Assembly: GCA_024195265.1 (NCBI GenBank)
Contig: JAJLRJ010000006.1
Location: 22,784,023 to 22,848,022 of the forward strand
Source: Dendrophyllia cribrosa
Taxonomy: Eukaryota; Cnidaria; Anthozoa; Scleractinia; Dendrophylliidae
Direction: 5' to 3'
Length of the DNA stretch: 64,000 bases
Positions within the stretch are counted from its first letter, which is position 1. Each line of letters opens with the position of its first letter. The notes below the pieces were generated by a model. It saw nothing but the letters and a program-made list of their open reading frames with translations. It ran no database searches and was not told the origin of the DNA. Made by a program: the position numbers and the translations under genes. Below are positions 1 through 64,000 of this stretch, piece by piece.

Positions 1-1360
1 TGTAAAAGTGGGTCGATTAGTCGGGCCCAAAAAAAAAAAGGAGAAAGAAAAAAGGAAGAAAAGAACTGGCGCGGGAGTTGTAGCGGTAAACCCGCGTTTG
101 TCCGGCGGAATCGAATGTGAAGACAGATTACTGATACCGTTCACGAAAACGTTTAAGATCGTAGGAGAGTCAATAAGAATGCCTGAGAATTGCGGCCAAA
201 CGAGAGTGAAAGTTACGAATTACCATAGACTCCTCAGTAAAAATTTGACCGGTTTCAAAGTTCAGGAGAGTTTGGGTCGGTCGGGCGATGGGAAACAAAA
301 CGTTTTATTGTGATGGCCTAACACAATACAACATGTTGTACTTATATGGTGATCAAAATACAAAACTTTCTTAAAAAATCGGACAAATAATATTTTCTGA
401 GCAATATTTGATAGAAAAGCAGTTGCAGTTTTCATACAAACGGCAACAGCAATGTTCCGGCTAGTCTACTCCGCGCAACAGGTGGTTTTACGAGTTGTTA
501 GTGAAGCGAGAACGCAAAGCGAATCATCAAAATAGATGGATAACTTATATAGCGCACATACCACATGTGTCTCATGGCACTTTATATGGGGACGGATCGG
601 ACGTGAGCTCATGAATGCGCTTCTGGCAGCCGCTATCGGTTCATTGTTAATCTCATCTCCCCCACCCCATGCCACGCATGGACAAATGTATGGCATTAAG
701 TAACAATGTGTGTAAGAACTAGGCAATACTCTATTGTTCCGCGGCATTTCGCTTTCCCCACATAAGATTGTTTAGGTGTTTCTTACTGAGAATACATCAA
801 CCTATGGACAACATGTTTTTTAAATAAAATGTAGTAGAACTTTATTTTAAAGTGATGTTTCTTTTGTGCTACAAGATTTCATCCAATCCTGAAACTCCCA
901 ATACAATGCTTCCCACAAAGAATTTTGGTTGCATTAAAACTCAGAATAGTTTTCACCAAAAGGGAATCAATAAGTAAACTAAAGAGAAATAAATGTACTA
1001 CCTGGTTAAGTTATGGTAGATTTTCACGTTTTAGCCAATGAGGAAAACGGTTTCAACAATATCACAATTGATTTAAAACCTTTTTGCATTCCTCGCCGTT
1101 AGGTTGCCTAGTTCTGACTAGGACCATTACATAAGGGTGGTTACAGCCAGGGTTTTGTTACGTCCCTATTAGGTACCGGACTACTATTTCTACATTGTCA
1201 TCCGAACGACGTGAAGGTCTAACCTTTTAAAACGGTGAAGAGGCCCGAAAAAAAAAACACAATATGCGCAATTCGTCCAAGGGAACATTGCTTCTACCGT
1301 CCATGCATATTCGCGAATATCCGTCACTGATGCTTTACTTTGCGCGAACGATATCCCAGC
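1..1360. other. Region without a supported gene
   Basis: No convincing coding signal. A 101-codon open frame near the left edge has no ATG at its beginning and begins with a lysine-rich low-complexity stretch, so I do not call it. The rest is AT-rich with only short, unrelated open frames. Similarity to the vWA duplication unit begins at about 1,370. Confidence 0.5.
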
Positions 1361-1451
1361 TCCATTACATGTAATAGACAGATGTACATCATGTTTCCCA
1401 GTACAAATAAATCGGTATCTAACTGACAAATGTTATTATCGTTTTTGTTAG

Positions 1452-4089
1452 ATGATAGGCAATGCTGTGATATTTGTCTGGTTGCTGGGACTTTCAAGTG
1501 AGTCAAAGTGTTCATGTTAAGAGATAGGCGGCTTACAGTACAAGGCTGATCAAACAGCTAAAAATGTGTTTTATTGCCCAAAACTAACCTTCAACAAAGT
1601 TAGTTTTGTCCAACTGTTTGATGAGCGTGACATCTTGTTTAAAGTTTGTTTAATAAGTCCCATTGCTGATCCTGATGTTCAGAACGATCCGGCTGCAATT
1701 TGCTGCTGTTTGTCCAAGTGGGCCTTACATGGTCTAAAAAGTCACCGGCACAGGCTTAATGGGGAGGACTCTTGAAAGACGGAGGGGAGAGAGAAAGAGA
1801 GCCTTGAGGAAGGAAGAAGGGGAGGGGGAAGGGGGGAGGGGAAGAAGAGGCGAGTGGGGAGCCTTGAGGAAGTTTTTGTTCAATCATATTACAGTTTGGC
1901 AGGTAACATTTTTTGGAAGCCTTAAAGTGCTGTTACACGTAACAATTTTCCGTGCAACTTGTCTGGCAAAAAAAATTGTTGCAAGTTGCACGCACGATTT
2001 TTACATGCAACACCCCTTCATGCAACTGAATTTTTGTTTTTTTGAGTTGCACGAAAAGTTGAATCGTTTTCTACTTTCTGCAACAAATTTCTTCAAGTTG
2101 CACAACAAAAATACGTGTAACATGGCTCTTGCAACTAGTTTCGCCGCACTCTTTAGTCAAAAGATGCGTCATTTTTCAACTTACGCAATTTTTTCGCGAG
2201 ACAAGTTGCATGACAATTGTAACGTGTAACATTGTACGTGCAACTTGCAACAATTTTTTTCTGCGGGGAAAATTGTTACGTGTAACAGCAGCTTTAATAG
2301 TCGCGTGACCTAAAATTGAACGTTAACGGTTAAAATTTCAGAGTAAAACGGGGAACATAAAATCAGATTAACTAATCTTTCACTTCTTAGATGCTCGTTA
2401 TGAATTGACCTTGTGAGCATGTCTAAATTAAATATCAATGACGTAATTGAGGAAAACAGGTCACGCGACAAAAATTACAGATATCACCCTACAAGCTAAT
2501 AACTTATTTAACAACTTAATAATACATATTTTTAAAATTATGTTGTGTAAGCTTTCCCCATTTAGAGCCGAATTTTGTATTGTACCCTCGGGTAGCACAT
2601 GCATTATTGGTCAGTCGCATAGGCTTGTAAGACTCCACCTTGGACATAAGCGTTCCCTAACATAGTATAACTAATGCTTAGACACTAATGGTGCTCATTT
2701 CCCTACAGAGGCAGAATATAAATGTCACAATAAGATAGACATGGTGATACTGCTGGATAGTTCTGCCAGTGTTAAGGAAGATGAGTTTGCTGCAACCAAG
2801 AAATTCGCCGCTGATCTTGTCAAGCATTTTGAAATATCAAAGGACAGGACAAACGTGGCGACTTTATCATTTAGTCAATACGTTCATACGGGAAGAAGCT
2901 TCAAGGATAAAGCTTCTCAGGAATCCGTCTTGAAGGCGATAGATGGACTAAGTTATGAAGGATCCTTCACAAGACTTGATAATGCGCTCGCAAATATCCA
3001 AGACGTCACCTTCAACAAGGATAAAGGAGCAAGGTCTTACGATACAGGTAACTGTAACTCTTAAGCCTGTTCTAGCCGTTTAGATAGTGGCGAGCGAAGA
3101 ATAGGCAGCGCGCAGAACGAAAAAAAAATATTGCGAGTGCTGACGAAGGGGGATAGGCGCGAAAGATAGCGGGGCGAGGGAGACCCTCTCCACAGTCTAC
3201 CCTCGTTTTTCCCGCACTTTCGCGCCAGTTTTTATCTACTACAGGTAACCCAGTCCCACAACCGTAACGCCTGGAACAGGCTAGCAACACTTGCGAAACA
3301 TACCGTTGCTGCTTCAAACCTATTCAAAACGATTTGTCAAGGCGCTTGTTAGCAAATTTATATGACTCCATAGACTTGATAAATAAATGTAATAGAAACG
3401 TTTTCTGGAATAGTTTCATGCAGACCAAGCGGGTTTTAAAGCGCAAGTTCAGATGAGCGTAACCTGCACAACAGGTGCTTTTGGCGGTGCTCAAGCGGGT
3501 TTTGGGGCGCGAGCGCGAAGCGCGAGCAACGAGGGCGCAGCGCGAGATACGCGAGGGGAGGGAAACGAAAAAAGAAAAAAAAAATTTTCGTTTCCCTCCC
3601 CTCGCGTGTCTAGCGCTGCGCGCTCGCACTCCAAAACCTGCTTGAACATCCCCAAAAGTGCCAGTTGTACAGGCTAAGATGAGCGTGAAGCGTTAGTCAA
3701 GCACCACGCGAGGAGCGCGAAAAGTTATGACAGCCTTTTGTAACGTAAGTGTACCAAATGCTATAGGTACTTTGCCGGCTGAGATACCAACGTTTTCATC
3801 CTCTTTTCTCTTGATAGATGTCAAAAAAGCTGTTGTTGTAGTAACGGACGGCTTCAGCTCAATGGGGATTGAAACCACAAAAGACTTGACGGATAGAATG
3901 AAAACAAGCGGTGTCAAATTATTTGCTGTGGGCACGTCTGATCGCCTGCATCGCATGTACAAAGCTGAACTGGATGAGTTGTCCAGCAAACCGAGTAAAA
4001 GCCATCAACTTATTGTTGATCTCAACAAGAATTCCTTTACTAAAGAACAAGTGGAGCAGTTTGCTAAAGAAATCTGTAAAACTGAATAA
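1452..4089 (+). CDS. Secreted single-vWA-domain protein, copy A
   Basis: Three exons inferred by reading splice sites and comparing paralogues: 1,452-1,497 (donor GTGAGT), 2,709-3,047 (acceptor CCTACAG, donor GTAACT) and 3,818-4,089 ending in TAA. Exon sizes 46+339+272 give 218 residues. Both introns are phase 1. Exon 1 encodes a short hydrophobic signal peptide (Met, then AVIFVWLLGLS). The rest is one von Willebrand A domain with a full metal-ion site: DSSAS at residues 32-36, the Thr of FTRLDNAL in the middle, and VVVVTDG early in exon 3. A Cys just before the domain and one near the C-terminus (EICKTE) are placed to close it, as in matrilin-type vWA domains. Expected role: extracellular adhesion or matrix binding; the ligand is unknown. 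The acceptor-like TTTTTGTTAG directly before the ATG suggests an upstream 5'UTR exon. Intron 2 carries two Mutator-type MITEs. Confidence 0.8.
1922..2297. mobile_element. MITE with TTAA target duplication
   Basis: Both ends read TTAA followed by an inverted repeat of about 27 bp containing GCTGTTACACGTAACAATTT. The TTAA pairs are at 1,922-1,925 and 2,294-2,297, which suggests a piggyBac-type target, though the tips do not look like classical piggyBac ends. The interior is made of short TTGCAAC/GTTGCA motifs in both orientations. It has no coding capacity. Unit B lacks it at the matching place. Confidence 0.7.
3054..3292. mobile_element. Mutator-type MITE with 9-bp target duplication
   Basis: Element 3,063-3,283, with inverted ends AAGCCTGTT and AACAGGCTA. 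The flanks are GTAACTCTT (3,054-3,062) and GCAACACTT (3,284-3,292), a 9-bp target duplication with two mismatches. vWA copy C carries the uninterrupted site (GTAACTGCAACACTTGAG), which supports the insertion. The element sits six bases after the exon 2 donor of vWA copy A. Confidence 0.75.
3451..3685. mobile_element. Mutator-type hairpin MITE with perfect 9-bp target duplication
   Basis: The 9-bp direct repeat AGATGAGCG (3,451-3,459 and 3,677-3,685) brackets a 217-bp element. Its two halves are long imperfect inverted arms meeting at an A-rich centre near 3,585. The tips read TAACCTGCACAAC and TAGCCTGTACAAC. Similar TAACCTG/AAGCCTG tips occur at 3,063 and at 56,375, all with 9-bp duplications, so they probably belong to related Mutator-like families. 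Confidence 0.85.
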
Positions 4090-4544
4090 ATTCAGGGAAT
4101 CTGGGTAAACCGTAAGCGTTTTACCAGTCCACAATATTTTGGTGTTTTAGATTATCCTCAGTTTATACGCAGCATTCCTCCGAAATTCTTGACCACTGAG
4201 ACTGATCTTCGGCAGTTGCGAAATAAACTTAAGCTTAATTCAAACAAATAACTCTTTTGGATTGCACACTGTTGCTTTTTATGCAAAGACAAATCAGTCC
4301 CCTTAAATAAGAAAAATGTATGGTCTCGTACTTTAGACTCGAATAAACAGAATGAGAACAAATTAATTTAACTCAAAGCCTCAATAACACTTACTTTGAA
4401 GGCTGTGATATAGTAAATGCTACGCGTTGATTCTTGTCCCAGTGGGTCTCTCAAAGTGTTTTTGCATTAAGTCTTCTCTTTTACATGAAGCAAAACTTAT
4501 TTCACAATTTAGAGTAAACTGAAAAGGAAAACTCAGAATTTGTT

Positions 4545-4747
4545 ACTCCAGAAATTTCAGGGAGACTGCGTACCAGCTTTCGGCACTAGACTTTCTGGGA
4601 TAGTTTGGGTAACCAGCGTTTGTTACGATAGGTTGATGGTTTCAAAGGCAAACTATTAACCAATCATAGCTCATGTTGGTTACAGAAACGATCCCAGAAA
4701 TCTCAGTGCCGAAAGGTGGTGCTCAGTCTCCCCAAAGTTTCTGGAGT
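4545..4747. mobile_element. Old MITE shared by units A and B (copy in A)
   Basis: Inverted ends beginning ACTCCAGAAA and ending TTTCTGGAGT, with inner arms pairing GGGAGACTG with CAGTCTCCC and TTTCGGCACT with AGTGCCGAAA. The same element is at the same relative position in unit B (12,504-12,704), so it inserted before the segment was duplicated. No coding capacity. Confidence 0.75.
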
Positions 4748-4749
4748 GG

Positions 4750-6250
4750 CGAACAGTGAATGCTTCAAACTGTGACCTGGTGACCCATATCCACTAGACC
4801 AAAGAGGGCTATAGCTGACGGGAACTGTAATTTTTAACATATTTATAGATTTATCCATAAAAATAAATGAAAGCTAACCGTTTTAAATCAGTGCTTAACC
4901 CGACGTCAGGTTGAACGTTGGAAACGAGTGTTAAACTTTTGGTTCCTTGGTTCGTCTTCCATTTCGGCGCCATTTTGAATAAATATCTCGGCCGGGAAAC
5001 TGGTACGCACTCTACACCTACCGAGGAGACTCTGGGGACAAGTTTGCTCTTGCATAAACATACGAAATACTACGTTTTAGTCTTTTACAATTGAAGGGAA
5101 TTTCTTGTGTGGCCTAAAGAAGAAACATTAAGCTTGACAACGGCAGAAAAATGAATACAATTTTCCGCTTCTGTCATTGATATGGCAAGTGAAATGAACA
5201 CGATAGAGATTTGACGAGAAAATGGACTGATTTATTTTACTGTTCGGTTACTAGCAACCCATTTGGTGCTCTCTTGATTTTCGCGTTTTTGCTCGCTGGT
5301 CGCGACTGGTCATCGCGACTGGTCACCTTGACTAATCTCCTGCAAATTAAAAGAAAATACGCATTTGTAAAACTGTCCATCTAATTTTTGTGAAAAATGT
5401 TTGTCTCCGTTAATCTCGGCCACGTTTCACTGACAGCTTTCATTGATAACAGTCTCTGGTGTTGGCCTTCTATTGTTAACAACTTCTTGCTAACAGATTT
5501 CCTGTTACACAGTCAATAGCATAGTGTCGTTGACAGTATACAGAAAAACGGAATCCGAGTAGTCGATCACTAAACCCCGCACGACATTACGGCAAGAATT
5601 TCCTTCACCAAACTTTCGACAACCAATTGATTTCCAAACAAATGTTGTCTACAATATCCCCTATGCGAGAAGCTGGTAGATGTATTATATTTCGAAACAA
5701 AGAACACATTAGAAATTTTAAGAACGGCAACAAAGGCTCAATGCTTGGTCTAACAATCATTCAATTGAGTTAGAAAAAGCACGAGTGATTGATACTGAGG
5801 CGACTACTGCGTACGAAAAATTTTAGATTCATGACACACTACGAAGCAGATAATGACTCAAAGCCGCTACCTAGACAATGTTCTATTCTTCCTAAATAAT
5901 GTATCTCTTCATTAGTAATTCTTTGTATTTAAGGTATATTTAGTCTCTCTTTATCCACACATTTTCACTGTATATATCACTTTATTCAGTGTCATTCATC
6001 AAAGGCTACAGATTGGTGACCGAAAGCTCATATATAACTTTAAAAATATTTTAACCAGAGAACGTTTTGTACAGTCTTATCACATGTTACCCTGGTTACC
6101 CGTTCATTTTCGCAAACAGTTATATACAAAAGGAAAAACATAATTATTACCAAATTGTGAGTCAACTTTCAAAAAATATTGTAGAATTAGTTTTGAGGGA
6201 GTAAAACTCTTAAAAATTTCTAGCTGACGCCGTTGACATGTTTTTCAAAC
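4750..6250. other. Non-coding downstream part of unit A
   Basis: AT-rich, no gene supported. It aligns by eye with 12,705-14,130 of unit B, apart from about 120 bp after 4,765 that B lacks. Open frames here are short and not conserved between the two copies, which argues against coding. Confidence 0.6.
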
Positions 6251-6967
6251 GAAATATCTTTTACTAGTACCAGTAAAAGCACAAACATCGAATGACTTAT
6301 GCAATGACCGTTTATTCCATTAACATTTTATCCACCCAAGTGTGATAAAACCATTTGAACCTAAAAAATATATCATTTTATTCAACTACTACTTTAAAAT
6401 TTGAAAAAGAAAACTGTAAGACTTGCTACAAATGCTGGAGTCAGTGATAGTTGAGAGCGGAAAGAAACTTCTACAAAAAAATCTAGCTAACGATATTGGC
6501 ACTTCTATTCTCAAACGATGGAAAACTTTTACTAGTACCAGTTAAAGCATAAACATGGAATGACATTCTAATGGATTTGCACTTTGTTCCATTAACCTTT
6601 TTTCGGGCCGCTGCTCTCACGCAATTACCCACGTGGTGATTAACACTGAAGTTGGATCAAGCTTAAGGATATATATTGTTTGAAATTAAAGTTATTCATA
6701 AGATCTCAGTTTTACAACAAGCAACAGAGATCAGGAGACATCAAAGGTAAGTAACAAAGACTAAAGAGTATTCCGGCCTTAAAGCTTCGTATACGGTTTC
6801 TTCTATAATTAGGTTTAAGGAAGGACTCCAATAAAAGTGATACTAATCTTTGCAAGATTCGACCAACAGTTGATAAGAAAAGGTAGGATAATTCTATGCT
6901 AAAATTAGTAGTAATTTATTCTTTCAAATTCCCTTTGAAAAAGTAACTAGCTTAAGTAGCTGGCTCT

Positions 6968-7136
6968 TATTCTTGGTTTGCAACCACGTGACAAGGCGGC
7001 CATGTTGGTGGTCAACACAACACAATTTTTGTCGCAGAATTTGCATGAAAATAGAGTTTAGTTCCCAGCGGAGAGAAACGCTTTTGTTCTTGACCACCAA
7101 CATGGCCGCCGTGACGTCACGTGCAAACCAGCAATA
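6968..7136. mobile_element. TA-flanked MITE (Tc1/mariner-type)
   Basis: TA dinucleotides at 6,968-6,969 and 7,135-7,136 flank a 165-bp element. Its inverted ends contain TGGTTTGCA and TGCAAACCA, and its inner arms share GGCGGCCATGTTGGTGGTCAA in opposite orientation. The related copy near 47,780 reads straight through (TTCTTATAGACTG) without it, giving the empty site. Confidence 0.85.
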
Positions 7137-7739
7137 GACTGTTTTATTTGGAAATTTCATATTATAACAAGTACTGAGTTAACTTTAATACAGCTAAAAC
7201 TTTGAAATTTTGGAGTTTAGAGATCTCAACTGAAGACAGTAAATAGTTGTCAAACAGAACCTTATAACAATTCAAATTTATCAAACTAATTGGAATTCAT
7301 CCACAGCTAAAGTATTTGAATTTTTTCTTATTGATCGATACACAAAGCGATCAGTCACATTGAGTTTACAATTAAAACGAATTTCTTATCTCCGCCGGAA
7401 AAATCTAAATGAGAAAACTAGTTTTGTCTGAATTTAGCCTGCGAATACTGACAGCCTCCTCTCGTCGTTTCCCGGCCACTAGGGGGCGAACGCCCCTAGC
7501 GCGTCACGATGAGAGGCGGCTTTATCCTCAGTCTGGTCTGAAATATTATTGGAACCAACGCATGGCAGACAAGATCCTGGACGGCCTGCAAAGACGTTGC
7601 TTAGTACTTTAATGGAAGATGCAGAGGTGGAGTCTTGGAAAGAGCTTGCTAGCCTGTTGGCTGATCGGGACCTGTGGCGTGTCAGACACAGGACCCGTCT
7701 CAAATATCGTGTTTGAGTCGACGGATGATGATGATGCAT

Positions 7740-8740
7740 TGATAATAATAATAGTAATAGTAATAATAATAATAATATATACATTCTTATATGCGCATTT
7801 CCTAAGCTCAATGCGTCTTACAATAATTTTCACATACATAAAATACGAAAAAAGAGGAAAATCTTATCTAATCATGTACGTCTAATTACGGCTTACTAAG
7901 ATAAAAAAGCTTTCCTAAAAAGATAAGTTTTTAACTTGTTTTTAAAACAGCTAACAGTCTTCGCTTTCTTTATATCCTCTGGTAAAGAGTTTCATAGTTT
8001 CGGCGGTACCGCAAACGAAAAAGCTCTACCACCATAGTTCCATAGTTGTCGGTTTTGGCTTTTTGAGGAACGGAGTTAGTGAACGTGACGATGATCTTAA
8101 AGTTCGTGACGGATGATAGACTTCAATTAGAGGCTTCAAGTAGTCTGCGGTCAGGCCGTGCATGATGTTGTAAGTTATGAATCCTCTTTTTCAACTGGAA
8201 GCCAGTGTAAGTTCCTTAACTGATAAAGGCGTTGCATCGTCTGGACGTTTTAGGCCCATCACAAGACGCGCTGCAGTATTCTGAATTCGCTGAAGTTGAT
8301 CCCTTTGGTATTCAGGGATACCGTATAAGGCTATTACTAACAGTAATCTAATAAAGACATGACAAGGGAATTAACTAACAGTTTTAAGTCCGTCATACGA
8401 GAGATATTTCCGAATGCGTCCTATCGATCCTATGGCAAGAGTAGCGTTTTTTTTTTACAAATTTCATTGATGTAACTGCTAAATGACAAATTATTCACCA
8501 CGACTACACCTAGATTTCTAGCTTTTTCTGTGATAACAATTTAAGTTCCTGCAAATGTGATGGTTTCACCAAAAGATGGTTGCCTCATAAACCGCGATGT
8601 AAAATGTAACACCTCGGTCTTTCCAGGATTGCTTTCAGCATGTTCGTGGTGTTCCATGAGAAAATATGTTCAACACACTACCGAATGGTGACAAGGGATT
8701 CACTCGGATGGTTAGGGTTAATAGCAATGAATACTTGGCT
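7740..8740 (-). pseudogene. CR1/L2-like LINE, reverse transcriptase C-terminus and 3' end
   Basis: Read on the minus strand, about 8,330-7,900 encodes the usual end of a non-LTR retrotransposon polyprotein. It has a thumb/connection stretch (LYGIPEYQRDQLQRIQNTAA), then residues resembling PPKLWNSLPEDI (with a stop where Trp is expected), then a tail with CFKNKLKTYLFRKAF. Several stops and frame changes break it. The 3' end lies at an ATA/TTA microsatellite at about 7,740-7,780, the typical tail type of this clade. Dead 5'-truncated copy. Confidence 0.75.
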
Positions 8741-8860
8741 GACATCAGCGTAGAACATGCAGTTGAGATTGTAGTACTTACGCTTAGTGCTTATGTCAAG
8801 TACTGTAAATCAGAGATTGTCATCTTCAACTCATTTGATACAACTTTCTTACATTTAATA

Positions 8861-10865
8861 ATATATAGAAAGACAAAACCGAATTAAACCTTACCCTTGA
8901 TTCGCATGAATGAAAGGCCCAAACGTAAAAACAACATTATTTTCACAGTACCCATGATAAACTGTATTTCTAGAAATGAAGAAAATGGCGTAGAATACCC
9001 AAAACAATACAAATTTTTTGTATCTATAAATTATATCCAATTATCCACCTGTTCATTGATGGACAGATGTACATTATGTTTCCCAGAACAATTACATCAA
9101 TATATAACTGACAAATGTTATTATTGTTTTTCTTAGATGATATTCAATGCTGTAATATTTGTCTGGCTGCTGGGACTTTCAAGTGAGTCAAAGTGTTCAT
9201 GTTAGGAGATAGGCGGCTTACAGTACAAGGTGCATCAAAGAGCTGAAAATGTGTTTTACATTTCCTAATATTTTGGTTAGACAGGACTAACCTTCATAAA
9301 GGATAGTCTTGTGTAACTGTTCGATCAGCCTGGCATTTCGTTTAAAGTTTGTTTAATAAGTCCATTCTGATGGCTGATCTACATTAAGTTCCAGCTACAA
9401 TTTGCTGCTGTTTGTCCAAATGGTTGTTACATGGTTAAAGAAGTCGCTAGGAGGACTCTTGAAAGGAGGAGGAGGAAGAGGAGGAGAGAGGGAGAGCCTT
9501 GAGGAGGATGGGAACATAGGGGGTGGGGTGGGGGAAGAGCCTTGAGGAGGATGGGACATGGGGGGTGGGGGGTGGGGGGAGGGAGAGATTGTGTGCGGAG
9601 GAGAAGCGACACAGACTCACGATGTGAGAGAAAACACAAAAGGATAATGTCCTAATTTGCGCCTGGGTAAAGAAAATAAATGTAAATTTTCAGTAAGTCA
9701 GTTGTTTTTCCGAGACCGTAAACAGTTTAAGAGGGTAAATGGGGGCTGGCATAAGTGCTCAGGCAACCTAAGACATGACTCACCGGTCTATTTGGCATAG
9801 TTGAAAGGTTAAAAAGGAAGTTTCCTAACATAGTGAAACTAATTATAACACACTAACGGTGCCCATAATGTTTAATAATTTCCCTACAGAGGCAGAATTT
9901 AAATGTCACAATAAGATAGACATGGTAATACTGCTGGATAGTTCTGCCAGTGTTAGGGAAGATGAGTTTGCTGCAACCAAGAAATTCGCCGCTGATCTTG
10001 TCAAGCATTTTGAAATATCAAAGGACAAGACAAACGTGGCGGCTTTATCATTTAGTCAGTACGTTTACACGGGAAGAAACTTCAAGGATAAAGCTTCTCA
10101 GGAATCCGTCTTGAAGGCGATAGATGGACTAAGTTATGAAGGATCCTTCACAAGACTTGATAATGCGCTCGCAAATATTCAAGACGTCACCTTCAACAAG
10201 GATCAAGGAGCAAGGTCTTACGATAGAGGTAGAAACACACCTTTTATGACCTTTGTACCGTCTTCAAAATAGTCTCCTACACAGTCGGTATTCGGGGGAG
10301 CTCGAGTGAATTAAGGAATGGTTTTCGGTAGATTTGTAGGGGTAGCGGTGGCTGGTTTGATACAAAGTTAACGTACCGACTCGATACCTTTTACGTGGCA
10401 TGTATTTCATTAGTAAAATAATTATTTTTCGCTTTCATGAGTAATGTTGTTGCGTCACGTGACTTACCACGCCTAATTTTTCGGCAACTTATTTTTATCC
10501 AAATTTACGAGATATTGGAAACAATATAATTAATATGTGAAATTAAACTTTTATTGCTGCGTCATTATCGATAAAATGAAAACGTTAAAGTTTACCGAAA
10601 GTAAATAAATTTAGAAAACCCCGTTTAGTCCATAAACCTATTGCTGATGGTCATTGATAGAAAAATATCGTTATCCAAAATTCCTAATGTTGCATAATTT
10701 AGGGCGTGGTTTATCACGGGACATCAACAACTCGGTGTACCATCCAAAGAATTATTTCGTTTCTAAGTACACGGTTTTTAGCCAAAATATTAGAGGATAA
10801 GATAAAACTAGAAAAAAATTATGAAATCCTCACATTACAAGAGAAGCAATGCCTTAATTCACTGT
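8861..10865 (+). repeat. Long inverted repeat, left arm (pairs with 60,236-62,204)
   Basis: About 2.0 kb here matches about 60,236-62,204 in reverse complement, including the signal-peptide exon, exon 2 of the vWA gene and non-coding flanks. The arms are some 49 kb apart. The match stops on one side at an AT-rich LINE edge and on the other about 640 bp into intron 2. Confidence 0.85.
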
Positions 10866-12049
10866 GCAAATCATTGACAATTTGGTGAACCAAGATTTGA
10901 TATATACACGTGGTACACGTGGACATGTCCACCTAGACTTGAAAAGAACGCTTAATAGATATACACGACGAAATTTTCAACGAGCATCCTCGTTGTTTTC
11001 TTACGGAAGTTTTCCCAAGAGTTTCAAAGCCTGCGACCGGGATCGTAAGAATCAAATGCACTAAAATTTTAACCGGCTACACGTACGTTCAAATGGTTTA
11101 AAATTTTAAGCAATTGTTCGAATTTACAACATCTTTCTTCTGTCATTGGTTAGCCACAAGTAGCTCAACATTTTCTCAAATGTTGCTCAAGATTTCCAAA
11201 AAGTTGCCCAAAAGTTGCTTAATTTTAGGAAAGTTGCCAGATAGTTGCGATTTTGTCTCCAAACGTTACGTTAAAATTCATGAAAATTACCTAAAATTTG
11301 CCTCGAGGACCTTGTTCTTCGTAGTCAGAGTTAGAATCAGTTGATTCTTCACTGCTGTCCGCCATTTTGCTTTTCCATGTGCGTGGAAACCGCTGACCTA
11401 TTTTTTTCAATGTGTGCTTCAATCTTGCCTTCCCAGGGCCCTTTCTCTAGGTTGTGTTGATTTTGAGGTTTTTGTGACTTAAATTTTATCCTCGTGGGAT
11501 ATTTATCAAATGTGGAAATTGGTTCATGTTGCCAATTTTTTGGCTACATGAACTCCAAAAGTTTCTATTTTGACAAAAACTACAAAATCATAAAGTTGCC
11601 AAAAACAGGAAAAGTTGATACCGAAAAGTTGCCGCGCAATTTGTGGCTAGACCTACTATTTGTCGTGGAAGGTGCTCTAGATTAAATCAATCAAGACAAA
11701 CTTTTGTAACATTTATAAATGTATAGGTACCTTGCTGGCTAAGATACCAACGTTCTCACCCCCTTTTCTCTTGATAGATGTCAAGAAAGCTGTTGTTGTA
11801 GTAACGGACGGCTTCAGCTCATTGGGGATTGAAACCACAAAAGACTTGACGGATAGAATGAAAACAAGCGGTGTCAAATTATTCGCCGTGGGCACGTCTG
11901 ATCGCCTGCATCGCATGTACAAAGCTGAACTGGATGAGTTGTCCAGCAAACCGAGTAAAAGCCATCAACTTATTGTTGATCTCAACAAGAATTCCTTTAC
12001 TAAAGATCAAGTGGAGCAGTTTGCTAAAGAAATCTGTAAAACTGAATAA
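9137..12049 (+). CDS. Secreted single-vWA-domain protein, copy B
   Basis: Same three-exon gene as copy A: 9,137-9,182, 9,890-10,228 and 11,778-12,049, 218 residues, both introns phase 1. The signal peptide begins MIFNAVIFVWLLGLS. The metal-ion site is complete (DSSAS, FTRLDNAL, VVVVTDG) and the framing cysteines are present. All three exons are open with consensus splice sites (GTGAGT, GTAGAA; CCTACAG, TTGATAG), so this copy looks intact. Differences from A are a handful of substitutions, for example Lys to Arg after DSSASV. Intron 2 is 1.55 kb and holds AT-rich sequence plus a stretch rich in GTTGCC/GTTGCT motifs at about 11,140-11,660, possibly a degenerate repeat. Function beyond a secreted vWA adhesion module is not known. 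Confidence 0.82.
9440..9605. repeat. Purine-rich low-complexity tract in intron 1
   Basis: GA/GGGA-rich imperfect repeat (GAGGAGG and GGGTGGGG units) inside intron 1 of vWA copy B. Copies A (about 1,780-1,870) and C (about 61,480-61,610, as the complement) have their own version with different lengths, so the tract predates the duplications and has kept changing length. Confidence 0.7.
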
Positions 12050-12503
12050 ATTCAAGGAAATATGGGTTTCCTGAGCGTTTCACCAGTCCACGATATTTTG
12101 GTGTTTTAGATTATCCTCAGTTTATATGCAGCATTCCTCCGAAATTCTTGACCACTGAGACTGGTCTCCGGCAGTTGCGAAATAAACTTAAGCTTAATTC
12201 AAACAAATAACTCTTTGGGATTACACACTGTTGTTTTTTATGCAAAGATAAATCAGTCCCCTTAAAAAAGAAAAATGTATGGTCTTGTACTTTAGACTCG
12301 AAAAAACAGAATGAGAAAAAGTAAATTTAACTCAAAGCCTCAATAACACTTACTTTGAAGGCTGTGATATAGTAAATGCTACGCGTTGATTCTTGTCCCT
12401 GTGGGTCTCTCAAAGCGTTTTTGCATTAAGTCTTCTCTTTCACATGAAGGAAAACTTATTTCACAATTAAGAGTAAACTGAAAAGGAAAACTCAGAATTT
12501 GTT

Positions 12504-12704
12504 ACTCCAGAAATTTCAGGGAGACTGCGTACCAGCTTTCGGCACTAGATTTTCTGGGAAAGTTGGGTAACCAGCGTTTGTTACGATAGGTTGATGGTTT
12601 CAAAGGCAACTATTAACCAATCATAGCTCATGTTGGTTACAGAAACGATCCCAGAAATCTCAGTGCCGAAAGGTGGTGCTCAGTCTTCCCAAAGTTTCTG
12701 GAGT
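12504..12704. mobile_element. Old MITE shared by units A and B (copy in B)
   Basis: Counterpart of 4,545-4,747 with the same ACTCCAGAAA / TTTCTGGAGT ends. It is useful for ordering events, because it was present before the duplication. Confidence 0.7.
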
Positions 12705-13052
12705 GGCGAACAGTGAATGCTTAATCAGTGCTTAACCAGTGCTTAACCCGACGTCAGTTTTAACGTTGGAAACGAGTGTTAAACTTTCCGTTCCTTGATT
12801 CGTCTTCCATTTCGGCGCCATTTTGAATAAATATCTCGGCCGGGAAACTGGTACGCACTCTACACCTACGGAGGAGACTCTGGGGACAAGTTTGCTCTTG
12901 CATAAACATACGAAATACTACGTTTTAGTTTTTTACAATTGAAAGGAAATTCGTGTGTGGCCTAAAGAAGAAACTTTAAGGTTGACAACGGCAGAAAAAT
13001 GAATACATTTTCCGCTTCTGTCATATGGCAAGTGAAATGAACACTGATAGCT

Positions 13053-13295
13053 TTAGGCCCCGTTTACACGGGTCCGAACAAATTTTTGCACGGACGAATT
13101 TTGTTCCTAGACCACCTGTTTACATGGATCCGTGCAAATTCTGTTACAGATTGCAGTGGTGTTTACACGGAAACTTGCACACTTAGCCGTTCAAAAATTC
13201 GTCCAGTTCCGCCTGTCCCGTGTAAACGCAAGGTGGAACCGTGCAAGTTTTTGGCCGTGCAAAAATTTGTCCGGACCCGTGTAAACGGGGCCTTA
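13053..13295. mobile_element. TTA-flanked MITE with GGCCCCGTTTACACG ends
   Basis: TTA at 13,053-13,055 and 13,293-13,295 brackets a 237-bp element (13,056-13,292) with a perfect 21-bp inverted repeat beginning GGCCCCGTTTACACG. Unit A lacks it at the matching place (near 5,205). The interior repeats the motif TTTACACG and GTGCAA several times in both orientations. The 3-bp duplication suggests a Harbinger/PIF-type mobiliser. No coding capacity. Confidence 0.88.
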
Positions 13296-14264
13296 GAGGT
13301 TTGACGAGAAAATGGACTGATTTATTTCACTGTTTGGTTCCTATCATTTCATTTGGTGCTCTCTTGATTTTCGCGTTTTTGCTCGCTGGTCGCGACTGGT
13401 CATCGCGACTGGTCACCTTGACTAATCTCCTGCAAATTAAGAGAAAATACGCATTTGTAAAACGGTCCATCTACGTTTTTGTAAAAAAATGTTTGTCTCC
13501 GTTGATCTCGGCCATATTTCACTGACAGCTTTTATTGATAACAGTCTCTGGTGTTGGCACTTCTATTGTTAACAACTTCTTGTTAACACATTTTCTGTTA
13601 CACAGTCAATAGCATAGTTTCGTAGACAGTATACAGAAAAACGGAATCCAAGTAGTCGATCACTAAACCCCGCAAGACACTACAACAAGAATTTCCTTCA
13701 CACCAAACTTTAAACCACCAATTGATTTCCAAACAAATGTTGTCTTGACAATATACCCTCTGCGAGAAGCTGGTAGATGTATTATATTTCGAAACAAAGA
13801 ACACATCAGAAATTTTAAGAACGGCAACAAAGGCTCAATAAATTGGTCTAACAATATTCAGTGTCATTTTCATCATTCATCAAAGGCTACAGATTGGTTA
13901 CAGAAAGCTCATATATATAACTTTAAAAATATTTTAACCAGAGAACGTTTTGTACAGTCTTATCACATGTTACCCTGGTTACCCGTTCATTTTCGCAAAC
14001 AGTTATTTACAAAAGGAAAAACATAATTATTACCAAATTGTGAGTCAACTTTCAAAAAATACTGTAGAATTAGTTTCGAGGGAGTGAAACTCTTAAACAT
14101 TTCTAGCTGACGCCGTTGAAATGTTTTTCAAACGAAATCTCTCTTTTTTTTTTTGAGAGCATGCGTGGATCCAACCGAGTCGGACGTGTGTTTTGAGGCG
14201 GAGCAATATTCCGACCTTTTACACCGACATTTTCAGTAGTTGACTGTCGACGAAGAAGAAGCGA

Positions 14265-15106
14265 ATGAATAAAACCGGCCGAAAAAACAAGCGCGGTGGC
14301 CGTGGATCTTTAGAAGACGAAGACCTAAACGAGGCGAAGAGACTCAACATGGCAGACAACAATGAGCCAAGTCTCGCCGAACTAAAGGATACGCTTACTG
14401 ATATTCAAACAAAAGTAACTAACATTAAGCTAGAAAATCTAAATCTAAAAGAAGATATGATACAACTGATCGCATGAAGGCGGCCTTTCAATCCCAGAAA
14501 CGCAATTTGGAGAAATTGAAGAACATGCTGGAAGCAACCACGAGGACAAATGTCGCCCTCAAACAAGAACTGCAATCGGCAGCAATGAAGAAACTGAAAG
14601 GCTAAGCGATGAGCTCGACGATTTGGAACAATATACACGAAAAAATGCACTCGAAATTAATGGCGTTCCAGAGAACCTGTATTCGACAACTGAAGAAGTG
14701 GTCATAAAGCTGGGAGAAACCTTAAATGTGCCAATTTCACCCGGCAGAGGATATCGAGATTTCACACAACCTCAACGCTCCAAATAAACTCATCATTGTA
14801 AAATTCCTAAGCCATAAAGTCAAGTCCAAACTGTACAAAAAGCGCGTGGAGCTAAAGAACTTTAAGGTGTCCGATCTCTTCCCTACCTCGAGTTACGCCA
14901 CGGCATTTGTTCGAGAGAACCGCATATTTCTAAACGAAAACCTCACAGCATATCGACGAAGTATTGTGAAAAAAGCAAACAAGATGAGAAAAGATAGCTT
15001 ACTAGTAAGTATGTGGACTATTGACGGAAAGGTGTTTGTGAAAACTTCACCTTCTGGAGAAGCGGTAAGAGTGTATAGTTTAATAGAGGATTTAGACTCT
15101 CTTTGA
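14265..15106 (+). pseudogene. LINE ORF1 (L1-type RNA-binding protein), frameshifted
   Basis: Begins MNKTGRKNKRGGRGSLEDED, a basic then acidic N-terminus. A heptad-rich segment follows (LAELKDTLTDIQTKVTNIK) that looks like the L1 ORF1p coiled coil. A frameshift near 14,470 breaks it. A second open stretch (14,726-15,106) contains LIIVKFLSHKVKSKLYKK and ends at TGA. Its pattern fits the RRM/C-terminal part of L1-type ORF1 proteins (Transposase_22 family). Role: RNA chaperone that packages the LINE RNA. Confidence 0.7.
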
Positions 15107-15261
15107 GTTCTGTGCAACTTGCTATAGGAACATAGAGGCTTGCTCTTATTTTAATTTAATTTGAATATTTTAAATCTTTTTTCTTCGGGTTACTAGTTAA
15201 CGTACATAAATTGCTTTGCTGCTGTAATTTAAGAATCTAACAATCATTTGCAAGTTTAATT

Positions 15262-18200
15262 ATGGTCCATCAAAAACTAAACATTTTGTCACTTAATGTT
15301 CGAGGGTTACGTAATCAGATCAAACGCAGAGCTGTTTTCACATATCTAAAACGACAAAAAGCCGATAGTTTTTGCTTACAGGAAACTTACTCTAATAAGC
15401 TTGACGAAAGTGTGTGGCCAGCTGAACGGGGTGGAAATATGTTTTTCTCACATGGAAGTGAACATTCAAAAGGAGTTTGCATGCTACAAAGACCTATTTC
15501 TCTTTTTTCTTTAAAATGTAGTTACAAGTTGATCCTAAAGGTAGATACATAATAGCCGAGGCTGTTGCAGGTGATGAAAATATATACATTACTACAATAT
15601 ATGCTCCAAATGAGTGCCGACAACAGATAGCATTTATGCAATCAATAGGCAAAATCTTAATATCGAACATAGACATTGACGAATTAATTATTACAGGAGA
15701 TTGGAATACAACTCTGAATTCAATAGATAAATGTGGCGGTTTACCGTGGAAAGAAACAAGCTAAAGAAACTCTGTCATAAACCTCATGGAAGAACTAGGC
15801 CTCATCGATGTTTATCGGTTAAAGCACCCGAAAACCAAAGCATTTACCTATGAGTCTAAACCACTGAAACTGAAATCGAGAATTGATTTCTTTTTGATTA
15901 CACGAGTCCTCCAAAACGCTGTTAACAAGGCCGAGATCAGAATTTCAAATGCTCCAGATCATAAAGCAATATTCCTCAGCATTACTGTTCAAGACGCATT
16001 TAAAAGAGGGCCAGGGACTTGGAAATTTAATAACCAACTACTATAAGATGAGGCTTATAAGAATTCGATAAAAGAATGTTTTCGAGGAACCTTAGTTTAC
16101 TACCAAAAGGTTGAAAGTAAACAACTTTTGTGGGAGCTAATCGAGATGGAGATTCGTTCAAAAACGATAGCCTACTCCAAGTCAACACGAAAGGAATTTA
16201 AAACAAGGGAGGCTTTAATCCAAGACAGGTTACAAATGCTTGACTACCTGACATGCAACAATCTAGACCTCAGTGCGCAAACCTTGGACGAATACGAGAA
16301 AGGCAAACAAGAACTTGAAGACATGTTTGAAAAAATTGGTAAAGAAGCAATTTTTAGATCGAAAGCCCGCTGGGTAGAAAAAGGAGAAAAACCAACAACA
16401 AAATACTTTTTTAACCTTGAAAAAAAGAACTACGAAAAAAAGTCATTCTACAACTTAAAACAAAGAATAATGGAATAATAACAGACATAAAGGAAATTAA
16501 TGAAGAAATAGAATTATACTACAGCGAGCTTCTTAAATCACAACTTCATGAAACCCAACAGATGGACTCAAAGAAACACTTTTCAGATTTTGTTAACGGT
16601 GTTGCCACACCGAAAGTAAACAATCAGGAAAACTCCGTTCTAGAAGTTGAATTAACACTTGAAGAACTGGAATCATCGCTAAAATCCTTTGAGAACAATA
16701 AAAGACCTGGAGAAGACGGCTTCACTAAAGAATTCTATGAAGCCTTTTTTGAAATACTTGGCCAGCACCTTCTTGACTCTTACAATGAGGCCTTCATCAA
16801 TGGCCAATTATCTATTTCACAAAGAAGAGGTGTAATAACATTACTCCCCAATGATGATTCTTATCTGATCGATTTGTCTAATTGGCGCCCTATTACTCTA
16901 CTCAATGTTGATTATAAAATTCTGGCTAAAACAATCGCCAAACGACTTGAACCAATTTTACCAAACATTATCCATTCTGATCAATCCGGGTTTATTAAAG
17001 GAAGATACATTGGTCAAAATGTAAGACTATTATGTGATATTATGGAACACACAGATACCAACAAACTCCCAGGAATCTTCGTATTTCTCGACTTTAAGAA
17101 AGCCTTTGACTCTATCGAATGGGATTTCATACATAACTCCTTGGAATTCGTTAACTTTTGTCCAAAAATTAGAAAGTGGATAACAATTCTTTACCCAAAC
17201 GTTGAAAGTGGAGTAATGAACGCAGGATTTATGACAAAGTACTTTAAAGTCTCACGTGGTGTTCGTGAAGGTAAGAAGATAAAAGCCATGTGGATTGGCT
17301 CCCACAAAAGTAATAGACAAAAAAATCTGAGTTTCGAATGCCCACGCGACCCGATCAAATTTTTAGGAACCCATCTATCCTATGACGATTCCAAAAACAA
17401 CAATAGCAACTTCTTTCTTAAGATTCAGAAAATGGAAACCAGACTCAATTTAGGGTTATCTCGTGACCTAACTCTTTATGGAAGAACAATGCTTGTTAAG
17501 TCACTAGGGATCTCACAGCTGATTTATGCTGCTTCAATGCTTCATGTTCCGGATCCAATTATTCAGAAGGTCCAATCTAAACTTTTCGCTTTCTTGTGGA
17601 AAAACAAGAAAGATAAAATTAAGAGAGATGTCCTCTACCAGCCGCTTTCAAAGGGTGGTTTAAATTTTCCTTGCTTTAGAACTATGATCAAAGCCCTTCG
17701 CCTAAGTTAATTGGATCGGTAGGTTTTCAACAAGTTCTGATGACACCTGGAAAGTAATTCCAAATTGTCACTTCGCAAAACTTGGTGGATTATCTTTTGT
17801 TTTAAAGTTTAACTACAATGTGAACAGTCTTGGTCAGAAACTACCCATCTTTTACAGGGATCTGCTAAATTATTTCGGTGATCTGCGAAATAAATTTGAA
17901 GATACCTACGGGAAAACGTTTATGATATGGAACAACAAGGATATAACCATTGAAGGAAAGTCTTTTTTCTGGAAAACCTGGTCTGATAGAAACATTCACT
18001 ATATTCAAGATATTCTAGACACCAATGGGAATTTTCTTACTTTAGCTGCACTTAATAACAAGTATAAGGTAAATACAAACTTCTTATTGGGTGAATTGAG
18101 TAATGGTTTTCAAGATTTAGGGATGACCTTAGCTGCCAAAACTCTAAACTTGAAGCAAAGAAAGAGATTATAGAAAGTGAACTCGCCTGAGCATTCTCCT

Positions 18201-19694
18201 AAAGGCAAATGTTTATATATAAATAATGAATTTTAATCAGGTACCACATTTTTAAAATTTATCCTTAAGTTGAACTATTTTCGTGTTTCGCTCGAATGCC
18301 GATTATTTGTGTAAAATAATCCGTTTTTTTTACTGTTAAAATAAGAAATTAACCTAGATCTGAGATAAAGCTGAGAAAACTACAATGATGACTCTGAAGA
18401 TTGAAAAAACAATTGAACCTCTTGAGTAAATTTCTATTTTCTAATAGCGATGGCAAGGTTTGTGATTCGAGTCTCAGCAGCATAAAACTAATACCGACCA
18501 CGTGAAACCTTGATAAATCGTAACAAAATTAAATTATTATTTTCGATCAAACGAATTGCAATAATTATTTTATGACTGCTAAAGTAAAGGCTTTTAAATA
18601 ATCGCATATCAGTGAAACGTATTTTTCGAACCAAAATCATTGGTTGTTTCTCACAAAGCCTCGAAATTCATCTTTCTGTACGGATTGATACCTTTTCGCT
18701 TGATCCCGGCAAAATCCCATATATTACCGGCATCTATTAACAAAACCTCTATTATACGGATCCTCTGTAATACGGACAACGAACATTAAAACAAAATATT
18801 TCAGCTATACCAAGATGGTTAAAGAACAAGGCTTCGGAATCTCGTATCTCCTTACGAATATCAGAACAGGAGGATGACGCTTTTCAGCTCTCAAAAGATA
18901 AATCTGTATTTTTTTCGAAAATGCGTTGCAAAGACTACTATCGATTATTACTTGAAGAAAACAACACTGATTCGCCAACTGCAGTTAAAAGTTGGGCGGC
19001 GAAGACTAATGACGAAATAGCGAAGAACTGGGAAAAGAGCATGAATACTATATACAAAACAGCTTCAGATAACAAGCACCGAATTCTGGTTACCAATAAA
19101 GAACTAAAACGCTATGGAATTGCAAATGATGATAGCTGTTTTGAATGTCATGAGTCAGACTCTATAGAACATACCTTCTTGGAATGTAGCTCAACAGCGT
19201 TCCGCCCAGGTGACGTCATATTTGGCAGCAAATATTTCAAAATGGCTGTCTCGGAAACACCAGTTTTTGCGATTCCTGTACATGTTGAGGATAATAGTCG
19301 AGTTGTACCAAGGTCAATGCTTCGTAGCACCTGCTTTTTTCATAGCTTCCTGCATAGTTCTTGAATGTTTGTACGCATTTAAATCCCATGATGCTGCGCG
19401 AGTTTTTTATTTTTAGAATCTGGGCGGAACGCTACTCGAAAGTTATATGATGGAATTTTAAATTGGTTTAACATGAAGCATAACATCAATATCGACCCTA
19501 CTTTGGAACAAATAATGTTAAACGTTTGCCATCTACCACCAGAGTCAGGTCCTCGTTTAAATAGAAAAATCTCTCTACTCCTGCAGCACGTGAAACATTA
19601 TATCTACGCAAGTAAGTTCTTGGAAAGAAAACTCGACCTAGACGAATGCATCTCTAAACTAAAAGTAACATGGAAAATCAATGAAGCAGCCTAA
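15262..19694 (+). pseudogene. LINE ORF2 (endonuclease and reverse transcriptase), broken
   Basis: An apurinic-type endonuclease begins at 15,262: LNILSLNVRGL, then CLQETYS, and later SRIDFFLI and a degenerate APDHKAI where SDH is usual. Frameshifts lie near 15,545 and 15,765. The reverse transcriptase spans about 16,130-17,710 with NWRPITLLNVDYKI, GFIKGRYIGQN and motif A FLDFKKAFDSIEW. Straight after SRGVREG the frame jumps to KAMWIGSHKSN, so the segment that should carry the catalytic F/YxDD motif is deleted. The C-terminal part resumes at 17,820 and, after an interruption, at 18,806-19,190 (HRILVTNKELKRYGI, then C/H-rich CFECHESDSIEHTFLEC). It ends at about 19,694 beyond a MITE. The target-primed reverse transcription activity is lost. 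Confidence 0.85.
19196..19433. mobile_element. MITE inside the LINE ORF2 3' end
   Basis: Inverted tips AGCGTTCCGCCCAG and CTGGGCGGAACGCT bracket 238 bp that interrupt the ORF2 C-terminal coding sequence. Reading jumps from HTFLECSST on the left to RKLYDGILNWFN on the right. This insertion is younger than the LINE. The target duplication is too short to fix (2-3 bp). Confidence 0.75.
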
Positions 19695-19994
19695 TCTGAT
19701 CTGGATACGTTTCCTTTTAACTTCACCTTTCAAATTGAAACAATTGTCGCCTATTTATTATTCATATTATTTACCAGTATATTGTGACAGTATCATCTCT
19801 ACTACATGTACTCTTTTTCTTTAATACAGCAGCTTAATGTAACTTAATGTAACTTGAAATGTAAAATGGTTTTTTTTGCCAATAAAGGTGTTCGAAATGT
19901 CAAAAAAAAAAACGAAATATCTTTTACTAGTACCAGTAAAAGCACAAACATCAAATGACTTATGCAATGACCGTTTATTCCATTAACATTTTAT

Positions 19995-20161
19995 CCACCC
20001 ATGGGCGTAGCCAGGACTTTTTCAAAGGTACGCACAATCGCCAAATCTTCACATAAATTTTCAACTAGGTCGTATACCTTTTTAATTTTTACTTATTTTT
20101 TCAATTTTTTCGGGTACGCACGTGCGTACGTGCGTACAGGTTGCTGTGCCCCTGCCACCCA
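19995..20161. mobile_element. hAT-like MITE
   Basis: The left tip reads TGGGCGTAGCCAGG and the right tip TTGCTGTGCCCCTG, matching the CAGGGGCGTAGCC-type ends common in hAT non-autonomous families. CCACCCA occurs on both sides (19,995-20,001 and 20,155-20,161). Unit A reads uninterrupted ATCCACCCAAGTGTG at about 6,330, which is the empty site. Confidence 0.75.
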
Positions 20162-20616
20162 AGTGTGATAAAGACCATTTGAACCTAAAAAATATATAAT
20201 TTTATTTAACTAATACTTTAAAATTAGAAAAAGAAAACTGTAAGACTTGCAACAAATGCTGAAGTGATAGTTTAGAGCGGAAAGAAACGTCTACAAAAAA
20301 AATCTAGCTAACGATATTGGCACTTGTATTCTCAAACGATGGAAAACTTTTACTAGTACCAGTTAAAGCACAGACATTCTAATGGATTTGCACTTTGTTC
20401 CATTAACCTTTTTTCGGGCCGCTGCTCTCACGCAATTACGCACGTGGTGATTAACACTGAAGTTGGAATTACAAATCAAGGATATATATTGTTTGAAATT
20501 AAAGTTATTCATAAGGTCTCAGTTTTACAACAAGCAACACAGATCAGGAGACATCAAAGGTTAGTAACAAAGACCAAAGAGTATTCCGGCCTTAAATCTT
20601 CGTATACGGTTTCTTC

Positions 20617-20755
20617 TATAATTAGGTTCAAGGAAGGACTCCGATAAAAGTGACACTAATCTTTGCAAGATTCGACCAACAGTTGATAAAAAAAGGTAGG
20701 ATAATTCTACGCTAAAATTAGTAATAATTAATTCTTTCAAATTCCCTTTGAAAAA
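20617..20755 (+). repeat. Direct repeat flanking the nested elements (left copy)
   Basis: About 140 bp here, ending TTCCCTTTGAAAAA, is repeated in the same orientation at 47,617-47,755 with only scattered differences. Both correspond to about 6,812-6,950 of unit A. The right copy continues into the next part of unit A (GTAACTAGCTTAAG) while the left copy stops and foreign sequence begins. It is far too long for a transposon target duplication. Confidence 0.75.
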
Positions 20756-21648
20756 TGTATAATCGGGCTGTTAAGGATATCTTCACTCCTTTTATATCAA
20801 AATTCGAACGATTACGTCCCAAATACAAATTTTTAAAATACTCTACTAACTCTTCAAGAGAACTAACTTCAATCAATACACACGTCCCACATGGATCATT
20901 CATTCCTGTACGATCTCTACTATGTGAATCAAACACTTTAAATACACCATCCCTTGTCTCAAAAATAGCGATTGTATAAATTATTATTGTCAAAATAAAT
21001 GACTTATAATTATCACGTAACAACGATTCAAAAACCTCAAACAAAGATAAACAACAACTCTCTTCTATTATACTGTCATTTAAATAATGTACATTTTCAT
21101 AATAACTTTCACGGTACTCTAAATTGAAAGTTAACTCTCCCATATAAACAACATCAGGAACTTCAGTTAACATAAGGCATTCTTTTTGTGTTAAATTAGA
21201 AAGATAAGTATACAACTCATTACCAAAATTCATAATTTCAACAAGATCTGACGCACATGTTATCATGCGACTAAAATTATACAATATAGCTGTTAAACTC
21301 GTCGCTACACACTGACTACCCGCATTAGAACCAAAAACACTATTTCCTTAATTGGCTAGAAGGAGCACAAATAGTTTTAGACGAATCTACACCAAATGGA
21401 CCAGGATTAGTCTCAATATCTCCCGAAAGATCAATAGCTTCAAATTTTATTATATGATTTACAGTCTCGTATATCATTTTTCCCATACCTGCAGTTATTT
21501 CTTCATATTGACCTTTAAGTCTCCCTGACAAGAACAATTCTTTACGAATATCAACACTCCTCATAATTTCGTTATAAACAGAACTCTTAGGAATAAATTT
21601 TAAAATATAATAGACCACTTCGACGATACGGTGGCGATTTTCAATCAT
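20718..21648 (-). pseudogene. 2A-peptide / cysteine-protease element, downstream part
   Basis: Minus strand. The first stretch (21,648-21,340) ends its N-terminal domain with LSGDIETNPGP, a canonical 2A ribosome-skipping peptide (D-x-E-x-N-P-G-P). After a stop and frame change the next stretch carries FGSNAGSQCVATS, the expected catalytic-Cys region, and then IFETRDGVFKVFDSHSRDR with the D-x-H motif. This looks like a papain-fold protease of the herpesvirus-tegument (C76)/OTU-like kind found at the N-terminus of some Helitron-like and other large cnidarian elements. The N-terminal coding part continues beyond the ISL2EU insertion, at 44,712-44,512. Dead copy; the element class is not certain. 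Confidence 0.6.
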
Positions 21649-21753
21649 AATGCATTATGGGGCGACCAGGGGGTAAAGGCTTATCCAAGATTAAGATGGC
21701 GGCGTTCTGAGCGAGTCTTTTTACGCTGTAAGTTTTAGCTTAGTACGAGCTAG

Positions 21754-23174
21754 TATGGGCGAGGGTGATCGATGTGCAGTTTTGGGCTGCAATTATGACA
21801 GACGTTAAAAAAAGTAATTTTATAATTAAGCCTCATATAAGTGCGGTTGATGGCAGTAACGAGCTTCGATTCTGGAAATGCCGAGAGCAAAAACATTACA
21901 ACTTCTGGACTAAGCTGTTAAACAGAGTTGATTACAGGGTAGACGGAAGCACGAAGGTTTGCTCAAACCATTTTAAGTTTGGCAGGCCAACAGATGTAGA
22001 TCCGCACCCAACACTATATCTGAAAGGTTATGAAGAACATGGGATCACGCCGCGAAAATCGCCTAATAAGAGATTACCTCCAGCACAAGGTAGTATTAGT
22101 AAGTGTTCGACCCCGAAACAAACCAGGCTTGAAACTATGACCAGTTGTGACAAAAATGAGAGTACCCAGATGGCTGAAATGAAAGTTATTGAACATATGG
22201 TGGATTCTAGACAAAGTGATAACACATGTAACGACGAAGATGAGTTGGAGGCACTTAAAATGGAGAATGAAAGTTTGAAGGAGAAAATTCAACAGCTTGA
22301 ATCAAGGGGAAAATTTACTTTTCAGGACATCAAGCACTCGGATGCTTTAGTTAAGGTGTATACAGGTTGTCCAAACAGTGCCGTTTTTTATTTTATTGTT
22401 GATAAAGTTAAACCCCATTCGTTGAAACTCAAATACTGGCGTGGTCAGACTTCTGAGGGATCAAAAAAGTATCAACCAGTCCTACAAAAGCTGGCTGTCA
22501 AACAAAGCCCGGACCCAAACGACAAATTTCACTGGAGAATGAAATGTCGATGACACTTATGAGGATAAGACTAGATTTAAAAATTGATGATCTTAGATTT
22601 GGTGTATCAAGTGCACATGCATCAAACATTGTTACAACAATGATTTCATTTCTGTCTCGGGAACTAGAACCATTGCTGTATTGGCGTACACCTGAAGAAA
22701 GTTATTGCATATAATTCAAAGCATTTTCCTGGAAATCTTGCCAAGGTGGAAGGCATTATTGATTGTACAGAACAAAAAATCTCCAAACCATATATAAGCA
22801 GTAACACTCTTAAAAAGCTTGTTATCTGCACAACGTCAGGTTCTATTAGCTACATTTCACCAGCATTTGGTGGATGTGCGTCAGACCGCTTCATCACAGA
22901 GCAATGTCAAATTGCAGACAAATTTCATCCTGGAATGACTGCTCTAGTGGATAGAGGTTTTAATGTTCAAAATATTTTACTTCCTCGTCAGGCTAGCGTA
23001 GTATTCCCACCATTTAAAGGTAAAACAACACAATTTTCTAAAGAACAAGTGTTTATTTCTAAGGATATTGCAAAGGCTCGCATTCATATTGAAAGGGCTA
23101 TAGGCAAAATTAAAGAATTTGATCTCCTCAAAAATGAGCTGCCACTAAATCTTCATGATTTAATTGGCAGATGA
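21754..23174 (+). pseudogene. THAP / DDE_Tnp_4 transposase
   Basis: Begins at ATG 21,754 with MGEGDRCAVLGCNYDRR, the first half of a THAP zinc finger (C-x4-C). A frameshift at an A-run near 21,808 follows, then the rest of the THAP domain including VCSNHFKFGRPTD (second Cys and His). A coiled coil follows (EDELEALKMENESLKEK). More frame breaks lie at 22,550-22,745. The catalytic domain is recognisable: EGIIDCTEQK (first Asp), MTALVDRGFN (second Asp) and HIERAIGKIKEF (Glu), the DDE pattern of the DDE_Tnp_4 family. Role in life: DNA-binding transposase for the surrounding element. Inactive here. Confidence 0.8.
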
Positions 23175-23376
23175 CATATGGATCATAGCAGCAGCGGTAT
23201 CAAACCTACAGCCTCCACTGGTCAAATACTAAAGCTTTTAGTTAATTAATGTCTTAACACTGAGATATGGTGAACCTTGTTTCAAAATTTTAAACTAACT
23301 CTTGCTGTAATTGTGGTTGTAACTTTTGAGCTCAAGGAACCAGCAACAACTGTGGAATCAACAATATCTCTGAGAA

Positions 23377-23562
23377 TAGGGCATTTGCACGATGGCGTCA
23401 TTTGACTACAACTACCAGAATTCATTTCGTTTTTCCTTTCTTATTTAAATTTTTTAATCCCAGTGCGGTTTAAATAACAATAGCCCTAATTTGCACAACA
23501 AAACAAAAATCTGAAGGATTCTGGTAGTTGTAGTCATATGACGTCATCGTGCAAATGGCCTA
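23377..23562. mobile_element. TA-flanked MITE between the two ISL2EU genes
   Basis: TA at 23,377-23,378 and 23,561-23,562. The inverted tips GGGCATTTGCACGATG and CATCGTGCAAATGGCC plus inner arms with TGACTACAACTACCAG / CTGGTAGTTGTAGTCA give a 182-bp Tc1/mariner-type MITE. It lies just beyond the 3' end of the YqaJ gene. Confidence 0.85.
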
Positions 23563-23564
23563 TT

Positions 23565-24933
23565 GTTGTTGCAATATGCTCGGCAAGAAGTTTCCTTGTA
23601 AACATTTCAGAAGCAATAAAGTCATCATAAAACTTTTCCAACTTGGGAAAATTGGTCCTGAACTTGACAATTGGAGTTATCCTTTGTGTAAAGCTTTCCT
23701 TGGGGAGGTGAACATAAAAATCACAGTACTGTTTCTGGCATACGAACATAAGATGTTGCACTTGAATGTGATACTTGTGTGAGCACTTAAGGTGAAAAGG
23801 TTTATCACTAGATACCTCCACCTCGTTACCTGTTGATGAACCCTTTAAACCTACTGCTTGAAAAGCGCTATCTAACACATCATTTACAATGTTTTCAAAG
23901 AAAACCATGTCGAATTTGAGAAAAGAGTCAGTTTGTGCAACATATTCCTTCATAGTTTTATCACGATGTGTCCAGGGACACTTGCACTTCAAACAGTAGG
24001 CCAGTTCCATGACATTTGCAAGAGACTTCCCCATCTGGACTTGCTGCAAGGAAAGGGTAGTCATTGGAAATTACCAGTCCTGACTCTTCACAAGTAAAAG
24101 ATTTGTGATAAGATTTAAACTTCTTTTCTGTATTTATTTCTTGCCTTCGGCTCATTTTGTCTTCCCCACTGCATGGGTTTTGAATCGACTTTCTTCGTGT
24201 ACCCGCATATTTTAGCACAAAGATTTTCTGCTGCTTTTAAATTTTTTATGTTAAGGTTGTCATCATATTTGGCTATGACCTCATGAGATTTGCTTGCAGT
24301 TATCTTGCCAATTCTAAATTCCCCCCATAAACTAGTTTTGTACTGTTGTATGGTTGCCTGTTTCACAGAATGACATTCCTCCGGTGATAATACCATTAAT
24401 TCCTTAAGTCTTTTGCGCTTTTTTTTCAAAGTGGCGTTAGGTATTTCCTGACATATTCGATTAGCAAGCTCAGGGACAGGTAACTTTTTACATTGCTCTT
24501 TCATCTTATCATCAACTTTGCGGACAAAATCCGTTTGAATAAAGCACAGCAATGCACAGTTGCCATTTGATGATTCAGCAAGATTCTCCCAATCCTTTTT
24601 AGTGAACGATGACGTCCTGTCTGGGACAGGTCGAGGCTCAAACTTTGACCGCGGATATTTATAATCATGTGATGATTCATCAAGGCGAAATTTTGCTTTT
24701 TTTATTCGAATGTCAGACAGTTGGACAGGTTCATGGATCTTCCTCTTTTTACTCCTAAGAAGGGTTTCCCCCATTTTTGCGTTTTTGACGTACACGTCTT
24801 GTTATTCCCAGACCTTACTTCCATTTCAATGAAATGTAATAACGCCGCCACATGTTTACAACATTCCCCCATTCCAGCCAAACATTTGCATTCAGCTGTT
24901 ATTACAGCCCCAGTCGCTGTTCGTAAACAAACC
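23565..24933 (-). pseudogene. SWIM / YqaJ nuclease gene, C-terminal part
   Basis: Minus strand, reading left from the Polinton target site. It has a SWIM zinc finger (ECKCLAGMGECCKHVAALLH, C-x-C...C-x-H), then a spacer, then a YqaJ-type restriction-fold nuclease: GEFRIGKITASKSHEV and PMQWGRQNEPKARNKY, with KCKCPWTHRD where the family has an E-x-K core. The C-terminus has CSHKYHIQVQHLMFVC and CDFYVHLP. The nuclease is usually a viral-type DNA exonuclease; in ISL2EU elements it accompanies the transposase. Frameshifts near 24,100 and 24,700 and the Polinton insertion make it a pseudogene. The N-terminal part is at 43,927-44,460. Confidence 0.75.
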
Positions 24934-24939
24934 CACGTC
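24934..24939. repeat. Polinton target-site duplication, left (CACGTC)
   Basis: The 6 bp directly before the left terminal repeat equal the 6 bp directly after the right one (43,927-43,932). A 6-bp duplication is what Polinton/retroviral-type integrases leave. Confidence 0.95.
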
Positions 24940-25326
24940 AGTAGAAGGGATATCGCGGACTCCAATGCATCCTCGGACCCCGTTAATTTTAACGTAAAAC
25001 ACTTCTGCTTACTTATACACATTAGTAAATTATATGACTCGATTGATCCTTTATGTTAAAACCACCAGAACTCAATAAAAATATTTCAGAAACTCATTTG
25101 TCATTTTCTCCTAAAATTTAACAGCATCTCCAAATGCTAACTTTCTGTCTAAATTTACCAGAGACATATTTTCATTGATTGTAAAAGTGCCATTTCATTT
25201 TCCTGTCAAATCATTACATATTCTTACTATTTGATTTAAGTACATATAAGACATAAAACCTTTGAATTAAGGGGGTCCTTCGGATCCATTGGAGTCCGCG
25301 ATATCCCTTCTACTGTCTCAAAAAAT
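24940..25326. repeat. Polinton left terminal inverted repeat (387 bp)
   Basis: It matches 43,540-43,926 in reverse complement over the full 387 bp, with no difference that I noticed in the parts compared. The first 28 bases (AGTAGAAGGGATATCGCGGA...) recur inverted close to the inner end (25,287-25,314), with weaker similarity for another 20 or so bases. Each terminal repeat is therefore itself bounded by inverted repeats. Confidence 0.95.
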
Positions 25327-25349
25327 CTGGGAGAATATTTCTCCAGCAG

Positions 25350-25565
25350 AAAATCTTTTTCATTTTCACTTCCAGAATCTGGAGCGATTTTTAAAAATTT
25401 TCCCAGAAAAAAAAAGTTTTCAAAAAAAACTGGAGAAAAAGTCAGATTAAAAATGAAAAAGATTTTTCATTTTCACTTCCAGAATCTGGAGCGATTTTTA
25501 AAAATTTTCCCAGAAAAAAAAGTTTTCAAAAAAACTGGAGAAAAAGTCAGATCAAAAATGAAAAA
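25350..25565 (+). repeat. Two tandem 107-bp units inside the left end
   Basis: CATTTTCACTTCCAGAATCT begins at 25,361 and again at 25,468, a period of 107 bp, with near-identical sequence between. The units contain TCTGGAG/CTCCAGA motifs that recur near 37,200 and in the hairpin at 25,573. They separate the left terminal repeat from the first gene and have no counterpart at the right end. Confidence 0.9.
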
Positions 25566-25572
25566 GATTTTC

Positions 25573-25614
25573 TTCTGGAGAAAATATTGGGGGGACCAAA
25601 TATTTTCTCCAGAA
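25573..25614. repeat. Subterminal palindrome, left
   Basis: TTCTGGAGAAAATATT (25,573-25,588) and AATATTTTCTCCAGAA (25,599-25,614) are perfect 16-bp inverted arms around a 10-base G-rich loop (GGGGGGACCA). A palindrome with the complementary loop (TGGTCCCCC) lies next to the right terminal repeat at 43,518-43,546. The pair is thus an inverted subterminal motif of the element, perhaps bound by replication or integration proteins. Confidence 0.8.
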
Positions 25615-25635
25615 AAAGTTTCTCCGGAAAAGAAA

Positions 25636-26205
25636 ATGTCTGATTCCGAAGATGAAGATGAGGAAATAGATGATACTCCTGAAATTATTCATGAAACATA
25701 TACAACAGCATGGTATTCTCATAAAAATCTTAGACTGGAACATTTTAAAGATGTCATCCGTAAAAATCAGGGGAAAAATCAAATTCCACTTAAAGATCTT
25801 GAATTTTATCAAAAAGAAATTCTCTCCCAAATTCCTCTCCACGAAATCACCAGAAAAAAAGTCAGGGAGTTTGTTAAAGCTTTCAAATGGAAAAAAGTTA
25901 ATGGCAATGATCATGAAATTTTCAATCACATAACAAATCACGATGGAAATGATTATGAGCATCTGGAAAAGTTCCTCATTGACGATTTTAAATATTTCTC
26001 ACTGGCATATAATGATCTTCATCCAAACAGAAAAAAGTTTCTTAATTTCAACCAAGTTCTTTTCTCCCTTCTGAAAAAGAATGGTTTCAACCCAAATGAA
26101 GATGATTTCAAGCTTCTTATTCTTCCATCAAGAAGGGCAGAACAAGAAAAAATAATTCAAACCATCTTTAAAAAATTAAATTGGAAAGAAAATGGAAGCC
26201 AGTGA
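25636..26205 (+). CDS. VLTF3-like viral late transcription factor
   Basis: 189 residues from ATG 25,636. An upstream in-frame ATG lies in the tandem repeat and gives a low-complexity extension, so I prefer this start. After an acidic N-terminus (SDSEDEDEE) the helical pattern fits the poxvirus/NCLDV late transcription factor 3 (VLTF3, A2L) family. It has HEITRKKVREFVKAF in the middle, then HPNRKKFLNFNQVLFSLL, which corresponds to the family's R-x-N-F-L-x-Y-x-x-V-L block, and a C-terminus with KKLNW. VLTF3-like proteins switch on late virion genes in large DNA viruses. Here it would be a regulator of the capsid block. It overlaps the next gene by 14 bp. I judged this by pattern only. Confidence 0.6.
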   Translation: MSDSEDEDEEIDDTPEIIHETYTTAWYSHKNLRLEHFKDVIRKNQGKNQIPLKDLEFYQKEILSQIPLHEITRKKVREFVKAFKWKKVNGNDHEIFNHITNHDGNDYEHLEKFLIDDFKYFSLAYNDLHPNRKKFLNFNQVLFSLLKKNGFNPNEDDFKLLILPSRRAEQEKIIQTIFKKLNWKENGSQ

Positions 26206-26464
26206 CCATGAAAATTGTTTCACTTGCTCAGAGGAGGAAGAAAGGAGTGAAAATGAAACCCCAACAACATCTGACGAGGAATTCATTGTCTCTGATTCGG
26301 AGATGGAGGAAGCAGAGCAAAATGAAGAAATGGAAGATACAGTAGAACTCCTCTTTGAATCATTTGTCAACCTCCAAGAGGAACATAAGATTCTCAAAAA
26401 TGATCTCCAAAAACAAAGTTATCTCCTCAGGGAAATCCACCGGGGATTGAAAGAAAAAAAGTGA
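26192..26464 (+). CDS. Small acidic coiled-coil protein
   Basis: 90 residues. The first two thirds are strongly acidic (SEEEERSENE, SDEEF, SDSEMEEAEQNEEMED). The last third is a predicted coiled coil (NLQEEHKILKNDLQKQSYLL) ending in lysines. It starts inside the end of the VLTF3-like gene (14-bp overlap, different frame). No family recognised. The composition suggests an oligomeric transcription or chaperone-type partner of the preceding protein, but that is guesswork. Confidence 0.6.
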   Translation: MEASDHENCFTCSEEEERSENETPTTSDEEFIVSDSEMEEAEQNEEMEDTVELLFESFVNLQEEHKILKNDLQKQSYLLREIHRGLKEKK

Positions 26465-26528
26465 AGGCGCAGCCCGCGTGAAGCGGTGTTTTGAAATGAA
26501 TATGAATGTTTAACATTCATATTCTGTC

Positions 26529-27488
26529 TCAGAGATTTTCCACATCACTCAGTGGAACCCAGGAATTGAATTTATCGGGATATCCTTTCCATTTAACCAA
26601 GGCTTTCTTTTTCTTCTGGTCGCGGCGAATAACCTTTTCAATGCGAAACACGTTTTGGTTTGTCCTTTGGAGTTCCGCCTCGTAAAATGATCCAGTTATT
26701 TTTTCTCCCAACAGATCGACTAACCTATACGTTACAGGATTTGTGTTCAAAACCTCATCGACGACAAATATCTCCTCTGTCCAGTTCGGGGTGAAACCTT
26801 TGTCGAATATCTTTCGTTTGTATTTTGAAATTCGGACTTTGTCGTTGACTTTGAATTTTGCTGGGTTGTGTTTAGCATAAATCATGTCTCCGAAAAGATT
26901 AGCAAAAACCTTTGTTTCATTTTTCTGTTTGCTCGCCTCTGCAGGTGACATCTTAATGCTTGAATGATAAGTGTTATTATATTGATCCACTAACCTGTCC
27001 AGTTTGTCAAAGAAAATTGTATTATTGTTAGCAGAAAACATCCGGAAGAGTTTCTCCTTCATAGTCTTGTTCCAGCGTTCAACCACAGATGACTTTTCTT
27101 CATTCTCTGTGGTATACAATTTTATCCCATTCAAGTCAAGGAGATCCTTCATAGTTCCATTGAAAAATTCACTTCCTTTGTCTGTCCAAAGCATCTTCGG
27201 TTTTCGTGCTTTCGCAAATATGGATCGGAAAGCATCGGCAACTGTTTGTCCTCGCTTGTCTTTCAGGGGGTGAATGAAACCGAACTTTGAGAAAACATCG
27301 ATCACCATCAGGAGGTATCTTATTCCCTTGTTCCACTTTGAAAATTTCCCCATCTCAACCAGATCAGCCGCCCAGATGTTGTCAACGCCATATGAAATGA
27401 CTCTTCTCTTTGGAAATCTTCTCCTTATCGGCTGGTGAAGTTCATTTGCCAGATTTTGAGTCCAGCCTTCACCCAAAATCTTTTCCCG
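26529..27488 (-). CDS. INT: Polinton integrase (rve family) with C-terminal chromodomain, -1 frame
   Basis: Retroviral-type integrase core with the full catalytic triad: Asp in WAADLVEM, Asp in WTDKGSEF 61 residues later and Glu in SSVVERWNK 34 residues after that (D,D34E). Next comes an SH3-like region (NDKVRISKYKRKIF) and a chromodomain tail (ALVKWKGYPDKFNSWVPLSDV). It cuts and joins the element's AG/CT ends to host DNA. No ATG precedes the first catalytic Asp. The frame overlaps the PLA2 frame and is entered at the AAAAAAC heptamer (27,494-27,488), so I expect synthesis by -1 frameshifting as an extension of PLA2. The usual N-terminal HHCC zinc domain is not obvious in this frame. The chromodomain may steer integration to marked chromatin. 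Confidence 0.92.
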   Translation of the reverse strand, partial: REKILGEGWTQNLANELHQPIRRRFPKRRVISYGVDNIWAADLVEMGKFSKWNKGIRYLLMVIDVFSKFGFIHPLKDKRGQTVADAFRSIFAKARKPKMLWTDKGSEFFNGTMKDLLDLNGIKLYTTENEEKSSVVERWNKTMKEKLFRMFSANNNTIFFDKLDRLVDQYNNTYHSSIKMSPAEASKQKNETKVFANLFGDMIYAKHNPAKFKVNDKVRISKYKRKIFDKGFTPNWTEEIFVVDEVLNTNPVTYRLVDLLGEKITGSFYEAELQRTNQNVFRIEKVIRRDQKKKKALVKWKGYPDKFNSWVPLSDVENL

Positions 27489-28096
27489 TTTTTTGGGAGA
27501 CCGAGACCCAGTTTTTGTTTTGCATCAATGGTGTTTCTTGCAAAAGCATGTCCCCACTGTCTTTCTGCCCAGGGAATAGCATCCAATGCGGCAACCATCT
27601 TTCTGTCTGCTTTGTTTTTACATTTGCGTGGATCTGCTTGTTTTGCGCAGATTGAATAATCTACATCATGTTGCATAGAAACTGCATCTGTTTTTCCTGT
27701 TGGTTGCTGATAAATTTCAAGAATCTTTCCAGTATCGTCAAATCTGACTTGTTTTTCCAATGGGTTGAAAGGACCTGTGAAGTTATGTCCGGGAAGAGTG
27801 AATCCTCCTTTTGGTCTGGGAAGTTTTCCAATCAAAGCATGAGCATCGATCCCACGGCCGGATAAGGGATCTAATTTCTTTGAAATGTCACTTGTAAATG
27901 CGTCCAATGCTTGATCAAGATATTTATTCACCGCACCTTTAATTTTTTGTTTGGCAAAATCTGATTTAACCGCTTTGGATAATCCAATACGGCCAAGATT
28001 AGTCAATCCTTTCACGCCGCTTTTTAAGGCAATTTCACCGAGTGAATGACTGTCGGCTATATCGAAAAAGCCCCCACCTTGTGAGGGCAGACTCAG
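27425..28096 (-). CDS. Phospholipase A2 domain protein (capsid-type), -1 frame
   Basis: 224 codons from the frameshift point. The N-terminal part is glycine-rich then amphipathic (SQGGGFFDIADSHSLGEI). The PLA2 core has the calcium loop LPGHNFTGPFNPL, the catalytic His-Asp in MQHDVDYS and a following KCKNKADRKM helix, the arrangement of parvovirus VP1-type PLA2 domains, also known in adintoviruses. Role: opening the endosomal membrane during entry, from within the particle. The frame has no ATG upstream of the core. Back to its preceding in-frame stop it overlaps the zinc-ribbon ORF, one base behind. The GGGAAAC heptamer at 28,102-28,096 joins the two. Its 3' end overlaps the integrase frame by 64 nt. 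Confidence 0.85.
   Translation of the reverse strand: MSLPSQGGGFFDIADSHSLGEIALKSGVKGLTNLGRIGLSKAVKSDFAKQKIKGAVNKYLDQALDAFTSDISKKLDPLSGRGIDAHALIGKLPRPKGGFTLPGHNFTGPFNPLEKQVRFDDTGKILEIYQQPTGKTDAVSMQHDVDYSICAKQADPRKCKNKADRKMVAALDAIPWAERQWGHAFARNTIDAKQKLGLGLPKNGKRFWVKAGLKIWQMNFTSR
27434..27494 (-). promoter_or_regulatory. Candidate -1 ribosomal frameshift site, PLA2 to integrase
   Basis: In the PLA2 frame the codons CCA-AAA-AAC spell A AAA AAC (27,494-27,488), one of the strongest eukaryotic -1 slippery heptamers. Slipping there puts ribosomes exactly in the integrase frame, 61 bases before the PLA2 stop. Downstream, GGTGAAG (27,473-27,467) can pair with CTTCACC (27,440-27,434). An alternative stem pairs GGCTGG (27,467-27,462) with CCAGCC (27,435-27,430). 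The spacer to the first stem is 14 nt, longer than usual, so the stimulator is less certain than the heptamer. Confidence 0.7.
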
Positions 28097-28102
28097 TTTC
28101 CC
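28070..28102 (-). promoter_or_regulatory. Candidate -1 ribosomal frameshift site, zinc ribbon to PLA2
   Basis: The last two sense codons of the zinc-ribbon ORF, GGA and AAC, form G GGA AAC (28,102-28,096) directly before its TGA. After a 7-nt spacer (TGAGTCT) comes an 8-bp GC-rich stem, GCCCTCAC (28,088-28,081) with GTGGGGGC (28,077-28,070), one G-U pair and a 3-nt loop. Heptamer, spacer and stem match the textbook arrangement. The -1 reading then continues open for 224 codons through PLA2. Confidence 0.85.
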
Positions 28103-28251
28103 GAGTTCCCTTGTTTCACGAATCTAGTTTTTTTAATTCCGCATGAAGCGCAATGACAAAACCACATCTTTCTCCCATTTTTTGCAGTCATATATCCGGA
28201 TGGCTCAACGCAACCAGTGACTTTTTTTTCTTTGACGCAATATGATTCCAT
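28093..28251 (-). CDS. Small zinc-ribbon protein (DUF5679-like)
   Basis: 52 residues starting MESYCVKEKKVTGCVEPSGY, with a C-terminal FCHCASCGIKKTRFV. Cysteines in C...C and C-x-C-x2-C spacing and the YMTAKNGRKM middle are reminiscent of the tiny DUF5679 zinc ribbons of DNA viruses. The ATG is in a TTAAAAATG context. The frame stops at TGA immediately after the GGGAAAC heptamer. The same ribosomes could therefore make this protein alone or, after slipping, the zinc-ribbon/PLA2 fusion. Function unknown; nucleic-acid or capsid binding is plausible. Confidence 0.7.
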   Translation of the reverse strand: MESYCVKEKKVTGCVEPSGYMTAKNGRKMWFCHCASCGIKKTRFVKQGNSGN

Positions 28252-28253
28252 TT

Positions 28254-28694
28254 TTAATTGAAATAATCTTTTATGAATTTCTCATTTTGCATTGTGTCAG
28301 TTAAACTGAAAGGTTGGAGAATATCATAGAAATCTTTCCCCTGCGACCATTGATGCAGGAAGAAGAGGCAATAATACCCGCAAAGAACACTGTTGATGTT
28401 TTGATACTGACTGCTGTTCCAAATTACAGGTTTGGAACTTTTAAATTCGAGAGGATAGCCCATGCCGAAACTATCAAAATACCACAAGAACTTTTTATCA
28501 TGCGATGGGACGCAACAAACCCAATGAGTTCCTGCATTTTTAAGCGAATCAAGATTGATGATGCATGGGCTGTGTTTTTTGGGCATAGCTTCATCTCTTG
28601 CAAATATTCCTTTGAAATTGGGAATCCCCAGATATTCAATCCAATTCAACAGATCAATATTTGACAGCGGTTTAATTACAAATTTGGGTCTCAT
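28254..28694 (-). CDS. PRO: Adenain-type cysteine protease (maturation protease)
   Basis: 146 residues from ATG 28,694. Catalytic residues of the adenovirus-protease (C5) family are visible: His in NAGTHWVCC (about 57), Asp in WYFDSFG (74), a Gln in SSQYQN (about 97-99) and Cys in SVLCGYYCLFFL (105). It cleaves virion precursor proteins during particle maturation. The start codon overlaps the stop of the upstream core-protein gene as ATGA, which suggests termination-reinitiation. Longer open sequence upstream in this frame lies inside the core-protein gene and looks like a shadow. Confidence 0.88.
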   Translation of the reverse strand: MRPKFVIKPLSNIDLLNWIEYLGIPNFKGIFARDEAMPKKHSPCIINLDSLKNAGTHWVCCVPSHDKKFLWYFDSFGMGYPLEFKSSKPVIWNSSQYQNINSVLCGYYCLFFLHQWSQGKDFYDILQPFSLTDTMQNEKFIKDYFN

Positions 28695-29566
28695 AGAAGT
28701 GCTCTGAGAATTGGAATGCTGTTGAATGGACTTTTCGATCCTAACAGAAGTCCTTTGCCCTTTTTTGATTTTTTTTTTCCCATTCCAACAGAGTTTCCCC
28801 AACTTCCAATGAATGGAGGAGGTCTTGCCCAAGGAGTTCCCAGTCTGGGGGCACCTTTTCCAGAGGTCGCTCCGCTCCCTTTTGGTCGTCCAACTCTGGG
28901 GGCACCTTTTCCAGAGGTCGCTCCGCTCCCTTTTGGTCGTCCAACTCTGGGGGCACCTTTTCCAAACAGGTTTTTCACCATATCAAGCGCAAGTGGAATT
29001 CCAATGGATGCCAGCATTGTTCCCAACAATCCACCAGATTGTGTTTTGGTTGGTTTCACAACAACCTGTCCTCCTGATTGCAGGGCAGTTAAAATATCCT
29101 GTTTCTGTTTATTTGTCAACAAATGTTTATTGTCAATCAGTTTCTGAATTTTATTTTGGGGGATGAGAAATCCACCCACTTGGCCAGCTCCTTTTCCGCT
29201 GATTGATTTCACAACTTGACTCGCTCCTTCACTCGCCAAACCAGCCAATGCTGACATCCCAAGTGTTTTACCCAGGGTGGGTAACAGGGAACGAGCAAGA
29301 GGAATAATAGCAGAAAACAGACTTCCACCTTGTTTCATCACTTTTCTGATTTGCGTTTTCGATATCTTAATCTCAACTCCATTTCCCAGAGATTTTGCTT
29401 TTGTGATTCTTTTTATTTGATTGGCTGTCAGCATCAGTTCATCACTTCCACTTGTTTGATTGTTTTTCAATCTCAGGGTGATAGGCATGTTTGTTCTGAA
29501 TGCTCTTCCAAGCTTTTGTTTTTGCCCTTCAGACAAATTTACTTTATATGGGTGATATGTTGTCAT
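28691..29566 (-). CDS. Core/membrane-active virion protein with AT-hook-like repeats
   Basis: 291 residues from ATG 29,566 (TTAAAAATG context; an ATG 15 bp upstream is also possible). The N-terminal third is basic (LSEGQKQKLGRAFRT, ITKAKSLGNGVEIKISKTQI). A di-glycine follows, then a hydrophobic amphipathic stretch (QGGSLFSAIIPLARSLLPTL) and a second hydrophobic stretch (GGLLGTMLASIGIPLALDMV). A 17-residue repeat (GAPRVGRPKGSGATSGK type, about 2.5 copies, 51-bp DNA period at 28,843-28,970) gives GRPKGSG units like AT-hooks. A lysine-rich tail (GKKKSKKGKG) ends it. It resembles the pX/core-type proteins of adintoviruses: DNA condensation plus membrane activity. The stop overlaps the protease ATG. 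Confidence 0.65.
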   Translation of the reverse strand: MTTYHPYKVNLSEGQKQKLGRAFRTNMPITLRLKNNQTSGSDELMLTANQIKRITKAKSLGNGVEIKISKTQIRKVMKQGGSLFSAIIPLARSLLPTLGKTLGMSALAGLASEGASQVVKSISGKGAGQVGGFLIPQNKIQKLIDNKHLLTNKQKQDILTALQSGGQVVVKPTKTQSGGLLGTMLASIGIPLALDMVKNLFGKGAPRVGRPKGSGATSGKGAPRVGRPKGSGATSGKGAPRLGTPWARPPPFIGSWGNSVGMGKKKSKKGKGLLLGSKSPFNSIPILRALL

Positions 29567-29589
29567 TTTTAATGATAACATATGTTTTT

Positions 29590-30876
29590 CTAAGCTATAA
29601 CTAATTCATTTCCAACTTTATCAATCTTAGCTGTTTCCTCATAAAGAACGACTGCATGCACATTGAAGGCTGCAGCTGCATTGGCATTTAGCGTATATCG
29701 AAATATCAACTGCTTGGGATCTCGTGTTGGTTTTTCAGCTTGGTAAGACAAGTCGAAATAAATGAGGCTGAAGAGAGATTGAAAGTTAGCCAAATTCAAC
29801 TGAGTACCAGTGTTGAAGTCATTTTTCCTCATTGCATAAGCCATGACATCATTGAAGATTCTGACTTTCGATTCTGTGTCATAGTCAGTTTCAGGATAAA
29901 ACACTCCATTTCCATACTCCAATCTGCAAGTTGACAGGGATGAGTTTGCATTTGCTGCATTCAGCTTGAAAGTGTCAAAGAGATATGGGTTATCTTCTGC
30001 AGGGTCATCATTGGGTGGAGCTGCTCTTTTCAGCCAGACAAAAATATGTCTTACATTATCAATGCTCGCTGAAATCTGGAAGAATCCTGATGATTGTGTA
30101 GGAGGTGATTGATCATATATCTCCCTCAGATATTTCCATTGTGATTCTTTCAGGAATGAACTGATAAATTTGTCATAAAGAGAATCTTTTGGTGTCAATC
30201 TCGGCACCCAAAGCAAAAATCGATTCACCACAACTCTTCCAGGATCTGTACCATTTGCCATATGAATCAATTCATCATCCTGTTGAAGATTAATTTCGAA
30301 TTGCAGCTGCATTGGGACCAACATCCTGTCTTCCAGTTCTTCGAAAAAGGAGAAACGATTCAGGGGGATAATTGCATTAACATCTTTAGCACCTCCAGTT
30401 CCATTGTCTCGAACTGCTTGAGTTTGTATTCTTCTCGCTTCAAATCCTGTGTTATTCGCAGCTGTTGTCGCATTTACATCCAAATACCAGAAACTGTTTT
30501 TTGCGACTGATCTGCTGAAGTCATCTGAGTATTCCAACAGATTTTTAACAAAAGTAACTTTATGTAGATTGTCAGGTTCGTAAACAATCTTCCCTGCAGA
30601 TCTGATTGTCATGTGTTTTATCAGGGAATGTGAGCCATTTATGACTGTTATCCTATCAGCAGCAGCATATCCAGCACCGTCTGCTATTTTCTGGAGTTGA
30701 AATTGCACTTCAAAATAAGCGTTATGCCAGTCATAAAACGCTGATCTGTCGTTGATGGTGAATTTATAACCATTTTTTGCTTGATGTTGCCCATTTGCTG
30801 GGGCTCTGATAACATCATCCAACTGGAATCTTACTAATTCATTTCTTTGGAGATATTCATTCGATCGAAAAGCCAT
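29590..30876 (-). CDS. MCP: Major capsid protein (double jelly-roll type)
   Basis: 428 residues from ATG 30,876. The first strand region (MAFRSNEYLQRNELVRFQLD), the turn FYDWHNAYFEVQFQLQKI, INGSHSLIKHMTIRSAGK and the second barrel region RFSFFEELEDRMLVPMQLQF give the alternating strand pattern and gene position of Polinton/adintovirus hexon-like capsid proteins. It would form the pseudo-hexameric capsomers of an icosahedral shell. It lies directly between the penton and core genes, all on the minus strand. No frame break seen. I infer the family from pattern and context. Confidence 0.8.
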   Translation of the reverse strand: MAFRSNEYLQRNELVRFQLDDVIRAPANGQHQAKNGYKFTINDRSAFYDWHNAYFEVQFQLQKIADGAGYAAADRITVINGSHSLIKHMTIRSAGKIVYEPDNLHKVTFVKNLLEYSDDFSRSVAKNSFWYLDVNATTAANNTGFEARRIQTQAVRDNGTGGAKDVNAIIPLNRFSFFEELEDRMLVPMQLQFEINLQQDDELIHMANGTDPGRVVVNRFLLWVPRLTPKDSLYDKFISSFLKESQWKYLREIYDQSPPTQSSGFFQISASIDNVRHIFVWLKRAAPPNDDPAEDNPYLFDTFKLNAANANSSLSTCRLEYGNGVFYPETDYDTESKVRIFNDVMAYAMRKNDFNTGTQLNLANFQSLFSLIYFDLSYQAEKPTRDPKQLIFRYTLNANAAAAFNVHAVVLYEETAKIDKVGNELVIA

Positions 30877-30890
30877 TTTGATAGATTATT

Positions 30891-32096
30891 TTAAATTCCT
30901 TGGCCACTGATCAGTCTATTCAGGATGTCAGTTGCACTTTCTCTCTGTGGTTGTTTCACAGGGAGTGAAGCAGAGAGTGAAGCAGAGAGTGAAGCAGGGA
31001 GTGAAGCAGGGAGTGATTGTGGTTTTCGTCCTCGTTTCGCAGGACTCGCAGATGGTTTTCCAATCTTCATGTTTCTCAGTTTTTTCATGATCAAATCACC
31101 TGATTTTTCAGCTGCTGCTTTGCCAAGTTTTTCTCCAGCGTGAGAAATTCCTGCATCCAAAGCTTTTTTCGCAAATGGTTTCGCAACTTTCTTGAGAATT
31201 CCTTTCATGGCTGGTCCTGCCATCTTTTTCAGTGGCTTGAAGATGGAATCAAAAATGATGCCTGTTCCTTTATGCTTATAAACAAACTTCCCCAGTTTGG
31301 GGTGATAAACTCGAGAAAATTCATATGCTTTCATTTTATAGTCTTTTTTTTTTAATATCAACGAGAATGCTGTGTCTGCCCCATTCAAGTTGACAATTCT
31401 TCTTTTCCCGTCTGTGATATAGATTCGAATTGAGCTGATCGTGTTTTTATTCACAGGGCAGAATGCTATTTTTATGGGTTCACGCTCAAAACTATATGAT
31501 GACTGCAGAACAGATGTGGAAAAGGAATAGATGATGTCAGTCTCTTCCCCATCCACAAGTGAATTATTTGTCAGATCACAATGAATGTTCAACATATCAG
31601 TATCTTGACTGAGGTTTGGAACTCTGGGACCAAGATTAACTTTCTCTTTCAGAATCTTTTTATCAAACCCTACAAGCTCCCCGAAATTCGATTGGGTGAA
31701 ATCCAGTTGATAATTTTCAGCCAATGTTATTGTCACTCTGAAAGTTTCATTGCTGAAAGCCAGATTGATTGGAAAAACATCTTTTTTTCCAGATTCTTTC
31801 ACCACTGTTGCTCCCCGAATGAAATCATTCATCCCAGAATACCCCCAAACTCCAGCAGGAAACGCAATATCGGAAAATGTTTTTCCACCATCAGAGGAAA
31901 ACCTGATCAGTTGATTTCCATATTGTGGATTGATGTTATACCACGTAAAACTCATATTGATGATTCGTTTCAGCCCAACAACATATTGTTCATTCTGATC
32001 AAGAATAATTGGCTGATTGAATTTTGTTGTGAAATCTGCAGGTTTGTTTTGTCTGTTCTTAACAGCGTAAGATGACAGGACGATTTCTCTTTCCAT
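30891..32096 (-). CDS. mCP: Minor capsid (penton-type) protein with pVI-like C-terminus
   Basis: 401 residues. The N-terminal 250 or so are beta-rich (FTTKFNQPIILDQNEQYVVG, FSDIAFPAGVWGYSGMNDFI) and end with IRIYITDGKRRIVNL, as in the single jelly-roll penton proteins of Polintons. The C-terminal third differs: basic amphipathic helices (KPLKKMAGPAMKGILKKVAK), then a 12-bp DNA repeat giving SLPA/SLSA units (30,960-31,020). This may be a fused membrane-active or DNA-binding tail. Penton proteins occupy the fivefold vertices and usually anchor fibres; a fibre-like gene lies nearby at 33,823. The start overlaps the end of the PPxY gene by 127 bp in another frame. Confidence 0.75.
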   Translation of the reverse strand: MEREIVLSSYAVKNRQNKPADFTTKFNQPIILDQNEQYVVGLKRIINMSFTWYNINPQYGNQLIRFSSDGGKTFSDIAFPAGVWGYSGMNDFIRGATVVKESGKKDVFPINLAFSNETFRVTITLAENYQLDFTQSNFGELVGFDKKILKEKVNLGPRVPNLSQDTDMLNIHCDLTNNSLVDGEETDIIYSFSTSVLQSSYSFEREPIKIAFCPVNKNTISSIRIYITDGKRRIVNLNGADTAFSLILKKKDYKMKAYEFSRVYHPKLGKFVYKHKGTGIIFDSIFKPLKKMAGPAMKGILKKVAKPFAKKALDAGISHAGEKLGKAAAEKSGDLIMKKLRNMKIGKPSASPAKRGRKPQSLPASLPASLSASLSASLPVKQPQRESATDILNRLISGQGI

Positions 32097-33106
32097 TTTA
32101 TGGTTTGAAATAGTTTTTGAACAGCTTTTTTGTTGATAACTGACTCTTTCAGGAGAAGATCAAGAATGCCCACTCCAGTGTTTCTGATTGCCAGATTTGT
32201 GTTTCCAGCAAGAATGGAGCCAATGATTACCTCAAGTTTCTTGAGAAGTTCTTTGGGATTGGAGAACAAGCGGATGGCTCCACCTTTTTTTCTTCTTTTC
32301 AACCCAGAACCCTGAAATGTTTTTGTTTTCTTTGTGTAATGTTTTATGTAATCATTCAGAACTTTGAAGGAAAAGTCTATTTTGCTATGTTCCCTTCTCA
32401 TTGTCTGTTCAGCTATTTCTTTGTTTTTGAATTTTTTCGTCCAAGCAGCTTTATACCCTTTCAGCTGGTTTCTTCTATGTTTTGCATCAGCAAGAATGTT
32501 TTGCTCAAGATAATTTTGTTTCTGTTTTGCTGTGATATCTGGGTCTGCAAGCATCCAATCCACTGTGTTATAAGTATCAATCTCCAATTCAGCCAAATAT
32601 TTATCTGCAACCTCTTTGCGTTCTTTCTTTTCCTTTGTTTTTTTGTCTGCTTCCTTTTTCTTTTCTTGTTCTTCATCCTCAGGCTCCAGAGAGTAATCAG
32701 GAATTTCATCTTCATATGGAGGTGGATCATCTCCAAACTCTTCCCTCAATTCTTCCAAAAAAGTTTGTGGGACTTGTTTTTCAGCTTGCGGCGCAACAAC
32801 CTCATCATCCAACAAACTGCCAACATCCATCTCTTCAAATGGATCAACTTCTGGATAATAATCTATGCCTGGATCGACTTTTGAGGTTGTTGGCTTTCTC
32901 CTCTGAATTGGTAAGGATGGTTGTCTCAAATTCGACGCAACAACCTCATCTAGTTTTGCTGTTATGGGACGGAACATTTTTGCCAGTCCAGTTTGGCTTG
33001 TTTCTTCACCCAACTTTTTCTGGGTGATGACATCGTGAACAAAGTTGATTTTTTTTCCCAAAGCAGATTTGCTTTTAGCCATTTCATTCCATTTCAATAA
33101 ACTCAT
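31970..33106 (-). CDS. PPxY-containing virion protein
   Basis: 378 residues from ATG 33,106 (CTTAAAATG context; an ATG 57 bp upstream adds a hydrophobic leader). It has an acidic middle with DDPPPYEDE, a PPxY late-domain motif of the kind that recruits WW-domain ubiquitin ligases. A long charged helix follows (EQEKKKEADKKTKEKKERKE), and later GLKRRKKGGAIRLFSNPKEL, where a di-glycine precedes an amphipathic segment, as in the core protein and the PLA2 N-terminus. I read it as an adenovirus-pVI-like or tegument-like structural protein. The family is not established. The 3' end overlaps the penton gene. Confidence 0.65.
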   Translation of the reverse strand: MSLLKWNEMAKSKSALGKKINFVHDVITQKKLGEETSQTGLAKMFRPITAKLDEVVASNLRQPSLPIQRRKPTTSKVDPGIDYYPEVDPFEEMDVGSLLDDEVVAPQAEKQVPQTFLEELREEFGDDPPPYEDEIPDYSLEPEDEEQEKKKEADKKTKEKKERKEVADKYLAELEIDTYNTVDWMLADPDITAKQKQNYLEQNILADAKHRRNQLKGYKAAWTKKFKNKEIAEQTMRREHSKIDFSFKVLNDYIKHYTKKTKTFQGSGLKRRKKGGAIRLFSNPKELLKKLEVIIGSILAGNTNLAIRNTGVGILDLLLKESVINKKAVQKLFQTIKWKEKSSCHLTLLRTDKTNLQISQQNSISQLFLIRMNNMLLG

Positions 33107-33188
33107 TTTAAGTCCACAAACATGAATTTGGATGAAGAACATGATGTTGAACAAGATGTTCATCTGAATTTGTCTTCTGGGAAATAAA

Positions 33189-33821
33189 ATGAAGATTCCA
33201 AATTATGATTGCCATGACCCAATCACAAACTTTCGACAGTTGCAGCCTTTTATGCCGGATCGAACTTTCAGAATGTTGATCTGTGGTCCTTCAGGATCTG
33301 GAAAAACAAACGTTCTCCTGGATATGATTTTGAGATTGCTTTTCTACGATAAGATCTTCCTCTATGCGAAAAATCTGGACCAAGCCAAATATCAACATCT
33401 TCTGAAAACATTTCACCCAATCAGCAAAGAAGCTGGATATAACATCGTGGAAGCATCCCAGGATGAAATCATCCTAGTTTCTGAATTATCTGGGGAGAAT
33501 CAAAAACTGGTTGTTTTTGACGATTTTGTTTGCGAGAAAAACCAAAAGCCATTGATTGATTATTTCATCCAGGGCAGACACAAGAATTGTTCTGTGATTT
33601 ATCTTTCACAAAGTTATTTCCAAACACCAAAAGATATCCGCCTGAATTGTTCTCATCTTTGCATTTTTGAATTTCCAAGCAACAAAGAACAGACTGCGAT
33701 CTGCAGGGAAAACAACATCAAGAAAGAAGATTATCTGAAAGCCACGCGTGATCCGTTTTCTTTCCTCTATGTGGATAAACCAAGGAAATTCATGGCTAAA
33801 AACTTTGATGAAAGACTTTAA
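33189..33821 (+). CDS. ATP: DNA-packaging ATPase (FtsK/HerA, A32-like)
   Basis: 210 residues. Walker A GPSGSGKT at 33-40 and Walker B LVVFDDF at 107-113, followed by YLSQSYFQTPKDIRLNCSH carrying the sensor-type Gln. Length and motif spacing match the A32-like packaging ATPases of Polintons and related viruses. It pumps the genome into preformed capsids. It starts at ATAAAATG and is divergent from the PPxY gene across about 80 bp. Its TAA stop is one base before the ATG of the fibre-like gene. Confidence 0.93.
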   Translation: MKIPNYDCHDPITNFRQLQPFMPDRTFRMLICGPSGSGKTNVLLDMILRLLFYDKIFLYAKNLDQAKYQHLLKTFHPISKEAGYNIVEASQDEIILVSELSGENQKLVVFDDFVCEKNQKPLIDYFIQGRHKNCSVIYLSQSYFQTPKDIRLNCSHLCIFEFPSNKEQTAICRENNIKKEDYLKATRDPFSFLYVDKPRKFMAKNFDERL

Positions 33822-33822
33822 A

Positions 33823-35682
33823 ATGAGCTACTCAAATGGATTGCTTTCTGAAACAACAAGCACTTCTCGAGGGGGTCGAGATGGAAGAGATGGATTGCCA
33901 GGAGTTGGTTTTAAACTGACATCCACAGGGGATTATGACATGTCAAACAGAAAACTGGTCAATGTCGCTGAAGGAACAGGAAATGGCGATGCAGTTACAA
34001 AACATCAAGTTGACTCGTTGAAAAGCAGTGTGGAAACCAAACTAATTCAACTGAGAGCAGATTCTTTGCAGGTTGATGGTTCTTCCCATATGACTGGAGA
34101 TCTGGACCTCAGGGGAAAGAAACTGATTCTTCCCGGTGAAATTGACATGGATCGAAAGTTGATCACAAATCTGGATACTGATGAATCAAATGATCTTTCT
34201 GCGGTGAACATGGTAACGCTGAAAAAATATCACCCAAATGCTCCAGCACCAACGCATGAGGTAACAAAAGATATTGACTTGAAACATCGTTATAACGTGA
34301 TCAACGCAAAGCAACAAACTTTTGATTATCTTACCGTGCACTATAACAACTATATCTCCTATAATGACGGAAATAATATCTTTCTCAGTCGGAAAGAAAC
34401 ATTCCCAATGGAAACAAGTTTGGATATGGGAAATCATTTCATTTTTAACGTGAAAGATCCTGTCAACATTGACCAAGCAGTCAATAAAAAATATGTGGAC
34501 ACGGCAGTCTCCGGGCTGGTGGGGCAGATAGCCCACACGGCAGCCAATAAGCTTTCTCTTTCCGGAGGAACAATGACTGGGGAATTGGATATGGGAGGAG
34601 AAAAACTTGTTGGTCTTCCCGATCCAAAAACATCCAATGAAGCAACATCAAAACAATATGTCGATACACAGTTAAATAACAAGACAGTAGCTCTGGCAGA
34701 GGAACTGATCAAAACAGAAGCTGACCTTAAAAAATATGTCAATGAATCGCATATATCTTCAACCTCCCACTTGAAGGATGAATTCCGGTATTTGATGGAG
34801 GATGTGGGTGAATCCAGAGCTGAACATAATATAACAGTGACTGGTTTATCTGATTTTACAAGTTCACCCCATCAGATCAATAAAAAAGCGTATGATTTGA
34901 AAATAACAAAAGATGTTTTTAATGAATACTCTGGGCGACTTGGTTTCCATATGCTGAAGCTTCCAGAAGGGGAATATACGATTTGCATTGAATTCTTCCC
35001 CGCTTCCATGACGGGTGTGAGCGTTGACGTGGTTTCGACCAGCCTGAATATCAATCAACAATCAACAAAAAAGTTTTCCAACTATTCTCGATCAATCATT
35101 CACATGCATAAATGGCAGATTACTCCACCAGAGTTTATTTATCTGGATCTGAAATGGCAAGGAACACCATCATCAGCTGATCAAGGTCCAGAAAATCTGA
35201 TTATTTATGGCGTCAAAGGTTCTCAATCAGATGTGCCAAGTTCTGTTTATGATGCTCCTTTCGTTTTTGACTCGGGGAAGATGGTCATGGAAACTGATTT
35301 GGATATGAATGACCATAAAATTCTCAATTCAAATCTTGGTAATAACTTTATGCTGATTGGAAGATATAGAAAATCATCAGGAGACGGCATAAATGTACTT
35401 TTCGATAATTTTTTCACTGATATAGTCATCCCCATCCGATGCAAATTAATCACAGTGTTTGCTCAAATTATATCAAAAACAGCTTCTTTTCCACAACTAA
35501 CTTTATATCTCCCAGATAAAAGATCGCAAAGTGGAGCTCGTTTTAGCAGTGATAATAGAATTCAAACATTCACGTTTTCAACTGTTGTTTACAAAGCAGG
35601 AGAGTTATTTTCAGCAAGAATAGATGATCGATCAACTAATATCGGGGCTGCCCAAATCACATTTCTTTTTGAAAAAGCCTAA
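33823..35682 (+). CDS. Fibre-like protein with collagen-like N-terminus and tail-fibre repeats
   Basis: 619 residues from ATG 33,823, one base after the ATPase stop. The N-terminus has RGGRDGRDGLPG, a short Gly-X-Y stretch. At least three repeats of a bacteriophage tail-fibre kind follow: TGDYDMSNRKLVNVAE...DAVTKHQVD, SLDMGNHFIFNVKDP...AVNKKYVD, and GGTMTGELDMGGEKLVGLPD...EATSKQYVD. The C-terminal 250 residues look like a globular beta-rich head, with one more LDMNDHKILN unit. A trimeric fibre is expected, by analogy attaching to the penton and binding the host surface. Such a protein is not part of the standard Polinton core. Receptor unknown. Confidence 0.7.
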   Translation: MSYSNGLLSETTSTSRGGRDGRDGLPGVGFKLTSTGDYDMSNRKLVNVAEGTGNGDAVTKHQVDSLKSSVETKLIQLRADSLQVDGSSHMTGDLDLRGKKLILPGEIDMDRKLITNLDTDESNDLSAVNMVTLKKYHPNAPAPTHEVTKDIDLKHRYNVINAKQQTFDYLTVHYNNYISYNDGNNIFLSRKETFPMETSLDMGNHFIFNVKDPVNIDQAVNKKYVDTAVSGLVGQIAHTAANKLSLSGGTMTGELDMGGEKLVGLPDPKTSNEATSKQYVDTQLNNKTVALAEELIKTEADLKKYVNESHISSTSHLKDEFRYLMEDVGESRAEHNITVTGLSDFTSSPHQINKKAYDLKITKDVFNEYSGRLGFHMLKLPEGEYTICIEFFPASMTGVSVDVVSTSLNINQQSTKKFSNYSRSIIHMHKWQITPPEFIYLDLKWQGTPSSADQGPENLIIYGVKGSQSDVPSSVYDAPFVFDSGKMVMETDLDMNDHKILNSNLGNNFMLIGRYRKSSGDGINVLFDNFFTDIVIPIRCKLITVFAQIISKTASFPQLTLYLPDKRSQSGARFSSDNRIQTFTFSTVVYKAGELFSARIDDRSTNIGAAQITFLFEKA

Positions 35683-35685
35683 ATA

Positions 35686-36165
35686 ATGAAAGAAGACATT
35701 TTTAGTTTCAACCACATCTCCCCTGACATAACAGAAGAAAAACTGGAAGAGATCAAGCAATTCTATCGATTTTATCACAAAAGATTTTGGTGTTTGAAAA
35801 GAGCTCACAAACATTTCAAAAAGATGAATTTGTTTGTGAATTTGACATCTTCCGCTCTTGTTGCGATTGGAGCGATTGCTGGAGGAGTGACAATGAATCC
35901 TGTGATTTTGGGAGTGATTTCAGGTGCAGGATTAGTCGTCAAAGCAGGGAATGAAATAAAGAATTATGCAAACAAAATTGAAATGACAAAGTTCGCGTTC
36001 ACAACTTACGAGAAAACATTGACTGATTTGCGTTTTGCTTTGAGGAGTGGAATATTTGATCGAAATGAATTTCTTCCAGCAATGATAGCAGTTGATGGGA
36101 TTGTGATTGATTTGGGATTAGATTTGGAGAAGTTTGAGAGAAAATATGATAAACACTTTGAATAA
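35686..36165 (+). CDS. SLATT-like two-TM protein
   Basis: 159 residues. After a polar N-terminus with FYHKRFWCLKRAHKHFKK come two adjoining hydrophobic segments (LTSSALVAIGAIAGGV and ILGVISGAGLVV). A helical tail follows (ANKIEMTKFAFTTYEKTLTDLR). Two TM helices between an entry helix and a Y-x2-L-type C-terminal helix resemble the SLATT fold, known from bacterial nucleotide-signalling and retron defence effectors. The match is by layout only. It could instead be a virion membrane or holin-like protein. It directly follows the fibre-like gene (3 bp gap). Confidence 0.4.
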   Translation: MKEDIFSFNHISPDITEEKLEEIKQFYRFYHKRFWCLKRAHKHFKKMNLFVNLTSSALVAIGAIAGGVTMNPVILGVISGAGLVVKAGNEIKNYANKIEMTKFAFTTYEKTLTDLRFALRSGIFDRNEFLPAMIAVDGIVIDLGLDLEKFERKYDKHFE

Positions 36166-36191
36166 TTTTTTCATTTCTGGGAAATGAAAAC

Positions 36192-37157
36192 TCAGTTCTT
36201 GATGAATGTAGTTCGTGTCCACAATTCAGGCGCTGAAGTGCATGATTTTTGCGGATGAAAAGTCCATTGCCCTCTTGAGAGATTATCATGAAATTCATCT
36301 ATATCAGGATAAGATTCATAGCCATACTTCTTAAACCATTTTTCAACGTCCCAGTAGTCTTTCGCGCGAAACCATACACCTGAGCGCATATTACAGATCA
36401 CATTTTGATCATTTTTTTCTGCTGGCGCTTCTTCAAAATCCTCAGCTGAAGTGAATCCCTTGAAGTTTTCTTTCACTTGATCCCAAATAGAATCAGAAAA
36501 AACAAAATTACCGTCCAGTGGTTGGAGAGCAGGTTTGGGAGGAAGAGATGCCAGTTTTGGCTCTTCAAGTTTTTCCACTTTGAATTTTTCTCCGTCACTT
36601 CTTCTGGTGAAAGTGTTTCTCCCGCTTTTCAGTGCATTACGGATAGTTCCTGAGTCAATTCCAAGTTCCTTTGTTGCTGCTGAAACACTGGGGAAAATAG
36701 TTGTTGTTGACGATGATGAAATATGGATGGGGATAGACTGAATCTTTTTTGGAGTTGGCGCTTCATCTTCCGTCCATGGTTCTGTCAACTGTCCTTTATC
36801 AAAAGTTCGGGATAGAAATAATTTCTTCCCGTCTTTCTTGACGAAACGTTTTTCAACATAACGATTGAACGCGGCATAGATTGCTTGACGAGTCACACCA
36901 ATCCACTGAGCCATCTCAGCCATTGTTTCAAAAGTTTTCAGGGGTGGTTCAGCAAGAGAATTATGAACAGAAAATCGATCTTCATTTTGATTTGCGACCA
37001 GAACTTTTTTATCTTTGAAAGTGAAAACATTCCTCCCTTCATTTATTGCTTTGTTGAGAGCCCTTGGAGCGATCTTCATAAATCTTGCAAGAGCCGCTTG
37101 CGAAGAAAATCTCTCACTGAGACGTCGTTTTGTCAACGCATCTATCAAAACCCACAT
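36192..37157 (-). CDS. Modular DNA-binding protein (NUMOD/HTH-like repeats)
   Basis: 321 residues from ATG 37,157. Three similar modules can be read: SSQAALARFMKIAPRALNKA, TMAEMAQWIGVTRQAIYAAF and SVSAATKELGIDSGTIRNAL, the last followed by NTFTRRSDGEKFKVE. Each has the look of a helix-turn-helix followed by a basic beta hairpin, as in NUMOD1/IENR-type modules of homing endonucleases. No nuclease domain is visible. Likely a sequence-specific DNA-binding regulator, perhaps of the 181-bp repeats that lie directly upstream. Confidence 0.55.
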   Translation of the reverse strand: MWVLIDALTKRRLSERFSSQAALARFMKIAPRALNKAINEGRNVFTFKDKKVLVANQNEDRFSVHNSLAEPPLKTFETMAEMAQWIGVTRQAIYAAFNRYVEKRFVKKDGKKLFLSRTFDKGQLTEPWTEDEAPTPKKIQSIPIHISSSSTTTIFPSVSAATKELGIDSGTIRNALKSGRNTFTRRSDGEKFKVEKLEEPKLASLPPKPALQPLDGNFVFSDSIWDQVKENFKGFTSAEDFEEAPAEKNDQNVICNMRSGVWFRAKDYWDVEKWFKKYGYESYPDIDEFHDNLSRGQWTFHPQKSCTSAPELWTRTTFIKN

Positions 37158-37948
37158 TTTCTTAGTTGTCAAAAAAGAAAAAGAAAACCACAAAAATGTT
37201 CTCAAAGTTTTCTGGAGAAGATTTCTGGAGAAGTTTTCTGGAGAAGTTTTTTGCTCCAGATTTTTTTTTCTGGGAGAAGATTTTCTGAAAAGATTTCTGC
37301 TAAAATTTTTAGCAGAAACATTATTTTCTGTTGAAAATTTAGCAGAACAACTTGATTTTTGTTTTGATTTTTTCTCTGGAAATAATCTGTTTTTGGATTT
37401 TGCTCCTGAGATTTTTTATTTTTTTTATTTTATTTACCCTGAAGGAACTTCCTTGTGAAATAAAATAAACATTCTGTTAAAATTTTAGCAGAAACATTAT
37501 TGTTTTTCTGCTAAAATTTTTAGCAGAACAACTTGATTTTTGTTTTGATTTTTTCTCTGGAAATAATCTGTTTTTGGATTTTGCTCCTGAGATTTTTTAT
37601 TTTTTTTATTTTATTTACCCTGAAGGAACTTCCTTGTGAAATAAAATAAACATTCTGTTAAAATTTTAGCAGAAACATTATTGTTTTTCTGCTAAAATTT
37701 TTAGCAGAACAACTTGATTTTTGTTTTGATTTTTTCTCTGGAAATAATCTGTTTTTGGATTTTGCTCCTGAGATTTTTTATTTTTTTTATTTTATTTACC
37801 CTGAAGGAACTTCCTTGTGAAATAAAATAAACATTCTGTTAAAATTTTAGCAGAAACAACTTTATTGTTCTGCTAAAATTTTTAGCAGAACAACTTTGTT
37901 TTCTCTCCAGATTTTCAGCAGAACAACTTGATTATATCCTGGATATAA
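37158..37948. repeat. Non-coding repeat array: three 181-bp tandem units with palindromes
   Basis: CTTGATTTTTGTTTTGATTT recurs at 37,351, 37,532 and 37,713, a period of 181 bp with nearly no change. Each unit contains CTGCTAAAATTTTTAGCAG, an almost perfect palindrome, and a second half-palindrome TTCTGTTAAAATTTTAGCAG. Upstream, TTTCTGGAGAAG is repeated at 37,205-37,245. This is the only long non-coding stretch inside the Polinton. Possible roles: origin, enhancer or packaging signal. Confidence 0.9.
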
Positions 37949-38248
37949 TCAATCTAAATAAGTTTGCAAGTGCATCATATCCTTACATGCCTCCCTGTAT
38001 TTTTTGATTGTGATAAGATTCTCACATGCTCTTTTTATTTCCTTCACATAAGATTCTACTGGAGATCTTTGAGTGAGTGAGATGAGAAAATCACGAATTT
38101 TCCTCTCGATTATCTTTGCTTTGAGATGTTTCTTAACAAGTATTTCTTTTCCTTCTTTGCTTTCTTGAAAATTATTCACTGCCCAGTTGAGATCAAATGC
38201 TTGCAGACAGTCAAATTCGGTGCCACTAAATCGGTCCATGAAGTTCAT
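37949..38248 (-). CDS. Small helical protein, unknown
   Basis: 99 residues from ATG 38,248, one base after the TAA of the preceding gene (CTTAAAATG context). It begins MNFMDRFSGTEFDCLQAFDL and continues as charged helices with no TM segment. No family recognised. Longer open sequence upstream lies inside the neighbour's coding region. Confidence 0.6.
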   Translation of the reverse strand: MNFMDRFSGTEFDCLQAFDLNWAVNNFQESKEGKEILVKKHLKAKIIERKIRDFLISLTQRSPVESYVKEIKRACENLITIKKYREACKDMMHLQTYLD

Positions 38249-38249
38249 T

Positions 38250-38903
38250 TTAAGAAGGAATAATATCTTCTTCATTTTGATCCTCATATTCATCAAACGC
38301 TGAGGCACTTTGTACCATTTCCTCCACAAGAACTTCATCCACAATCGCTGTGATAGATTTTACATTCCCGCAGAAGAGATGTTTGATTGAAAAGACAACT
38401 TGTCCAAAAAGTGGCATAGAGATGAGTTCTTTCTGTCTCAGAATGGGCTTCTTTTTCCCGTTTGTCAGCTCCCAAAAACGACAGGAGAAATCTGTTTTGG
38501 GGATCTTAGAGGGATAAATCTTTGCAAAAATCTTTTCCTGCTCAGATTTATCTGTTTTCAAGAGAGAAAAATCTTCCGCGTGAAACTTAGCAAAAGATGG
38601 AGAAAGTTTTTTCACTTCTGGTTGTTTTTTCATTGCAGCTGAGCGAAGATGAGCTTCCAGTTTGTGGAAAAAGGGGATATTTTCTTCAGGGAGATTGATC
38701 CCCAGTGAAAAAGAATCTCCTTCATGAGCAAAGATTTTAAACTTTGTTTTGAGTTTCAGTTGAAGTTTTTTGCCATCGAGAGAACAGGGGAGCAGACAAT
38801 ATGAGATCTTTCCAGAGGTTCGTTTTTGTGGCTCTTCAAGAATGATCTTGGAAACGGAAACTTTTTCGGGATTCATTTTCTTGGTGGAGATAAAAAAAAT
38901 CAT
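38250..38903 (-). CDS. ssDNA-binding-like protein (DUF5871-type pattern)
   Basis: 217 residues. The ATG overlaps the preceding stop as ATGA (38,903-38,900). The N-terminal half has KISYCLLPCSLDGKKLQLKL and FSLGINLPEENIPFFHKLEA. The C-terminal half has FGQVVFSIKHLFCGNVKSIT followed by an acidic tail (DEYEDQNEEDII). This order, a dual beta-rich block with an acidic C-terminus, is like the OB-fold single-strand binding proteins of large DNA viruses (DUF5871 kind). It would fit beside a protein-primed polymerase, whose replication exposes single strands. Tentative. Confidence 0.45.
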   Translation of the reverse strand: MIFFISTKKMNPEKVSVSKIILEEPQKRTSGKISYCLLPCSLDGKKLQLKLKTKFKIFAHEGDSFSLGINLPEENIPFFHKLEAHLRSAAMKKQPEVKKLSPSFAKFHAEDFSLLKTDKSEQEKIFAKIYPSKIPKTDFSCRFWELTNGKKKPILRQKELISMPLFGQVVFSIKHLFCGNVKSITAIVDEVLVEEMVQSASAFDEYEDQNEEDIIPS

Positions 38904-39175
38904 TTTATTTCCAAATCCACTTCTCCAAACTGTCTGTCTTTTTCAGTTTTGACTGGAAGAAAACCATTTACCTTGTCAACGGCTTTCTGAATCTTGGTTT
39001 CAATTTCAGCCCAATGCATCCATGCGATTTCTTCCTCCGTCAACCCACTTGTTGCTTTGTAAAATTTGGGATCAATCAAAGTTGCATGATTTCTTATTTC
39101 AGCCAGTGCAATTTTGATTTCCTCCAGAGAAAAGAAATCTTGCCCCTCGATTGTGAAAAGTTTTTCTTTGTTCAT
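38900..39175 (-). CDS. Small protein with HTH-like start
   Basis: 91 residues starting MNKEKLFTIEGQDFFSLEEI. The segment IEGQDFFSLEEIK resembles IDGEDFFTAEEIQ in the neighbouring gene, so the two share a module. The rest is helical with a C-terminal acidic end. Function unknown. Probably part of the same set of DNA-binding regulators. Confidence 0.55.
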   Translation of the reverse strand: MNKEKLFTIEGQDFFSLEEIKIALAEIRNHATLIDPKFYKATSGLTEEEIAWMHWAEIETKIQKAVDKVNGFLPVKTEKDRQFGEVDLEIK

Positions 39176-39198
39176 TTTTTATCCATTGGATAAAAAAT

Positions 39199-39690
39199 TC
39201 AAAATGTGGCTTGACAAGTTTGGTCAACGAATTTGTTTATCGCAGACTTTTTATCTGAGTCCATTTTTGGTATTCCTTTTCTTGAGCGAAAATGAAGAAC
39301 TTTTTCAACCATAGCTTTCTCTTTCATCGAATCGAGAAATTCTTCCAGTCTGGGAGATTTCCAAGTGACATCGTGAGATTTCTCACTTGAATCCAGAAAA
39401 TGAGTTTTTTTCTTGTTGAGTTGATTGAAAAAAACTGTTCTGGACAAGCCAAATCTTTCCTGAATTTCTTCTGCGGTGAAAAAATCTTCTCCATCAATCT
39501 GGATAAATGGTGAGTCATCTTCCTCCTGAATCCAAAAGGTTTTTTTATCAGCTCTTCTGAAATATTTGATGTTACCAGATTTGAGAACTCTCAAGATCGT
39601 TTTTGATGGGAGTCCAGATTGTTCACTGGCTTCTTTGAATGTGAAAAAAGTTTGCTTTTCTTTTCCTTCCTCTTGGATTGAAAACTTCAT
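39199..39690 (-). CDS. HTH-type regulator
   Basis: 163 residues from ATG 39,690 (TTTAAAATG). Two modules: TFKEASEQSGLPSKTILRVL followed by KYFRRADKKTFWI, and FFTAEEIQERFGLSRTVFFN. Both resemble helix-turn-helix plus basic hairpin, as in the 36,192-37,157 protein. It is divergent from the SAP-like/polymerase block across 36 bp, so that short stretch must hold both start regions. Likely an autoregulator or a regulator of the replication genes. Confidence 0.55.
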   Translation of the reverse strand: MKFSIQEEGKEKQTFFTFKEASEQSGLPSKTILRVLKSGNIKYFRRADKKTFWIQEEDDSPFIQIDGEDFFTAEEIQERFGLSRTVFFNQLNKKKTHFLDSSEKSHDVTWKSPRLEEFLDSMKEKAMVEKVLHFRSRKGIPKMDSDKKSAINKFVDQTCQATF

Positions 39691-39726
39691 TTTAAATGGA
39701 GAAAAAATCTTTTAGCCCCAAATAAA

Positions 39727-40098
39727 ATGTCAACGTTGACTGCATGGAAATCATTTGCGCGATCATCCGGATTGCGAGGATGGTCTCGAATGAAGAAAGA
39801 TGATCTGGTCAACTTTCTTTTTGAAAATCTATGGACTGGAGGTGGGAAAAACAATCAGCGCAGAAAAGTTAACCCTCTGGATGAAGAAAATAAAAGACTT
39901 AATGTTCCAGTGCTGGTTCCGGAGAGAAGAAGAGTTCCTCCCAGAAGAATTCCGCCAATCATTAAAAAACAAACAGAAAATATTTCAGACTGGGCGACTT
40001 GGCTGGAAGATGTGAATGATGCAGAAATCAGGAGAAGATCAACTCCTGCAGTTGAACGACTGAAAAGACAGATTGCTGCATTGTGGGGGCAAAGCTGA
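39727..40098 (+). CDS. SAP-like protein preceding and overlapping the polymerase
   Basis: 123 residues starting MSTLTAWKSFARSSGLRGWS, then RMKKDDLVNFLFENL, which fits a SAP-type helix-extension-helix DNA-binding motif. A proline/arginine-rich linker (RRRVPPRRIPPI) and a helix ending at TGA follow. The polymerase frame overlaps the last 40 or so bases one base behind, and has no ATG near its N-terminus. In related elements this segment seems to be the N-terminus of the polymerase itself. Here it is separated by the frame offset; I see no canonical slippery heptamer in the overlap. Confidence 0.6.
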   Translation: MSTLTAWKSFARSSGLRGWSRMKKDDLVNFLFENLWTGGGKNNQRRKVNPLDEENKRLNVPVLVPERRRVPPRRIPPIIKKQTENISDWATWLEDVNDAEIRRRSTPAVERLKRQIAALWGQS

Positions 40099-43000
40099 TC
40101 GTGGAAGAAGGAAGATCTGCTCTGAAAGGATTTGCCAGACAGCTGATCATTCAAGGAGATGACTCCCCAACTCCACAAGATTTTCTCCGGAAAGTGAGGA
40201 GTGAAGTTATTGAGCTGATAAGACAAAATCGGCAGACAAAAGTAAAGTGCATTCTGGTCTCTCTGCTGGTGAAACCCGACTTGAGTGACGACGGCGTGAT
40301 TGAAGAAACACCTTTCTCCCACTCCCGAATGAAAAGAAATCTAGAAGGAAATGACGCAGGCGAGTTGTTTGATCAAATGAGCAGAGAAATGCTGATCAAC
40401 CTAGAGAACTTCAATCAAAGAGGATCAAACTGGGTGTTCGAACGAGTGATCAGATTAGAGCTTCATCTCATTCGATGGAGACCACTGGGAGGATCTTCAT
40501 GGATCCCTCTCCCAAAAGAAGTGGCAAACAAGAACGCTGTAGTGAACATGAAAAACGAGGATGAAATGTGTTTCAAATGGTGCATGACAAGAGCAATGAA
40601 CTGGGTGGAGCAGAATCCTGAAAGAATCACACCTCTGCTGAAAAAACAAGCTGAAAAACTCGATTGGAGTGGCATTTCATTTCCAACAACTCTGGAAGAT
40701 ATCGGAAAATTTGAGAAAAGGAACAACATTTCTGTAAATGTATTTGGATGGGACAGAACACTTTTTACCCTGAGAGCAACAGATGAAGAAAAAGAAAAAC
40801 ATGTGGATCTGCTGCTGCTCAAAAAGGAGTTCAAAAGTCACTTCTGCATCGTGAAAAACTTTTCTCGTTTGGCTGGATCACAAGTTTCTAGAACAAAACG
40901 AAAAAGATTCTTCTGTAAAAGATGTATAAATTCATTCCCCAGTGAAGACAGTTTGAAAAAACACAAGATCAACTGCGTAGAATTTGAAGCAACAAATGTT
41001 GTTATGCCTGAAGGACAAACATGTTCATTCCGTAACTTCTCAAAGATGATTCATGTTCCAGTTGTCGGTTACGCTGATTTTGAGTCAATTTTGAAACCCA
41101 TGAAAGATGCAGGAAAGATGAAACAAACGCAGAAAATACAAGAGCATCTCCCATGTGGATTCGCTTTTCATCTCGTCTCTCCTTTTCTGAAAATGGAGCC
41201 TGTCCTGCAAAGAGCTGGGAGTGAAAAAGATTCAGCTGAGCTTCCAAAAGAATTTGTGCGACGACTCATTGAGGAAGTAAAAACTGCTCAACTGAAACTG
41301 AAGCCAAAGCCCATGGATCCGCTCACTCCAGAAGAATGGCATGTGTTCAATCAAACATCATGGTGCTGGCTGTGTCAAGGTGAATTTGAGAGAGAAGGAG
41401 AAAAGATGAAAGTACGAGATCACTGTCATTTTACTGGAAAATTCAGAGGAGCTGCACATCGCTCTTGTAACAGAATGTTTCAGAGACCAAAATTCACTCC
41501 AGTGTTCTTCCATAATCTGGCGAACTATGACTCACATCTTTTTGTGCGAGCCTTGGGCTTGCTGGATGAAATTCTGGAGATACAATGCATCCCCAATAAC
41601 GAAGAAAAATATATCTCTTTCTCGCTGAAGTTTGAACTGAAAAGAGAAAAGATCTGTGAGGGAAAAGAAATCATTGTGAAACATGAAATCAGATTTTTAG
41701 ATTCTTTCAAATTCATGGCGTCTTCTCTGGGGAATCTAGCTGGTAATCTCCCCAAGTCAGATCTGAAAGAAACTGCTAGATTTTTCCAGGGAGAAAAGTT
41801 TGACTTGATGACGCGAAAAGGAGTTTATCCCTATGAATTCATGGATTCATTTGAAAAGTTTGCAGAACCACTCCCAAAGAAAGAAGCGTTTTTCTCCAGC
41901 TTAAACGACTCAGGGATCGGAGAAGAAGATTTTGAGCATGCAAAATATGTCTGGCAGAAATGGCAGATGAAAAACATGGGAGAATTTCACGATCTCTATC
42001 TGAAAACAGATGTGTTGTTGCTGGCCGATGTTGTTGAAAACTTCAGAAAACTTTGTGAAGAAAACTATGGACTGGATCCTGCACAGTTTTTCACAACCCC
42101 TGGAATGGCATGGAACGCAATGCTGAAAATGACTGGAGTTTCTTTGCAGCTTCTGAATGACGTAGATATGCTGCTGATGGTTGAACGAGGGATGAGAGGT
42201 GGAAACTCAAATGCGTTCAAGCGATACGCAAAGGCAAACAATCGATTCATGAAAGATTTTAATGAAAAACAGCCTTCTTCTTTTCTGGTTTATCTGGACG
42301 CAAATAACCTTTATGGATGGGCAATGTCAAAGCCTCTTCCAGTTGGAAAATTCAAATGGATGGATGATCCGTCGAAATGGAAGGCATTTGTTGACGGAGA
42401 AGGTGAGGGATGCATCCTGGAAGTTGATTTGGAATATCCAGATGAACTGCATGATGCTCAAAATGATTTTCCACTTGCTCCAGAAAGTCTCAAACTAGAT
42501 GGAGTGTGGAAGCTAACTCAAAATCTAAGAGATAAAGAAAGAATGGTTTTGCATGGAGAAAATCTGAAACTCTTTCTTTCCCTGGGAATGAAACTAAAAA
42601 AGATTTGGAGAGGAATTTCATTTCAGGAAGCTGCCTTCATGAAATCATATATTGAGACAAACACAAAGCTGAGAATGAACGCAAAAAATGCCTTTGAAAA
42701 AGATTTCTTCAAACTGATGAATAATTCAGTGTTTGGGAAGACAATGGAGAACGTAAGGAAGCGCGTTTCCATTGAACTGGTTAAAGATGTCGAAAGAGCA
42801 GAAAAACTGATCAATAAGCCAAACTTTGCTGATCTGCAGATTTTTGATGAATTTTTAATCGGGATAAAGATGCGAAAGACACAAGTCCGCATGAATAAAC
42901 CAGTTTATGTGGGCATGTCAATCCTGGATCTCTCCAAAACCCTGATGTATAACTTTCATTATGGCTATGCAAAAAAAAAGTGGAAAGATTTGAAAGTTCT

Positions 43001-43502
43001 TTATACAGACACAGATTCACTGGTCTATGAGATTGGAACAGAAGATTTCTATGCGGACATTGGAGATGATGTTCTTGAATGGTTTGACACAAATGACTTT
43101 TCCAGAGATCATCCTGCAGTGATGAATGGACTACCTATTATAAAAGAAAACAAGAAAAAGATTGGGCTGATGAAAGATGAATGCGCTGGAAAAACTATAA
43201 CAGAATTTGTGGCGCTGAGACCAAAACTTTATGCTTTCCTGCTGAGTGAAGGGAAAGAAGAAAAGAAAGCAAAAGGCGTAAAGAAATGTGTGATTAAAAA
43301 CCAGCTGCGGTTTAACAACTTCATGAAATGTCTGAAAGGAGAAGGAAAAATACTCAGGACGCAAAATGTCATTCGCAGCAGAGAACATCATCTTTTTACA
43401 GAACGAATGGAGAAGATTGCACTGTCTGCCAATGATGACAAGAGAGTGATTTTGAAAAATGGCATAGATACATTTGCGAGAGGACACTGGAGATTGAGAT
43501 GA
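40083..43502 (+). CDS. POLB: Protein-primed family B DNA polymerase
   Basis: About 1,139 codons, open throughout. An N-terminal domain is followed by a C2H2 finger (FFCKRCINSFPSEDSLKKH). Exonuclease motif I is VGYADFESIL (about 330). Next comes a Cys/His HNH-like insertion (CWLC...DHCHFTGKFRGAAHRSC), then NLANYDSHLF. The polymerase motifs are YLDANNLYGWAMS (motif A, about 738), KLMNNSVFGKTMENV (motif B, about 878) and LYTDTDSLVYEI (motif C, about 975). These mark the protein-primed type that copies linear genomes from terminal-protein-capped ends. The coordinate given for the start is where the frame is clearly in use; it is not an ATG (GTG), and the frame opens about 25 bases earlier. It ends 37 bp before the right terminal repeat. 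Confidence 0.93.
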   Translation: MGAKLIVEEGRSALKGFARQLIIQGDDSPTPQDFLRKVRSEVIELIRQNRQTKVKCILVSLLVKPDLSDDGVIEETPFSHSRMKRNLEGNDAGELFDQMSREMLINLENFNQRGSNWVFERVIRLELHLIRWRPLGGSSWIPLPKEVANKNAVVNMKNEDEMCFKWCMTRAMNWVEQNPERITPLLKKQAEKLDWSGISFPTTLEDIGKFEKRNNISVNVFGWDRTLFTLRATDEEKEKHVDLLLLKKEFKSHFCIVKNFSRLAGSQVSRTKRKRFFCKRCINSFPSEDSLKKHKINCVEFEATNVVMPEGQTCSFRNFSKMIHVPVVGYADFESILKPMKDAGKMKQTQKIQEHLPCGFAFHLVSPFLKMEPVLQRAGSEKDSAELPKEFVRRLIEEVKTAQLKLKPKPMDPLTPEEWHVFNQTSWCWLCQGEFEREGEKMKVRDHCHFTGKFRGAAHRSCNRMFQRPKFTPVFFHNLANYDSHLFVRALGLLDEILEIQCIPNNEEKYISFSLKFELKREKICEGKEIIVKHEIRFLDSFKFMASSLGNLAGNLPKSDLKETARFFQGEKFDLMTRKGVYPYEFMDSFEKFAEPLPKKEAFFSSLNDSGIGEEDFEHAKYVWQKWQMKNMGEFHDLYLKTDVLLLADVVENFRKLCEENYGLDPAQFFTTPGMAWNAMLKMTGVSLQLLNDVDMLLMVERGMRGGNSNAFKRYAKANNRFMKDFNEKQPSSFLVYLDANNLYGWAMSKPLPVGKFKWMDDPSKWKAFVDGEGEGCILEVDLEYPDELHDAQNDFPLAPESLKLDGVWKLTQNLRDKERMVLHGENLKLFLSLGMKLKKIWRGISFQEAAFMKSYIETNTKLRMNAKNAFEKDFFKLMNNSVFGKTMENVRKRVSIELVKDVERAEKLINKPNFADLQIFDEFLIGIKMRKTQVRMNKPVYVGMSILDLSKTLMYNFHYGYAKKKWKDLKVLYTDTDSLVYEIGTEDFYADIGDDVLEWFDTNDFSRDHPAVMNGLPIIKENKKKIGLMKDECAGKTITEFVALRPKLYAFLLSEGKEEKKAKGVKKCVIKNQLRFNNFMKCLKGEGKILRTQNVIRSREHHLFTERMEKIALSANDDKRVILKNGIDTFARGHWRLR

Positions 43503-43517
43503 TTTTTCTCCCAGTTG

Positions 43518-43546
43518 AAAAAATATTTGGTCCCCCAATATTTTTT
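43518..43546. repeat. Subterminal palindrome, right
   Basis: AAAAAATATT (43,518-43,527) and AATATTTTTT (43,537-43,546) flank TGGTCCCCC, the complement of the left loop. It abuts the inner edge of the right terminal repeat, whereas the left palindrome lies about 250 bp inside, beyond the 107-bp tandem units. Confidence 0.75.
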
Positions 43547-43926
43547 GAGACAGTAGAAGGGATATCGCGGACTCCAATGGATCCGAAGGACCCCCTTAAT
43601 TCAAAGGTTTTATGTCTTATATGTACTTAAATCAAATAGTAAGAATATGTAATGATTTGACAGGAAAATGAAATGGCACTTTTACAATCAATGAAAATAT
43701 GTCTCTGGTAAATTTAGACAGAAAGTTAGCATTTGGAGATGCTGTTAAATTTTAGGAGAAAATGACAAATGAGTTTCTGAAATATTTTTATTGAGTTCTG
43801 GTGGTTTTAACATAAAGGATCAATCGAGTCATATAATTTACTAATGTGTATAAGTAAGCAGAAGTGTTTTACGTTAAAATTAACGGGGTCCGAGGATGCA
43901 TTGGAGTCCGCGATATCCCTTCTACT
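43540..43926. repeat. Polinton right terminal inverted repeat (387 bp)
   Basis: Reverse complement of 24,940-25,326, ending CCCTTCTACT at the target duplication. It contains the same inverted 28-bp sequence at its inner end (43,552-43,579). Confidence 0.95.
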
Positions 43927-44460
43927 CACGTCACACCATGTAGGGAGCTTCGTTTATCCTTGTTTGAGGGACGACCTTTCCCCTTACATAGCAAATTAGC
44001 TCACACCGCTTGATATGCCATTAAACTCAACATCAGAAATGTGACCTGACTCGAACAGACTTTTTCCTTCCGATAGTGCTTTTTCGCTTTTGTCCATTTT
44101 AAAGTATTCTTCTAAATCATGTAGCGTGGTATCCGGCAGATATTCATTTCTTGGAGCCAGTTATTAACTTTTTCAGGAAAAGGGAGAACAACACCGTCAA
44201 AAGTTAACTTTTCCTTCCTCCTTTTGGCGATGTCATTACCCAATTTCTCTTCGCTTGGAAGAACTCGAAGTCCAAGTTGTTTGGCGTAGAAAACCTTCTC
44301 AATTAACTGCTATTTTCTTCCTCCATTCGCCGAAATTACAACACCACGATCTTTCAGATACCCGCTGAGTTGTAGTACTGCCCATTTTCTTAATTCTTCT
44401 TTTGTGTAGTTTGTTTCCATTGCACTCCTTGTCGAATTATTATCGTTACCAGACGCCATT
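43927..44460 (-). pseudogene. SWIM / YqaJ nuclease gene, N-terminal part
   Basis: Minus strand from ATG 44,460: MASGNDNNSTRSAMETNYTK, then ELRKWAVLQLSGYLKDRGVV and, after an in-frame TAG near 44,312, KVFYAKQLGLRVLPSEEK. It runs to the Polinton target duplication CACGTC (43,927-43,932) and resumes at 24,933 on the other side. The in-frame stop shows that the gene was dying independently of the Polinton insertion. Confidence 0.7.
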
Positions 44461-44511
44461 GTTTAGCAAGCAGTAAGTCACGCAATTCTTAGCCCCCTAG
44501 CCGCCGTATCG

Positions 44512-44712
44512 TCAAAGTGGTCTATTCCGAACTTTGTCTCTACATTTCCTTTTCTTATAAAACTTTTTAATCACCTTCCAATTTAACCTACTTGGCTCTC
44601 GACATCTACTTCGCCTTTTTATAATCTTCAATCCAATACTGCTAAACTGAAGAAACTCAGACAATCTAGAAGTTCTCTTCTTCATTTTTATTACAATCAA
44701 CAAACAAAACAC
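44512..44712 (-). pseudogene. 2A / cysteine-protease element, N-terminal coding part
   Basis: Minus strand: MKKRTSRLSEFLQFSSIGLK followed by KKFYKKRKCRDKVRNR, a very basic peptide that stops at the ISL2EU junction. The other side (21,640) continues NRHRIVEVV, leading to the 2A peptide. So one gene is split over 22.9 kb. The basic N-terminus may bind nucleic acid. Confidence 0.6.
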
Positions 44713-45440
44713 GTCTATTTAATAATATTGTTCTTTCAAACATTTATTCAAATAAGTATTACTCCATTATTATTAATAACCATAGATTCACATAAATTCC
44801 TTAACGCCGTTACATTTTGATATGAAGAAGGTTCTTCCCATAATACAACTGCAACCTGAAAAACAAAACAAAATATATGACATTAACAACACTATAAACT
44901 CATACCACTAACATAAATATCATGTACATTAAACTAAATAACCTAATCCGTTCAATTTCATAACTTTCACAAGGTTAAAACATACATATATCAAGAATGT
45001 TTCTCCTTCAAACTCTTATTTTCAGATGCCTATAATTCACTAAGTCAATCCTTTTAATAACAAAGATTTCTTTCCATTATTCATTATTCATTAAAAGAAA
45101 TGCTAAACAACTCAAAAATAAAACACATATTCAGCCAAAAATACACTTTCACTAATTCCTGCTCTTTCTTTCAATTAATTACCATTTCCACAAAGCATAT
45201 TCAAAACTATACGACATCACAAAAATCTTACACCTTCAAAATTAATCTCAAATCTTTCAACAAAAAAACAATCTCTATAACTGCAATCATACTATGATAT
45301 TTTCAAGCATTATCCATAAATTATTCTTTAAAACACTCCTTTAACTACTCAACCAGGAAGCCTATAGTTCATAAGCCCCCGGCTTCTATATAGGCTTCCT
45401 TGTCACTACCACCTTAAACATTTTGTAGTCTTTCGTCTTT
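44713..45440. other. AT-rich flank of the 2A element, with terminal hairpin
   Basis: No gene supported. At 45,356-45,405 GGAAGCCTATAG and TATAGGCTTCC form an inverted repeat around a C-rich loop. Since the protease gene points away from here, this hairpin may mark the element's 5' end, but I cannot fix a boundary. Confidence 0.4.
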
Positions 45441-45449
45441 TAAGTTATT

Positions 45450-46190
45450 ATAAATTTCTAGTGTATTGTATTATTATTATTCTCTCTTTTATCACAGTCT
45501 TTGCTGGTGTTCTTTTTGTGCATCAGCCGGGCGCAAACCATGCACCTAGAGAGTCAGTCACTGAAATCAATCATTCTGTTCATACACTGAGCACCTTTCT
45601 GAGGATTCGTGCAGATCCCAGCATGCAGATCTTTTGAATCTCTGTCATAGTAGCTCTCTCTGATACTTTGTTGATGTTTTCTACCATACCCTTCTTCACT
45701 GTACCAAGCGCACCAACAACCACAGGGATCACTTCGGTTTTCATATGCCACATTCTCTGTATTTCTAGTTCTAGGTCTTTGTACTTGCTTTTTTTCAATT
45801 TCCTTCAGTGCGATGTTTCTATCTGATGGAACAGTCATATCAATCAGTCTGCAGGTGGAATTCACTGAATCTTTAACGATGATGTCTGGTCTGTTCGCTG
45901 TTATAGTTCTATCAGTATTGACTGGCATGTCCCACATGATGGTGATGTTGTTATCTTTATTGTGCACCACGGTCTCTGGCTCGTGTTCGTACCATTTATC
46001 TGTAATCTCTATATCATGATCTTTAAAGATGCTCCAATAGAGATATGCTGCAGCATATATATTATTGTGTCTGGAGATGTACTCTGTTTTGGCTAATACC
46101 TCACATCCAGATACAATATGGTCCACTGTTTCTTCATGTTGCGAACACATTCTGCATTTGCTGTCTACTTGCTGGCCACATAATTACTTT
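45450..46190 (-). pseudogene. Non-LTR retrotransposon, C-terminal fragment
   Basis: Minus strand from about 46,150: CSQHEETVDHIVSGCEVLAK (a Cys/His cluster, C...H...C), then TIMWDMPVNTDRTI, NRPDIIVKD and LIDMTVPSDRNIALKEIEKK. A frameshift follows, then KMVENINKVSERATMTEIQKI-like sequence in the next frame (45,798-45,580). This is the usual post-reverse-transcriptase tail, with a restriction-like-endonuclease look (PDIIV...DMTVP), of a cnidarian LINE. The A/T-triplet tract at about 45,465-45,480 is the likely 3' tail. Confidence 0.65.
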
Positions 46191-46227
46191 CTGGTAGTTT
46201 CTGGTGTTTATTGCCTGGTCTTGAGCT

Positions 46228-46318
46228 GCTACTATTATTATTATTATTATTATTATATATTTTTAATGTGGTTAATGGCAAAATAAAATGAATGAATGAA
46301 TGATTGAATGAATGAACC
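46228..46318. repeat. Microsatellites (TTA)n and (GAAT)n
   Basis: About ten TTA/TAT triplets at 46,230-46,258 and about six GAAT units at 46,288-46,315, probably remnants of LINE tails. Confidence 0.9.
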
Positions 46319-47616
46319 ATTATTTTTCTTAGCATAAGTGGACTAATTAATCAAGTTCACGCAAGTTGAGTTTGTGTGTTTAGCTAAATATGCGCCTTCT
46401 AAAACAATACAGATTTGTTGTCTCTCACTGTCACGTTCAATTCTCGCCCAGAGTACAGTCTGACAAATGTCTTGTTGCGTATCACAAATCGGATCAAATC
46501 AGTCTCGCTCAATCACGCTAAATGCTAGCCAGATTATCGCCGAGACAAGATCCATTCGAGAAGAATGGCTCGTTTTAGGCGTAAAGCGAGACAAATTTAG
46601 TGTCTCGCTTTGTCTCGTTCAATGCACGCGGTAAAAATCACTATGGCCAGAATCTGGCCGGATTCTTGCTATGTCAGGCTATAATTTTCCGTACGGGTTT
46701 CACCCTTTTTAATCTATTAATACCAACTACTAGAAATACGTGTCTTTTAAAACATCTTTAAACGCTCACAACACGATTTACCCTTTATTCTTTCCTCCCA
46801 CACCGCTATACACAAACAACCTTTTAATCCTGAATTTATTAGCCTACGCACATCCCCATTTCCTTCTCCCACACCATCTATTAACTTACTACTCTCAAAT
46901 CTCCAAAATCCGGGAGGGGTGGGGGGGGGGAACTTCCATATAAAATTTACAATTAGTAGCTCTTAGGGAGAAAACTTCTTTTTAGCCATGCCCATCTAAC
47001 AAAATTCTAAAAGTGTGGTCCGGGGAAAAATGGTTCTTGAATAATTGACTGGACACGGAATCGTATAATCTTTAGTCTTTTTAATTTTATTCGATCTGTA
47101 AGAGACAATACATAATTATTGAGAATTCTAATAGCGAGCGATTCATGAAAATTGCATGCGGGGAATATAAAATTACAATACTCAAAATCCAACCGGTTAC
47201 GAAACATTACTCACTTCTGTGACGTTATCCAGTCAAAATATTCCAGCAAACGTGGAAACGGGTCAGCAAACCGGATCAGCAAAACAGGACAAAACTACAG
47301 GTTAGCCGGCGAGGTAAAAACCCGATTGCTCTCTTAGCGCGTGTACATAGAAAAAACGTGTCATTTTAACTCAATGGTCAATTTTACTTAGCGGTTACGC
47401 TATTGACTGTCAATCACGCAGTTAATCACTAAATCAAATGTCAATCAACGAATGAATAAAAGGAAACACTAATAGTCAGCGAAACAAAGCGCACCCCCGT
47501 CATTTTCATATGGCAGTTCCCAGTCCCCCTCCGGCGTGTCAATAAGTGACCACGAAATTCCGACACTCACTCATTTTATAAATCGCGCTGGCTTGGCAAC
47601 AAGCCAGCTCGATTAA
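46319..47616. other. Intergenic, no gene
   Basis: No supported coding region. It contains TGTCTCGC/GCGAGACA motifs in both orientations at 46,430-46,620 (possible old MITE), a C-rich then G-run stretch near 46,900-46,930, and a hairpin GCTGGCTTG-GCA-ACAAGCCAGC at 47,588-47,610. The hairpin is immediately before the direct repeat at 47,617 and could mark an element end. Confidence 0.5.
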
Positions 47617-47958
47617 TTAGGTTTAAGGAAGGACTCCGATAAAAGTGACACTTATCTTTGCAAGATTCGACCAACAGTTGATACAAAAAGGTAGGATAAT
47701 TCTACGCTAAAATTAGTAGTAATTAATTATTTCAAATTCCCTTTGAAAAAGTAACTAGCTTAAGTAGCTGGTTCTTATAGACTGTTTTATTTGGAAATTT
47801 CATATTATAACAAGTATTGAGTTAACTTTAATACAACTAAAACTTTGAAATTTTGGAGTTTAGAGCCCTCAACTGAAGTCAGTAAATAGTTATCAACCAG
47901 AACCTAATAACAATTCAAATTTATCAAACTAATTGGAATTCATTCACAGCTAAAGTCA
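47617..47958 (+). repeat. Direct repeat flanking the nested elements (right copy) and continuation of unit B
   Basis: 47,617-47,755 repeats 20,617-20,755. From there to 47,958 it follows unit A (6,950-7,315) without the TA-flanked MITE. It is most simply the displaced downstream end of unit B, or a fourth paralogous piece. Confidence 0.75.
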
Positions 47959-49457
47959 GGAGGGAAGGAGCGTCTCTTTTGTTTACCAATGACGTTTATT
48001 AACCCACTCCGCTTACCAGTGTGATGTCACATAGCAACGGGCACGGGCTTCGAGTCGCTTGTGCAGATTAGCGTGGGACGCCATTCAAGCCAGAACAACT
48101 GAGGTCAAGAAAAACAAAACGCCAGGCTAATATCGCTGTACATAGTTCGCTAATTTGATCGTGTGTGCGCTTTGTTGTTGCTTTTATCAGTTTGTATAAA
48201 CTGCTATACTGTTTTGTGTGCGTAATTGTGTATTCTTGTTGAATTTGTGTCGCTGGCTTAGTGGCGGGAACGCCATCTTCTGTTCGGGACCAGCAAGGTC
48301 AACATAAATCAGTCAAGTGTTTTCTCTAAAATATGCAACGAATAGTCTTCAGGATATGAGGTCATATTCACTGATAACACACGTTTAAATTCCATATATT
48401 TTTTGTCGATTGAATTAGCCATTCTTCGTATCAATCCGTTCGAGTGTGAGGCTGTTGTTGATTTCTTTAATTCCTTCCAAACTTTACTGCGGTGTGATTT
48501 CTTTGTGGATACTTTTGTTGACTGTCTTATACCGGCCAAGTCTCACGGCTACGAGTCCAAAACTCCGATCTCACGCGTACTCGCGCCTATGGAGCAATTT
48601 CTCACGCCTGACTTACAGATTTGAGCTATCAGCCTTAACTGATCGCATGATCCAATTAAAAATATGGCACTTTTTTGTAGGTTTTTATCGTTATGAACAT
48701 TATAATTACAGCTGGATGTTACTTTAAATGGAGGTCTGGGGTCCCTGGAAACTTCCGAATTCTTCGGAACATCTTCGGACAACTTCGGACATCTTCGGAA
48801 TAGATCGGGTTCTCTTCGGATTTGGTCGGGTCGCGTTCGGAAATCCTGGCACTCCCACGAAAAAATTCTCACGCCTTTCACTCGGAAAAAGTTGGCAGGT
48901 ATACTGTCTTCCATTTGTCTGACAGTCCTTGTGTGAAATAATCTTGTTTGTTGTTGTTGGTTTTATATTTGTGAGCTTTTACGCTGCTTATTGCAATCTT
49001 TTGGCTTTCTAAAATACTGACTGTGTGGCAGTTTTGATCTGTGTGGCATATTTGTTTATTCCTGTGTAAATTGTTGTGGATGTTTAGCTGTCGTCAGCTT
49101 ACCGCGTTGTCTTTGGTTTACCGTGTTGTGTTGCGCTTTTGAGGCCTTTAAAATATTGTGCCTTTGGGAATAATCTGTATTTGGTTTCAAATTTATTTGG
49201 TGTATATAATATTATAAAGTCGAGTGTTGTACACCCAAGTGTGACAACAAATTAACCAAAAAATCAGAAATTTTAATTTACTGTATTTATAAGATTAAAT
49301 ATTATTATTTTATAAGAAAGAGAAAAGGAAACAAGAAAAAAAGTAAATTAAAGTTTAATTAATTATAATTAAAAGAAAAGTGACAAGAATAATTAATGTA
49401 ATATTCTAGTGTCAAAAAATATTATTTAGTAGAAAATATTTCTAAAGAAACTAAATT
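47959..49457. other. Intergenic, no gene recognised
   Basis: Short open frames on both strands, none with a recognisable domain or a good start. The stretch 48,760-48,840 is a run of CTTCGGA(A/C) motifs (TTCGGACATCTTCGGA), a small tandem-like repeat. 49,200-49,450 is very AT-rich and leads into the next ORF. Confidence 0.45.
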
Positions 49458-49928
49458 ATGAATAAAAATTTGGTACTTCTTTCAATGTTGGTAACAGCAT
49501 TCTTGCTGTATGATTTACTATTTAACGTTACTTGTTTTTTCCTCGAAAAATGCCATTTTTGGGGGCATGTTGTCACAGCTGTTCTATGTAGTCGTTTACT
49601 GTATTACAGCATCTTGCTAAACGGCCTTACAAATCAAACACTGGTAATGGGCCATTCTGTTCCCTTTTACTTAACAGCCACTGCTCTTATTCTGACCATA
49701 TCTGCTCTACCCTATCGATTTCTGGTGGTTTCATATCTGGTAATTGTTACAATAGTTGGAAAAAGCTTGGATGCTAGCTCCAGTCACCTTCCCCTGTTCT
49801 TCCCTGTTTTGTATATTTTCCTTGGTATGTTGTTGGGTTATTCTTGTATAAAATGGTTGAATTTCACCACCCTGGCTTCTTCTTCAGTATGGTGTTCAGG
49901 TCAAAAAGGTTTGTTACATCTATTTTAG
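49458..49928 (+). CDS. Multi-TM hydrophobic protein, unknown
   Basis: 156 residues from ATG 49,458. About four hydrophobic segments: NLVLLSMLVTAFLLYDLLF, HVVTAVLCSRLLYYSILL, FYLTATALILTISALPYRFL and LPLFFPVLYIFLGMLLGYS. No family recognised. It precedes the P-element-like block in the same orientation and could be a first exon or an unrelated gene. The AT-rich upstream region offers no clear promoter. It may also be a chance frame in repetitive DNA. Confidence 0.35.
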   Translation: MNKNLVLLSMLVTAFLLYDLLFNVTCFFLEKCHFWGHVVTAVLCSRLLYYSILLNGLTNQTLVMGHSVPFYLTATALILTISALPYRFLVVSYLVIVTIVGKSLDASSSHLPLFFPVLYIFLGMLLGYSCIKWLNFTTLASSSVWCSGQKGLLHLF

Positions 49929-50039
49929 TTATAGATATAACAGGAAAATCACACTCTTATCTTTGCACTATATGCAACTGTGTTTGACTTGAGATCACAA
50001 GTGAATTCCAAATTTAGACACAAAGTCATTACATGACTT

Positions 50040-53000
50040 TGTGTCATTAAAACAAATAACAGGGGCTGTAATTATGAATGGACGCTTAACTGGAGGTGCA
50101 AAGTGTTACCTAAAGGGGTGCGAAAATGATGCAGGTGCACTCGTAAATTTGACAGCCTAATTGGGAGGTATGAAATTAAATGTAGCCCTCAAGATCTAAC
50201 TGGTGATATGAAAAATGTTAAAAATTTAAGGGTGTGTCACAAGCAATATGCCAGTTTAACATCCAGAGGCCACAAGCCTGCAAAGGGTAAACGTTCATCA
50301 AAATCTCGAAGTGACGCCCAGCGCGGCATTCTAAAGGTCAATCCATACATTGTGCAATGTTCACAGTACGGAAATGAAGTCTGTCTTTCCAGTGACATTC
50401 ATTGCAAAAAAAAAAAACAACATAAATGTATCAACAATCTGTTTGCAGTAGCATGCAACATTTTAGATGAGCAAAATGGAAATAAAACTGAATTTCACAA
50501 TGATCTTTATCAAGCTATAGATTCAAATGATGAATCCAAAGAAAGCTACTTGTACATATGTATTTTATGGCAGCCATTCTTTTTGAAATCTGTGAAAATA
50601 GAGGATGAGTACAGTAAAGCTCAAGCTATGTTTGAAGAGACACAAAAATGTTCCCATCCATCAAGTTGGTTTGACCCTGCCATTCAAGCCAAACCACATA
50701 TAGGAAGTATCACTTCAACTCACCTTCTGATGAACAAGAAGCAAAACATGAGTTGTCCATGATTTCAAACTTAAAAGCAGGGATTTTTACAAAAGGGGTA
50801 CTGCAACTTGTGGAAAAACACAGACCAACAGTAAACACAGCTGAGGGATGCTCTACCCCTGGAGAATATCTCTCAGAGCCATTGCATCCAAATGCATTCA
50901 CAATCTTTCAGTCTGTTTTTCATGACATATTTCCATGGACAGTAACATTTTCAAATTCAAAAACAACCAATGACAGTCTCAAGTCATTACTAAGCCAAAG
51001 ACAACAATTGGTGTTCAAATACCTAACTGGAAAGAAATAACATTTTTTCTTCCTTTAACTGACATACCAACTGCAAATGAGATTTGCCATTTTATCGTGC
51101 AGATCCTGGGGAACAAAGTAGACTGTGGGGAACTTCCACAGTATATCTTTCAGCCAAACATTTTTAAATCTGCTCTTGACATGATACTGAAAGTAACTGA
51201 TGACTTACGTGTTTGTCCTGGAATAAATGATCCAACAATGATTGATATGCTTGCTGAAAAAAATGAACACAACTCATTTTTTTATTTTTTTATTTATTTA
51301 TTTTTTTTGTAACAAACATCTTTATTCAACATTAAACAAAACTGATTACAATATGACATAAAAAAAAGATCAAATAAGAGAGCAAATACTAACTAAAAGA
51401 TATAGAGGTCTAGGGATAAATTGAGAAGAGATTAGATCAGATTCTCAATTCTCCATTGAACACAACTCATTATACCAAGTTGACTCTCAAGAGTTAATTG
51501 ATGATGGAAAACTAGTAAAATGTATAAGAAGCACCAAGTGTTCTTACATTCTAGCTAATGAATCAAAAGTAAGATGTCATGAATGCCAGGGTTTTCTAAG
51601 GTCTATTAACATGCGTTCACAAAAACACCCTTCTCCTGAGAGTGAGCAATCCAAAACAGCTAACGACTCCCATGCTGATCCTAGCAGTCTATCTCGTGCT
51701 GAACTTATTACTAGGGCCAAAAACTTACACAAAATGGTTGCCCAAACCCAAAGAAAGGCAAAACGATACTGCATTTTGTATCAAAAAGAAAAACAAAAAA
51801 AGTTGATGCACCCAAAAATTATAACTCCATCTCTTCGGACCTTGGGAAATTAATGAATATCGCCTTACAAAACCAGTGGCTTACCGAAAACTCTGTTTTA
51901 TACGCTCTCCTGACTGATACTTTAACATCTCTTAAACGTCAGGATCGAGAAGGAATTTTTAAGGCATGGAAATCTGACAAAAAGTAAACAGAAGCCACAT
52001 CCTAAAGGAATGAGGTATAACCGGCCTCTTGTTATTAAATGGAGTTGTATGATCGCTAGCAAATGTCACAAGAGAGGATATGATGTTGTACGCAACATTC
52101 TGCCCATACCAACCAAGTACAACATGCCCAATATCTCAGGCAAATCTGGCACTAATGGTGCAAGAAATGACAAGAAGGGGTTGCAAAGGAGTTGGGGGTA
52201 TTCATTGGGATGAAATGAGTGTAAACGAAGGAATAGTACTTTGTAAAAGGACAGGAGAATAAGTTGGATTTGAAGATTTAAATATTAACTCTGAACTCAA
52301 TCTGACTCCACATCATTTTGAAAATAAGGATGACAATCAATGATGAAAACTCATCTGAATCAAGTGATTCTGACACTGCTCCTTCTGATTCTGACTCTGA
52401 TGGTGATACAATATTTTCAGATGAAGAACAAACAAACCAATGTAAAAAAGCTAAACTTATTTGCCAATTTTTCTACTCATCAATAGAAGGGGATTTCTCA
52501 TGGCCAGTGGCTAATTCTTTTCCATTGCAAAAAATTAACCACAGAATTCTTTCTTCTCTTGTTTGGCAAGTATGCGAAGCCATTGGTGGCCTTAATCTTG
52601 AAAATGGGAAAAAAATAGAGGTCATATATGGTGTTTCAGATGGTTCCACTTAATCACATGCCTTTTTCAGTAGAGCTGGAGCACAGAATTGGGTGACATA
52701 TAATCCTTTTAATGACAACAAGCCAATTTGGTGACTTTTAGATTACCCCCATATGACAAAAAAAATAGAGAATCTTCATTGTCAATCCTGAAGGGCAATA
52801 TAGAAAAAAGGGGTAAAAAAATAACAGCAGATCATTTTAAAAACCGGTTGTAACACGCCAGCTAACTAAGATAAGCTGGAAGCATTTCAAGTTTGCTCTA
52901 TTGATGTAGCATTAGACATCCTAAAGGGACCTTTACCCCCTGAGAAAACAGTTGGAACACGCACCTACATAAAGCAGTGCTACAAATTATTTAAAATATT

Positions 53001-53756
53001 TAACAACAATTTAGAGGTTGACCATAAGTGTTATAAAGAACTTATAACAATTATGCTTTGGTTTGATGATTGGTACAAAGAGACGAAACAGGAGAATTTG
53101 CAAGTTTCCAGTGGTTTAAAAAAACACTGGAAATAATTCATACCAAGAATCACATTCAAAGACCTGAAGAGAACCATGAGAGCTTTTCTGGGGGTAGTTC
53201 AGTATGTGCAAATGAATTATCCAGAATTACACATCATTCCAAAGACCATGTGCCAGGATGATGTTGAAAATTATTTCTTCTTGCAACGTGCACGAGTGTC
53301 AAGAGGAAAACCAACAACGTTGCAGTTTTTTGAGTTATCTGCCTCTCTGGAAACTGAACTACTTCTGTCTTCTGAAATGAAAGACACACAAGGAACAATT
53401 GGTTCTTATGATTTAACAGCCCTACCTAATCTGGTTTCTCTTCGCCTGTCAAAACCAAAACAAACATCTCCTGACAGTTTGAACTATTTTAGTGAGAAAG
53501 AAGGATGGGAATTGTGTTATCAAGAGTTAATTTCTGATAGTATAACCGAAGGCACATGGGACGTTAATGAAAACTTCCATGATGCCGCAGACAAACAACA
53601 ACTGTCTCGACATGTTAAGCAAAGTAAGGTTCTTTCTGTGTTTGTAAGAGAATTTACTAAAAGAAGGTGCGTGACCTACTTAGCTAGAGATGGCCTCTCA
53701 CCAAAACATGAAGAGGATGAGTCTGCCATACGACAAAATAATGTTAAAAAAGTTTA
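50040..53756 (+). pseudogene. P-element-like transposase, fragmented
   Basis: Successive open pieces in changing frames. A Cys-containing start (AKCYLKGCENDAGALVNLT), then CHKQYASLTSRGHKPAKGKR. A middle stretch has CSYILANESKVRCHECQGFL and SSLSRAELITRAKNLHKMVA. Then comes IHWDEMSVNEGIVLCKRTGE, which resembles the catalytic-core D-E-M-x-I-x-x-G block of P/THAP9-type transposases. The C-terminal MCQDDVENYFFLQRARVSRG resembles their Q-D-x-x-E-N-x-F block. Many stops and a LINE insertion (51,264-51,471) disable it. The family assignment rests on two motif blocks and their order. Confidence 0.5.
51264..51471 (-). mobile_element. Truncated retroelement insertion with 14-15 bp target duplication
   Basis: TGAACACAACTCATT occurs at 51,264-51,278 and again at 51,457-51,471. 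Between them about 180 bp begin with a T-rich tract (poly-A on the minus strand) followed by AACATCTTTATT. This is a 5'-truncated LINE or SINE copied by target-primed reverse transcription. Skipping it restores the frame context of the host ORF (EHNSLYQVDS). Confidence 0.85.
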
Positions 53757-54026
53757 ATGAGAAAGGCACAATTGACTAATACTTGTTTTCGGTGCCATAA
53801 ACAAGGTCACTGGGCATCTGACTGTCCTGAAGGACATGAACCAGAGTGGCTAGCTAGACAAAAGTGCTGTTTATGTGGCAAACAAAGCCATCTTAAAATA
53901 GCATGTCCAAACAAAAGTAAAACTGATGGTCAGCTTAAAACAAAAATTAAGCAAAATGTACCCCCAACAGTGAAACCTGCATGGTACCAGACTGACACAT
54001 CACTTATAAAGATGTTTAATTGGTAA
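53757..54026 (+). CDS. Zinc-knuckle protein
   Basis: 89 residues with two knuckles: CFRCHKQGHWASDC (C-x2-C-x4-H-x4-C) and CCLCGKQSHLKIAC (same spacing). It then has a basic linker and ends TSLIKMFNW. It starts at the last base of the preceding open piece's stop (TAATG), in another frame. Zinc knuckles bind single-stranded nucleic acid. In this context it could be the DNA-handling subunit or an exon of the transposase. The codons immediately before the MITE at 54,053 suggest that the gene may originally have continued. Confidence 0.6.
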   Translation: MRKAQLTNTCFRCHKQGHWASDCPEGHEPEWLARQKCCLCGKQSHLKIACPNKSKTDGQLKTKIKQNVPPTVKPAWYQTDTSLIKMFNW

Positions 54027-54052
54027 TTTGTCTGTGAAGAGCCTTGATGGAT

Positions 54053-54273
54053 TTACAGTGCTGCTACTGTTACCGGGGCTACCTCGACAAAGTTAACCAA
54101 TCACAAAGCAGAACGGGAACAATAGATTCCAACATTCTAAAGTTAAAATGTCATTGTTCTGTACTCAACATTTCATTATTCAAGTCGCAAATTTTAAAAT
54201 CTATTGTTCCCGTTCTGTTTTGTGATTGGTTAACTTTGTCTAGGTGGCCCCGGTAACAGTAGCAGCACTGTAA
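54053..54273. mobile_element. Hairpin MITE with TTACAGTGCTGCTACTG ends
   Basis: TTACAGTGCTGCTACTGTTA at the left end and its reverse complement at the right end (54,254-54,273). The arms stay complementary for about 80-90 bp each (AACCAATCACAAAGCAGAAC versus GTTCTGTTTTGTGATTGGTT), leaving a short central loop. No coding capacity. Confidence 0.88.
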
Positions 54274-54279
54274 AATGCT

Positions 54280-55235
54280 ACAAACCAATATCTTGTGAAA
54301 CTTCAAGTACCTGTGATCCCCAATTTTTCAAACAAAGAACTGCTCAGTGGTTTAATGCTCGTAGGGGCAAAATCAATGGAAGCAAGGCAGCTACAGCTCT
54401 TGGGTGGTATGGGAAAAAGGCCATGATTGACTACTGGAATGATCTGTCTAACGATTTACATGGTATAACTAAAGAAGCTAATGCCAATCAAATTTGGCAA
54501 TGTTATGGGGTTCTATCAATGAAGATAGTGCTCTTGTCACCTACTTAAAGAGTTTGTTGGCCTAAAATAAAGATAATTCGATTGCAAGAGAAACTGGGAT
54601 TTGGTTTTTAAATGATGATAAAAATCAATCATGGCTTGGCTCATCTCCAGATGGCATCATAGAGGTAAATGGAAAAAGAAAAACTGTTCTTGAGATAAAA
54701 TGTCCTTTTATGGGAGGCAAACCAGTTCCATACAAAAATGTGTGTGTCAACCGTATCCCTCAAATTGTAACGGAAATGTTCTGTGCACCCACTCAACAGT
54801 GTCACTATGTTGCTTGGACTCCTGTTGGCACCAAAGTGTTCCTAATATTGAGAGAGATGATAGTTATATAGAATTGCTTTTAAATTACTTGTACAAATAT
54901 TGGAATCTTGCCTCTGATGAAATACAACCACCATGGCATGAGGATGTTTTTGGTCTCAATAAAAAAAGTAAGGAAATTGCCACAAAAAGTCCCTGTATAA
55001 GTTTCATTTCTAATCCTCCTATTACCCCAAATGTTCTGTCTCATGGTGACTTAAAAAAGTTTGAGTCTATAGACAAACCTATCAGGCAAAAAAGTGTTTT
55101 CCGTAAGTGTCAGGATTGCAAAGATGAAGAATGGAGATGCAAAATATACCCCTGCGAGGTACGCAGAAAGAGGACAAGTAGGTCACAAATGGGCACAACG
55201 ACCGTCATATCAATTCTACAAGTATGGATCTAATG
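54280..55235 (+). pseudogene. YqaJ-type nuclease (second one in the window)
   Basis: Across frame breaks: RTAQWFNARRGKINGSKAAT (substrate-entry block), then SWLGSSPDGIIEVNGKRKTV followed by LEIKCPFMGGKPVPYKNV, the catalytic D...E-x-K core. Then comes a block running through the frame break at 54,715-54,800, and finally ILREMIVI. The order and residues fit the YqaJ viral recombinase/exonuclease family well. It differs from the ISL2EU copy at 23.6-24.9 kb and has no SWIM finger next to it. It lies directly after the zinc-knuckle and transposase pieces. Confidence 0.7.
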
Positions 55236-55269
55236 GAATACACAACAGCTGACATCAAGACACTTTCCT

Positions 55270-56365
55270 CGAATTGACTTATCACAGTTTCAAACGACAT
55301 TTTTGTTCTCCCAATGTAAATATGTCACAAGGCCTTACTGCACTACTTGATTCATTAGTATTAAGGGAAAACGGAAAATGTCATGAAAGTAAAATGACAT
55401 TGTGGAAGTGGTTAAGGGACAAGACATTAAATGGTCACACATATTATGCCTATGGCAAAGAAGCTGCACTTGATTCTATCATATATATACAGGCTTCTTG
55501 AATCCATACCTGATGATCTTACACAGAAATTTTCTCTCAAAACAAATTATTCACAATCATGCAGCAATGACCAAAGCCACGACTCATTTCGAACGTATAT
55601 GTGTTTCCAGTCAGCACTGACGATGTATTAGACAAGCACCTACTCCAAGATTCCAAAGAGTTTGATGTTGTTCAGGTGATAAAACACAAACTAACACTAA
55701 AGAATTTTATTCCAACATCAAAATGCTCTGTTCTGATGCAAAATGCTTCAAGTAATATCATTGACTCTGACTGTGCTATCATACAATGTAAGTGATCCTG
55801 AGACTTGTGGTGCAGTACGTGGTGCAGCAAGCAACAACTGTTCTAAACCAACCTGACATATTTTTCGTCGGGTACACAGGAAATTCTACAAAACACTACA
55901 CACCAAGCTTAGACAAGGAAAACACCACAATTGATATTAATGGATGTATGTATAGATTGTCTGGTATTGTCTATCTGAAATCACATCACTACTGGTGTGA
56001 AGTATATTCTACTCAAAAAAATTATAAAAATGGTTGGTTTGTTTACAATGGTCTATGGATTAATGGCAAAGCAACCTTTGTTGGTTCAAGACCATTATTT
56101 TTGGAAAAAGAGAGTTTGTATCTTTTAATGTTTGAAAGAATTGCAACACCAAGGACAATTAATACCAATGGAGTCACATTTAATCGAGCAAACAGTTTGA
56201 ATGATAATCAAGTAATTAAAGAAATTATTCAAAAGCACAAAAACTTGCTTTTGCTTTTGTGTATAGCCATGGTGAAACATGGCTATACACCTGAAAAGCA
56301 CACCACCAAAAAGCAAAAAGCAAGTGAACCAAGGAATAGTCGACCAAGAAAACTGAAAATTACCA
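55270..56365 (+). pseudogene. Ubiquitin-hydrolase-like C-terminal domain
   Basis: Several open pieces. The recognisable one (55,792-56,365) reads YRLSGIVYLKSHHYWCEVYS, then NGWFVYNGLWINGKATFVGS and ESLYLLMFERI. This has the look of the C-terminal half of USP-type ubiquitin hydrolases (catalytic His in a G/S-H-H-Y-W strand, then the W-x-x-Y-N/D block). The upstream pieces do not show the Cys box clearly. Interrupted at 56,366 by the Mutator-type element; the sequence resumes at 57,368 with ATGAAATAG. Assigned by motif pattern only. Confidence 0.45.
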
Positions 56366-56567
56366 CAGCGAGAGTAACCTGCGATCATGCGCTTTTTTAT
56401 CGGAGCGCGAGAGCGCGAACGCGCGATAGTCGGCGGAAGGGCGTGGGGAGGGAAAAAAGAGAGCCTGATATAACTATTTAACTAATCTAATGCGAAAAAG
56501 TCAGAATCTGACTTTTTTCTGATTGGTCGTTAAACAAAAGCAGTGGGCCTGACTTCCGGTCTAAAGT

Positions 56568-56741
56568 ATGGCGGCTGTCGAGTTGGATGTTGAAAGTGAA
56601 TTATCATCGGCTTTGAATTTGTCCCTTGGAGATTTTATTCGTAAATACTCAAAGGACAAGCAGAGAGAATGTATTAGACGAATTATTTGTTTGCGAGAAG
56701 ACGCTCTCGCTCTGACCAGCCTAGTAGAATTTAATTCATAG
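56568..56741 (+). CDS. Short ORF resembling a RecQ-type helicase N-terminus
   Basis: 57 residues, MAAVELDVESELSSALNLSL, then FIRKYSKDKQRECIRRIICL. The KDKQRECI...REDALA part is the kind of sequence that precedes the Walker A motif in RecQ-like helicases (the Q motif), but the frame ends before any Walker motif. So this is a truncated leftover. Functional only if spliced to something not present here. Confidence 0.4.
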   Translation: MAAVELDVESELSSALNLSLGDFIRKYSKDKQRECIRRIICLREDALALTSLVEFNS

Positions 56742-56766
56742 AGCGTTTTCTTTTACCCAAAATATT

Positions 56767-57102
56767 CTATGCTTTCTTTGAAATTGGAGTCAATCTGCTT
56801 GGCGAATTGTTGTGGAGCCGTTTTGTTGCACCGTCAGTTGCTTCTTCTTGTGAGCTTAGAACGGTCTTGAGTTCGGCGAGGAATCCTCCCACAATTTCGT
56901 GAGCCTTGCTGCTGCAGAATGGATGTTTATCATTCCGACGCTCTTGATCAAATCTGATAAAATAATGCTTCCCGCTGTTCCACAGCTCTTTCCACAGTGA
57001 ACCTACGGTTAAACTGGTTTCGCAAAAGTAGCAGTGCTTGTGCAATGATTTCGTTAGCGACATCTCAACTTGCCATTTTTTAGTGATCGGAAAACCAAAC
57101 AT
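56767..57102 (-). CDS. Small Cys/His protein inside the Mutator-type element
   Basis: 111 residues starting MFGFPITKKWQVEMSLTKSL, with HCYFC and H-x2-F-C-S pieces that could bind zinc. No family recognised. It runs towards the helicase-like ORF, the two stops being only about 25 bp apart. Open frame and good start suggest a real, perhaps recently active, gene fragment. Confidence 0.4.
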   Translation of the reverse strand: MFGFPITKKWQVEMSLTKSLHKHCYFCETSLTVGSLWKELWNSGKHYFIRFDQERRNDKHPFCSSKAHEIVGGFLAELKTVLSSQEEATDGATKRLHNNSPSRLTPISKKA

Positions 57103-57367
57103 TTTTACTGGCAGCAGACTTTGCGACTTGCTGCCAAGCGCTAACTAAAAACAACAAGCAACGTGATATCCAGTATAATCTGATTGGCTACATTTATCGA
57201 TAACATCGCTGTTGACAGATTTCTTAATTTGGGGGCCACAGGCGGGCCGTTAAATAACTATATCAGGCGTTCTTTTTTTTCCCCTCCCCTCTTTTCTGCC
57301 CTCCCCGCTCTCCGCCGACTTTCCCTCCGAAAAAAAAAGAGCGCCTGATCGCAGGTTACAGCGAGAG

Positions 57368-57996
57368 ATGAAATAGTAGATCTAACCATCGAGCAATCAC
57401 CAAAAAGAAAATGGTTAAAGAAATGGTTGCTGCTCTGCAAAAAAGCACAGCCCTCAAGTGATAGTGAAGATGACTTTGAAAATGACTTCAAACCTACCAA
57501 TAGACAGTTCAGAAGATTTATTCAGTTCCAAAAACTTGATGAGCCCACTGAACATGAAAAGCAAATGATGTGTGCAAAATTTTACATATCTGATTTTTTT
57601 TTACCAAACACATGATTATCAAATGAGAAAAACAACAGAATTATGGGAGTACAGAGAATTTGACAGATCACTGACACCAAAATAAAGCTGGGAAATGATT
57701 ATAATCACTTGGAACAAGTCAGGCGTTTCATTTTAAAGAAGGGATTTCAAGAGCCCTTGATTATCGCATGTGATCTGCAGACTGGTCGTGCTTATTTGAC
57801 TGAGGAAAACCATCGCCTCTGGGTTGCATTGAAAGAAGAAATCCCTTTTGTACCCTGCCGTGTGATTTCTCACTGGTTGCCACCCAATGGTTCATGTAAA
57901 AATATTGATCATGCAGATTTTAAAGCATTACAGTGTAAGGAAGTCATACTTCCAGAGCATTTAGGACTAACAGTGCTCATTTCCAAGTCAGTTTAA
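57368..57996 (+). pseudogene. ParB/sulfiredoxin-like domain fragment
   Basis: The sequence resumes after the Mutator-type element. An acidic piece SDSEDDFENDFKP, a frame break at 57,590-57,660, and then VRRFILKKGFQEPLIIACDL followed by TEENHRLWVALKEEIPFVPC. The pattern G-x2-x-P-L-I...G-x-H/N-R-x-x-A is that of ParB-like nuclease/CTPase domains (here TEENHR in place of GxxR). Likely the end of the same decayed gene or element as the ubiquitin-hydrolase-like piece. Low certainty. Confidence 0.4.
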
Positions 57997-58825
57997 TTTT
58001 TAAACCTGTAACTACCAGATTAACTTCCAAAATAACAGTTCGGTATAACTTGTCAATCAGAAGAATTTATTGCCGATCTTGTCGCGTCGTGGCAAAATGT
58101 TAAGAAATTTGAAGCTGTCGATATTCACACTTCCACTTCTGCTCGGTAATTTTTTCCATTTTTTGGCATGTTCGATCATGTTGGCCTTGTTCAATCCAAA
58201 GTGCATTTGACACAAAATTTAAACAGAATTTACTGTGGAATTTGAAAGAAAATTGAAGATCTGTCTGTTTTGAGGTCCTACTTAAAAGCCCAATGGTGCA
58301 CCATGGCAATGCCAACCTCGATACATCTATGGAAAATTAATTGCAATATTATCTTGATTTCCGGGTAAAATGCGATGGTGATACTGATGAATTTCATGGA
58401 CTCCAAGCCATACATGTACAATGTAGTTGCTTGAAGAAAGGCGTGTTGAATAGCCCACTTTGTAATAATATTACGTACAAAAGTGCAGAGCATTATCAGA
58501 ACCAGACTTGCTTGTCACACAGAATTATCAGATACCAGGTCTATGCTCTGCACTCTAAAATGTATGAAAAGACAAAGAGATCAACACTCACCAGTACTGG
58601 CAATTCGAAACGTGTTTCAGCTGTTTTTCCACGCTGCCACTAAATGAACTTTGAAGGGATTGATATGACGATCCATCGGCAACAGAGAGATGAAATTACA
58701 GATACTTGAAGCCTAGTATATCCTTTGATGAACCTCCTATTGCTGCGTCGAAACATCTCCAACTCGCTGTGCACTGGCCCTCGAAAGTCCGTCCGGTCGA
58801 TATGACTGCTTGACAAATTTGCTTG
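57997..58825. other. Region without a recognisable gene
   Basis: Open frames of 70-100 codons occur on both strands but start without ATG or lack any domain. I see no repeat structure apart from general AT-richness. Confidence 0.4.
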
Positions 58826-58828
58826 ACG

Positions 58829-58873
<45 letters not shown>

Positions 58874-59300
58874 TATTCATTAATATCAATTAAGAAACAT
58901 TGACACAATGAAAAGAAGATACCTGAGGTTAACCCTATCGAGGGTATCTCCCAAATAAATAAATAAATAAATAGATAGATAAATAAAAAAGATAAATATG
59001 AATAAAATGTACAAGATAACATATACATAGGTATAGGAATACTATTAAAATAGAAGATATTATTTGTAAGTGGAATTAAGTTATTTACAATATTTTCAAA
59101 ACTTATAAAATACAATGCAATATAAATAAATTATACCGTAATATGAACCTAACTGAATAAGTATTTCTTAAGCTTACTTTTAAAAGATTTTAAAGTATTT
59201 GCCTCTACAATATCTTCAGCGGCAAATCATTCCATTGTTTCGTGATTCTAACAAAATAGAAAGGTTTTGTTTAAATTCATCATACTTGTAAACTTGTATA
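58826..59300 (-). pseudogene. LINE 3' fragment with ATA-type tail
   Basis: On the minus strand about 59,260-59,170 encodes a typical end of a CR1/L2-like polyprotein (RITKQWNDLPLKI, then a frame change and a K/F/L-rich stretch like SFKSKLKKYL). The tail is an (ATA)n microsatellite at 58,829-58,870, with TTTATTCATTAATATCAATT at its inner edge. An AAAT repeat lies at 58,955-58,988. Heavily truncated. Confidence 0.6.
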
Positions 59301-59551
59301 CTTGTAAACGTTTTATCCAACAAAGGTACCAAATACTGGGTTTCTATTACAAACGAAATCTTATTATTGTCAAATCTAAGAAATCTGATCGGGATTTTCA
59401 TGACAAATTCCATATTTTTAACCGCTTCTTAGACGACGACTTCGTCCGCCATTTTAAATGTCACTGAAGCGAGACGTGACGTCATACTGGAAGTGAGGAC
59501 TCGACCAATGTTTTGCCTGGAGACGCCCCATCCCTCCTGATCAGCATATTT

Positions 59552-59905
59552 TGTGACGACTTACATGCGAGTCACATATTTCTACTGAACTGAGAAACAT
59601 TGCCGCAAGGCTTTGCCACAAAGAACCTACATGTCTGTATTAGAGGAACCTTTTGTACCCTCGCTATCTCGAAAATAATCGTTTCTCTTTACTACAAGCT
59701 TTTGTACAGTAATTTGCTACTTTCTATCCCAAACTCTCGCCTATTTGGTGAACCAATTTTTTTTATCTTTGAGTCCTTGGCTTGTTAAAGCAGGAGCCTA
59801 TGGCAGCTACTTGCAGGTTTATTTTGTACAGCTTCAGTCAGTGTTTTAATTTATAATTAAATTAAAGTCTTTGCAATCAACATTTGGCGCCCGCGAGAGG
59901 GTGTA
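59552..59905 (+). mobile_element. Possible solo LTR plus primer-binding site
   Basis: The stretch begins TGTGACGACT and ends GCAATCAACA (TG...CA), and is followed at 59,885 by TGGCGCCCGCGAGAGGG, which has the form of an LTR-retrotransposon primer-binding site (TGGCGCC start). No gag or pol follows before vWA copy C begins at about 60,236, so only a 5' remnant would remain. No second LTR was seen. Confidence 0.4.
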
Positions 59906-60235
59906 TAAGGGCAGTATACGCATAGCAATACATAGGTTATAAGACTATGAGTTAGCTTTGTTTTTTTCTGATTCTGTTGATTCAAATCTAACGTACGAGA
60001 TCGTACACTCTTACGAAACAATATAAAGTTTAGTTACTCTTCTTATTTATGAGGACCGACAAAAATACAATAGTAAGTAACCCAAAAGAGTTATTACCTT
60101 TTAAAAATTGTACATACGTTGTATCGGTCTTTGCTTCTATACTACATTTCCCTTGTTAAACCGATCGATCACTAGTTTGATGCAACGTACACCAGCAGGA
60201 TTGTTGTCCACGGATACTTGCTTAAACGTCTCATT

Positions 60236-62204
60236 TCGTTGAATTAAGGCATTGCTCCTCGTGTAATGTGAGGTTTTCGTCATTTTTTTCTAGCTTTATC
60301 TTATCCTCTAATATTTTGATTTATAACCGTGTACTTAGAAACGAAACAATTAGTTGGATGGTACACCGAGTCGACCACGCCCTAAATTATGCAACATTAG
60401 GAATTTTGGATAACGATATTTTTCTATCAATGACCATCAGCAATAGGTTTATGGACTAAACGGGGTTTTCTAAATTTATTTACTTTCAGTAAACTTTAAC
60501 GTTTTCATTTTATCGATAATGACGCAGCAATAAAAGTTTAATTTCACATATTAATTATATTGTTTCCAATGTCTCGTAAATTTGGATCAAAATAAGTTGC
60601 CAAAAAATTATGCGTGGTAAGTCACGTGACGCAACAACATTACTCATGAAAGCGAAAAATAATTATTTTACTAATGAAATAAATGCCGCGTAAAAAGTAT
60701 CGAGTCGGTACGTTAACTTTGTATCAAACCAGCCACCGCTACCCCTACAAATCTACCGAAAACCATTCCTTAATTCACTCGAGCTCTCCCGAAATACCGA
60801 CTGTGTAGGAGACTATTTTCAAGACGGTACATAGGTCATAAAAGGTGTGTTTCTCAAGTGTTGCAGTTACCTCTATCGTAAGACCTTGCTCCTTGATCCT
60901 TGTTGAAGGTGACGTCTTGGATATTTGCGAGCGCATTATCAAGTCTTGTGAAGGATCCTTCATAACTTAGTCCATCTATCGCCTTCAAGACGGATTCCTG
61001 AGAAGCTTTATCCTTGAAGTTTCTTCCCGTGTGAACGTACTGACTAAATGATAAAGTCGCCACGTTTGTCATGTCCTTTGATATTTCAAAATGCTTGACA
61101 AGATCAGCGGCGAATTTCTTGGTTGCAGCAAACTCATCTTCCTTAACACTGGCAGAACTATCCAGCAGTATTACCATGTCTATCTTATTGTGACATTTAA
61201 ATTCTGCCTCTGTAGGGAAATTATTAAACATTATGAGCACCATTAGTGTGTTATAATTAGTTTCACTATGTTAGGGAACTTTCTTTTTAACCTGTTAACT
61301 ATGCCAAATAGACCGGTGAGTCATGTCTTAGGTTGCCTGAGCACTTGCCAGCCCCCATTTACCCTCTTAAACTGTTTACGGTCTCGGAAAAACAGCTGAC
61401 TTACTTAAAATTTACATTTATTTTCTTTACTCAGGCGCAAATTAGGACATTATCCTTTTGTGTTTTCTCTCACTTCGTGAGTCTGTGTCGCTTCCCCTCC
61501 GCACACAACCTCTCCCTCCCCCCCCCCCCCATCCCCACCCCCTATGTTCCCATCCTCCTCAAGGCTCCCCCTCTCTCCTCCTCCTCTTGTTCCTCCTTCT
61601 TTCAAGAGTCCTCCTAGCGACTTCTTTAACTATGTAACAACCATTTGGACAAACAGCAGCAAATTGTAGCTGGAACTTAATGTAAATTAGGATCAGCAAT
61701 GGACTTATTAAACAAACTTTAAACGAAATGCCAGGCTGATCGAACAGTTATACAAGACTATCCTTTATGAAGGTTAGTCCTGTCTAACCAAAATATTAGG
61801 CAATGAAAAACACATTTTCAGCTCTTTGATCCACCTTGTACTGTAAGCCGCCTATCTCCTAACTTGAACACTCTGGCTCACTTGAAAATCCCAGCAGCCA
61901 GACAAATATCACAGCATTGCATATCATCTAAGAAAAACAATAATAACATTTGTCAGTTATATACTGATGTAATTGTCTGGGAAACGTAATGTACATCTGT
62001 CCATCAATGAATAGGTGGATCTGATTGGATATGTTATACATACAAATAATTTGTAGCGTTTTAGGTATTCTACGCCAATTTCTTCATTTCTAGAAATGCA
62101 GTTTATCATGGGTACTGTTAGGATAATGTTGTTTTTACGTTTGGGCCTTTCATTCATGTGAATCAAAGGTAAGGTTTAATTTGGTTTTGTCTTTCTATAT
62201 ATTT
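60236..62204 (-). repeat. Long inverted repeat, right arm (unit C)
   Basis: Reverse-complement match to 8,861-10,865, so this is an inverted third copy of the upstream two thirds of the vWA unit. It lacks the downstream third. Confidence 0.85.
60871..61927 (-). pseudogene. Secreted vWA-domain protein, copy C, lacking exon 3
   Basis: Minus strand. Exon 1 61,927-61,882 (signal peptide MICNAVIFVWLLGFS, donor GTGAGC) and exon 2 61,209-60,871 (acceptor CCTACAG, donor GTAACT), same sizes and phases as copies A and B. DSSAS and FTRLDNAL are intact. Exon 3, with the VVVVTDG metal-binding loop, was not found anywhere to the left: similarity ends at about 60,236 and LTR/LINE debris follows. Without it the vWA fold is incomplete. 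Either exon 3 was lost on inversion or it lies farther away than any paralogue's intron. Confidence 0.75.
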
Positions 62205-63365
62205 CTATATAAAAGCATTTCCAGGTGTTCTTCTACGTTGCTGGGAAAAATATATCTGTTCCTTTTCACCAGCATATCACCGAGGAAATTCCCAGCCAGC
62301 GGAAGCTTTTTGTTTATTGTTTTGTACATTTACTGCCGTCTCGAACTTAACCTGTTCGGGTATCTCTAAGTACTGCTTAAATTTGGTACTACGAAGCTGA
62401 ACCCTTTTAAGCCCCGACGTGTCCTCCGATTTTCTTCCATTCAGTCTCTTTTCGATCTGCTCAAGTTAGCCAGCACAGTTTGTTCATGCGATTCCTTTCT
62501 CGAGTTAACCAGCGCAAAAATGGTAATTAAAAAAGTATGTACAGAATATTTTGCCAGCCAGCATGAATTCCGCTGGGGAACAGATAAAGTGAATTTTTTT
62601 TTTTGAAATACAATTTTTTCTTCAAAATCGAGTTTAACATAACTGTTTGCCTATAGGAAAACCACATTTAACACTTAAATGTTAGACTTGCTCTGCGTAA
62701 AGTGCCATGGAAATTAATATTATAGGAATTTTTGTTCTTTGGCTTTTAATACCAAGATTATAAATGTACCAATACTGACCTTTAATAAATGCCCCTAAAC
62801 TTTATCCATTTTCTATCTCACTTAAGGCTAACTTTTTGACATTTGGCATAAATTTACACTGTAGGGAGAACCCACCACACTTGCTGTATGTTCAGATGCT
62901 TATTTCCCTGAGAGATTGGTGTATAAAGATCAAAGCCATGCCGTATCATTTTTTTTTTTTTGAAATAGGTTACAAAGTAGTGACAGGCCTGCACGACTCC
63001 CGCTGTTCGTCAATGAGATGTTCTCGCCTTTAGCGCTTCGCTATAACGAGTATGTCTTTAAGCGATTTACCCTTTTTATAGGAGATAATGGGAGGCTCTT
63101 TATATATCTCCCTCAGCAACGGTTGGTTCTGTATTTTAATACAAAATGCCATTTATCCATAAGGATTTTCTTTAAATTGGACACCGCTGGTGATATTGTG
63201 TGACAAAAGCCGACAAAAGGTAGAATTTTCATGTATCCTTTTTCCTACTGTTGAAGGGCCGACTTTCTCTCTTGGAATTTCATTTCTGAGAGGACTTTAT
63301 ATACCAGAGTATCTGGATACCCTCTCAAATGTAGGCGTGATTTTTATATTCTCTCAAACGTTATT
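62205..63365. other. Region without a supported gene
   Basis: AT-rich, T-runs at 62,595-62,605 and 62,947-62,962. Short plus-strand frames lack ATG-supported conserved features. Part of the right side probably belongs to the Penelope-like fragment that follows. Confidence 0.4.
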
Positions 63366-63369
63366 TTGC

Positions 63370-63605
63370 GTACGTCGAGGATAGACGTTTCTTTAAATCT
63401 ATCACCTTTGTAGATGCACGTATCCAAGAAAAAAGTTTCTTTCTCTGAGATGTATGCCGTAAATGGTTTGGTTAATGGTTTGGTGATATCTTTTTATAGC
63501 CTGTTCAATGAACTCATTTATTTCCTCTATGCTGGTGTTCCACAAAGGGAACACGTCATCGATATATCTTTTCCACACGAGTGTTTTTGTTTCGTTGTGA
63601 CTTAG
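63370..63605 (-). pseudogene. Penelope-like reverse transcriptase fragment
   Basis: Minus strand: VWKRYIDDVFPLWNTSIEEI (catalytic Y-I-D-D), then INEFIEQAIKRYH and, after frame changes, ISEKETFFLDTCIYKGDRFK. This is the palm/thumb region typical of cnidarian Penelope-like elements. Cut at its upstream side by the repeat beginning at 63,606. Confidence 0.7.
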
Positions 63606-64000
63606 GGCCCGATTATATGAGTCGGGCTGGCCTGGTTAGCCGAGATGGCCCATTTTGCCGAGATGACTTTCAGCCCGGTATTACATGAAGCGAGCCAGCC
63701 CGGGCGACAACTAAATTTAGCATCAACGGTTTTGGCCTAAAGTTGTTGTTTTGAAAATGGCGCAAAGCGTAGAATGTTTCAATTAAGGATTTTTTCTGCA
63801 TTTTAGCTCATTTACTTCGTGCTTACGCACTCTTGTGTAACTCTTAATCGTTTAAAGAGAAAAAGGGCCATTTACAGACGAGCAGGTTTGCTCAGAGGCA
63901 AATTTTTGTGCTGTTCCGGTAAACCGGGCTGCCTCGGTAAACGCGATTACATGGAACATTTTCAGCCCGGTTAGCCGGGATCCCGGCATCGCGATACCGG
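63606..64000. mobile_element. MITE-like element, right end outside the window
   Basis: It begins GGGCCCGATTATATGAGTCG and is filled with AGCCCGG/CCGGGCT and GCCGAGATG motifs in both orientations, continuing to the window edge (AGCCCGGTTAGCCGGGATCC). The palindromic style and the GGGCCC-type tip resemble the element at 13,056. It interrupts the Penelope-like fragment. Confidence 0.5.

Follow-up and report, generated by a model that had tools for sequence, protein, structure and literature searches.

Retroviruses and bacterial insertion sequences are characterised by programmed frameshifting as the way to an integrase, and bacterial IS3-type elements make their transposase by a -1 shift. In betaretroviruses and deltaretroviruses (MMTV, MPMV, SRV, HTLV), Gag-Pro-Pol occupies three overlapping frames, and ribosomes shift by -1 twice in a row to reach an integrase-bearing end product. 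The gag-pro heptamers are GGGAAAC in MPMV, SRV, and JSRV and AAAAAAC in MMTV, with 7-nt spacers (PMC3835772, PMC5009743). On mammalian ribosomes, few known sequences are as slippery as such heptamers (PMC5009743). GGGAAAC is also used by PEG10 (PMC2800197).

Closer to the element described here, slippery sequences have been predicted with KnotInFrame near the 3' end of some Penton ORFs of adintoviruses, a Polinton-related group, and the authors of that 2024 preprint (PMC11071296) call the frameshift hypothetical. An earlier sequence-only reading of our locus knew of no description of such shifts in Polintons or adintoviruses; the Penton prediction qualifies that statement. For the zinc ribbon (ZnR), PLA2, and integrase (INT) of Polintons, no frameshift was found described in open full text and few subscription papers (passages of PMC11071296, PMC8363768, PMC8097293, PMC10120064, PMC11071308, PMC5009743, PMC3835772, and PMC2800197).

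The window, by which we mean the whole 64,000-nt stretch of Dendrophyllia cribrosa DNA that was analysed, contains an element with two candidate junctions of this kind in succession. Its main features are as follows.

24940..43926, no strand assigned: complete Polinton/Maverick of 18,987 bp, with terminal repeats, target duplication, integrase, and polymerase
29590..30885 and 30891..32159: capsid candidates, without a Pfam match
29581..28691, minus strand: core-protein-like ORF, presumptively labeled from sequence features
28254..28694, minus strand: protease-like ORF upstream of ZnR, a putative processing enzyme, with a weak PF00770 match
28093..28251, minus strand: zinc-ribbon ORF (ZnR, DUF5679) of 52 codons with an ATG start, upstream partner of the proposed first shift
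27425..28123, minus strand: PLA2 ORF (stop to stop) of 232 codons, in -1 relative to ZnR
26529..27524, minus strand: integrase ORF (stop to stop) with rve core and chromodomain, in -1 relative to PLA2

The assignment to Polintons/Mavericks is based on terminal inverted repeats (a 397-nt match, 99% complementary, at 24935-25331 and 43535-43931, which runs 5 nt into the target duplication), a 6-bp target duplication CACGTC on both sides (24934-24939 and 43927-43932), and Pfam matches to B-family polymerase (PF03175, 1.8e-25) and rve integrase (PF00665, 2.2e-11). In the DNA polymerase B ORF (40056..43502), which runs uninterrupted over 1148 codons, there is also an Endonuclease VII domain match. 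On the minus strand, reading leftward, the order is capsid-like ORFs, core-protein-like, protease-like, ZnR, PLA2, and integrase. Neither the core-protein-like ORF nor the capsid candidates had a Pfam match to capsid or core families, and the capsid, core, and ATPase labels in the window are presumptive ones based on sequence features; the PF00770 match of the protease-like ORF scored 19.0 bits, below the curated cut-off of 21.3. The TGA of the core-protein-like ORF lies inside the ATG of the protease-like ORF (an ATGA overlap at 28691..28694, minus strand), and the protease-like stop is 2 nt ahead of the ZnR ATG, so that the core/protease/ZnR block looks polycistronic.

What the sequence itself shows is the frames, the heptamers with their spacers and stems, and how these recur in the genomic copies. 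The signals at the two junctions are these.

28096..28102, minus strand: slippery heptamer 1, G_GGA_AAC, in the ZnR frame directly ahead of TGA (28095..28093)
28095..28089, minus strand: spacer 1, TGAGTCT, 7 nt
28088..28070, minus strand: stem-loop 1, 8 bp with a 3-nt loop, GCCCTCAC-AAG-GTGGGGGC
27488..27494, minus strand: slippery heptamer 2, A_AAA_AAC, in the PLA2 frame
27487..27482, minus strand: spacer 2, 6 nt
27481..27471 / 27461..27451, minus strand: predicted H-type pseudoknot 2, S1, 11 bp
27467..27462 / 27435..27430, minus strand: predicted H-type pseudoknot 2, S2, 6 bp
27430..27487, minus strand: extent of spacer 2 plus knot; predicted loops L1 of 3 nt and L2 of 15 nt

The sequence-only reading had proposed a -1 frameshift at ZnR/PLA2, and what it saw there is present on the minus strand: a 52-codon ZnR ORF ending GGA AAC TGA with GGGAAAC before the stop, the 7-nt spacer and 8-bp stem with a 3-nt loop (28095..28070), and a -1 frame open through PLA2 (about 224 codons after the shift). 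The PLA2 frame has no ATG until codon 150, which already lies within the domain (PF08398 at residues 107-181; DUF5679 is matched in ZnR). That single site is half of a larger arrangement, with a second, stronger site where PLA2 and the integrase ORF, again in -1, overlap by 100 nt. The first ATG of the integrase ORF is at 27353, after what we presume, from the rve motif, to be the first catalytic Asp. Both sites thus have an X_XXY_YYZ heptamer (GGGAAAC, AAAAAAC) in the upstream frame and within the overlap, with a structure predicted about 5-9 nt downstream (spacer 7 and an 8-bp stem; spacer 6 and an 11/6-bp pseudoknot). We consider it about 90% probable that two programmed -1 frameshifts yield three products, ZnR, ZnR-PLA2, and ZnR-PLA2-INT.

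Sites 1 and 2 carry the same heptamers as retroviral gag-pro sites. Stems S1 of 11-12 bp and S2 of 6 bp, as predicted at site 2, also make up the IBV frameshift pseudoknot. The H-type pseudoknots of BIV and JDV have these dimensions too, in viruses with a different genome type and gene order (PMC3835772). The Polinton differs from retroviruses in being a DNA element that encodes a B-family polymerase and lacks a reverse transcriptase in this reading frame; no reverse transcriptase was found in the third frame, where the integrase ORF gave only rve and chromodomain matches in Pfam. A zinc ribbon of 52 residues comes first in place of a capsid protein, PLA2 stands in the middle in place of a protease, and the protease-like gene is a separate ORF upstream. 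The integrase ORF works like, but is not, retroviral Pol. PEG10 has the heptamer of site 1 but a single shift in a retroelement-derived gene, IS3-type transposases likewise use one -1 shift but in a bacterial element, and the adintovirus Penton prediction is also a -1 shift but concerns another gene and only an alternate C terminus. What we describe is a known mechanism in a new place and with a new architecture.

Judged by folding energy over the whole segment, site 1 is unexceptional (z of -1.16 and -1.45 versus shuffles), and we therefore turned to tests based on position and on paired changes. On the minus strand, 0.75% of positions carry a canonical heptamer. When 4000 random minus-strand positions of the element were examined, 2.5% had a stem arm of 8 bp or more beginning 5-9 nt further on; counting just the positions with any stem, 0.09% had such an arm with at least six G-C pairs. 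The best 40-nt fold of site 1 was equalled at 0.7% of 1500 random positions. The window has 967 canonical heptamers, counting both strands. Of these, site 1 ranked 8th and site 2 26th by plain 40-nt fold, and the two sites filled ranks 1 to 3 by pseudoknot stem energy, ranks 1 and 2 being overlapping heptamers on one knot (site 2) and site 1 ranking 3rd. This energy, a simple stacking sum of our own, was equalled at 0.33% (site 1) and 0.07% (site 2) of random positions (n = 1500). In the main family the candidate pseudoknot at site 1, with stems of 6 and 5 bp and a 39-nt loop 2, is weak, and the stimulator there may be a stem-loop or perhaps a pseudoknot. A search of Rfam gave two matches with E up to 1, both unrelated and far below gathering scores.

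The host genome (627 Mb, 22 contigs) contains at least 150 PLA2 matches. From 1079 candidates we scored 150, of which 120 were counted, two (L121 and L122) were treated separately, and 28 were left out; frames were read in each of the 120 copies by separate matching of ZnR, PLA2, and INT pieces. Junction 1 was -1 in 117/120 copies (same frame in 2, +1 in 1), junction 2 was -1 in 116/120 (same frame in 4), and both were -1 in 113/120. All three frames were open in 91 copies, of which 86 were -1/-1, four were -1/same, and one was same/-1; five of the seven departing copies were among them. Because the 120 copies are related, forming only 2 clusters of PLA2 sequences at 90%, these counts are not independent. 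At 97% there were 66 clusters and at 95% there were 21, and -1/-1 was the majority state in 62/66, 21/21, and 2/2 clusters at 97%, 95%, and 90%, respectively, with an in-frame majority in 4/66 at 97%. L121 (PLA2 73%, ZnR 64%) and L122 (PLA2 78%, ZnR 82%) were also -1/-1 with both heptamers kept. The proposed shift at ZnR/PLA2 thus gains strong comparative support from the 117 copies, and the earlier reading was incomplete in that a second -1 site adds the integrase. In a few copies (L070, L096, and L103), one open frame of 531-542 codons spans PLA2 and integrase.

The signals themselves are retained among these copies. Of the 117 copies with a -1 junction 1, 113 have an in-frame GGGAAAC in the overlap: it immediately precedes the ZnR stop in 112 (TAA in 95, TGA in 17) and a later stop in L063. 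The four copies without an in-frame canonical heptamer in the overlap comprise two in which it is altered (L041 and L048) and two with an earlier ZnR stop, in which GGGAAAC is still close by (L016 and L034). At junction 2, a canonical in-frame heptamer is present in 116/116 of the -1 copies (AAAAAAC in 91, TTTAAAC in 23, AAAAAAT in 1, and AAAAAAA in 1), and in the T_TTA_AAC subfamily residues differ in both frames while the slippery pattern is retained. The minor-letter fraction at site 1, over 65 distinct sequences picked for having the heptamer plus L041 and L048, was 0.004 in the heptamer and 0.007 in the downstream stem region versus 0.39-0.43 in the upstream flank, which is unaligned, so that its variability is partly length change. 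Stop codon, linker, and spacer letters vary at site 1, and heptamer and stem persist. In L112, L114, and L116, extra bases follow right after stem 1, with heptamer, spacer length, and stem intact.

Pairing was retained as well: stem 1 was paired in 61/64 cells among 8 distinct sequences (L109 has both of its double changes, one at pair 5 and one at pair 7), S1 of pseudoknot 2 in 240/242 cells over 22 sequences, and S2 in 126/132 cells, with one double change, at pair 3, in each of S1 and S2. A site-2 pseudoknot was found in 72/72 distinct downstream sequences versus 7.9% of 1200 random offsets, the counted structures having been derived from the same sequences. The geometry of the window was kept in 63/72, and S2 was built from other letters in 5/72, three of which had an S1 of only 5 bp. 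L121 has pseudoknots at both sites, with a site-2 spacer of 10 and a site-1 knot stronger than that of the main family; L122 has stops inside ZnR and INT and at site 2 only a hairpin, with no perfect knot under the strict rule. The conserved heptamers and paired stems look like selection on a signal.

Comparison with other genomes was made at the protein level. It used the best 120 from 1467 PLA2 relatives, the top 120 from 1954 matches in the other protein search, and all 20 free ZnR ORFs. The searches covered proteins not far above the query in length, and their counts of full ZnR-PLA2-INT fusions are therefore too low. All 14 N-terminally extended PLA2 relatives among the matches listed can read a ZnR signature in the other frame, versus 120/7000 in a shuffle control, and G-K is invariant in 16/16 sequences (these 14, P0056, and the window) with variable residues on either side. 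The 20 free ZnR ORFs end in -GN (11), -EN (1), -KN (2), with linkers of differing length, or otherwise (6). A -GN end in one frame together with G-K-L in the next forces GGGAAAC, the two being seen in different records. At the second junction, 43/44 PLA2 tails ending in KKN, which are mutually related, can read an INT start in -1, versus 202/8800 when shuffled. Conservation of the signal under divergence is thus observed among the copies and, for other species, suggested by these proteins.

Other relatives need no shift. By motif, at least 83 proteins among the matches listed have ZnR and PLA2 in frame, and none of the 83 has GK[LR]..P or P[SP]Q.[GE] in the first 130 residues. P0144 is in frame yet has GKLIEPSQ, and was missed by the selection of 83 because its start is cut; P0141, whose ZnR is also in frame, has a motif that resembles it. 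A single frame takes in ZnR, PLA2, and integrase in P0181, P0207, and others, and the single-frame fusions P0005, P0149, P0181, and P0207 have the same domain order as the window but need no shift at junction 1. Such relatives suggest that the fusion is a real, functional protein and that a lineage can change from the fused to the shifted form or back. In a sister lineage (among P0142-P0249, with in-frame ZnR), the PLA2/integrase junction looks like an A-rich run. Changes in the length of this run are suggested by the PLA2 tails, whose final frames differ (KTPKI, KRPKF, or continuing into integrase). A PLA2 tree of 102 rows gave 4 changes between the "PSQ" and in-frame states among 75 labelled rows; with few columns and a long branch to the window, it was set aside as a record of history. 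Scans of IMG/VR and GTDB contigs gave no confirmed relatives.

Single-frame relatives raise the question of whether the frame changes are simple indels in decaying copies next to coincidental heptamers. The sequence-only reading had held that close relatives with both domains in one uninterrupted frame and without the heptamer would make the junction a simple indel; the 83 proteins show that single-frame relatives exist, but they do not turn the 117 copies into indels. In-frame fusions occur in other lineages and in 6/120 copies here, and most vertebrate Mavericks are degraded (PMC8097293). However, the present element is complete with 99% terminal repeats, the -1/-1 state is found in the open copies and clusters counted above, and L121, L122, and the proteins of other genomes are again -1, so that we rejected simple indels as very unlikely from the copy survey. 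An equally slight chance attaches to introns joining the frames in mRNA or to transcriptional slippage supplying part of the product. Polymerase slippage is conceivable in the sister lineage, given its apparently A-rich junction 2 and PLA2 tails in more than one frame, but the run in the window has only six A and the TTTAAAC copies have no long run, and splicing does not predict a conserved heptamer-spacer-stem.

Somewhat less improbable, although still quite unlikely, is that PLA2 and INT are separate overlapping genes with their own initiation, through internal or near-cognate starts, termination-reinitiation, or separate transcripts. The ATGA stop-start overlap between the core-protein-like and protease-like ORFs (28694..28691) indicates that coupled initiation may be used in this element, some relatives have a predicted PLA2 starting MVPSQ or MEPSQ, suggesting an ATG at the stop, and an ATG precedes the PLA2 domain in 21/91 open copies and the first catalytic Asp of INT in 42/91. 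Lack of an own start in the downstream ORF is therefore not universal among open copies, but the window has no ATG ahead of the domain in either frame, and the same is true of 70/91 (PLA2) and 49/91 (INT) open copies. Own initiation also leaves unexplained the canonical heptamers, near-fixed spacers, and stems at both overlaps as well as the TTTAAAC form, and relatives in which nature has already joined the domains in one frame point to a functional fusion.

Under two successive frameshifts, ribosomes starting at the ZnR ATG would mostly stop after 52 codons. A minority would slip back one base at G_GGA_AAC, aided by the stem-loop 7 nt ahead, to give ZnR-PLA2, and a minority of those would slip again at A_AAA_AAC (T_TTA_AAC in the subfamily), aided by the 11+6-bp pseudoknot, to give ZnR-PLA2-INT. 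We infer the slippage and its efficiency from this arrangement, and also that the fusions would be packaged; the fixed product ratio and the low-copy virion enzyme of the sequence-only reading are likewise suppositions. The putative adenain-like protease of the element may then cut the fusions at a conserved Q-x-G-G in the linker. The adenovirus-protease consensus is [MILNQ]xGG or [MILNQ]xGxG; it occurs in the linker in 89/90 relatives with the PSQ motif (including the window and P0144) and in 54/80 in-frame ones, compared with 0.06 per 25 residues elsewhere in the same proteins. The linker consensus and the adjoining protease-like ORF suggest that the fusion is cut, and we advance packaging and processing of the fusions as a hypothesis. 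The core-protein-like ORF (29581..28691) has repeated QxGG at residues 134, 168, and 181, like the putative ZnR-PLA2 linker site.

More tentatively, and at slightly under even odds, we speculate that Polintons have an economy like that of Gag, Gag-Pro, and Gag-Pro-Pol that evolved apart from retroviruses. The zinc ribbon would be abundant, two slips would attach first PLA2, for membrane entry, and then integrase in falling amounts, the zinc ribbon would carry the fusions into the capsid, and the adenovirus-like protease would release them at Q-x-G-G or M-x-G-x-G, so that the virion arrives with its entry enzyme and integrase. If both shifts take place, the pair of -1 signals at ZnR, PLA2, and integrase would mean that the Gag-Pro-Pol layout arose independently in a DNA virus-transposon of eukaryotes, and whether Polintons form integrase-carrying virions becomes testable. 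For annotation, a plain ORF search would then report three "genes" for a single product, and an ATG requirement shortens the integrase to a start at 27353.

Elsewhere in the element, a 42-nt near-palindrome is present in three copies about 180 nt apart (37479..37906). The minus-strand ORF at 36192..37415 has a NUMOD1 match and weaker helix-turn-helix-like matches, and is possibly a homing-endonuclease-derived regulator.
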